Shown in pieces: positions 1-33,709 of a DNA stretch of 33,709 bases. The stretch lies in NCBI GenBank assembly GCA_019695295.1, contig JAIBAH010000042.1:1-33709 (forward strand). The letters run 5' to 3'. Origin of the DNA: Bacteroidia bacterium. Lineage in GTDB: Bacteria; Bacteroidota; Bacteroidia; J057. Below the pieces are notes generated by a model. It was given only the letters and a program-made list of their open reading frames with translations. It ran no database searches and had not been told where the DNA came from. The first letter of the stretch is position 1. Each line of letters begins with the position of its first letter. A program made the translations under genes and the position numbers.

Positions 1-427
1 CAAATTTGCTATAGTCTGCGGGCTGTAGCCCGGTTTTTATTTTTCCGGAGTCAAAAGCCTGAATATTCTGAATCACTTTTTTGAGCAACACCCCTACTGC
101 CTCCGCCGATACACTGAACTGATGATTGGTAAAGCCGCCTTTCTGATTGACTACCGCTGTACAGGTAGTACCGCTCACCTGAATATCCCTGCAATCCTCC
201 AGCAGAAAAGCTCCTCCCGGATAATAGCACTCACTGGCAGTAAATATCACATACTGAGTAGAGAAAAACCCCTCAATGATATGAAAGCCGATTACATCAT
301 TCGGGCTTGTAATACGGGTCTCTGATGCCAGTATTTTTCCCAGTTTTTTGGCGGGCAATGCCGGTGCTTTGTATAAACCGAGCCTTTCATCTACCGGGAA
401 TTTTTCCTTTAATAAAGCTGCATACAT
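1..427 (-). CDS. Unknown protein, 3' end cut by window edge
   Basis: An open frame on the minus strand runs from an ATG at 427-425 off the left edge without a stop, giving about 142 residues of a longer protein. It begins MYAALLKEKFPVDERLG and has no signal peptide or membrane segment, so it is probably cytoplasmic. Codon use (GCA, GGA, CCG, AAA) resembles the neighbouring genes, and the overlapping plus-strand frames are shorter and less plausible. A TAATTTTG promoter-like element lies 33 bases upstream of the start, which supports this ATG; an AAGGAG stretch lies 17 bases upstream, too far for a normal ribosome binding site. I do not recognise the family. The central part alternates hydrophobic and polar residues (IEGFFSTQYVIFTA), suggesting a beta-rich fold, but this is weak. 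It is divergent from the FloA-like gene. Confidence 0.7.
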   Translation of the reverse strand, partial: MYAALLKEKFPVDERLGLYKAPALPAKKLGKILASETRITSPNDVIGFHIIEGFFSTQYVIFTASECYYPGGAFLLEDCRDIQVSGTTCTAVVNQKGGFTNHQFSVSAEAVGVLLKKVIQNIQAFDSGKIKTGLQPADYSKF

Positions 428-459
428 ATTTTTTTTCGTTGAAACTCCTTTATTCTTTA

Positions 460-467
460 CAAAATTA
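460..467 (-). promoter_or_regulatory. Probable -7 element for the gene at 1-427
   Basis: TAATTTTG read on the minus strand matches the Bacteroidota TAnnTTTG -7 consensus and sits 33 bases before the ATG at 427. No convincing -33 TTG is seen at the usual 19-20 base spacing. Confidence 0.5.
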
Positions 468-608
468 CAACATTTATTGTTTTTTACAGTATCTTTTTAC
501 AGGATAAATCATAATCCTGAAAATGAGAACCGGAGGAAATTTCTGTCAGTGAGAAAAAACAATACCATTTCCTGCTGAAAAATTTCCGGCGGGTTCATAA
601 ATATTGTG

Positions 609-616
609 TATATTTG
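609..616 (+). promoter_or_regulatory. Probable -7 element for the FloA-like gene
   Basis: TATATTTG is an exact TAnnTTTG match 92 bases before the ATG at 708. The 428-707 gap is otherwise AT-rich, holds the two divergent promoters, and shows no further gene. Confidence 0.5.
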
Positions 617-707
617 CCGGTTACAATCATGAAAAATTATTGATTCAATAATTTTTCTCTGTAATAAATCTCTTTTTCGTTCAGGAAAGATATTACTTTA
701 TAATAAA

Positions 708-3107
708 ATGCTATACGGGATTTTTGTCGTCTTCATTATTTTACTGATTATTGGTGGTTTATGGCTGGCGTGGACTCAGCTGAATATCATGCTCTGGATT
801 ACGGCAGTATCTTCCAGGGTACCTGTCAGTTTTTGGGGATTAATCGGGATGAAAATCCGGGGAGTCCCTTCTGAAATCATTATCAACAATATGATCCGGG
901 CATACAAAGCCGGATTCAAGGTTACAATGAACGAGCTGGAAAATCACTATCAGGCTAAAGGGGATTTGGGAAAAGTAATCGGAGGCCTGATTACAGCAAA
1001 AAATGCCGGGATTCTACTCGACTTCAATCAGGTACGTCAGATTGACTTGTCCGGAAGGGATGTGGCCAAGGTAGTCGGTGCCGTGATTACAGCCCGTAGC
1101 GGGGGGCTTACGCTGGATTTGGGTACTGCTTCTAAAATAGACCTCTCAGGAAGAGATGTCGAAAAAATAGTGAGAGCAGTGGTGACCGCTCAGAATGCCG
1201 GAATAGACCTCCCTATCTCTACCGCTGTGCAGATTGACCTCTCCGGAAGGGATATTTCAAAGGTACTCGGAAGCGTGATTCAGGCAAAAAATGCAGGGAT
1301 TAACCTCGATCTTGAAAAAGCAATTCAGATTGACCTCTCCGGAAGAGACCTCCAAAAGGTAATCAACGCCATCATCTCTGCCCAAAACGCCGGGTTGGAT
1401 GTGGATCTGGATATGGCAGTACAGATTGACCTTGCAGGAAGAGATATCGCCGAAGCAGTAAAAAATGCAATTCAGACCAAAATCATAGAATCCCCTCCGG
1501 AAAGACCCATCAAAGCCCTCCCAAGAGACGGGGTAGAAGTCAAGTTTCAGGCCAGTATTACCGTCAAAACCAATCTGAATGAACTCCTTGCCGGTGCCGG
1601 GTCCGATGATACGATTATCTCAAGGATTGAACAAAAGCTCGTTTCCAATATCAGTTCTCTCAATTCTTATCAGGAGGTTCTTCAAAATCCCACCGAGGTT
1701 TCCAATATCCTTGAACCGGAAGACGGCAAAAAAAGGATTATTCTTGCCCAGAAATATATGGAAGACGCAAGTAAAAAATGGGAAGAGCTGATGCAAAAAG
1801 AAGATCAGATTAAAAGAACGAAAGAGGGGCTTATGAAGTACAATAAAGAAGAGGAGCATAAAAAAGAAGAAATACGCCTTCTGAAAGAGAAAGATAAGGA
1901 CCTTATCCATAAAATTAACGAACTGCTTGAAACAGCAGATGAAAACACTGAAAATCAGAATATTGACAGAAAAAATATTCCGGAGAGCGAACTTCGGTTT
2001 CTGGAACAGGAAAGAAAAAAACTGGAACTGGAAATCAGCAGGCTGGGGATGGACGTAAGACATATCGCTGAAATGCAGCACGATATCCTGAATCAGATAA
2101 AAGACTGGGAAGAAGAAAGAGAGCGGCTCGAAGATGAAACAACCCGATTAATAGACTATTGTATGAAGGAATGCACATTTGCTTACTCTGAAATACATGA
2201 GTCTTATGAAGAGCTGAAATCATGCTATGGAGAGCTTAGAGAAACCTATAAGGAAGTGGATAAAGCCTACCTCCAGATTTTTAAACTTCCTACCAAAACC
2301 GACTTTTTTCAGAAAGGAATTTCCGTTGCCAACCGGGAAATGGAAGAATCGAGACAGAAACTCAATGAAGCGGAAAAACTGATTGAAAATGCAGTAAGTA
2401 TTAATCAGGCTATCAAAGATAATCTGGATCTGGTTTTCAAAGAATCCGATAACACAAAAACCGTTTCTGAAACCCTGACCATTAAATTAAAAGGACTGAT
2501 GAATATCCTTAAAAAGGAAGATGAGTCCCGCAGTGAGTTATCAGACCTCAGGATGGGACTTGAAGGCTCAAACAAAGACCTTGAAGCGGCGTACAAAACC
2601 CTGCATACAATTTCAAGGAGAAACAATCTTTCCTACAATGAACTGGAAATAGCCCGAAAAAAAATGACTCAGGTCCACCGTAATCTGAATAGTGCCAGAA
2701 AAGAGCTGGAAGAAAACACTATTTACCATGTCATTTCCGTGGAAATTAAGAATGTAGAAATCGGTAAAGACAGAGGGGCCGAACTCGAAATGGAGCAACT
2801 CCGTGCTGATGAGGAAAGAAAAAAACAACATGCACTGGTAAGAGAACTGGAGTTGAACCTGAAAGAAAAGGAGGCTCAGATACGGGAACTCGACGCCAAA
2901 CACAAAATGATGGAAGCAGAAGCAAAGGTAAATGAAGCCCTTGCAGAAGCATTCAAAGCCGGAAATCTGGGTGCCCTGGATTATTACAAACTCCGGAACT
3001 TGCAGTCAGATACCAATATGAGAAATATGTTGTCTGCCGAACCAGAGGGTGAGCACCGTAAATCCAGTCTGATGAATCCAAAAAACGACAATAAACCCAG
3101 ACATTAA
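708..3107 (+). CDS. floA: Expanded FloA/flotillin-like membrane scaffold protein
   Basis: FloA proteins (UPF0365, SPFH-related) form membrane-bound oligomers that organise membrane microdomains; they are usually about 330 residues, and this one is 799. Residues 4-35 form a hydrophobic membrane hairpin or anchor followed by WITAVSSRVPVSFWGLIGMKIR, which matches the FloA N-terminus. Residues 88-247 contain five tandem 32-residue units ending in IDLSGRD[VIL] or IDLAGRDI; ordinary FloA has one. Residues 261-335 resume the FloA core (DGVEVKFQASITVKTN, then VLQNPTEVS). About 340 residues of charged coiled coil follow (about 335-672), then the FloA core returns (VISVEIKNVEIGKDRGA) and ends with the Glu/Ala-rich helix and GNLGALDYYKLRNLQSDT. 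The family match is clear at both ends, so this is an insertion and a repeat expansion rather than a fusion of unrelated genes. It is probably transcribed alone. The symbol marks homology only; the role of the expansions is unknown. Confidence 0.88.
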   Translation: MLYGIFVVFIILLIIGGLWLAWTQLNIMLWITAVSSRVPVSFWGLIGMKIRGVPSEIIINNMIRAYKAGFKVTMNELENHYQAKGDLGKVIGGLITAKNAGILLDFNQVRQIDLSGRDVAKVVGAVITARSGGLTLDLGTASKIDLSGRDVEKIVRAVVTAQNAGIDLPISTAVQIDLSGRDISKVLGSVIQAKNAGINLDLEKAIQIDLSGRDLQKVINAIISAQNAGLDVDLDMAVQIDLAGRDIAEAVKNAIQTKIIESPPERPIKALPRDGVEVKFQASITVKTNLNELLAGAGSDDTIISRIEQKLVSNISSLNSYQEVLQNPTEVSNILEPEDGKKRIILAQKYMEDASKKWEELMQKEDQIKRTKEGLMKYNKEEEHKKEEIRLLKEKDKDLIHKINELLETADENTENQNIDRKNIPESELRFLEQERKKLELEISRLGMDVRHIAEMQHDILNQIKDWEEERERLEDETTRLIDYCMKECTFAYSEIHESYEELKSCYGELRETYKEVDKAYLQIFKLPTKTDFFQKGISVANREMEESRQKLNEAEKLIENAVSINQAIKDNLDLVFKESDNTKTVSETLTIKLKGLMNILKKEDESRSELSDLRMGLEGSNKDLEAAYKTLHTISRRNNLSYNELEIARKKMTQVHRNLNSARKELEENTIYHVISVEIKNVEIGKDRGAELEMEQLRADEERKKQHALVRELELNLKEKEAQIRELDAKHKMMEAEAKVNEALAEAFKAGNLGALDYYKLRNLQSDTNMRNMLSAEPEGEHRKSSLMNPKNDNKPRH
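969..1448 (+). repeat. Five in-frame 96-bp tandem repeats in the FloA-like gene
   Basis: Residues 88-119, 120-151, 152-183, 184-215 and 216-247 are five 32-residue units. Each has a helix-like start (xKVxxAVITAxNAG), a short hydrophobic-Asp segment, and the ending QIDLSGRD. A degenerate sixth start follows (AEAVKNAI). At DNA level the phrase cagattgacctctccggaag recurs with only a few changes at 96-base spacing, which indicates fairly recent tandem duplication. Confidence 0.93.
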
Positions 3108-3123
3108 CCGAAAATCATAAAAA

Positions 3124-3149
3124 CCCAAAAACATGATTATGCTTTTGGG
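3124..3149. terminator. Weak hairpin after the FloA-like gene
   Basis: CCCAAAA at 3124-3130 pairs with TTTTGGG at 3143-3149, with a small CAT/ATG inner stem. It lies 17 bases after the stop but has no T-run, so it may be only a weak terminator or an RNA 3' end stabiliser. Confidence 0.3.
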
Positions 3150-3227
3150 GAATATAAATCGCAACAATTTTACCGGCTTTCTGAAAAATATAACCTTTGA
3201 CTAAACTTCATTTTCGATATTATTTTT

Positions 3228-5168
3228 ATGAAAAAAATTTCCACTTTTATCTGTTTTCTTTCTGCGTTTTTGTCTTTCTCTTTTGCACAGAACCTTGTGC
3301 TAAATCCGGGATTCGAAAACATCAATGTCAACTGTTCCGGATTTGCCGGTGCCGGTTATACCAATATTGTGGACTGGTACAACCCCGATCCAACAGACAC
3401 CTGCTCCACTCCGGATTGGTTTTCCACCTGCCTGAATGGCTTTTTCCCTACGGCAGCACCCAACTCCTGGCTCGGAAGTCAAAGCCCCAGAACGGGAGAC
3501 GCTTACGGAGGATTTATTGCCTATGAAGCCACCTCCAACTCCTACCGTGAATATCTGGAAGGTACGCTTTCATCCCCTTTGGTTCAGGGGCAAACCTACT
3601 GTGTTTCTTTTTATATTTCTTTGGCGGATACGGTTCCTTTTGCCGTTGATAAAATCGGTGTCTATTTCTCCAATACCTTCGTTCAGTTTCCGGTAAGTCA
3701 TTGTATCAGTACGGTACCACTACCCGTTACACCTCAGCTACAGTGGGCAGGAGGAGTGGCAGATGACGTTGTAAACTGGGTAAGAATGGACTGGCAGTAC
3801 GTAGCTTCCGGAGGAGAACAGTATTTTGTGATTGGAAATTTTTTCAATAATGCCGCTACCACGATTCAAAATACGGGTGCTTCCGGGTTTACCACGCCTT
3901 TTGCATATTATTTTGTGGATGATGTAAGTGTAACGCCCGGTATTTGTTGTGACGCCGGTATTCTGAGTGCAGGCTCATTTTGTACGGGTGGCACCCCTGC
4001 CAGTTTGGTGGCCAATACTTCAGGAGGAACATGGTCAGGAACAGGAATCACAAACCCGTCCAGCGGCACCTTTGACCCGGTAGTAGCCGGGCAGGGAAGT
4101 CACATCATAACCTATACGCTTCCCTGCGGAGCCTTTGATACAATCTCCATACAAGTAAATAATTGCATGGAAGCCTGTATAGATACCTCCGGAAGTATCT
4201 CTGTAAACGGGGGCACAGGACCCTATACCTGGCAATCGCAAACAATTACTCAGGATTGCTCAGGCTGTCTGATAGGATGCACATTCCCTCCGGGCTGCGC
4301 TGTGAATGTAGTTGGCTGGCAAAATTTCGCAACCGGTAACTCCATCACTCCGCCGGCTGCATATCCTGTTCAGGTAGTGGATAATAATGGTCAAAACCTG
4401 GTCATAAACAGTATTTCGGGGCTACCTGCATGTCCTTCCGGTTGTCAGATGACCGCTAACGTAGTCTCAACTGATATACTGTGCTTTGGAGATAAAACCG
4501 GAACCGCTATCGCTACCGCAGGAAACGGAACCCCACCCTATGCCTACTCATGGAATACAGGCCAGATCAATGATTCTATCATCAACCTGAATGTAGGCAC
4601 TTACACCTGTTATATTCTTGACGCTTCCGGCTGCACTACCATTGTTTCCACTACCGTAAATCAGCCGCCTTCCATTGGGCTAAGCGGCTCTTCTACTCCC
4701 AACACAGGAGGAGGGAACGGCACCGCAACCGTCATTGCTTCAGGAGGAACCCCCCCGTTTACCTATACCTGGAATACCAATCCACCCCAATACACTTCCA
4801 CTGCCACAGGCCTGATTGCCGGCTCTTACACTTGTATCATCACCGATGCAAACGGATGTTTCAGACCCTTTACCATCAGTGTAACCGAAGCGCTCGACGT
4901 TGAAGAATCTGTAGCCGGAATTCAGCACATGAGTATCTCTCCTAATCCGTCCAACGGAACGTTTTCAGTAAAAATCACCCTGATAAATCCCTCTGAATTA
5001 ACCCTTTCTGTATATGATATAACGGGAAAACTCATTTCAGAGAACCAGAAACAGGTCGTGTATGATTATACGCATACCTTCAGGCTAAATGAAATCAGTA
5101 ATGGATTTTATACACTTAAAATAAAGACCCGGTCAGGCGAAATAATCCGGAAAATATTAATCCAATAG
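3228..5168 (+). CDS. T9SS-exported cell-surface protein with SprB-like repeats
   Basis: A 646-residue secreted protein. Residues 1-20 are a signal peptide (MKKISTFICFLSAFLSFSFA). Residues 22-235 form a Cys-containing beta-rich domain starting NLVLNPGFE, typical of Bacteroidota surface proteins of the carbohydrate-binding or jelly-roll kind. Residues about 407-555 contain two SprB-like units with the marks GxPPYxYxWNTG and GxYTCxIxDAxGC. Residues about 564-646 are a T9SS type A sorting domain (SPNPSNGTFSV, then YDITGKL, then GFYTLKIKTRSGE). The family pattern is export through the inner membrane by Sec, outer-membrane passage by T9SS, and removal of the tail at the surface. SprB itself is a gliding adhesin, but this protein is far smaller, so an adhesin role is only possible. 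An AACCTTTG stretch (3192-3199) 28 bases upstream is a near match to the -7 element. Confidence 0.9.
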   Translation: MKKISTFICFLSAFLSFSFAQNLVLNPGFENINVNCSGFAGAGYTNIVDWYNPDPTDTCSTPDWFSTCLNGFFPTAAPNSWLGSQSPRTGDAYGGFIAYEATSNSYREYLEGTLSSPLVQGQTYCVSFYISLADTVPFAVDKIGVYFSNTFVQFPVSHCISTVPLPVTPQLQWAGGVADDVVNWVRMDWQYVASGGEQYFVIGNFFNNAATTIQNTGASGFTTPFAYYFVDDVSVTPGICCDAGILSAGSFCTGGTPASLVANTSGGTWSGTGITNPSSGTFDPVVAGQGSHIITYTLPCGAFDTISIQVNNCMEACIDTSGSISVNGGTGPYTWQSQTITQDCSGCLIGCTFPPGCAVNVVGWQNFATGNSITPPAAYPVQVVDNNGQNLVINSISGLPACPSGCQMTANVVSTDILCFGDKTGTAIATAGNGTPPYAYSWNTGQINDSIINLNVGTYTCYILDASGCTTIVSTTVNQPPSIGLSGSSTPNTGGGNGTATVIASGGTPPFTYTWNTNPPQYTSTATGLIAGSYTCIITDANGCFRPFTISVTEALDVEESVAGIQHMSISPNPSNGTFSVKITLINPSELTLSVYDITGKLISENQKQVVYDYTHTFRLNEISNGFYTLKIKTRSGEIIRKILIQ

Positions 5169-5200
5169 TGATTGCTGAAAGCCAAAACTGAATATTTCCG

Positions 5201-5221
5201 GTAAAACCGAATTTGTTTTAC
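5201..5221. terminator. Weak hairpin after the SprB-repeat gene
   Basis: GTAAAAC at 5201-5207 pairs with GTTTTAC at 5215-5221 around a 7-base loop, 32 bases after the stop. The run that follows is attttc, so termination is uncertain. Confidence 0.3.
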
Positions 5222-5267
5222 ATTTTCGGAATTTTATCGCTGCAACTGCTCTTTTAAATATATTCAT

Positions 5268-5275
5268 TATCTTTG
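5268..5275 (+). promoter_or_regulatory. Probable -7 element for the thioredoxin-fold gene
   Basis: TATCTTTG exactly matches TAnnTTTG, 50 bases before the ATG at 5326, and is followed by GCACC as is common in this phylum. It indicates that the gene has its own promoter. Confidence 0.6.
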
Positions 5276-5325
5276 CACCATATTTAAATCTTTTTCAATC
5301 AATTTTAAAATTTTAGCAAATAATC

Positions 5326-5838
5326 ATGAGAGGTTCAAAATCATTGCTGTTTATCATTTCTTTTTTATTTTCACTCACTGCTTCTGCACAGATTTCCTTC
5401 TTTGAAGGCACCTGGGAAGAAGCCTTAAAACAGGCTCAGAAGAAAAACAAGGTTATTTTTGTGGACGCATTTACCGATTGGTGCGGGCCTTGCAAAATGA
5501 TGTCTGCACAGACCTTTACCAATACAGAAGTAGGTACATTTTTTAATGATAACTTTATCAATGTAAAACTTGATATGGAAAAAGGAGAAGGGCCTTCCTT
5601 TGCAAAAACCTACCAGGTAAACGCTTACCCTACTCTTTTATTTATCAATCCCGGAAGCAAGGAAATTGTACATAAAGTATTGGGATTCAGAAGTAGTGAC
5701 CTCTTCTTAAATGAAGCAAAAACAGCAGTCACAAAATTTGGTGGCAATCCGGGTGGTGGAAAAAAGAAAAAAGAAAAAAAGGCCAAAAAGCCGAAGAAAT
5801 CCAAAATTACTACTGAAACCGGAAGTATTGATTATTAA
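5326..5838 (+). CDS. Exported thioredoxin-fold protein with lysine-rich tail
   Basis: A 170-residue protein of the thioredoxin-like group with a DUF255/Thioredoxin_7-like layout. Residues 1-21 are a signal peptide (LLFIISFLFSLTASAQ), placing it in the periplasm. The redox site is W52-C53-G-P-C56, the canonical thioredoxin CGPC, preceded by VIFVDAFTD. The cis-proline is in YPT (P102). All residues needed for dithiol-disulfide exchange are present. Residues 145-160 are a strongly basic low-complexity tail (KKKKEKKAKKPKKSK), followed by ITTETGSIDY; this tail is not part of the family and might bind peptidoglycan, polyanions or lipids. The partner proteins are unknown. The neighbouring genes encode secreted proteins with cysteines, so a folding or disulfide repair role is plausible but unproven. 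Confidence 0.85.
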   Translation: MRGSKSLLFIISFLFSLTASAQISFFEGTWEEALKQAQKKNKVIFVDAFTDWCGPCKMMSAQTFTNTEVGTFFNDNFINVKLDMEKGEGPSFAKTYQVNAYPTLLFINPGSKEIVHKVLGFRSSDLFLNEAKTAVTKFGGNPGGGKKKKEKKAKKPKKSKITTETGSIDY

Positions 5839-5851
5839 TAACCGGCCAGAA

Positions 5852-5880
5852 GAGTATTGGGAAATTCTTTACGAATACTC
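5852..5880. terminator. Weak hairpin after the thioredoxin-fold gene
   Basis: GAGTATT at 5852-5858 pairs with AATACTC at 5874-5880 across a 15-base loop, without a following T-run. A weak candidate only. Confidence 0.25.
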
Positions 5881-5988
5881 AATAATAATACACTATTTTA
5901 GAACATTTACCGTTTTAGTGTAACTTATTACATAAAAAACATTATAAATAAAAAACAGGTGTATTATTTCACTTAAATCAGAACAATA

Positions 5989-6657
5989 ATGACAAAAAGA
6001 GCAGTAATTTATTTGTGGATAATGTTTGGATGTATATTCTCCGGAATTGCACAATCCTCTGAGCAGCCAATTTCTTATTTTGAGGGATCTATTGAGTATA
6101 AGGTATCCGTTGAAGGTGCGGATAAAGCCATTCTTTTTGAAAATGAACCCAATACTCAGATGGCAATGCATATCAAGGATGGTGACTATATCGTAAATCT
6201 TATTGGAGGCCGTTACCCCAAAACATTCATGTTCATCGCCGATTCCAATTTTGAATACAGCATTGACATGAATAATAAACGTGCATTCCGCGTATCCATT
6301 TACAATCACTTCAAACCGATGTGGGTGCGTCCGCCTGCAATTCCTAACGGAGAAACCGAAACCATAAATGGCGTTTTATGTGATGTATATGAAGTTAAAA
6401 CCGATTCTTCCTATACAAAAATATGGGCAAGTGAGAAATATAGGGTGAATACGGATTTTTATCATAACAAAAAACGGGCTCAGGCCAACTACCTCCTGCC
6501 GGGACTGGAAGGACGAATCCCTATCAAAACGATAAAAAAAGAGAAAGGACTCACTTCCACTATTACCATGTCTAAGATTACGCCTATTAAATTCCGGAAA
6601 GAGCAATTTACAATTCCTCCTGATTTTGTAATCAAGAACCGGGATAACCGATGGTAG
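5989..6657 (+). CDS. Secreted DUF4412-like protein
   Basis: A 222-residue protein with a signal peptide (residues 1-22, ending GCIFSGIAQ). The mature part is beta-rich. It begins with FEGSIEYKVSVEG, has a central MFIADSNFEYSIDMNNKRAFRV stretch split over two strands, then INGVLCDVYEV followed by a KIWASEKY segment, and ends near TMSKITPIKFRKEQFTIPPDF. This order (reporting strand, cofactor-less beta sandwich, G-x-x-C-x-x-Y, W-x-x-x) resembles the DUF4412 and GLPGLI-type periplasmic proteins of Bacteroidota, whose function is not established. No lipobox or sorting domain is seen, so a soluble periplasmic location is likely. A shared terminator with the convergent protease gene follows 34 bases after the stop. 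Confidence 0.75.
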   Translation: MTKRAVIYLWIMFGCIFSGIAQSSEQPISYFEGSIEYKVSVEGADKAILFENEPNTQMAMHIKDGDYIVNLIGGRYPKTFMFIADSNFEYSIDMNNKRAFRVSIYNHFKPMWVRPPAIPNGETETINGVLCDVYEVKTDSSYTKIWASEKYRVNTDFYHNKKRAQANYLLPGLEGRIPIKTIKKEKGLTSTITMSKITPIKFRKEQFTIPPDFVIKNRDNRW

Positions 6658-6691
6658 ATAACGGAATCGGGTCGTTAATTCTGCAATAAAT

Positions 6692-6733
6692 AAAAAGAGG
6701 CTGTTCAAAATTATTTTGGGACAGCCTCTTTTT
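6692..6733. terminator. Strong bidirectional terminator between convergent genes
   Basis: AAAAAGAGGCTGT at 6692-6704 pairs perfectly over 13 bases with ACAGCCTCTTTTT at 6721-6733; CAAAA/TTTTG extends the stem inside. A and T runs on both flanks let it act for the gene ending at 6657 and for the protease gene ending at 6748. Confidence 0.92.
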
Positions 6734-6747
6734 GGTTTCTCTCTTTT

Positions 6748-9700
6748 TTATTCTATCATGAGTTTTAGCTCATATTTTTTTTCTCCGGTACGAAGGGAAA
6801 CCAGATAGATTCCTTTTGATACCGCCGGAATCCTGACCATAATACGGTTTTCGCCCGGTGCTGTTTCCAGCACTCCCGACTGAATCACTTTAGACTGAAT
6901 GTCTCTGATAGTATATTCTGCGTTTTCTGCTGCTTCTGAAGAGAAGAGAAAAAGCATTTCTCCCTGATTCGGATTAGGATAAATTCCAAAACCGGTTTTA
7001 TCCGTAATTTCTTCCAGTGAAACCGCATTCTGAACGGTAATCCATATTGAATCTGTATCCTGACATCCATTTACATCGGTCACTGTGACATAAAAAAGAT
7101 GCGCTCCCAATCCGGTTTGAGCAGTATTTACCGTCAGTGAAGCCTGTGTCCAGCCATTATTCCACAAATAACTACTAAATCCGCCTCCGGTATTAAGCGA
7201 AATGCTACTATTCAGGTTTACCGTTGTGTCATTTCCTATAAATACTACAGGCAAAGGATTCACTACAACCGGAATATCCGTAGTGAGTGTACCGCAACTA
7301 TTGGTAATATTACAGGCATATACGCCCGATTGTGTAACCCCTGCATTATTGATATTAAACGAAGGAGTCGTATTCCCTGTCGGAGTATTATTCACTAACC
7401 ACTGATAGCTAAAGGGTGCACTACCGGCTGCATTCGCTGTCATCTGAACAGACTCTCCCTGACACAGTACCGAATCGGTAATCGTAATCATACCACTGGA
7501 AGGTTGCGCAAACACAGTAATGCTTTGAGATAAAGTATCAGCCCCGTTACCATTGGTTGCAATCAGGGAGAGCACAAAATTCCCTGAACTACTAAACCCA
7601 AATTCAGGATTTTGGGAAGTGGTACTGGTTCCGTTCAGGAAAGAAACGCCGGAAGCGGGAGAAATATACCAGGAATAAGTCTGAGCATATGAGGAAAGAT
7701 TTTGAACAGTTAGCGTATCATTCAGGCAAATTGCATTCAGGGACGAAAATGCAGGATTAGGTAAAGTGCTGACCGATATATCATCCAGCGCAAGGTCTCC
7801 TGTATATCCATTTCCGGTGGTCCCTCTGAAACGAATTACAATCTGCTCTTCTTCCCAGTTGCTTAAATTCACTACTTTGTTCAGCCATTGATTTCCCTGA
7901 TCTCCGGATATTTCCGTCAAAGGAGAAGCCTGCCATCCGTCGTTTCCAAGCACTTCCACATTCAGTGTCCCGATTGTCCCGCCGTAGGCATGATACCAGA
8001 AATCCAGCTCCGGCTGATTGCTGCCCCTCATATCAAAGCATACGGATTGCAAATCGGCTGTTTTGAAACGACAGCCGGAACCGTCCGTACTGGAAGTTTC
8101 CAGATAAACATATTTTCCGCTTCCGGTTGTATGATCAAAATCAGGGCCGGTACTTCCTGTTCCGGTTGCCCCGCTCAGCGTGCGCCAGTCAATGCTATCC
8201 CCAAACATTTCAGGGGTATTCATCAGATTATACCATCCGGAACTGAGGTTACAGTCCACTTCTGAGCATCCCCACGAGGTAGCACAGTTTGTAAATCCAT
8301 CGAAATTCTGAGTGTAATTCATCAGCACAGACTGAGAAGGATAAATAATCACCATAACCTGCATCGTATCATTATTCAGAAAAGCATCACCCGGAGCAGC
8401 TACCCATACTTTTAAATTATAGGTACCGGCAACCGAAAACAAAATACTATCACTAAAAGTAATCCATTCTTCATCCGCAGAGGATAAAATTCCGGAAAAA
8501 GTCGTTTGGTGAATTATGCCATTATCTATCTGATAATACAGGGGAAAACCCGTTAAATCATTGATTCCCACATTTTGGATTTTGGCTTTCAGGGGGCGGT
8601 TTACGGAAGCGAAACAATCCGGGAAATAACCGTTTTCATAAGGAGACACCTGAATAAGTCCGGCATTTACCGCAACACAGCCTGTATCTCCGGGCACCCA
8701 TTTCCAGGCAATAGTCCGGCGGCTGAGGGCATTATCCGGGCCATAAGCCTGAACCCCGAACCATTCCCCTTCCACAGTATTGGCATTGCGGATTTTAGCA
8801 TGCGAACTTACCGAAAAAGCAATACTATCCATATACTTTTGCCCCAGATGGGTAATCCTGTAGCCGGTAGCATTTGGAACAGGGTCCCAGTCAAGCATCA
8901 GAGAATCCCCGCAAGACCAGATTCTGCCTACATTCTCAGGTACTTCCATTATACTGAAAGCCTCAGGAGAAATACTTTGTTTTGTGCCGCTTATCACCCT
9001 TACTTTAGCCCTGCCAGTCTGCGCATAGGGTACCGTCCATTTATAGTTGTTGCTTGCCGGCTGTAACCCCGATACAATCGGTTGCCATGAACTTCCGTTA
9101 TCAGTGGAATACTCCAGCGAAATAGAATTATTGTTCCCGTAATTATCCCACCGGACAATTTCCTCCTCCCCTGCCACAAAATGCTCTCTTCCAATAGGGT
9201 AAGTGAGCGTAATTTCATCATAAAGGAATTCATACACAAGATAAAATTTCTGTGGTCCCTGCGGTACGAGTGCCCCGTTTACGGTAAGAATATAATTTCC
9301 GGCTGCCGGATTGGCGAGCGTAATTTGCTCTGTATTATTCAGGGAGTCAACCCCTCTGTAAGCGGGATTATCCAGGCTATCAGGATGAGGGGCAATATTA
9401 AGTACCCAGGGATTGAATGTAGTCCCTCCCGGGGTCATCATGGAAAGATTCAGGTTATTGACGAGTGCCTTTGCTGCATTTGTAACCGCCTCATAGTCAT
9501 GCCAGTAAAGCAAAGTCCTTACTTCTTTTACATTGGCAGGAACCGAAAGGGTAAACTGACGGGCTCCGTTATTGCTCACGCTGTCCTCCCAGTATTGACT
9601 GGCCATGATGGAATTGTAGGCCCGGCGCACATTGATTCTTCCAAACCCCGTTTTAAAATCAGGGCCGGGGTTATACATATCATCCGCAGTATTTAGCATA

Positions 9701-11052
9701 AATCCCTTAATCAGCGCAGAAGGAGGAGTATTTCCATTATGATTATTTTTCCATACCTGATATAACTGAGCCATCATGCCTGCGGCTTTTGGAGAAGAAT
9801 AAGAAGTACCTTCAATGCCCTCAATACACAAATCCGGTTTTATCCTTCCGTCAAAAGCCGGCCCCACACTCCCGAAACTGAGGGAATCATAAGGAGTGGT
9901 ATTACAAATTGCCATGAGGTTTTTGGCCTGCTTTGCCCCTCCGGTAATATTTGCCCAGCCACTGATTCCATTATAGGTTCCATAATTGCAGGTATCGCCG
10001 CCTACATTTCCGGAAGAATAGAAATGCATCATCTGAGGCTGTAGCCTCATTTGCTGGTCATGATCCCTTGCTGAAGCCCAGTACCCCCCACTCACTCCCC
10101 AGCCGTATGAATGACTTGCCATCCTTACATCCGCAGTATCATATACCGTCCATGTATCATCATTTAAGGACATAATGCTGGCACCGAAAGCATTGGAACG
10201 ATACTTGGGATTATAATTTCCGGCTCCTCCCGCATTCATACTGCACCCGGTTTTATGGCCGGAAACCGAATTGCCGGTAGTTTGTTCATCTAACCTGCCC
10301 TGAAAATCTATGCTCAGGGTATCTACGATTCCGCCTTCTTCTATCGCAAGCACAACGCCGGTTCCATCATAATTCATACCGTTTATACCGGAGGAAAGAT
10401 AGTTGGCGCGGCCTACAGTATTCCGGTAGGTGAGTTCATTGGTCTGAGGTGGAGCAGGAAGGCTGATAAATGCGATGTATGGTAGGGCTGCAATTTCTTT
10501 CCATTTATCCGGTAAAATCTCCAGTACTATCTGATTTTTTCGCCCGGACTTACTGAGAATTCTGGCACCTTTTTCGGATAAAGCATTTTCAGCCCATACG
10601 AAGTCCAGCCCCGGGAAAATATCTGCTTCTATACGGAGATATCCCTCTTCTGAATAGGCATAGGGCGGAATCTGATTTTGAGACAGTGCAGCGGAAAGTT
10701 TGTATTCCGGCAGAATTTCTGAAATCATCATTCCCTCAAACTGAGTTAGCGTCTCTTCTGAAACCTTATCAGACATCGAAATATACCACGAATAATCGGG
10801 AAGATAGAATAAAAATTCAATACCGGATTTTTTCATTTCATTACGGGTAAGCTCATCCGGAATAGATACTGACTGCATCAGTACATACCTTTTTCCTTCC
10901 ACGAGGGGTGTTCGCTCCAGAACCTCCTTAAAAGGCTTTACCTGAGGAGTATAGGTAGCGGAAGCAAGATATAGCTTTTGCCCCTGCTGTGAAAAACCCT
11001 GAAAACAAATCATTGCAATCATCCAAAAAAGAGTCCACTTTTGTCCAAGCAT
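6748..11052 (-). CDS. T9SS-exported subtilase-family (S8) multidomain protein
   Basis: A 1434-residue protein if started at the ATG at 11052. That start gives a clean signal peptide (MLGQKWTLFWMIAMICFQGFS). The frame opens further upstream at 11151, but that codon lies inside a promoter-like TACTTTTG, so the longer form is unlikely. After a prodomain (about 25-200), the S8 domain (about 205-485) shows His266 in GHKTG, oxyanion Asn349 in SSGN, and Ser417 in GTSYSSPKAAG. The usual catalytic Asp before GG appears to be Glu239 (IEEGG). Beta-sandwich modules follow: a P-domain-like region (about 490-620), a MAM-like region (about 914-1100) ending in LALDDISVS, and PKD or Ig-like repeats (about 1100-1345). 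The last 75 residues are a T9SS sorting tail (IYPNPNQGE, then GIYLVSLRTG). It is probably a surface or secreted protease, with activity uncertain because of the Glu. Confidence 0.9.
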   Translation of the reverse strand: MLGQKWTLFWMIAMICFQGFSQQGQKLYLASATYTPQVKPFKEVLERTPLVEGKRYVLMQSVSIPDELTRNEMKKSGIEFLFYLPDYSWYISMSDKVSEETLTQFEGMMISEILPEYKLSAALSQNQIPPYAYSEEGYLRIEADIFPGLDFVWAENALSEKGARILSKSGRKNQIVLEILPDKWKEIAALPYIAFISLPAPPQTNELTYRNTVGRANYLSSGINGMNYDGTGVVLAIEEGGIVDTLSIDFQGRLDEQTTGNSVSGHKTGCSMNAGGAGNYNPKYRSNAFGASIMSLNDDTWTVYDTADVRMASHSYGWGVSGGYWASARDHDQQMRLQPQMMHFYSSGNVGGDTCNYGTYNGISGWANITGGAKQAKNLMAICNTTPYDSLSFGSVGPAFDGRIKPDLCIEGIEGTSYSSPKAAGMMAQLYQVWKNNHNGNTPPSALIKGFMLNTADDMYNPGPDFKTGFGRINVRRAYNSIMASQYWEDSVSNNGARQFTLSVPANVKEVRTLLYWHDYEAVTNAAKALVNNLNLSMMTPGGTTFNPWVLNIAPHPDSLDNPAYRGVDSLNNTEQITLANPAAGNYILTVNGALVPQGPQKFYLVYEFLYDEITLTYPIGREHFVAGEEEIVRWDNYGNNNSISLEYSTDNGSSWQPIVSGLQPASNNYKWTVPYAQTGRAKVRVISGTKQSISPEAFSIMEVPENVGRIWSCGDSLMLDWDPVPNATGYRITHLGQKYMDSIAFSVSSHAKIRNANTVEGEWFGVQAYGPDNALSRRTIAWKWVPGDTGCVAVNAGLIQVSPYENGYFPDCFASVNRPLKAKIQNVGINDLTGFPLYYQIDNGIIHQTTFSGILSSADEEWITFSDSILFSVAGTYNLKVWVAAPGDAFLNNDTMQVMVIIYPSQSVLMNYTQNFDGFTNCATSWGCSEVDCNLSSGWYNLMNTPEMFGDSIDWRTLSGATGTGSTGPDFDHTTGSGKYVYLETSSTDGSGCRFKTADLQSVCFDMRGSNQPELDFWYHAYGGTIGTLNVEVLGNDGWQASPLTEISGDQGNQWLNKVVNLSNWEEEQIVIRFRGTTGNGYTGDLALDDISVSTLPNPAFSSLNAICLNDTLTVQNLSSYAQTYSWYISPASGVSFLNGTSTTSQNPEFGFSSSGNFVLSLIATNGNGADTLSQSITVFAQPSSGMITITDSVLCQGESVQMTANAAGSAPFSYQWLVNNTPTGNTTPSFNINNAGVTQSGVYACNITNSCGTLTTDIPVVVNPLPVVFIGNDTTVNLNSSISLNTGGGFSSYLWNNGWTQASLTVNTAQTGLGAHLFYVTVTDVNGCQDTDSIWITVQNAVSLEEITDKTGFGIYPNPNQGEMLFLFSSEAAENAEYTIRDIQSKVIQSGVLETAPGENRIMVRIPAVSKGIYLVSLRTGEKKYELKLMIE

Positions 11053-11148
11053 AAAAGATAAATTGTTAAAATGCACCTTGTAGAGAATCCATATATCCGA
11101 AAATTTACTAAAAAACAAACCGTTTTCGGGTTCCGGTTCTATCTGCGA

Positions 11149-11156
11149 CAAAAGTA
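11149..11156 (-). promoter_or_regulatory. Probable -7 element for the subtilase gene
   Basis: TACTTTTG on the minus strand matches TAnnTTTG and lies 96 bases before the ATG at 11052. It overlaps the upstream in-frame ATG at 11151, arguing against that longer start. Confidence 0.5.
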
Positions 11157-11157
11157 C

Positions 11158-11191
11158 AAAAAAAAACAGACTTCCCTGACCGGGAAATCTG
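11158..11191 (-). terminator. Terminator of the PP2C phosphatase gene
   Basis: On the minus strand, CAGATTTCCC pairs with GGGAAGTCTG (one mismatch) around a 5-base loop at 11167-11191 and is followed by nine T residues (11166-11158). It is 43 bases after the stop at 11235 and directly abuts the next promoter. Confidence 0.85.
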
Positions 11192-11234
11192 CTGTAAATA
11201 TATCTCGTATCCGCTTAGGATTAAAAACAACTCT

Positions 11235-13049
11235 TTACTTGGGTTTTACGGGTTCAGCGGGAGAGACCGGTTTTACCTTGTCTGCAGGTATATTGGATGG
11301 AGACACCTGAACGGGAGGCTTTGCAGAAGTAGCTGAGCCAGCAGGTTTATCCGTAGTTTTGGGTGTAGTTGTAGAAGTACTACCACCGGGTTTTACGGTA
11401 GCCGTTGTTGAACTCGTCGTCCCTCCGGGACTAGTCGCCGGCTTTGTTGTCGTTTTAGGGGTCGGAGTTTTGGATTTAGGGTTTCCGTCCGCTTTCTCAT
11501 CGGCTTTACCTTTATCCGTAGGTTCAGGTACATTAATCACAGATCTTTTGCGGATTTCTGCTTCTTTTCTAAAAACCCTTGCCATCAGACTATCGGCTTT
11601 TTCATGCTCCTGCATAGTTTCCGCTGCCGATTTTGCTTGATTTACCACTCCTTTGGCTTCATTACATCTTTCGACCTTTTCGCACTGCGCAACTTTATCC
11701 AGCGCACTTGCATAGTACTTTTCAAAATTTTTATTGGCTGCACCCGGTCCGTCTATGAAATACCATAATATTCCCAGTAAAGTGATTAACAAAATACCCA
11801 GTAAAATACCCCATAAAATCCATGCTTTACTTTTGGCAGGCTCTGCAACGGGGATTTTCACCTCAGGAGCGGCAAGTTCCGGATTGGGTATAGGAGGAAC
11901 TTCAATAACCGGTTTTTCCGGCGAAATCAAATTCCGGGTTAAAGGCACTTCCTCCAAATTTTTAACGGGAGGAACCTCCTCCATTATTCCGGAGTCCTGG
12001 GTATTTATCTTTTCTGTCACTACTTCAGGTACGACAATCTCCTCAGCCACAGGGTCTTCTACTATCATTTGCAGGGGAGTAGTGATCTCCTGAGCTTCCG
12101 GATGATTTACCTCTACAACGGGAGTATCGTGAATTGCAGTAGTGGTAAGCTCAGCAGGCTCCATAACCTGAGGCTCAGCGGTAGAGATATCGGGCTCCGA
12201 ACCCTCAACAGGAATCAGAAGCTCCGGTTTGTTTCCGGATTCACTTCCGGCGTCAGCGATAAAAAAGTCGCCTATCTGAATAAGATATGCAGAATAATTA
12301 TCCCTTGATTGAACCTGACAAGCCATTTCCATATGCTTAACCCGGGTATCCTGATTCAGATTATCCTGAAAAAGTGCATTCAATGCATCCTGAATCCAGG
12401 TTTCTGTAACCCCGTCAGAGCACAAAAGAAACTCATCTCCCTTTTGAATCTCCTCCCATGGAATAAAATGATATTCAATACGGGTAGGGCTTGAGCCTCC
12501 CTGCACTGCACGTAAAATCACATTTTTTTGTGGGTGCTTTTCAGCCTCTTCACTGGTAATTTCCCCGGATTTTATCAGTTCATTTACCAAAGAATGATCC
12601 TGAGTCTGATACAAAAGCTGCCCGTCACGGTAATGATACACCCGGCTGTCACCTGCCCAAGCTATATTGGCACCTGCGGCATCAAAATACAAAAGCGTAA
12701 GCGTACTTGCCATTCCTTTTGTTTCGGGATTGTTCTGAATAAACAAATCCATTGCATTTTCCACCCACTCCAGCCCCTTCTGCAGATACGCTGCTGTCAA
12801 AGGAGAAGACGCAGGAGGATTATTGGAAAAATACAGCGGAAAATTAGTACAAATCAACTGAGAAGCGATTTCTCCCTTATTTGCACCTCCCACTCCATCA
12901 CACACGAGATATAAATTCCCAATCAGGGGAATTTTTGCTTTCAGATTTTCTGTACGCGTATCTCCCTCCAGAAAAGGATATACACTATCTTCGTTATTGG
13001 CTCTCTTACCGGTTTTACTAAATCCTCTGACCGATTGAATATTATACAT
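11235..13049 (-). CDS. Membrane-anchored PP2C-type Ser/Thr protein phosphatase
   Basis: A 604-residue protein. Residues 1-262 are a PP2C (PPM) domain that removes phosphate from Ser/Thr using two metal ions. Metal and motif residues are visible: E20-D21 in RANNEDSVY, D51-G in CDGVGG, GMASTLT (112-118), WAGDSRVY, D211-G in LCSDGVTE, and D250-N251. Residues 263-405 are an acidic, Pro- and Val-rich linker. Residues 408-431 form one transmembrane helix (ILWGILLGILLITLLGILWY). Residues 440-502 form an extracytoplasmic helical segment with two cysteines (C456, C462). The tail (503-604) is a low-complexity Lys/Thr/Pro/Gly/Ser region. The catalytic domain faces the cytoplasm. PP2C genes usually sit near Ser/Thr kinase or FHA genes; none is in this window. 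Single-gene unit with its own terminator. Confidence 0.92.
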   Translation of the reverse strand: MYNIQSVRGFSKTGKRANNEDSVYPFLEGDTRTENLKAKIPLIGNLYLVCDGVGGANKGEIASQLICTNFPLYFSNNPPASSPLTAAYLQKGLEWVENAMDLFIQNNPETKGMASTLTLLYFDAAGANIAWAGDSRVYHYRDGQLLYQTQDHSLVNELIKSGEITSEEAEKHPQKNVILRAVQGGSSPTRIEYHFIPWEEIQKGDEFLLCSDGVTETWIQDALNALFQDNLNQDTRVKHMEMACQVQSRDNYSAYLIQIGDFFIADAGSESGNKPELLIPVEGSEPDISTAEPQVMEPAELTTTAIHDTPVVEVNHPEAQEITTPLQMIVEDPVAEEIVVPEVVTEKINTQDSGIMEEVPPVKNLEEVPLTRNLISPEKPVIEVPPIPNPELAAPEVKIPVAEPAKSKAWILWGILLGILLITLLGILWYFIDGPGAANKNFEKYYASALDKVAQCEKVERCNEAKGVVNQAKSAAETMQEHEKADSLMARVFRKEAEIRKRSVINVPEPTDKGKADEKADGNPKSKTPTPKTTTKPATSPGGTTSSTTATVKPGGSTSTTTPKTTDKPAGSATSAKPPVQVSPSNIPADKVKPVSPAEPVKPK

Positions 13050-13110
13050 AGTTACTTAATTATTTATTTATCTGATAACCTACACTATCAAATCTGATTC
13101 CACTTTAAAT

Positions 13111-13118
13111 CAAAATTA
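13111..13118 (-). promoter_or_regulatory. Probable -7 element for the PP2C gene
   Basis: TAATTTTG on the minus strand lies 62 bases before the ATG at 13049. The 13050-13335 gap is AT-rich and otherwise shows only a short TTTGC/GCAAA inverted repeat at 13201-13215. Confidence 0.45.
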
Positions 13119-13335
13119 ACATAAAAGTACAAAAAAAAATGATTCCTGCAATATTTCTGCTTTTTTTATCTGTTTTTTAAACTAAAATATCCTGCTGCGT
13201 TTGCTCAATGCAAATATTATTTTCCCATTACGGGAGTATGAAATTACGATTCCTAAAAATATTTTACTAAAATAAACAACTTAATACAATTATTTTTCGT
13301 AAAATATACTAAATTTATTATCATTTTCAATACTT

Positions 13336-13560
13336 ATGCATTTACTTACACCAGCACAGCAAGATGTTTTCTTTTATTACAACCGGAATCGAATCATGAT
13401 GAGAATCACCGATTTTCATATAAAAGAATTAATCCGGGAGATTGAATCCATGAGCGAAACACAGTACCTGAAATCCCGCTTTGCCCTTCCAAGAGAGGCA
13501 ATGCTCATGGTCTTGCGGCAGGTGCTCGATACGGCAAAGCAGGATATTGTAAACCCATGA
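13336..13560 (+). CDS. Small hypothetical protein
   Basis: A frame of 74 residues from the ATG at 13336, or 54 residues if the later ATG at 13396 (MMRITDFHIKELI) is used. I do not recognise it. It is mostly helical and amphipathic (FHIKELIREIESMS, then EAMLMVLRQVLDTAKQD) with no signal peptide or membrane segment, so it is probably a small cytoplasmic, perhaps oligomeric, protein. Evidence that it is real: its base composition and codon use match the neighbouring genes in contrast to the very AT-rich flank, and a perfect 14-bp terminator hairpin lies 31 bases after its stop. A TAAATTTA near-match to the -7 element is at 13310-13317. It is convergent with the ParA-partner gene. Confidence 0.55.
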   Translation: MHLLTPAQQDVFFYYNRNRIMMRITDFHIKELIREIESMSETQYLKSRFALPREAMLMVLRQVLDTAKQDIVNP

Positions 13561-13591
13561 AAAGCGGTGCTTCAGGACCTGAAGCAGACAA

Positions 13592-13625
13592 AAAATGCAA
13601 AAGAGAACAAACTCTTTTGCATTTT
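13592..13625. terminator. Strong bidirectional terminator
   Basis: AAAATGCAAAAGAG at 13592-13605 pairs perfectly with CTCTTTTGCATTTT at 13612-13625 around the loop aacaaa. It serves the small gene ending at 13560 and the convergent gene ending at 13665. Confidence 0.88.
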
Positions 13626-13664
13626 CCAACAGCGAAAAATCCTGTTGATTTTCACCGGAGCGTG

Positions 13665-14096
13665 CTATTCATCCCCCATCATACTGATATCCCAGTACTT
13701 ATCGGTATAGTCCTTGATTGCCTGATTAAAGATATCATTGATAGACAATTTACGATAATGGGCTACATCCCTTACTTTTTCGAGCAGTTCTGTATATAGT
13801 TCGGTATTATAATCAATGGTTTTCATCACTCTTTTCAGAGGAGCAATATCCAGAGAAGGATGTTCTTTTAACCCCTGAGGAAGCGTTTTGGACGGGATTT
13901 TCTTTTTGGTTGTTTCTCTTAGTGGCATCACCTCTCCCAGTGCGACAGCGTCCAGTTCGTCTGCGCCTATATGATCCAGAAAACCCAGTTTTCTTTTCGG
14001 TAACATTTTTCTTTCAATCACGATTTCTTCCACTACATTTTCACGCAGTGCGGCTCCGATTGAGTCCAGAAATCTTTTCTTTATCTTTTTTGCCAT
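13665..14096 (-). CDS. Probable ribbon-helix-helix ParA partner protein
   Basis: A 143-residue basic protein encoded 73 bases downstream of parA on the same strand. The C-terminal part (residues about 91-138) reads as a ribbon-helix-helix DNA-binding fold: a short strand MKTIDYNTEL, helix YTELLEKVRDVAHYRKL, the turn S-I-N-D, then helix IFNQAIKDYTDKY. The N-terminal part is a presumably flexible tail with two copies of FLDxIGA (residues 9-15 and 39-45) spaced 30 residues apart, each followed by an acidic-hydrophobic stretch and a basic cluster. In plasmid partition systems of the ParF-ParG kind, small RHH proteins bind the centromere and use a flexible N-terminal tail to stimulate ParA. The gene order and layout fit that role, but this is inference. 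An antitoxin role is less likely because no toxin gene is adjacent. Confidence 0.65.
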   Translation of the reverse strand: MAKKIKKRFLDSIGAALRENVVEEIVIERKMLPKRKLGFLDHIGADELDAVALGEVMPLRETTKKKIPSKTLPQGLKEHPSLDIAPLKRVMKTIDYNTELYTELLEKVRDVAHYRKLSINDIFNQAIKDYTDKYWDISMMGDE

Positions 14097-14169
14097 TTTT
14101 TAAATAATTCGATATAAAATGTAGTAAAACCCGGCTTCTTTATGCTGTAATTGGTATTTTTTCTAATAA

Positions 14170-14922
14170 TTATGCTTCAGTGAGCCTGCTGATAATTTCT
14201 TTGGTCAATGCTTCATAATCTTCGGCACCGGCAGAGTTGGGAGAATAGTCAAAAATATCTTTCCCCATACTTTGCGCTTCGGGCAGGTTAATATTTGCCC
14301 TGATTTTAGTATTAAAAATCATTTCTCCATACTCCTTTTCCAAAAACTCAATCAGTTCTCTGTGAAGAACGGTACGGCTGTTGTAGCTTGTAGCCAAAAC
14401 ACCCAGAATATCCAGATCCGGATTCATTCTGGTTTTTACCGTTCTGAGAATCTTGACGAACTCTGTCATCCCCTGAATTGCAAGGGGTTCGGGTTGAAGC
14501 ACGATGAGGGCATAATCACTTGCCGTAAGGGCTGATACAGTGAGTGCGCCAAGAGAAGGCGGACAATCTATCAGGATAAAATCATATAAATCCTTGATTT
14601 CCTGAAGTTGTTCCTGAAGAATAAACTCCTTACCTACATCGTTGTTTTTCTCGAATGCTGCCAGATGAACTGAAGAAGGCACAATTTCAACTGATTTTGA
14701 TTGAACGATTGCTTTGGAAATATTATCCTGAAAAACCAGTGTCTGATACAATGTCTTTTCCTGCTTGCCAAGCCCGAGCGAAAAGGTGGCATTTGCCTGA
14801 GGGTCACTGTCAATCACCAACACCTTATACCCTGAAAGGGCAAGTCCGGCTGACAGGTTAATTGCAGTAGTGGTCTTACCCACTCCTCCTTTATGATTTG
14901 CGATTGATATTACAATTCCCAT
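14170..14922 (-). CDS. parA: ParA/Soj-family partition ATPase
   Basis: A 250-residue deviant Walker ATPase. The Walker A is KGGVGKTT (residues 11-18, with signature Lys11), the A' motif is DSDPQAN (38-44) and the Walker B is ILIDCPP (116-122). The Q-x-E-x-x-A segment (QPEPLAIQG, 143-151) is also typical. There is no N-terminal helix-turn-helix, so it is of the short Soj/ParF type. These proteins bind DNA non-specifically as ATP dimers and drive segregation or positioning of a cargo when a partner protein stimulates hydrolysis. Chromosomal Soj is normally followed by parB; here the following gene instead encodes a small RHH-like protein, which makes a chromosome partition role less certain. 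A TATATTTG element lies 104 bases upstream. Confidence 0.93.
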   Translation of the reverse strand: MGIVISIANHKGGVGKTTTAINLSAGLALSGYKVLVIDSDPQANATFSLGLGKQEKTLYQTLVFQDNISKAIVQSKSVEIVPSSVHLAAFEKNNDVGKEFILQEQLQEIKDLYDFILIDCPPSLGALTVSALTASDYALIVLQPEPLAIQGMTEFVKILRTVKTRMNPDLDILGVLATSYNSRTVLHRELIEFLEKEYGEMIFNTKIRANINLPEAQSMGKDIFDYSPNSAGAEDYEALTKEIISRLTEA

Positions 14923-15025
14923 AATGATTAAACAATAAATAATTGATTAATAAACTTTTGATGATTCTGTTTCTGCATTTACCGGTTTTCCCGTCAGGTA
15001 CAGATAAAAAACATTAAACAAGGTA

Positions 15026-15033
15026 CAAATATA
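15026..15033 (-). promoter_or_regulatory. Probable -7 element for the parA unit
   Basis: TATATTTG on the minus strand, 104 bases before the parA ATG and downstream of the thioesterase stop. It suggests parA is transcribed separately from the rhodanese-thioesterase pair. Confidence 0.5.
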
Positions 15034-15068
15034 CGAATATTAGTTTATTCTGTTAAAAAAAGTTTCAG

Positions 15069-15482
15069 TTATTTTACAATCCATCTGCGTTCAAACAATA
15101 CCCTGATATTATCCGGAATACGGGTGATTTTCAGGCTTTGGGTATCTACAAAAGGAAGTACCACTTTTCCTGACACAAGCTTTTCCTGATGCTGATTAAA
15201 AATCTCATATTCCGTAATGAGTTTCACCCCGGGCATTTCAGGCACGGTCGTTCTTATTGTGAGCAGGTCATCGTACCTCGCCGGACGGTGATAGCGAATA
15301 TTACACTCCGAAACAGGGAGCATCACTCCGCTTTCCTCAATATCTTTATACGACATCCCCAATGAACGAATCAGTTCCGTTCTTCCCACCTCAAAGTATT
15401 CCAGATATTTCCCATAATAGACAAAGGCCATTTTGTCTGTATCAGCATAACGAACCCTGAGGGTAGTTTCAACACAAATCAT
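15069..15482 (-). CDS. Hotdog-fold acyl-CoA thioesterase, YbgC/FadM family
   Basis: A 137-residue single-domain hotdog protein, the usual length for the 4-hydroxybenzoyl-CoA thioesterase/YbgC family. The signature is RVRYADTDKMAFVYYGKYLEYFEVGRTE split across residues 9-36; the likely catalytic Asp is D16 in ADTD. The rest follows the family: MLPVSECNIRYHRPARYDD and a strand GVKLITEYEIFNQ. It would cleave acyl-CoA thioesters in the cytoplasm; the true substrate cannot be read from the sequence. The start is 5 bases after the rhodanese stop, so the two genes are co-transcribed. YbgC-type genes often sit with tol-pal genes in proteobacteria; that context is absent here. Confidence 0.88.
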   Translation of the reverse strand: MICVETTLRVRYADTDKMAFVYYGKYLEYFEVGRTELIRSLGMSYKDIEESGVMLPVSECNIRYHRPARYDDLLTIRTTVPEMPGVKLITEYEIFNQHQEKLVSGKVVLPFVDTQSLKITRIPDNIRVLFERRWIVK

Positions 15483-15487
15483 AATGC

Positions 15488-15808
15488 TCAGACTACCTTA
15501 AAGCCCGGGTCCACTTCTGCCCGCCATTTAAGCATTCCGCCGCTCATATTCCGGACATTGGCAAAGCCATTCGCACTTAAAAATTGGGTTGCCTGACCAC
15601 TTCTTCCTCCTGAGCGGCAAATCATAACAATTTCTTTGTCTTTATACTGAGCAAGCTCTCCCAAGGCGTCAGGTAAATCCCCCAGCGAAATTTTAATTAC
15701 CCCGTCAAGGTGCTGCATTTCCCATTCCTGAGGCTGACGTACATCTACCATGATTAAATTTTCTCCGGCATCCAGCCTTTTTTTTACTTCACTGACAGAA
15801 ATATCCAT
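15488..15808 (-). CDS. Single-domain rhodanese-like sulfurtransferase
   Basis: A 106-residue rhodanese domain. The active-site loop is C64-RSGGRSG with the catalytic cysteine; the CH2A-type start (VDVRQPQEWEMQHLDGVIKI, residues 21-40) is complete. Single-domain rhodaneses carry a persulfide on this cysteine and pass sulfur to acceptors such as thioredoxin, cyanide or tRNA-modifying enzymes; the acceptor here is unknown. No signal peptide, so it is cytoplasmic. First gene of a two-gene unit with the thioesterase. The 71-base gap to the divergent methyltransferase gene must hold both promoters, but no clean consensus is seen there. Confidence 0.92.
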   Translation of the reverse strand: MDISVSEVKKRLDAGENLIMVDVRQPQEWEMQHLDGVIKISLGDLPDALGELAQYKDKEIVMICRSGGRSGQATQFLSANGFANVRNMSGGMLKWRAEVDPGFKVV

Positions 15809-15879
15809 AATTTTACGGTTTATTTGAATAATGGGGCAAATTTCGTAAAACCCTTTAATATTCCCAAATTATATTCAAT

Positions 15880-16557
15880 ATGTTGACAAGAAAAATACTG
15901 AGAAGAGTATTAAACCCTGTTTTAAGCGTATGGTGGAAATTTTACAGTCGTTTCCCGCATACTTACCGGTACAATTCTTTAGTGCTGAAACTCCTGCCCT
16001 CCGTTTTTCATCCGGCTCTTTTTTTAAGCACCAAAGTTTTTCTGGAATATCTGAACCGGGAAGACCTTCGGAATAAAAAAGTTTGGGAATTAGGAGCCGG
16101 CAGCGGATTGATCTCCATGGTTTGTGCACAAAAAGGGGCTTCGGTACTTGCTACTGATATCAATACCGTTGCAATAGAAGGGTTGAAAAAAAATCTTGTG
16201 ACGAATCATCTTGAAGACAAAGTACGCATTCTGCATTCGGATTTATTTGAAAGTGTAGCCCCTGAAATTTTTGATTTTATCCTGATAAATCCCCCTTATT
16301 ATCCGGTAAATGCCCAAAATGAAGCACAAATGGCATTTTATTGCGGAGAAAATTTCGAATATTTTACCCGTTTATTTCAGGGTATCGGGAATTATGTCCT
16401 TCCGGAGTCCCGGGTTCTGATGATTTTATCGGAAGACTGTGAAATAACAATTATCGGGAGTATTGCTGCTCAGTACGGCTGGAAAATGAAGGAAACCTTT
16501 CGGAAAAAGGTAACCGGCGAGTGGAACATGATTTACCGGATTCTAAAAAGGAAGTAA
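15880..16557 (+). CDS. Class I SAM-dependent methyltransferase, HemK/PrmC-like
   Basis: A 225-residue protein with a Rossmann-type methyltransferase core. Motif I is WELGAGSG (residues 69-76), the acidic residue binding the SAM ribose is D93 in ATDIN, a D-x-F segment follows (HSDLFES), and motif IV is NPPYY (137-141). The NPPY motif marks enzymes that methylate an amide or ring nitrogen, such as the glutamine of release factors (PrmC) or N6-adenine or guanine in RNA. The N-terminal domain of true PrmC is missing, being replaced by about 45 basic and aromatic residues, so the target is uncertain. It is divergent from the rhodanese gene, and its stop lies inside a terminator hairpin. Confidence 0.88.
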   Translation: MLTRKILRRVLNPVLSVWWKFYSRFPHTYRYNSLVLKLLPSVFHPALFLSTKVFLEYLNREDLRNKKVWELGAGSGLISMVCAQKGASVLATDINTVAIEGLKKNLVTNHLEDKVRILHSDLFESVAPEIFDFILINPPYYPVNAQNEAQMAFYCGENFEYFTRLFQGIGNYVLPESRVLMILSEDCEITIIGSIAAQYGWKMKETFRKKVTGEWNMIYRILKRK

Positions 16558-16578
16558 TACCGCAATCCGGTTTTTTTT
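16535..16578 (+). terminator. Terminator overlapping the methyltransferase 3' end
   Basis: ACCGGATT at 16535-16542 (inside the coding region) pairs perfectly with AATCCGGT at 16564-16571 and is followed by a run of eight T residues. Confidence 0.75.
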
Positions 16579-16611
16579 CTCACTGAATTTTCCCGAAGGT
16601 TAATTTTTTAG

Positions 16612-16619
16612 TACCTTTG
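16612..16619 (+). promoter_or_regulatory. Probable -7 element for the E1 operon
   Basis: TACCTTTG is an exact TAnnTTTG match followed by GCACG, 72 bases before the ATG at 16691, implying a 5' leader of about 65 bases. Confidence 0.6.
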
Positions 16620-16690
16620 CACGCCGGATTTACGGAATGATGTAAACCCGGTTTTATACAAAAAATAATATAAACTTACTGATTGTATTT

Positions 16691-18787
16691 ATGCTTACAA
16701 ATACTCCGGTTATAGAGGAAAAAGATACTGAAATCCGCGTCGAAACTTTGCTGAAAGCCTATAAACTGATGAAAACAGCAGAAGCCCTGACGGTTTTATA
16801 CGAGGAAAACAAAGAAGTTACAGCCAAATATGTCCACGCAACCTCCAGAGGCCACGAAGCCATTCAGCTTGCGATGTCTATGCAACTCCTTCCTCAGGAT
16901 TTTGTTTCCCCTTATTACAGGGATGATTCTATTTTGCTGGGAATCGGGATGAGCCCTTATGAGTTAATGCTACAACTGCTTGCCCGTAAAGACGACCCTT
17001 TTTCCGGAGGAAGAACCTATTACGGACACCCCAGCCTGAGAAGACCGGATATGCCAAAGATTTTACATCAGTCCTCCTCTACCGGAATGCAGGCAATCCC
17101 TACTACGGGTGTGGCTCAGGGGTTTCAGTACCTTGAAGAACAGGGACTTATGAAATACGAAAACGGAGAACTGCCGCCGGTTGTCGTTTGCTCTATCGGA
17201 GATGGTGCCGTAACGGAGGGGGAAGTTTCGGAAGCCTTTCAGATGGCAGCCCTTCATCAGTTACCCATTATTTATATGATTCAGGATAACGGATGGGGAA
17301 TTTCTGCAACCGGAAAGGAAATGTATGCACAAAATGCACTGGAATTCATAAAGGGATTTAAAGGAATTGAGGGAGTAAGCGTAAATGGTTCGGACTTTAT
17401 CGCCTGCTATGCTACGATGAAAGAAGTGATTGATACCGTAAGAAAAACCCGCAGGCCTTTCCTGGTGTATGCACCGGTACCTTTACTGAACCATCACACC
17501 TCGGGAGTGAGAAAAGAATGGTATCGTTCGGACTTTAATGAACATGCTCCCAAAGACCCGATTCCTTTTTTCCATGATGAACTGATTGCTATGGGTATTA
17601 AGGAAGAGGTATTGAACGGGCTTGCTGCTGAGGCTACAAAATTAGTAAGAGAGGACTACGAAAAAGCCCTCCTGAATCCGGAACCGGAAGCAGCGGATTT
17701 ATTCAGGCACATCTATGCGCCCACTCCGGTAACAGAAGAAACCGGAAACCGGACGCCTGCCGATGGCAAGGAAGTAGTGATGGTGGACGCTGCATTACAC
17801 GCAGTAGATAAAATTCTGAGAGAACACCCCGAAGCATTATTATACGGACAGGACGTAGGCGGAGAACTGGGAGGTGTATTCCGGGAAGCCGCACTGCTGG
17901 CCAAAAGATATGGAGACGGAAGGGTATTCAATACCCCGATTCAGGAAGCTTATATCATAGGAAGTACCGTAGGGATGTCTGCCACAGGTTGTAAACCCAT
18001 TGTGGAAATACAGTTTGCGGATTATATATGGCCGGGCGTAAATCAACTTTACGCTGAGCTCAGCAGGGCGTATTTCCTGTCAAACGGCAAGTGGAATGTA
18101 CAATCACTCATACGTGTACCCATCGGTGCGTACGGTAGCGGAGGTCCTTTTCACTCTTCCAGTGTAGAGTCTGCAATCCTGACCATCAGAGGCGTAAAAG
18201 TAGTGTATCCTTCCAATGCAGCCGATATGAAAGGGCTGCTGCGTGCTGCTTTTTATGACCCCAACCCGGTAATTATGTTTGAACATAAGGGATTATATTG
18301 GGGTAAAGTGCCCGGCAGTAAAGAAGCCCGCTGTATCGAACCCGATGATGATTACATTATACCACTCGGAAAAGCCAGAATCTACCTTGAAGCAAGCGCA
18401 GAAGCGGTAGAGAACGGCGAAAGTTGCCTCGTAATAACTTATGGAATGGGGGTTCACTGGACTAAAAATGCAGCGAAGTCATTCCCCGGCAAGATTGAAA
18501 TTCTGGATTTACGTACTTTGGAGCCTTTGGACTGGGACGCAATTCAGGAAGGAGTAAAAAAACACGGAAAAGTACTCGTGCTTACGGAAGAGTGCCTTCA
18601 AAACTCTTTTGCTGAATCCCTTGCAGGACGAATCTCCTTTCATTTTTTCAGCTATCTCGATGCTCCTGTACATACAATGGGTGCCGAAAGCCTGCCTGCA
18701 ATTCCCCTGAACTCAGGGCTTGAGGGCTTTATGCTCCCGAATGCAGATAAAGTCAAATCAAAACTTGAAGAATTATTAAACTGGTAA
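16691..18787 (+). CDS. Fused alpha/beta 2-oxoacid dehydrogenase E1 component
   Basis: A 698-residue protein joining the alpha and beta chains of a thiamine-diphosphate E1 of the branched-chain 2-oxoacid type. Residues about 1-345 are the alpha part: GDG (170-172) and N200 in DNGWG form the ThDP-binding motif, and the HHTSG loop (near 275) precedes the phospho-loop region. Residues about 356-698 are the beta part (LLYGQDVGGELGGVFREA, then VFNTPIQE, then EIQFADYIWPGVNQL). E1 decarboxylates a 2-oxo acid and passes the acyl group to the lipoyl of E2. This fused arrangement is common in Bacteroidota and is usually annotated as 2-oxoisovalerate dehydrogenase; the exact substrate is not shown by the sequence. 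No E2 or E3 gene lies in the window. The next gene starts 2 bases after the stop, so both are in one operon. Confidence 0.93.
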   Translation: MLTNTPVIEEKDTEIRVETLLKAYKLMKTAEALTVLYEENKEVTAKYVHATSRGHEAIQLAMSMQLLPQDFVSPYYRDDSILLGIGMSPYELMLQLLARKDDPFSGGRTYYGHPSLRRPDMPKILHQSSSTGMQAIPTTGVAQGFQYLEEQGLMKYENGELPPVVVCSIGDGAVTEGEVSEAFQMAALHQLPIIYMIQDNGWGISATGKEMYAQNALEFIKGFKGIEGVSVNGSDFIACYATMKEVIDTVRKTRRPFLVYAPVPLLNHHTSGVRKEWYRSDFNEHAPKDPIPFFHDELIAMGIKEEVLNGLAAEATKLVREDYEKALLNPEPEAADLFRHIYAPTPVTEETGNRTPADGKEVVMVDAALHAVDKILREHPEALLYGQDVGGELGGVFREAALLAKRYGDGRVFNTPIQEAYIIGSTVGMSATGCKPIVEIQFADYIWPGVNQLYAELSRAYFLSNGKWNVQSLIRVPIGAYGSGGPFHSSSVESAILTIRGVKVVYPSNAADMKGLLRAAFYDPNPVIMFEHKGLYWGKVPGSKEARCIEPDDDYIIPLGKARIYLEASAEAVENGESCLVITYGMGVHWTKNAAKSFPGKIEILDLRTLEPLDWDAIQEGVKKHGKVLVLTEECLQNSFAESLAGRISFHFFSYLDAPVHTMGAESLPAIPLNSGLEGFMLPNADKVKSKLEELLNW

Positions 18788-18789
18788 TA

Positions 18790-19602
18790 ATGCTTACACT
18801 TACTACCGACAGCGGAAAAAAATACAGGGTTCGCCCCAAACCGTTGGATATATCTATTCCTTTACATTTTAATGGCCCTCAGCCAAACAGCTACGGCGTA
18901 CCCTTCGCTCAGAGTCATGCATTCGAAGGAGGAGGCTTTGTAGGCGATGTAAGAAGGGGAGGAAGTTGCAATTTTGAGGTTTATACCTTTATCCCGCACT
19001 GCAATGGAACCCATACGGAATGTGTGGGACATATTACCCGGGACAGAATCTCCATTCACGAACGGCTGAAGGACTCCTTAATACCCGCAACACTCATTAC
19101 TATTATGCCCCGTTCTCCGCATGAAGTTCCGGACACCTATAATCCGGAGTTTAATCCTGATGACCTTATTATAGACAGAATTTCTCTTGAAAAAGCAGTG
19201 ACTTCCACTGGGAATGAATTCCTGAGTGCGTTGATAATAAGAACCCTTCCCAATCCTGAGGATAAACAATTCCGGGATTATACCCAGCATTCAGCTCCTT
19301 TTTTCTCCATTGAGGCGATGAGCTATGTACGCTCACTTGGAGTAAAACATTTACTGATAGATACTCCTTCCGTTGACAGAATGCTGGATGAAGGGAAACT
19401 GACCGCTCACCACATTTACTTTGAGATTCCCGCCGGTAAAAACAAGGAAACTCAGCCTGTAGATTATACAATCACAGAGTTTATCCGGGTGCCTGACGAA
19501 ATTACTGACGGAATATACCTTCTGAATCTTCAGGTTGCTCCCTTTATGAGTGACGCTAGCCCCAGCAGACCGCAACTTTATCCGCTCAGTATTGAGGACT
19601 GA
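18790..19602 (+). CDS. Cyclase-family (kynurenine formamidase-like) metal hydrolase
   Basis: A 270-residue protein of the Cyclase family (PF04199). The metal-binding signature is H70-x-N-G-T-H75-x-E77-x-x-x-H81, which corresponds to HxGTHxDxPxH with Asn before Gly and Glu in place of the usual Asp. Other family marks are DISIPL near the N-terminus (20-25), SLGVKHLLIDTPSVD (near 190) and AGKNK. Members hydrolyse formyl-kynurenine, isatin or similar amides using zinc or manganese. The substrate is not known here. It starts 2 bases after the E1 stop, so expression is likely coupled. No other tryptophan-catabolism gene is present, so a kynurenine role has no support from context. Confidence 0.85.
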   Translation: MLTLTTDSGKKYRVRPKPLDISIPLHFNGPQPNSYGVPFAQSHAFEGGGFVGDVRRGGSCNFEVYTFIPHCNGTHTECVGHITRDRISIHERLKDSLIPATLITIMPRSPHEVPDTYNPEFNPDDLIIDRISLEKAVTSTGNEFLSALIIRTLPNPEDKQFRDYTQHSAPFFSIEAMSYVRSLGVKHLLIDTPSVDRMLDEGKLTAHHIYFEIPAGKNKETQPVDYTITEFIRVPDEITDGIYLLNLQVAPFMSDASPSRPQLYPLSIED

Positions 19603-19630
19603 TTCCAACCCGACCGAACATTAAATACAA

Positions 19631-19677
19631 ATTAAAAGGGGAGATTCCCGGGAAAGAATGCCCCCTTTTAATTTTTC
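19631..19677 (+). terminator. Terminator of the E1-cyclase operon
   Basis: ATTAAAAGGGG at 19631-19641 pairs perfectly with CCCCTTTTAAT at 19662-19672, with an inner TTCCCGGGAA palindrome (19645-19654), and a T-run follows. The rest of the 19603-19915 gap holds no gene, only a short direct repeat. Confidence 0.88.
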
Positions 19678-19765
19678 GTAAAGTAAAAAAATAATAACCA
19701 GCAACTTAACAGAGATTTATTTAAAAACACTGAATTTAATTCAATAAAGTAAATTAATCTTCCCT

Positions 19766-19801
19766 GTCAAAATATTCATGTTCGTCAAAACATATTCATG
19801 T
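19766..19801. repeat. Imperfect 16/18-bp direct repeat
   Basis: GTCAAAATATTCATGT (19766-19781) is followed after 2 bases by GTCAAAACATATTCATGT (19784-19801), the second copy having a two-base insertion. The period is 18 bases, in an AT-rich gap between convergent genes. No function can be assigned. Confidence 0.7.
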
Positions 19802-19915
19802 AGTAAAAATATGCTTTTTTTTGCAATTAAATCCTACATACAAAACTACACTTTAATCATAACACTTTTTTTTGCAAAAATCAAGCCCTTTCGGAGTACG
19901 TTATGAGACTCACAA

Positions 19916-20377
19916 TTACTGAGTAAGTTTATTGGACTCAGGCGTAATCATTCTTAGTAATCTTGCAAAGATTCCGGGTGAGTCATCATTTTGTTTTGCG
20001 ATAAGATCTGAATATTTTATTGCTTGCTGATCATATTCATCTACAAGTTTTTTCCCTTTCTTGGTAAGCGTTATCAAAACAGAGCGACGATCTTCTTTGG
20101 AATTTACCCGTTTAATCAGGCCAATCAGTTCGATTTTATCTACCAAACTGGTCAGTGTACTGAATTTTATCCCGAAAGTTTCGCCTATGTGTTTCATTTT
20201 TTGAGCTCCATGTTTATCCACATACAATATTATTTCCATCTCAGTTTCTGAGATATCATACTGATTGCGAATCTGATTCTGATGCTGACGGAAGGAGTCT
20301 CTTAAAGACATCATTTGTAAACGGAGCAAATCATTTGCTTCGTCATTTTGATTGGTTTGCACAAATTCGTTTGCCAT
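19916..20377 (-). CDS. MarR-family transcriptional regulator
   Basis: A 153-residue protein if started at the ATG at 20377. The frame extends to 20425, but a TATCTTTG promoter element overlaps that upstream ATG, so the shorter start is preferred. The fold is MarR winged helix-turn-helix: dimer helix (residues about 15-40), DNA-binding region MKHIGETFGIKFSTLTSLVDKIELIGLIKR (61-90, two segments) with the wing NSKEDRRSVLITLTKKG (92-108) and the conserved Asp-Arg-Arg. MarR proteins act as dimers that bind palindromic operators and are released by small ligands or redox signals. The regulated gene is probably itself and perhaps the divergent lipoprotein. No cysteine is present, so redox control by thiols is unlikely. 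Confidence 0.9.
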   Translation of the reverse strand: MANEFVQTNQNDEANDLLRLQMMSLRDSFRQHQNQIRNQYDISETEMEIILYVDKHGAQKMKHIGETFGIKFSTLTSLVDKIELIGLIKRVNSKEDRRSVLITLTKKGKKLVDEYDQQAIKYSDLIAKQNDDSPGIFARLLRMITPESNKLTQ

Positions 20378-20422
20378 AATTAAAAAATTAGAGGTTGATA
20401 ATATAAAATTGTTACTTGGAGG

Positions 20423-20430
20423 CAAAGATA
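20423..20430 (-). promoter_or_regulatory. Probable -7 element for the MarR gene
   Basis: TATCTTTG on the minus strand, followed by GCC, lies 45 bases before the ATG at 20377 and overlaps the earlier ATG at 20425, which decides the start. The 20378-20868 gap holds two divergent promoters and otherwise no gene that I can support. Confidence 0.6.
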
Positions 20431-20788
20431 AGCAAAAAAATAATACCCTATATAAATATGTAGTAATTTTATTTGTTTTTTTAAAAAAAATATAATAATG
20501 AATGAAACCAAGCCTTCAAATGTACGATTATAAGGATTATAAATAACGGTTTAGTAAATTAAACCCATCTGAATATTTTTTAAAACAGCAGGGATAGTTA
20601 TATAACCGGCAATTTCTCTCATTCAGAACCAATGCGGTAATCTATAAAAGTCTGATATACAAGATTAAGGAATCTGGCCTTCGGCAGTTATCCTTATGAC
20701 ACGAAAAAAATATCCAACCTATACAGTATATTTACACCTGTTTTTCAATCTTTTACTCACTGTTTACGTATAAACAAGTAAAGATATT

Positions 20789-20819
20789 TTGATTATTCAA
20801 AAATATTAATCTATATTTG
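20789..20819 (+). promoter_or_regulatory. Promoter (-33 TTG, -7 TATATTTG) for the lipoprotein gene
   Basis: TTG at 20789-20791 and TATATTTG at 20812-20819 are separated by 20 bases, the standard Bacteroidota spacing, and the -7 element is 49 bases before the ATG at 20869. This is the most complete promoter in the window. Confidence 0.6.
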
Positions 20820-20851
20820 ACTGTGTTTATGAAAAAAAACCTTATTCCAAA

Positions 20852-20865
20852 TTAATAATTATTAA
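20852..20865. promoter_or_regulatory. 14-bp perfect palindrome, possible operator
   Basis: TTAATAATTATTAA is a perfect palindrome just upstream of the ATG at 20869 and downstream of the promoter. It could be a MarR operator or simply reflect the AT-rich context. Confidence 0.3.
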
Positions 20866-20868
20866 CAC

Positions 20869-21426
20869 ATGAAAAAAGTATTTATTCTGGGTGTAATCAT
20901 TGCTTTTGTGAGTGCCTGCGGGTCATTACCTGAACCCAAAAATTCTGTTTCGTCCTTATTCAGTGCTTTCAAAAGACAATCACGCGAAGTTCCTTTAGGT
21001 CAGAACTCTCAGATGAGGGCCGATTTCAGAAAATACCTTGCGACTAAGTATCAGGATACCACCGTTTTGTACTATGATTTTTCAGACATGGCCATAGGCA
21101 ATCTCAACTCCGATGACCTTCAGGATTTCAGCATGCAATATTCAGCTCCTCCTGCCGGAGATAAAGACTGTATTCAGTGCTGGGAAATTTATCATACCTT
21201 TTTCTTAAAAGATGGGAGTCGTTATCGTTTTATTGAGGAAATGCAGGTAGGAGCCGGCTCAGGAGGCAATGGAAGCTATTACAGGATAGACTCTCTTGCA
21301 AACGGGAATATTCACCGCACTTTTTATACGATTGAGGAAGGGGATGATTTACAGTCTGACAACAAAGACGTACTTCAGTTTCTGAATGGCAAAATTATCC
21401 GTCCGCTGGAAAAAATAAGTATGTAG
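20869..21426 (+). CDS. Predicted lipoprotein of unknown function
   Basis: A 185-residue protein with a lipoprotein signal peptide: a basic start MKKV, a hydrophobic core, and lipobox V-S-A-C with Cys17. The acidic stretch after Cys that signals surface export in Bacteroidota is not seen (CGSLPEPKN), so an inner leaflet outer-membrane anchor is the simplest reading. The mature part has a conserved-looking DFSDMAIGNLNSDDLQDFSM and two close cysteines (CIQCWEIYHTF). I do not recognise the family. It is divergent from the MarR gene and has a well-formed promoter. Confidence 0.8.
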   Translation: MKKVFILGVIIAFVSACGSLPEPKNSVSSLFSAFKRQSREVPLGQNSQMRADFRKYLATKYQDTTVLYYDFSDMAIGNLNSDDLQDFSMQYSAPPAGDKDCIQCWEIYHTFFLKDGSRYRFIEEMQVGAGSGGNGSYYRIDSLANGNIHRTFYTIEEGDDLQSDNKDVLQFLNGKIIRPLEKISM

Positions 21427-21428
21427 CG

Positions 21429-21797
21429 CTAAAAACGAAAAGCGTCTTCGATGTGATGAATCAGCGGGTGGTCCGGATGAGTTATTTGTATTGCAATGAT
21501 GTCAAACCGCACTGGCACAGTCCACATTTGTTTTTCGTACAAATAAGCATCCGCAGCCCTGAAAATTCTTTGCTGCTTCTCTGTGGTGACGCTATCCTCA
21601 GGCGTTTGTGCCAAAGGGTGCGTACGGGTGCGAACCTCTACAAAAATTAGTTCCGCAGGCTCTAATTGTAACGCTACTATATCTATTTCCGATTTTTCAA
21701 ACCGGTAATTCCGGTCCAGGACATGATACCCCTTAAGGGTCAGAAAATCTGCTGCAATATCCTCTCCTTTTTTTCCCGTTTCGTTATGTAGCGCCAT
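21429..21797 (-). CDS. yraN: YraN family (UPF0102) predicted endonuclease-like protein
   Basis: A 122-residue protein, the usual length for UPF0102/YraN. It shows G-x-x-GEDIAADFL (residues 8-19), EIDIVA (E37, D39) and FVEVRTR (E54, R56, matching the family EVK/EVR), which together form the restriction-endonuclease-like active site, then TTEKQQRI and RFDIIAI. The family resembles Holliday-junction resolvases and other nucleases; its cellular role is not well established. Its stop is 2 bases from that of the convergent lipoprotein gene, with no clear terminator between them. Confidence 0.93.
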   Translation of the reverse strand: MALHNETGKKGEDIAADFLTLKGYHVLDRNYRFEKSEIDIVALQLEPAELIFVEVRTRTHPLAQTPEDSVTTEKQQRIFRAADAYLYEKQMWTVPVRFDIIAIQITHPDHPLIHHIEDAFRF

Positions 21798-21905
21798 TAT
21801 GATTACCGTATATTGTTAAATATCCCCTGACGGGGTTTATATTTTCATTCAAAAACCCGTTTTCTCCCGAAATTGTTTGTACTTATCCCCTGCTACATAC
21901 AGCTG

Positions 21906-21913
21906 TAATTTTG
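21906..21913 (+). promoter_or_regulatory. Possible -7 element for the secreted protein gene
   Basis: TAATTTTG matches TAnnTTTG but lies 131 bases before the ATG at 22045, which is longer than for the other genes here. Confidence 0.3.
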
Positions 21914-22007
21914 CCATCCCTTTAATGAAAAAAAACAGTGAAGGGTAAATCCTGAGAACCTTTCCGTTTTTTTTTACTCAGTATATATCCGGAATTCTGA
22001 AAAATTA

Positions 22008-22038
22008 CTACATTTACACATAATTACGAAAAATGTAG
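22008..22038 (+). promoter_or_regulatory. Inverted repeat just upstream of the start at 22045
   Basis: CTACATTT at 22008-22015 pairs with AAATGTAG at 22031-22038, followed by attttt and the ATG 6 bases later. It could be an operator or an mRNA hairpin affecting translation initiation. Confidence 0.4.
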
Positions 22039-22044
22039 ATTTTT

Positions 22045-22662
22045 ATGAGATATCTTTTTTCGCTGCTATTAGTCTATCTGGGGTTGTCATTATGCATGTA
22101 TTCCCCTGCTTCAGGGCAATCGCTCGGAACGATGGAGGAGTTTGACACCCCTGTCGGAACAAGATTATATTATGCTGTCATCGCTAAAGGAAAAGCCTAC
22201 GGTTTTTTTGCAAAGGTTCTTACCTTTAAATGGAATAAAGAGGTGGGAGTTCAATGGAAAACCAATGAATGGGGCGGGAATAAAGAAGGAGAAATTACGT
22301 TAACCAAACAGGCCACTCAGTATTCCGGAGAAATCATAACGACTTTTGAACCCAATATACGATTGATTTATTCGGAGCAAACTGCTTTTTGGGTAAGCAA
22401 AAAAATATATAACGCCCTCACTCAAAGTTGGGGAGCAGAGATAAAAACAGGAGAAATCAAAGATTTTTTCAGTTGTGTAGAGCGTGACCGTTTTGCACTC
22501 TCCCTTGACAACCAGCCGGTATATGTACCCTGCCTGAAAGCCAAAACCCAAAATGGGGGAAGTATATGGATACTGGACAACCGGGACGCTCCGCTGATTC
22601 TGAAGCTGGATATGGGCTTTGAGATGGAACTGATGACCGTGCTTACCCGGGAAGAGGAATAA
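22045..22662 (+). CDS. Secreted protein of unknown function
   Basis: A 205-residue protein with a signal peptide (MRYLFSLLLVYLGLSLC, cleavage probably near ASGQ-SLG). The mature part is beta-rich and Trp/Tyr-rich (VGVQWKTNEWGGNKEG, then IWILDNRDAPLILKLDMGFEMEL), ending in an acidic TREEE. It has two cysteines (C142 and C158 region). It recalls other short Bacteroidota periplasmic proteins but I cannot name a family. A bidirectional terminator follows directly after its stop. Confidence 0.75.
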   Translation: MRYLFSLLLVYLGLSLCMYSPASGQSLGTMEEFDTPVGTRLYYAVIAKGKAYGFFAKVLTFKWNKEVGVQWKTNEWGGNKEGEITLTKQATQYSGEIITTFEPNIRLIYSEQTAFWVSKKIYNALTQSWGAEIKTGEIKDFFSCVERDRFALSLDNQPVYVPCLKAKTQNGGSIWILDNRDAPLILKLDMGFEMELMTVLTREEE

Positions 22663-22698
22663 AAAAACAGCTACCCTTTTTTAAGGATAACTGTTTTT
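22663..22698. terminator. Bidirectional terminator
   Basis: AAAAACAG at 22663-22670 pairs with CTGTTTTT at 22691-22698; an inner imperfect stem CTACCCTT/AAGGATAA extends it. It serves the gene ending at 22662 and the DUF2723 gene ending at 22719. Confidence 0.8.
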
Positions 22699-22718
22699 CA
22701 GAAGATTATTTATGTTTC

Positions 22719-25700
22719 TTACCGGTTACGGTATTGCTTTTCGAGATATGGACCAAAGTCCGCTTCCAGAGGCTTCATCTTATCCTGCTGCTTCGTCTGA
22801 TTGTAATAATTCATCAGGACACTGACTGCTGCGAGGCTGTTATCCTCTTTTCCATAATACTGTTTGGTTGAACTGTAATAATCCAGCGTTTCTTTGCACC
22901 ACTTCATGGAAGTAGAGAAATACTCTTCCGTTTTTTCTTTCTCTCCGAGCTTATCATACAGCATTCCTACTTTTACAAGCAGATACTCGTCCGGCTTAAT
23001 TACTTTATAGGGCAATTTCTGCTCAGTAAATGCAAGTACTTCTTTTGCCTTAGCCCTTAATGACTCCGGTGTTTCCCCTTCTTTTGCAATAACCAGTGGT
23101 CTTCCGGTAGAATCTTTGGCATTTAACTTATCCGCACGGTCAATGTAATATTTGGCAAGGCGGCAGAAAGTATTGTAATAATTCCCCATCATTCTGCGGA
23201 CATTTTCATCGTAATACATCTCAGAATTATCCAGATTGGTATATTTGAATTTTTTGGTAAGATTTTCATACATTAAATCCTCTCTGATGCTGCCCTTAAA
23301 ACTGTCATAATAATCCACATCATCCGATTTTTTCACAGGGGTAACCCTGTAGGCAAGCCCTTCCTGACGGAGATAACTGTCTAAACCTACGAAACTGGAA
23401 GGAGAAACCGTATTGGCAAAATACACAGGACGTTTCCATCCGTCTTTTGCTACATTCTCAATCAGATTGATGAGGAGTACATCCGCAAGCTGCAATAAAT
23501 TTCCGCCTCCTTCTTTACGCATATTGATTTTCCATTTCATGGTATCTGCGATATAAGGCAATTCTTCTTCAGTTACAATTTTGTCTGCAAGAAGCTGGGA
23601 TTTATTGACTGCAAAAGATTTTTCGATAGAGGAAGAATTGAAAAACTTAGCCTGTTTTTCAGTTCCTACATAATCCTTGTCTTTCAGGGTAATGGGCAGA
23701 GGCTCAGACTCATTCATTTTGAGTTTCATGTGATTGATATACCAGTCTGTATTCACATAACTCAGACAAAGCACCCTCACATCAGGCCTTACGCCTTCAA
23801 CCTCCTGAGCGTACCAAAGCGGGAAGGTATCGTTGTCTCCGTTGGTAAAGAGTACTGCATTAGGCGCAAGTGAATTCAGCAGGTTATATGCCGAATCGGG
23901 ACAGGTATAATTTCCGGCTCTTGAGTGGTCATCATAATTCTGAGACAACATAATACCCGGAATCAGCAATCCTACGACAGAGGAAACATAAGCAGAAGAG
24001 CCTTTAAGATATTTTTCGAGTAACTGATACAAAGCGATCACCCCAAGGCCTATCCAGATTGCAAAGGTCTGAAAAGAGCCGGCAAAAGCATAATCCCTTT
24101 CACGGGGCTGCATTGGTGGCTGATTCAGGTAGAGGATAATGGCAAAACCCGTGAAGAAAAACAGTAGGCCTACTACAATAGCATTATTTCTGTCTTTTTT
24201 GGCTTGCCAGAACATTCCCAACAGCCCCAGAATAAACGGCAGTAAGAAATAGTGGTTTTTAGCAGGGTCATTTTTCATTGATTCGGGCATTTTGGAAGCC
24301 TTTGAAAAATCCAGTCCGCTTTCCCATGCACAATCCTGAATATCTCCTTCTTTTCCGGCAAAATTCCACATAAAATAACGCCAGTACATATGTACAATCT
24401 GATATTTCCATAAGAAAGTCAGGTCTTCCATTCCTGTAGGTTTATCATCATAAGGCGATTTGCTATTTCCTTTATTCTTTACATAATTGATATATCCGTG
24501 CGGGCCAGACTCATAGCGGCTTCTGTCCCACATCCTTGGAAAAAGCTTTTTATACTGAGGGGCGAACTCATACTTTCTCTTTTTTCCGATTTCTTTATAT
24601 CTCCCCTCTTTTTCAGAAACCACATACTCCGGAGTTTTGATTTCATCTATGATGTGCTCCTGATCGTAAGGAATATTATACAGCGTTCCGCTAAAAATAG
24701 GGAAATCTCCGTACTGTTCCCTTTTCATATAGCTGAGGAAAGAGTGTACTTTTTCGGGGTCATTTTCATCAATCGGAGGATTGGCAGCGGAGCGGATAGG
24801 AATCATTGCGTAAGCGGCAAGGCCAAGATAAATTACCACGACACTCATTGCAATGACATTCAGTACCGGTTTATTTTCTTTATGACTATACCATATTGCC
24901 CCAACAACACCGGCAACGAGCAGCAGCAAAGTAACGGCGATGCCGGAGCCCATTGGCATTCCCAATCCGGTTTTTACTGTTCCGCTGATAGTACCTACCA
25001 GAAATCGCTCCAAAGCCCAGGCAATATCAAACGTAACGAGAATAATACCAAACTGAACCACAGCGAGAATTACCACTGAAATCCCGAAAGTAATCAGGGC
25101 TCCGGTAATAGTAGCAGGATATTTACGGAAATAGTAGATAAATGCCAGAGCCGGAATTGTGAGGAGGTTTAATAAGTGAACGCCGATGGATAATCCCATA
25201 AGATAAGCAATCAGCACGAGCCACCTTGTATTGTCGGGCTCATCTGCTCTGCCTTCCCATTTGAGCATAGCCCAGATTACAATCGCCGTGAAGAATGAGC
25301 TCATCGCATAAACCTCTGCTTCTACTGCATTAAACCAGATAGACTCAGCGAAACCGCATGCAAGTGCACCGACGACTCCTGACACAAGAATTGCAATGGT
25401 TTGGTTAAAATCAGGCTCTGCGTCTTTATTTCCAATTACGATTTTTTTGGCAAGGGTGGTTACAATCCAGAAGGTAAACAGAATTGTGAATGCAGATGCC
25501 AAAACGCTCAGAAGATTAACCATAAAAGCTACTTTTTCCGGGCCAGAGGCAAACATAGCAAAAACCCGTCCCAGCAGAAGGAAAAAAGGTGCTCCCGGAG
25601 GATGTGGCACCTCCAGTTCATTTGCACAGGAGATAAATTCCCCGCAATCCCAGAAACTTGCGGTAGGAGCCATTGTAAGCAGGTAAACAATCAGTCCGAA

Positions 25701-25751
25701 GGCAAAGACGGCCCATCCGGTAATGTTGTTCAGATTTTTGTAGTTCATCAT
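22719..25751 (-). CDS. DUF2723 (TMEM260-like) membrane protein, candidate GT-C glycosyltransferase
   Basis: A 1010-residue protein with about 12 transmembrane segments in the first 600 residues and a soluble C-terminal region of about 400 residues. The N-terminus has the DUF2723 marks TMAPTASFWDCGEF (residues 27-39, with D35 and E38 after the first helix) and HPPGAP (50-55). Acidic residues after the first membrane helix are what GT-C glycosyltransferases use for catalysis, and the human DUF2723 protein TMEM260 is reported to be a protein O-mannosyltransferase. A glycan donor and acceptor for the bacterial members are not established. Helix-rich TPR-like segments lie near the C-terminus (about 885-1000). 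The start could be M1 or M2 (25751 or 25748). It has its own promoter and follows the terminator of the ribH unit. Confidence 0.88.
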   Translation of the reverse strand: MMNYKNLNNITGWAVFAFGLIVYLLTMAPTASFWDCGEFISCANELEVPHPPGAPFFLLLGRVFAMFASGPEKVAFMVNLLSVLASAFTILFTFWIVTTLAKKIVIGNKDAEPDFNQTIAILVSGVVGALACGFAESIWFNAVEAEVYAMSSFFTAIVIWAMLKWEGRADEPDNTRWLVLIAYLMGLSIGVHLLNLLTIPALAFIYYFRKYPATITGALITFGISVVILAVVQFGIILVTFDIAWALERFLVGTISGTVKTGLGMPMGSGIAVTLLLLVAGVVGAIWYSHKENKPVLNVIAMSVVVIYLGLAAYAMIPIRSAANPPIDENDPEKVHSFLSYMKREQYGDFPIFSGTLYNIPYDQEHIIDEIKTPEYVVSEKEGRYKEIGKKRKYEFAPQYKKLFPRMWDRSRYESGPHGYINYVKNKGNSKSPYDDKPTGMEDLTFLWKYQIVHMYWRYFMWNFAGKEGDIQDCAWESGLDFSKASKMPESMKNDPAKNHYFLLPFILGLLGMFWQAKKDRNNAIVVGLLFFFTGFAIILYLNQPPMQPRERDYAFAGSFQTFAIWIGLGVIALYQLLEKYLKGSSAYVSSVVGLLIPGIMLSQNYDDHSRAGNYTCPDSAYNLLNSLAPNAVLFTNGDNDTFPLWYAQEVEGVRPDVRVLCLSYVNTDWYINHMKLKMNESEPLPITLKDKDYVGTEKQAKFFNSSSIEKSFAVNKSQLLADKIVTEEELPYIADTMKWKINMRKEGGGNLLQLADVLLINLIENVAKDGWKRPVYFANTVSPSSFVGLDSYLRQEGLAYRVTPVKKSDDVDYYDSFKGSIREDLMYENLTKKFKYTNLDNSEMYYDENVRRMMGNYYNTFCRLAKYYIDRADKLNAKDSTGRPLVIAKEGETPESLRAKAKEVLAFTEQKLPYKVIKPDEYLLVKVGMLYDKLGEKEKTEEYFSTSMKWCKETLDYYSSTKQYYGKEDNSLAAVSVLMNYYNQTKQQDKMKPLEADFGPYLEKQYRNR

Positions 25752-25782
25752 ATTTTGTAGAATCTTTTTTAAACTTGGGGGA

Positions 25783-25790
25783 CAAAGTTA
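25783..25790 (-). promoter_or_regulatory. Probable -7 element for the DUF2723 gene
   Basis: TAACTTTG on the minus strand lies 31 bases before the ATG at 25751 and just beyond the ribH terminator, giving a short leader. Confidence 0.55.
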
Positions 25791-25811
25791 TACTTTTTTT
25801 ATTAAAAATCT

Positions 25812-25848
25812 AAAAAACGCTTTAAGGAAATACCCGAAAGCGTTTTTT
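25812..25848 (-). terminator. Terminator of the TPR-ribH operon
   Basis: AAAAAACGCTTT at 25812-25823 pairs perfectly over 12 bases with AAAGCGTTTTTT at 25837-25848. On the minus strand it begins 29 bases after the ribH stop and ends in a T-run. Confidence 0.92.
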
Positions 25849-25877
25849 ATCTGAAAATTATTCAAAAATCTTATACA

Positions 25878-26360
25878 TTATAACCTTAAATCAATCATTT
25901 CAAGGACAGCAACAGCCGCTTCTTCTCCTTTGTTTCCGTATTTCCCGCCGGCTCTGTCAAGTGCCTGCTGCTGATTATCGGTAGTGAGTACTCCAAAGAT
26001 TACGGGCCGGTGAAATTTAAGTCCAGTATCCATTATACCCTGAGAAGCAGCAGAACAGATAAAATCGAAGTGCCTTGTTTCTCCCTGTATTACACAACCC
26101 AGACAAATTGCGCCGTCAGAATAAGGCAACGCTTTTTCGAGGGCAAACTGTGCTCCCAAAGCCAGCTCAAAAGTACCTGGAACATCCATACGGATAATAT
26201 TACTATCCGGAACGCCCGCCGCCTTCAGCACCCGAACGGAGCCTTCATACAAAGCTTCAGTAACCTCCGGATTCCATTTGCTTACAATAATGGAAACACA
26301 GGTATCCGAATGATTTTTACCATTGGTATAACGAATATGTGATAAATCGTGTCCGCTCAT
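25878..26360 (-). CDS. ribH: 6,7-dimethyl-8-ribityllumazine synthase
   Basis: A 160-residue enzyme of the riboflavin pathway: it condenses 5-amino-6-ribitylamino-uracil with 3,4-dihydroxy-2-butanone 4-phosphate to form lumazine, the precursor of riboflavin. Substrate-binding features are visible: SKWN with Trp29, PGTFELAL (61-68), GCVIQGETRHFDF with catalytic His97 (88-100), and the phosphate-site region GVLTTDNQQQALDRAGGKYGNKG with Arg136. The length is typical and no key residue is missing. The enzyme forms pentamers or 60-subunit shells in other bacteria. Its start overlaps the stop of the upstream TPR gene (TAATG). No FMN riboswitch is seen upstream. Confidence 0.97.
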   Translation of the reverse strand: MSGHDLSHIRYTNGKNHSDTCVSIIVSKWNPEVTEALYEGSVRVLKAAGVPDSNIIRMDVPGTFELALGAQFALEKALPYSDGAICLGCVIQGETRHFDFICSAASQGIMDTGLKFHRPVIFGVLTTDNQQQALDRAGGKYGNKGEEAAVAVLEMIDLRL

Positions 26361-27064
26361 TATGATTCAGCGCGTCCCAGGTATTTGTCAATCGTTTGAC
26401 CTTCCTGACTATTGGGATATTTTTCTTTAATTTTTTTGTATAAATCTACTGCTTTGTCTTTTTTACCGGCTTCTTCGTATGCTTCGCCGGCAAGCTTAAG
26501 CATCATAGGACGAATAGCGTCATCTTTTTCAGAAGTAACGTCCGCTGCTTTTTCAAAATACTCAGCAGCTTCGAGAGATTTTCCTAAATCTTCATGTGCA
26601 AAGCCCAGTGCCATATAAGCAGAAGCAGAAACGAGATTATCTCCTTTAGAGAAATCCTTCAGTAACTGAATACCCTCTTCGGTTCTTCCTTCTTTCAATG
26701 CAGCGATTCCGGCTCTGTATTTCGCCATATTTCCTTCTTTGGTTCCGCCATACTGACTGATGATTGATTCAAGCCCTTCGGATGCACCGTCTCCTTTGAG
26801 CGCTTTTTGTAAAGAATCTTTTTCCCAGTAATATACTGACTGATAAGCGGCAACTGCGGCTTCCTTATTTTTGGAAGCATTCATAGAGTCCCAGATGAAG
26901 TATCCTAATACTCCGGCCAAAACCACACCGATTCCGATTATGTATAATTTATTTTTTTGAAAAAACTCAGAAGCATTATTTCCCGAGCCAGAATTCTCTG
27001 TACTTTCCAATACTTCTTCCAGTTCCAACTCTTGTTCTTCTGCTACTACCTTATTCTTTGCCAT
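26360..27064 (-). CDS. Membrane-anchored tetratricopeptide repeat protein (YfgM-like)
   Basis: A 234-residue protein with an acidic cytoplasmic N-terminus (EEQELELEEVLE), one transmembrane helix (residues about 40-58, YIIGIGVVLAGVLGYFIW), and a periplasmic TPR domain: units read ASAYMALGFAHEDLGKSLEA (with AAEYFEKA) and MMLKLAGEAYEEAGKKDKAV (with DLYKKIKEKYP). The layout matches YfgM-like proteins, which assist export or folding near the Sec translocon in enterobacteria; that role is an inference here. In Bacteroidota a TPR gene like this is frequently found upstream of ribH, and here the stop and the ribH start overlap in TAATG, so translation is coupled. Confidence 0.85.
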   Translation of the reverse strand: MAKNKVVAEEQELELEEVLESTENSGSGNNASEFFQKNKLYIIGIGVVLAGVLGYFIWDSMNASKNKEAAVAAYQSVYYWEKDSLQKALKGDGASEGLESIISQYGGTKEGNMAKYRAGIAALKEGRTEEGIQLLKDFSKGDNLVSASAYMALGFAHEDLGKSLEAAEYFEKAADVTSEKDDAIRPMMLKLAGEAYEEAGKKDKAVDLYKKIKEKYPNSQEGQTIDKYLGRAES

Positions 27065-27251
27065 ATTATAAAATGAAAAATTAACGAATTACTTTAATAA
27101 AATTTCCGGAAAATCCGGGTTTTATGAAACAGAGTGCAAAAAAAGCAAATATGTATTAATTCTGCAAAGTTTTTTTATTATAAAACCCTTTAATGTAGAA
27201 TATTTATAAAAAAATATTGCTTTTGGGATAAAAACAGGGATTAATTACAAA

Positions 27252-27281
27252 AAAGCCGGAGGGTTTTGCACCTCCGGCTTT
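27252..27281 (-). terminator. Terminator of the giant coiled-coil gene
   Basis: AAAGCCGGAGG at 27252-27262 pairs perfectly over 11 bases with CCTCCGGCTTT at 27271-27281. On the minus strand it lies 35 bases after the stop at 27317 and is followed by TTTTTT. Confidence 0.92.
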
Positions 27282-27316
27282 ACCGACGTATTATCTCCCA
27301 AATAAAACGTTTTTAA

Positions 27317-30300
27317 TTATTGAGCCACTTTCTGAAGAAGTTTTACTGCACGAATACTTTGTGCCGGATATTTATCAGAAGTGATATATGTTCTGTCTCC
27401 TGCATACTGGAATGCTCCCTGTAATACTTTTTTGCTGTTGTTTTCGCTGGAAATCATCATATAAAGAGCGATATTCACAGGTTTTGCAGGGTCAATTTCA
27501 GGAATGATTACATTATTGTAAACCATTTTACCTCCGATAATCTGATACTTATATCCCTGAGCAGAGAAGTAGTCGTTGATACGGTTCATTACTTCATCTT
27601 TAGAGATAAATGCACTTACCGGGAAGCACGGACTTCCGTCCACCATTACATCAGACTGATAGTCCCAGAATCCTTTGAGATCTTGCTCGAGGAGTCTTAA
27701 CTCCACTTCTCTGGCAGCAGATGCTTTGATTTTAGCGTCTTCCAGTGTCAGTTGCTCTTCTTTCAGTTCGATATATTCTTCTCTCTGAGTAATTCTGCGC
27801 TCTCTTGCATCCACTTCAGCGATTCTGCGGGAAAGTGCGGCCTCATTCAGGCTGGAGGGATTGGTACTGGAAGCAACCGGCTGATTTTTGCCTTTTTGCT
27901 CTGCAATCGCCAACTGATTTTTGAGGTTTTGATTCTCAGATTTCAAAGAAGAAATCTGTGCGTCATAGTCTTCTGTATTTACAGTAACTACCGGAATACT
28001 ATTCACTTTCTGCTCAAGTTCTGCAATTCTGGCGAGGTCTTTATCGTGCTGATCCAATGCATTGGAAACATATTCTGTATTTTTCTCAATCTGTTCTTTG
28101 AGGGTTAAATTCTCTGTCATGAGTTTGGCAATTTCAGGATCTCCTCCGGCAGAAACATTGATGTTTTTATAGGCTTCCACTTCACCGTTCAGACGGGATA
28201 CATTTGCCTGTAAAGCGATTACCTCTTCATTCAGGTCAGAGTTTTGCTTACGCAGCGTCTCGAGTTCTTCGGAAGATGGATTACTTCCGGAGGACGGGTT
28301 TTCGCTTATTGCACTGAGTCTTTGCTTCAGGGCAGTATTTTCGTCCAGCAACTGTGAGTTCTGAGCTACAAGGATATCATGGTCACCGTCTCCCGTTCCC
28401 ATATTGGTTTTCAGCTTCTCGGTAAGGTTCAATACCTGATTTTCCAGTACGGTTTTTTCAGACATTAACTGCTCGTAGTTGGCTTTCAGTCTGTCGTATT
28501 CAGCGGTATTGCCTACGCCGGCAGCAGCACTTTGATTTGCATACAGCGCATTGAGCGCATTGGAAAGAGCTGTACGCAAAGATTCATTTTCATCAAACAA
28601 CTCCTGGTTTTGCTTACGGAGTGCTTCTGCCTCTTCTGCTTTTGTATATTCACTGGGTTCAGATGAAACCGGAATACTGAAATTTTTGACTTTATCATTC
28701 AAACGCTGAATTTCATTATCCTGCGCTTCGATTCTTCCTCTGAGTGAAGCGATTAACTCCTCTTTTCCGGAAGAAGAAGGTTGGTTTCGGAGTTGTTCCA
28801 CTTCTGACTTAAGGGTTTCATTTGCCTCCTTCAGTTCCAGTTTTTCCTGCATGAGGATTGCAATTTCGCCGTCACCGGAGTTTTCGAGCTGAGTTTTCAG
28901 GTTGCTGTTTTCATCCTGCAATTCATTGATTCTCTGCTTGAACAAATCATTCTCTTCTTTATACATCACTAGTAAATCTTCACCTTTGGAAGCCATCAGG
29001 TTTCTGATTTCTTCCTCAGCATCTGCCAGTTTTTTCTTCAGCACAACCACCTGTTTATTTTGTTCTTCATTCGGTTTAGGGCTTCCGGCTCCTTCTTCTT
29101 TCAGGGTTTGAAGTTCTTTTTTGAGAGAAGTATTTTCCACCATCAGGTTTTCTACCGCAGGCTGAATATCCTTTATTTGTTCTTCGAGCTGCTCATTGCG
29201 GTTAGTCAATACTCTTACATCCTGCTGAAGTGCGACAAGCTGTTCATTTTCAGGCATAGGCTCCTGAGATTTCAGTTTATTGTTTTCTTCAGTAAGTGCT
29301 GCAATCTGATTTTTGAGGATGAGCATTTGCTCGTCTTTATCGTCTCCGCTCACTACAGGCTGAGAACCGGGATTCCCTGTCCCTGCGATATCATCATGAA
29401 GTTTTTTCCAGCGGTCACGCTCTTCTACAAGGATATTATTCTGAGAACGTGCTCCCAGCAATTCATCTTCCTTTTCAGCAATCTTGCTGTTCAGTGCCAT
29501 AATCATTTCGTCTTTTTCAGAAACACTTCCGGAAGTAAGACTTGTCTGTACCTTAAGCTGATTGCGCAGGTTATCGTTTTCGGAAGTGAGTTCGCTCACC
29601 TGCTGATTGAGTTCAGCCACAACCTGACCATCATTTCCTTCTGATTTTGCAGCAATTACTCCGTTAAGACGGGCTACCTCTGCTGTTAGTTCTTCATTTT
29701 TGGTAATCAGAGCCGTCGCGTCCGGATTTTCTACCGGAAGGCTTGCTCCTTCACGAAGCTTGATATTTTCCTCAGAAAGTTGTTTATTCAAAGTTTCAAG
29801 TGCTGCAATCTGAGTCTGATACTTCTCTACATCCGGTGAAGTGCCGGGAGCAGGGGTAGTACCCGTACCAGCAAGAGCCTCTTCATATTGTTTTTTATAC
29901 AAATCCCTTTCTTCAATCAACGCGTCCACCTGAGCCTGAAGCTGTGGGCTACCGCCTTTTTCAAGTGCTACATTCAATTCATTTTCCGTAACGAGCAATC
30001 TCTTTTCGACTTCATCCACTTTATTCTGAAGTGCGTTTCTCTGATTGGTAAGGGTAGTGATTTCTTCGTCTTTAATCGCCACTACTTCCTGAACATCAGA
30101 ATTAACGGTTACTTCGGTGAGTTTTTGCTGAAGATTCGCAATCGTAATATCTTTTTGTACCAGTAAATCCTGAGTTTCTACAATCTGAGTCTGCATTACG
30201 ACACTTTTTGCCAGCTGCTGACGCATAAGATTGTTTTCGGCTTCCAGTTGCTGAACCTGTAGTCCGAGTTCTTCGCAGGAAATAGTGCCACTCTTGAGGG

Positions 30301-33300
30301 CAAGTTCCTGTTCGAGTCTTGATTTTTCAGCAGACAAAGCGATATTTTCGTCTTTTAATCTTGCCATTTCTTCTCTTACCGGTCCGAAAGACTCTTTATT
30401 TCCTTCGAGTACCTCAAGCATTCTGGCGTTCTCGTTTTTCAACTGAAGATTTTCTCTTTGTAAAGCAGTAAGTTGCTCGTCAGGGTTTTCTGTGCTGAAT
30501 GCGTCAATCACTCTTTGAAGAGAATCCTGCTGCACTTTCAGAACAGAAATCTGAGCAAGATAAGCATCCGCCTTAACTGAATCTACTCCGGAAGGCATTG
30601 GAGTATTCATGGCGATAGCATTTAAAGAATCTACTGCAAATTTAAGGGTTGTATTTTCGGAGATGATTTTTTCTCTTTCTACAGAGAGGTTTTCTTTTTC
30701 TCTTTTTACATTATCCAGTTCCGTTCTTGTATCATTCAGTGCCTGTTCAGTCACAGAAGCGTCAGCAACTTCACTGATTTTTTTCTCAAGATTGGTATTG
30801 GTATTCTGAAGTTCCGTAATCTGAGCCAGCAAAGTTTGTTTTTCAGTGCCAAGCGAAGCATTTTCGGTTTCGAGTGCGGCCACTTTTTCTCTCATTGGCG
30901 CAAAAGCCGTTTTATTTTCTTCCAGCACCTCAAGCATTGCTGCATTTTCATTTTTCAGCTGAAGGTTTTCTCTTTGTAATGCAAGCAGTTGCTCGCTGCC
31001 TTCGGGCTGCTCGGTCTGAAAAGCGTCAATCACTCTTTGAAGAGAGTCTTTTTCATGATTCACAACAGCCACCCGGCTTACCCATGAGGAACTATCGGTA
31101 CCGGAAGCAGAGCTGATTTCCATTCTGCGCATCAATTCCTGATTTTTAGTCATCAGTTCTTCTCTGTCTTTTTTCAGTGCTTCAATCTGACTGTAAAGAG
31201 AAGAAGCCAGTACAGAATCCTGATGCAGGGTGTCGTTCTGATTGTTGCTCATGCCATTGAGTGATTTCAGTTCCTGATTTTCTTTTTCCAGCACCGCAAT
31301 TCTGCTCATTGCAATATCCAGTTCACCTTCTTTGAGGGTTTTATTTTCAGCTTCCAGTTCTTTATTACGGGTATTTGCAACACTGAGGTCGTTTTCAAAT
31401 TGTTTTTTCTGCTGACGTTCCGCAGTAAGTTCCATATTCAGCTCTTCAATTTCAGCCATAAACGATGCAGTCCTTACACTGTCTGCTTCGTTAGAGGAAG
31501 GAGCAGAAGCCTGCAGTTGTTTTATCTGTAATTCCAGGTCGTCATTCTGACGCTTGGCGTCGGCAAGCATGGATTCATAATTTTCAATTACAGACTGAAG
31601 GCGGGTGTACCGTACATTCATAGTATCTACATATACCGTAGCCTGATCGAGTTTGGATTTGATATCCTCCAGGTTCTGACTTTTCAGTTCATCGTTTTCT
31701 TTTTTGAGCAGTTCTGTCTGAGCCTGAAATTCAGTATTTTCAGTTTGCAGTGTATTCAGCTGAGTACGAAGCGCAGCAACATCAGAAGCACTTGCCTTGA
31801 GATCATCGTAATCCTGGCGCAAAACGAGGTACTCTTTTTTCATTGCTTCAAAATCACCAAGCAGACGCTGATTTTCCTGAATCAGTGAATCTACTTTAGC
31901 CTGAAGGTCAGGGCCACCGGAAGATCCGCTTTTGCGTAAATCCTCGATTTCCTTGCGCATCATTGCATTCTGAGACTGAGTAGCAGCGTACTGATCGTCA
32001 AGACTCTTTTTTTCTTCCTCCAATTTATTGTATTTATCCTGGAGTTCTGTGAAACCGAGCGTTTCATTCCCTTCGGTTGAACCGGATTTCAAATCTGCCA
32101 CTTCTTGTTTTAAAGCGATAATTTCCTTTTGATATTCAGCGATTTTTTCGCTTTCTCCCAATGAAGTTACGGGCGCAGCCGGAGATAATTCCGCAATTTG
32201 TTTTTCAAGTTCCCTTACTTTATTTTCCTTATTATAAATGATGCGAATCAAAGAGTCTGTTTTTACATTATCAACTCCGCCACCGTTATTTCCCTCGGCA
32301 ATTGCCTGCTCCAGTTCAAAATTCAGTTTTTTGTACTGACTTCTTAACTGAAGGTTTTCATTATAGAGACTTGAAATTCTTTGGTCGTACAAACGGGCAA
32401 TACTATCACACTCGAGGCTTTGTGCCAAAACAGCAAGCGGAATCATTCCTTCAGGATAACCTGTAGTGACAGAGTAGTCTTTGGCGGCCATGAAATCAGG
32501 GCTCTGACGAAGAATAATAGCCATTACATTCGGGTCGGCAGATGCAAGAATCGTAGTATCCACAGGAAGTGCATCCTGAGTAGGAGGGATATAATATCTT
32601 GGTGGATTAGCCGGAATCGGTTCAGGTGTATTCAGGTTGAAGTTTGCGCCAACTGCAAAAGAGAACAACATATCACTTCCTTTTTTCCGGTTAGGAATCA
32701 GGTTGGCTCCATAAAGGTCCATATAGTCATTCATCGGGATACGAAGCGTCGTACCTAAATTAAGGTTCACTTTCGGGCTTAGGTTAAGTTCAGTGCCCAG
32801 GCCTAAAGGAAGAGAAGCCGTAATCGTACTGAATTTTTCTCCTCTCAGCGGATTGAATCCCTTAAAGGGAATTGTATCGTTTTTGAACGGGAAAAACAAC
32901 ATCCCGCCAAGCCCGAGTGAAGCATAAGGCTTTAGCAACTGATCAGAATCCCTGAAGGGAGATGCCTTTACAGCACCGTCCAGATAAACAAAATCCGTTC
33001 TTACGTAACGGGGTGGCTCATAATATGAGTTGGGGTCTGTAGTAGGCCCAAAATAAAAAGGCGTAAGGTCGGGGTTCTGAGCTACTATTCTGCCATATCC
33101 AAACCTGCCCAAAGGAGAAAAATATCCTTTCGTTTTTTTGGAAATACTTGCCTCCATTCCCGGAAGTACATTAAACGTTTTTGCTGCTCCGGATTGATTG
33201 TAGTTAATGTCACCATAATACCCGGTGCCGGTGAGGTTGACTCCAAGCGTTAAATTGTCTTTGGATGTACGGGCTACTCCCTGTCCACAAACGAATGTGA

Positions 33301-33346
33301 AGAAGAGATAAAAAAACCCGAATGTAAAAGTTACCTTATTTTTCAT
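27317..33346 (-). CDS. Giant outer-membrane barrel plus coiled-coil protein, 2009 residues
   Basis: Residues 1-21 are a signal peptide (MKNKVTFTFGFFYLFFTFVC). Residues about 28-235 look like a small outer-membrane beta-barrel: alternating hydrophobic and polar strands with Gly/aromatic girdles (LGVNLTGTGYYGDINY, ASLPLGLGTELNLSPKVNLNLG, MLFSFAVGANFNL). A Pro-rich linker (about 240-260) and a helical part follow. Residues about 312-1885 are almost pure coiled coil with heptads of Leu/Ile and many Glu, Lys, Gln, Asn, Ser, broken by short Gly/Pro/Ser islands (for example GTTPAPGTSP). Residues about 1890-2009 form a separate mixed alpha/beta domain (FWDYQSDVMVDGSPCFPV, then GKMVYNNVIIPEIDP). A 174-residue offset internal duplication is visible. 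I know no named family with this layout. The barrel would sit in the outer membrane with the coil facing the periplasm or outside. Single-gene unit. Confidence 0.85.
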   Translation of the reverse strand: MKNKVTFTFGFFYLFFTFVCGQGVARTSKDNLTLGVNLTGTGYYGDINYNQSGAAKTFNVLPGMEASISKKTKGYFSPLGRFGYGRIVAQNPDLTPFYFGPTTDPNSYYEPPRYVRTDFVYLDGAVKASPFRDSDQLLKPYASLGLGGMLFFPFKNDTIPFKGFNPLRGEKFSTITASLPLGLGTELNLSPKVNLNLGTTLRIPMNDYMDLYGANLIPNRKKGSDMLFSFAVGANFNLNTPEPIPANPPRYYIPPTQDALPVDTTILASADPNVMAIILRQSPDFMAAKDYSVTTGYPEGMIPLAVLAQSLECDSIARLYDQRISSLYNENLQLRSQYKKLNFELEQAIAEGNNGGGVDNVKTDSLIRIIYNKENKVRELEKQIAELSPAAPVTSLGESEKIAEYQKEIIALKQEVADLKSGSTEGNETLGFTELQDKYNKLEEEKKSLDDQYAATQSQNAMMRKEIEDLRKSGSSGGPDLQAKVDSLIQENQRLLGDFEAMKKEYLVLRQDYDDLKASASDVAALRTQLNTLQTENTEFQAQTELLKKENDELKSQNLEDIKSKLDQATVYVDTMNVRYTRLQSVIENYESMLADAKRQNDDLELQIKQLQASAPSSNEADSVRTASFMAEIEELNMELTAERQQKKQFENDLSVANTRNKELEAENKTLKEGELDIAMSRIAVLEKENQELKSLNGMSNNQNDTLHQDSVLASSLYSQIEALKKDREELMTKNQELMRRMEISSASGTDSSSWVSRVAVVNHEKDSLQRVIDAFQTEQPEGSEQLLALQRENLQLKNENAAMLEVLEENKTAFAPMREKVAALETENASLGTEKQTLLAQITELQNTNTNLEKKISEVADASVTEQALNDTRTELDNVKREKENLSVEREKIISENTTLKFAVDSLNAIAMNTPMPSGVDSVKADAYLAQISVLKVQQDSLQRVIDAFSTENPDEQLTALQRENLQLKNENARMLEVLEGNKESFGPVREEMARLKDENIALSAEKSRLEQELALKSGTISCEELGLQVQQLEAENNLMRQQLAKSVVMQTQIVETQDLLVQKDITIANLQQKLTEVTVNSDVQEVVAIKDEEITTLTNQRNALQNKVDEVEKRLLVTENELNVALEKGGSPQLQAQVDALIEERDLYKKQYEEALAGTGTTPAPGTSPDVEKYQTQIAALETLNKQLSEENIKLREGASLPVENPDATALITKNEELTAEVARLNGVIAAKSEGNDGQVVAELNQQVSELTSENDNLRNQLKVQTSLTSGSVSEKDEMIMALNSKIAEKEDELLGARSQNNILVEERDRWKKLHDDIAGTGNPGSQPVVSGDDKDEQMLILKNQIAALTEENNKLKSQEPMPENEQLVALQQDVRVLTNRNEQLEEQIKDIQPAVENLMVENTSLKKELQTLKEEGAGSPKPNEEQNKQVVVLKKKLADAEEEIRNLMASKGEDLLVMYKEENDLFKQRINELQDENSNLKTQLENSGDGEIAILMQEKLELKEANETLKSEVEQLRNQPSSSGKEELIASLRGRIEAQDNEIQRLNDKVKNFSIPVSSEPSEYTKAEEAEALRKQNQELFDENESLRTALSNALNALYANQSAAAGVGNTAEYDRLKANYEQLMSEKTVLENQVLNLTEKLKTNMGTGDGDHDILVAQNSQLLDENTALKQRLSAISENPSSGSNPSSEELETLRKQNSDLNEEVIALQANVSRLNGEVEAYKNINVSAGGDPEIAKLMTENLTLKEQIEKNTEYVSNALDQHDKDLARIAELEQKVNSIPVVTVNTEDYDAQISSLKSENQNLKNQLAIAEQKGKNQPVASSTNPSSLNEAALSRRIAEVDARERRITQREEYIELKEEQLTLEDAKIKASAAREVELRLLEQDLKGFWDYQSDVMVDGSPCFPVSAFISKDEVMNRINDYFSAQGYKYQIIGGKMVYNNVIIPEIDPAKPVNIALYMMISSENNSKKVLQGAFQYAGDRTYITSDKYPAQSIRAVKLLQKVAQ
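30501..31045 (-). repeat. Internal duplication in the coiled coil, 522-base offset
   Basis: The segment beginning DSLQRVIDAF and continuing LALQRENLQLKNENA (or LTALQRENLQLKNENA) occurs twice, 174 residues apart, with one 23-base stretch identical at 30501-30523 and 31023-31045. Heptad composition alone would not give this identity. Confidence 0.85.
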
Positions 33347-33709
33347 TTTTTTTATGGGAGAATAATCAAAAATTTCTATTTTAAAAAGTCGGTATTAAAG
33401 TTTACTTCAAATTCTTTGCCAAAAAAAGAAATATTCGCCAATGTAATTATTTCGAAAAGAAATACCAAAAAAACTACATACTTATGTATTGATATTATTT
33501 TCTGATTATACTGTGATTATAACATCAAATACTCTTTTTGCTATTTATTTTTTACAGATTAAATATTTTTTACAAAAAAAGTTACAATTAAAAACAACTC
33601 TGAACAAAAAATAATTACATTTTTATTGAAAAATCTTACATCTTTTTATGTCATTCTCTATTTCTTAAAAAAAACTTTTAATGAGAGTCTTTTTTCCATT
33701 TTTGAGAAT
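33347..33709. other. AT-rich intergenic end of the window
   Basis: About 360 bases of very AT-rich sequence upstream of the giant gene. No convincing TAnnTTTG element is seen on the minus strand; the nearest is a TAAACTTTA stretch about 55 bases upstream of its start, a poor match. No terminator or repeat was found. Confidence 0.5.
33681..33709 (+). CDS. Possible gene start cut by the window edge
   Basis: An ATG at 33681 opens a frame reading MRVFFPFLR up to the edge. The basic residue followed by hydrophobic residues could be the start of a signal peptide. With only nine residues seen, this is a weak candidate and would be divergent from the giant gene. Confidence 0.2.

Follow-up and report, generated by a model that had tools for sequence, protein, structure and literature searches.

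The window (the whole stretch of DNA analysed, 33,709 nucleotides) is part of a 4.9-Mb Bacteroidota draft genome (G000, contig C82). It carries a gene that the first-pass annotation had placed at the right coordinates, 27317-33346, without giving a strand; the frame lies on the minus strand. The encoded protein consists, in this order, of a signal peptide, a barrel, a heptad-patterned coil of ~1,575 residues and a compact C-terminal domain, so that both the domain order and the length first proposed hold. The features are listed here with the basis for each.

27317..33346, minus strand: whole gene, 2,009 codons plus stop (reading frame and orthologs)
33284..33346, minus strand: signal peptide, aa 1-21, predicted cleavage before Q22, without lipobox (sequence; a G/Q or S/Q junction also occurs in relatives)
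32633..33259, minus strand: predicted PorG-superfamily outer-membrane barrel, aa ~30-238 (NCBIfam NF052316, family distribution, tree)
32411..32632, minus strand: Pro-rich linker, probably periplasmic, aa 239-312 (sequence)
32408..32410, minus strand: Cys313 in C-D-S-I, directly before the coil (kept in 4/4 tailed members)
27677..32407, minus strand: segmented heptad coil, aa 314-1890, broken by Pro/Gly/Ser linkers into ~27 helical segments (periodicity, segmentation, AF2)
30773..31012, minus strand: internal duplication, copy 1, aa 779-858 (ungapped self-match 168)
30257..30496, minus strand: internal duplication, copy 2, aa 951-1030 (same self-match)
27677..27847, minus strand: last helical segment, aa 1834-1890 (identity to KLAP112)
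27626..27628, minus strand: Cys1907 in D-G-[SAT]-P-C, at the junction of coil and C-terminal domain (kept in 3/3 genus members)
27320..27676, minus strand: predicted helix-grip-like C-terminal domain, aa 1891-2009 (AF2 model, BamC-like fold, sequence family)

The long form was found in three genomes of one genus, all of them draft assemblies. G001 has the ortholog in full, with 2,182 aa (L035:1493-8041), and BLASTP aligns it over the entire length of the protein (637 bits, 27% identity). In the third genome (G002/KLAP112), the last ~320-327 codons are present, truncated by the end of the contig, and show 78-82% amino acid identity. Between the window and KLAP112, dN/dS comes to ~0.09 for the coil part and ~0.03 for the end domain, values that are rough because dS is near saturation (and not estimable in the last helical segment). 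Together, the full-length ortholog, its end-to-end alignment, the high identity to the second relative and the low dN/dS indicate that the gene is real and under purifying selection, and no artefact. The gene neighbourhoods of the two full-length orthologs differ and provide no evidence of an operon.

The signal peptide, already recognised in the first-pass annotation, ends in FVCG/Q22, and its C20 (FVC) is not in a lipobox. This cleavage site agrees with the 'Q-rule' published for signal peptides of Bacteroidetes (PMC10653852). The region that follows is similar to other outer-membrane barrels of Bacteroidota: the NCBIfam PorG profile matches the whole protein with an E-value of 1e-3 and the barrel taken alone with 1.9e-5. 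The same profile matches all 10 barrels in our alignment (best E-value 3.2e-12), which indicates relatedness only. A Pfam search (E-value 0.01) gave no match for the barrel, and the attempts to name it through Pfam, NCBIfam or PDB gave a weak OmpW match (E 0.43). Using a profile built from the aligned barrels, and scoring up to 10 candidates per genome, we found members of the barrel family in 275 of the 295 genomes of Bacteroidia; the next-longest frame with this barrel, among the matches listed, has 589 aa. The earlier assignment of an outer-membrane barrel is thus supported through homology. Single-sequence AF2 (aa 1-480) produced no barrel shape to set against the 8-stranded one of PorG, with pLDDT ~30 over the region. 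We assign the protein to the PorG superfamily on these matches, and not to PorG itself, since its barrel scores 24.6 bits, far under the curated equivalog cut-off of 130 bits, and since the same genome encodes separate and better PorG homologues on contigs C28 and C132 (112-116 bits).

The side of the membrane on which the tail lies can be approached through the paralogs. On contig C7 this genome also encodes three tandem paralogs in which LysM comes after a barrel of this type; LysM was identified largely by visual inspection, with a weak Pfam score (E 0.075) for one of them. As LysM binds peptidoglycan, its place on the C-terminal side of these paralogs suggests that this side of the barrel is periplasmic, and in the published topology of PorG the C-tail is also periplasmic (PMC12635249). 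The tail of the protein is therefore likely to lie in the periplasm, by analogy with the barrel family and its LysM-bearing members. A small N-terminal barrel with a periplasmic domain on its C-terminal side is also the layout of OmpA and LysM peptidoglycan anchors, including these paralogs. The protein differs from them in its giant coil and in its other end domain: searches of Pfam and NCBIfam gave no match to OmpA_C or LysM in the whole protein or in the end domain.

The coil has a clear hydrophobic period of 3.5 over aa ~307-1890 (power 2.83; shuffled sequences give 0.96 at that period and no more than 1.45 whatever the period), and so has that of the ortholog (2.90 against 0.85). The coil of about 1,570 residues in the first-pass annotation is thus borne out, except that ~220 of its ~1,575 residues form linkers rich in Pro, Gly, Ser and Asn (e.g., NNGGGVDN, GTTPAPGTSPDVE and SENPSSGSNPSSE), spaced every ~20-160 residues. 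Segmentation by helix propensity gave 27 helical segments in the coil (1,361 of 1,585 residues, mean 50, longest 158) and 34 in that of the ortholog (longest 106), numbers that are approximate because the threshold was chosen by us. In AF2 models of aa 1-480, helices at 313-354, 360-387, 396-421 and 428-473 agree with the first four segments. Attempts to name the coil in Pfam, NCBIfam and PDB returned only generic coiled-coil models (SMC, ASRP, Filament). It is strongly acidic, with a net charge of -108 over aa 330-1890.

These linkers exclude one continuous 200-nm rod. At 0.15 nm per residue the whole contour exceeds 200 nm, and the longest unbroken segment measures ~24 nm. Since each of the ~27 linked segments is short enough for the periplasm, nothing forces the coil outside the cell, and its length ceases to be the paradox, calling for a surface filament or a cell-length fibre, that the first-pass annotation had seen in it. 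Of the three arrangements then envisaged, folding back or running along the membrane is the likely one; a position outside the cell is unlikely given the LysM paralogs and the topology of PorG.

Full-length orthologs are only 30% identical in the coil, against 47% in both the barrel and the end domain, and yet their total lengths are within ~10% of each other. We read this divergence of sequence with retention of length as the signature of a spacer; coiled coils with divergent sequence and conserved length have been described as molecular spacers (PMC5082667). Conservation is uneven along the coil, with 89.5% identity to KLAP112 in the last helical segment against 69.4% in the coil before it. 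A duplication of ~80 residues, offset by 172 aa, has an ungapped self-match far above the null maximum (68), which suggests that the coil has grown through internal duplication.

In a tree of 45 sequences, the protein, its G001 ortholog and the proteins of G004, G012 and G007 form one clade (support 100/100), apart from the LysM-bearing barrels. Total lengths in this clade are about 320 (G007), 545 (G012), 587 (G004), 2,009 and 2,182 aa. The G007 protein is a barrel without tail. Those of G012 and G004, which belong to another genus of the same family, have a coil of ~130-160 residues between barrel and end domain, and their end domain is probably homologous to that of the long form (hhalign against the end-domain family, E 2e-4, probability 46%; HMM not significant). 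Part of the family thus probably inherited the barrel-coil-domain architecture from a common ancestor, and the coil probably became more than tenfold longer in the genus of the window than in its sister genus; the alternative is the reverse direction, with shortening in the other genus. Searches of Pfam, NCBIfam and PDB found no named family with the whole architecture, as the first-pass annotation had stated; this does not extend to the parts, the barrel being of the PorG superfamily and the end domain of a widespread, unnamed secreted family. The protein is real and unusual, but can be understood as an elongated representative of a Bacteroidota family with barrel-coil-domain layout. With a periplasmic coil that is missing at one extreme and reaches ~1,750 residues at the other, this single orthologous clade offers a natural experiment on what spacer length does.

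The C-terminal domain (aa ~1891-2009) is compact, as first proposed. AF2, given an alignment of two sequences, models it as strand-helix-four strands-helix with a core pLDDT of ~85. The best Foldseek matches are BamC (E 6e-3, probability 0.98). In VIA comparisons the highest Z is that of the phosphoglucomutase C-terminal domain (8.2), followed by BamC (7.8, over 96 residues at 3.3 A), KA1 domains (7.4-7.6) and DUF4468 (6.2), where a Z under 8 may reflect merely a common arrangement. We thus describe the domain as helix-grip-like, with a predicted fold resembling DUF4468 and the N-terminal helix-grip domain of BamC; this resemblance does not in itself prove kinship, identity to the BamC and DUF4468 structures being 4-10% with no match at the sequence level. 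In contrast to BamC, the protein has no lipoprotein signal.

The domain has no match in Pfam or PDB. It belongs to an unnamed family found in 34 of 295 Bacteroidia genomes, whose stand-alone proteins, mostly of ~200-265 aa, consist of a signal peptide, the domain and a short coil. A profile made only from the genus finds one of them (L046) at 4e-4. Conversely, a profile made without the genus gives 26.4 bits to the G001 end domain (best of 10,000 shuffles, 12.6) and 11.6 bits to that of the window protein, so that the cross-validated homology that we assign between the end domain and these small secreted proteins rests on the ortholog. The order of the parts differs: in the small proteins the domain comes straight after the signal peptide and the coil follows, whereas in the long protein the coil lies between barrel and domain. 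By eye, the neighbourhoods of the stand-alone genes have no obvious shared partner. The protein also brings to light a secreted domain family of Bacteroidia that is unnamed, is not matched in Pfam and has a predicted fold resembling BamC.

Three cysteines are present in the mature protein. Cys313 lies in the context LECDSI, and the other tailed members have IDCDSL, PDCDSL and NNCDSL, i.e., C-D-S-I/L in all four; two of the four have no further cysteine in the mature protein. In the LysM-bearing paralogs that we examined, no cysteine occupies a comparable place in the tail (in one of them LysM itself contains a cysteine); of the true PorG proteins looked at, most carry a cysteine close to the C-terminus, which in the C28 and C132 homologues of this genome lies in NCPTP and VKCPKF. 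According to a 2025 study, disulfides link cysteines in the periplasmic tails of PorG and SprF to GldK, a part of a moving track (PMC12635249). This genome encodes a GldK above its cut-off, and the GldK of this genome and its relatives carries KGC(L/F). The closeness of this motif to the Arg-Gly-Cys-Phe (RGCF) published for PorK (PMC12635249) makes a disulfide between Cys313 and the track possible by analogy; a disulfide between two coil chains is at least as likely. A conserved cysteine near a PorG-type barrel thus gives a way to ask if the disulfide-to-track principle reaches beyond PorG and SprF.

Our preferred reading, to which we give about an even chance, is that of a flexible tether in the periplasm, anchored in the outer membrane. 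The PorG-superfamily barrel would anchor the N-terminus in the outer membrane, and the ~27 short coiled-coil segments with their flexible linkers would hang into the periplasm, giving a reach of more than 200 nm without stiffness. At the far end, the BamC-like helix-grip domain would dock to a putative partner located on the cell wall or the inner membrane, or in a further periplasmic complex. The lone cysteine after the barrel may serve as a covalent joint, between two coil chains or to another envelope protein. The more than tenfold difference in coil length between sister genera suggests a spacer in which length counts more than sequence.

Leu/Asn-rich zippers commonly assemble as parallel dimers, and the heptad pattern of the coil, flanked by two conserved cysteines, would also suit a clamped spacer of two parallel chains, joined covalently at either end of the coil through Cys313 and Cys1907 and with no link to the track. 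We consider this covalent dimer unlikely, the second cysteine being missing from the short-form relatives.

Another possibility is that the barrel, disulfide-bonded via Cys313 to the GldK/PorK track, drags the coil and end domain along as a cable or brake for gliding or type IX secretion. The PorG-superfamily barrel, the single tail cysteine of all tailed members, which have few others, its distribution among paralogs and true PorG, the GldK motif, the tail cysteines of the PorG homologues and the mechanism published for PorG and SprF (PMC12635249) all speak for it. Yet Cys313 lies ~75 residues past the barrel, against ~10 in PorG, in CDSI/L rather than VKCP; the genome has separate PorG homologues; and GldK-type matches occur in 13 of 13 genomes of the family, against 5 of 13 in which the tailed protein occurs whole or as a fragment, as expected if the protein is no core part. 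We therefore hold such a track client to be unlikely. Its fullest version, in which the barrel bonded to GldK/PorK is dragged through the outer membrane, trailing a jointed coil of more than 200 nm and a docking domain as a machine cable of fast-evolving length, seems distinctly unlikely.

The great length and the acidity of the coil would also fit a fibre of the envelope or of cell shape, in which coils would lie against the periplasmic side of the outer membrane and assemble side by side into a filament. We judge this very unlikely, as the Pro/Gly linkers are frequent, and the poor conservation of the coil and the unequal segment counts of the two orthologs disfavour a fixed lateral register. 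A filament on the cell surface, for which length alone would speak, is exceedingly improbable and we reject it, on the topology indicated by the barrel family and its LysM paralogs and on the absence of a T9SS sorting domain from the protein (Pfam, NCBIfam).

Among known systems, PorG shares with the periplasmic tether proposed here the barrel superfamily, the conserved cysteine in a periplasmic C-tail and the presence in Bacteroidota, but has ~275-300 aa in this family, no coil, and a cysteine that differs in position and motif. SprF, an outer-membrane carrier of the gliding adhesin with tail cysteines to GldK (PMC12635249), shares only the idea of the tail cysteine. Functional parallels may be found in OmpM of Veillonella, SlpA of Deinococcus and Omp-alpha of Thermotoga, which likewise combine an outer-membrane barrel or anchor, a spacer-like periplasmic coiled coil and a binding domain; coiled-coil outer-membrane tethers of the OmpM/SlpA type have been described (PMC10628300, PMC9388160). 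No SLH domain was matched in the protein (Pfam, NCBIfam), which would thus work like these tethers without being a member of their group. The order of OmpM and SlpA is SLH, coil, barrel (PMC10628300), whereas here it is reversed, with the barrel at the N-terminus and a segmented coil of ~1,575 aa behind it.

An unnamed family of secreted proteins, in which a signal peptide is followed by a domain of predicted BamC-like fold and then a coil, is present in 34 of the 295 Bacteroidia genomes and has no relative in Pfam or PDB. Its members include those at three loci of these genomes:

L151:5938-6607, member of the unnamed secreted domain family
L046:1237-1914, member of the same family
L158:5111-6459, member of the same family

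The genes occur at times as tandem pairs (in the Bacteroidia genome G155), and one member of 356 residues, at locus L088 (G007:C1:1117769), carries an additional C-terminal stretch that, by eye, resembles the C-terminal domain of ribosomal protein L7/L12.

The barrel of the giant coil protein has paralogs in the same genome, where three outer-membrane barrels with LysM-like C-termini are encoded in tandem on another contig (L037:2631-6609, G000:C7). The giant coil gene of the sister genome has an E1-type gene (L035:3-956) immediately upstream of it, an arrangement absent from the window; the window encodes the alpha and beta subunits of a pyruvate/branched-chain dehydrogenase E1 fused in a single frame of 698 residues (16691-18787, + strand).

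Elsewhere in the window, a flotillin-like (FloA) protein of 799 residues (708-3107, + strand) is more than twice the length of the FloA models; the FloA part is followed by an apparent coil of several hundred residues, and the protein contains tandem 'DLSGRDV/I' repeats. Two ORFs (20869-21426 and 22045-22662, both + strand) have no Pfam match and lie beside a low-GC stretch (31% GC at 20001-21000). Finally, two type IX secretion substrates are encoded: the first (3228-5168, + strand) combines SprB repeats with a type A sorting domain, and the second (6748-11151, - strand) is a subtilase with MAM, Ig and sorting domains.
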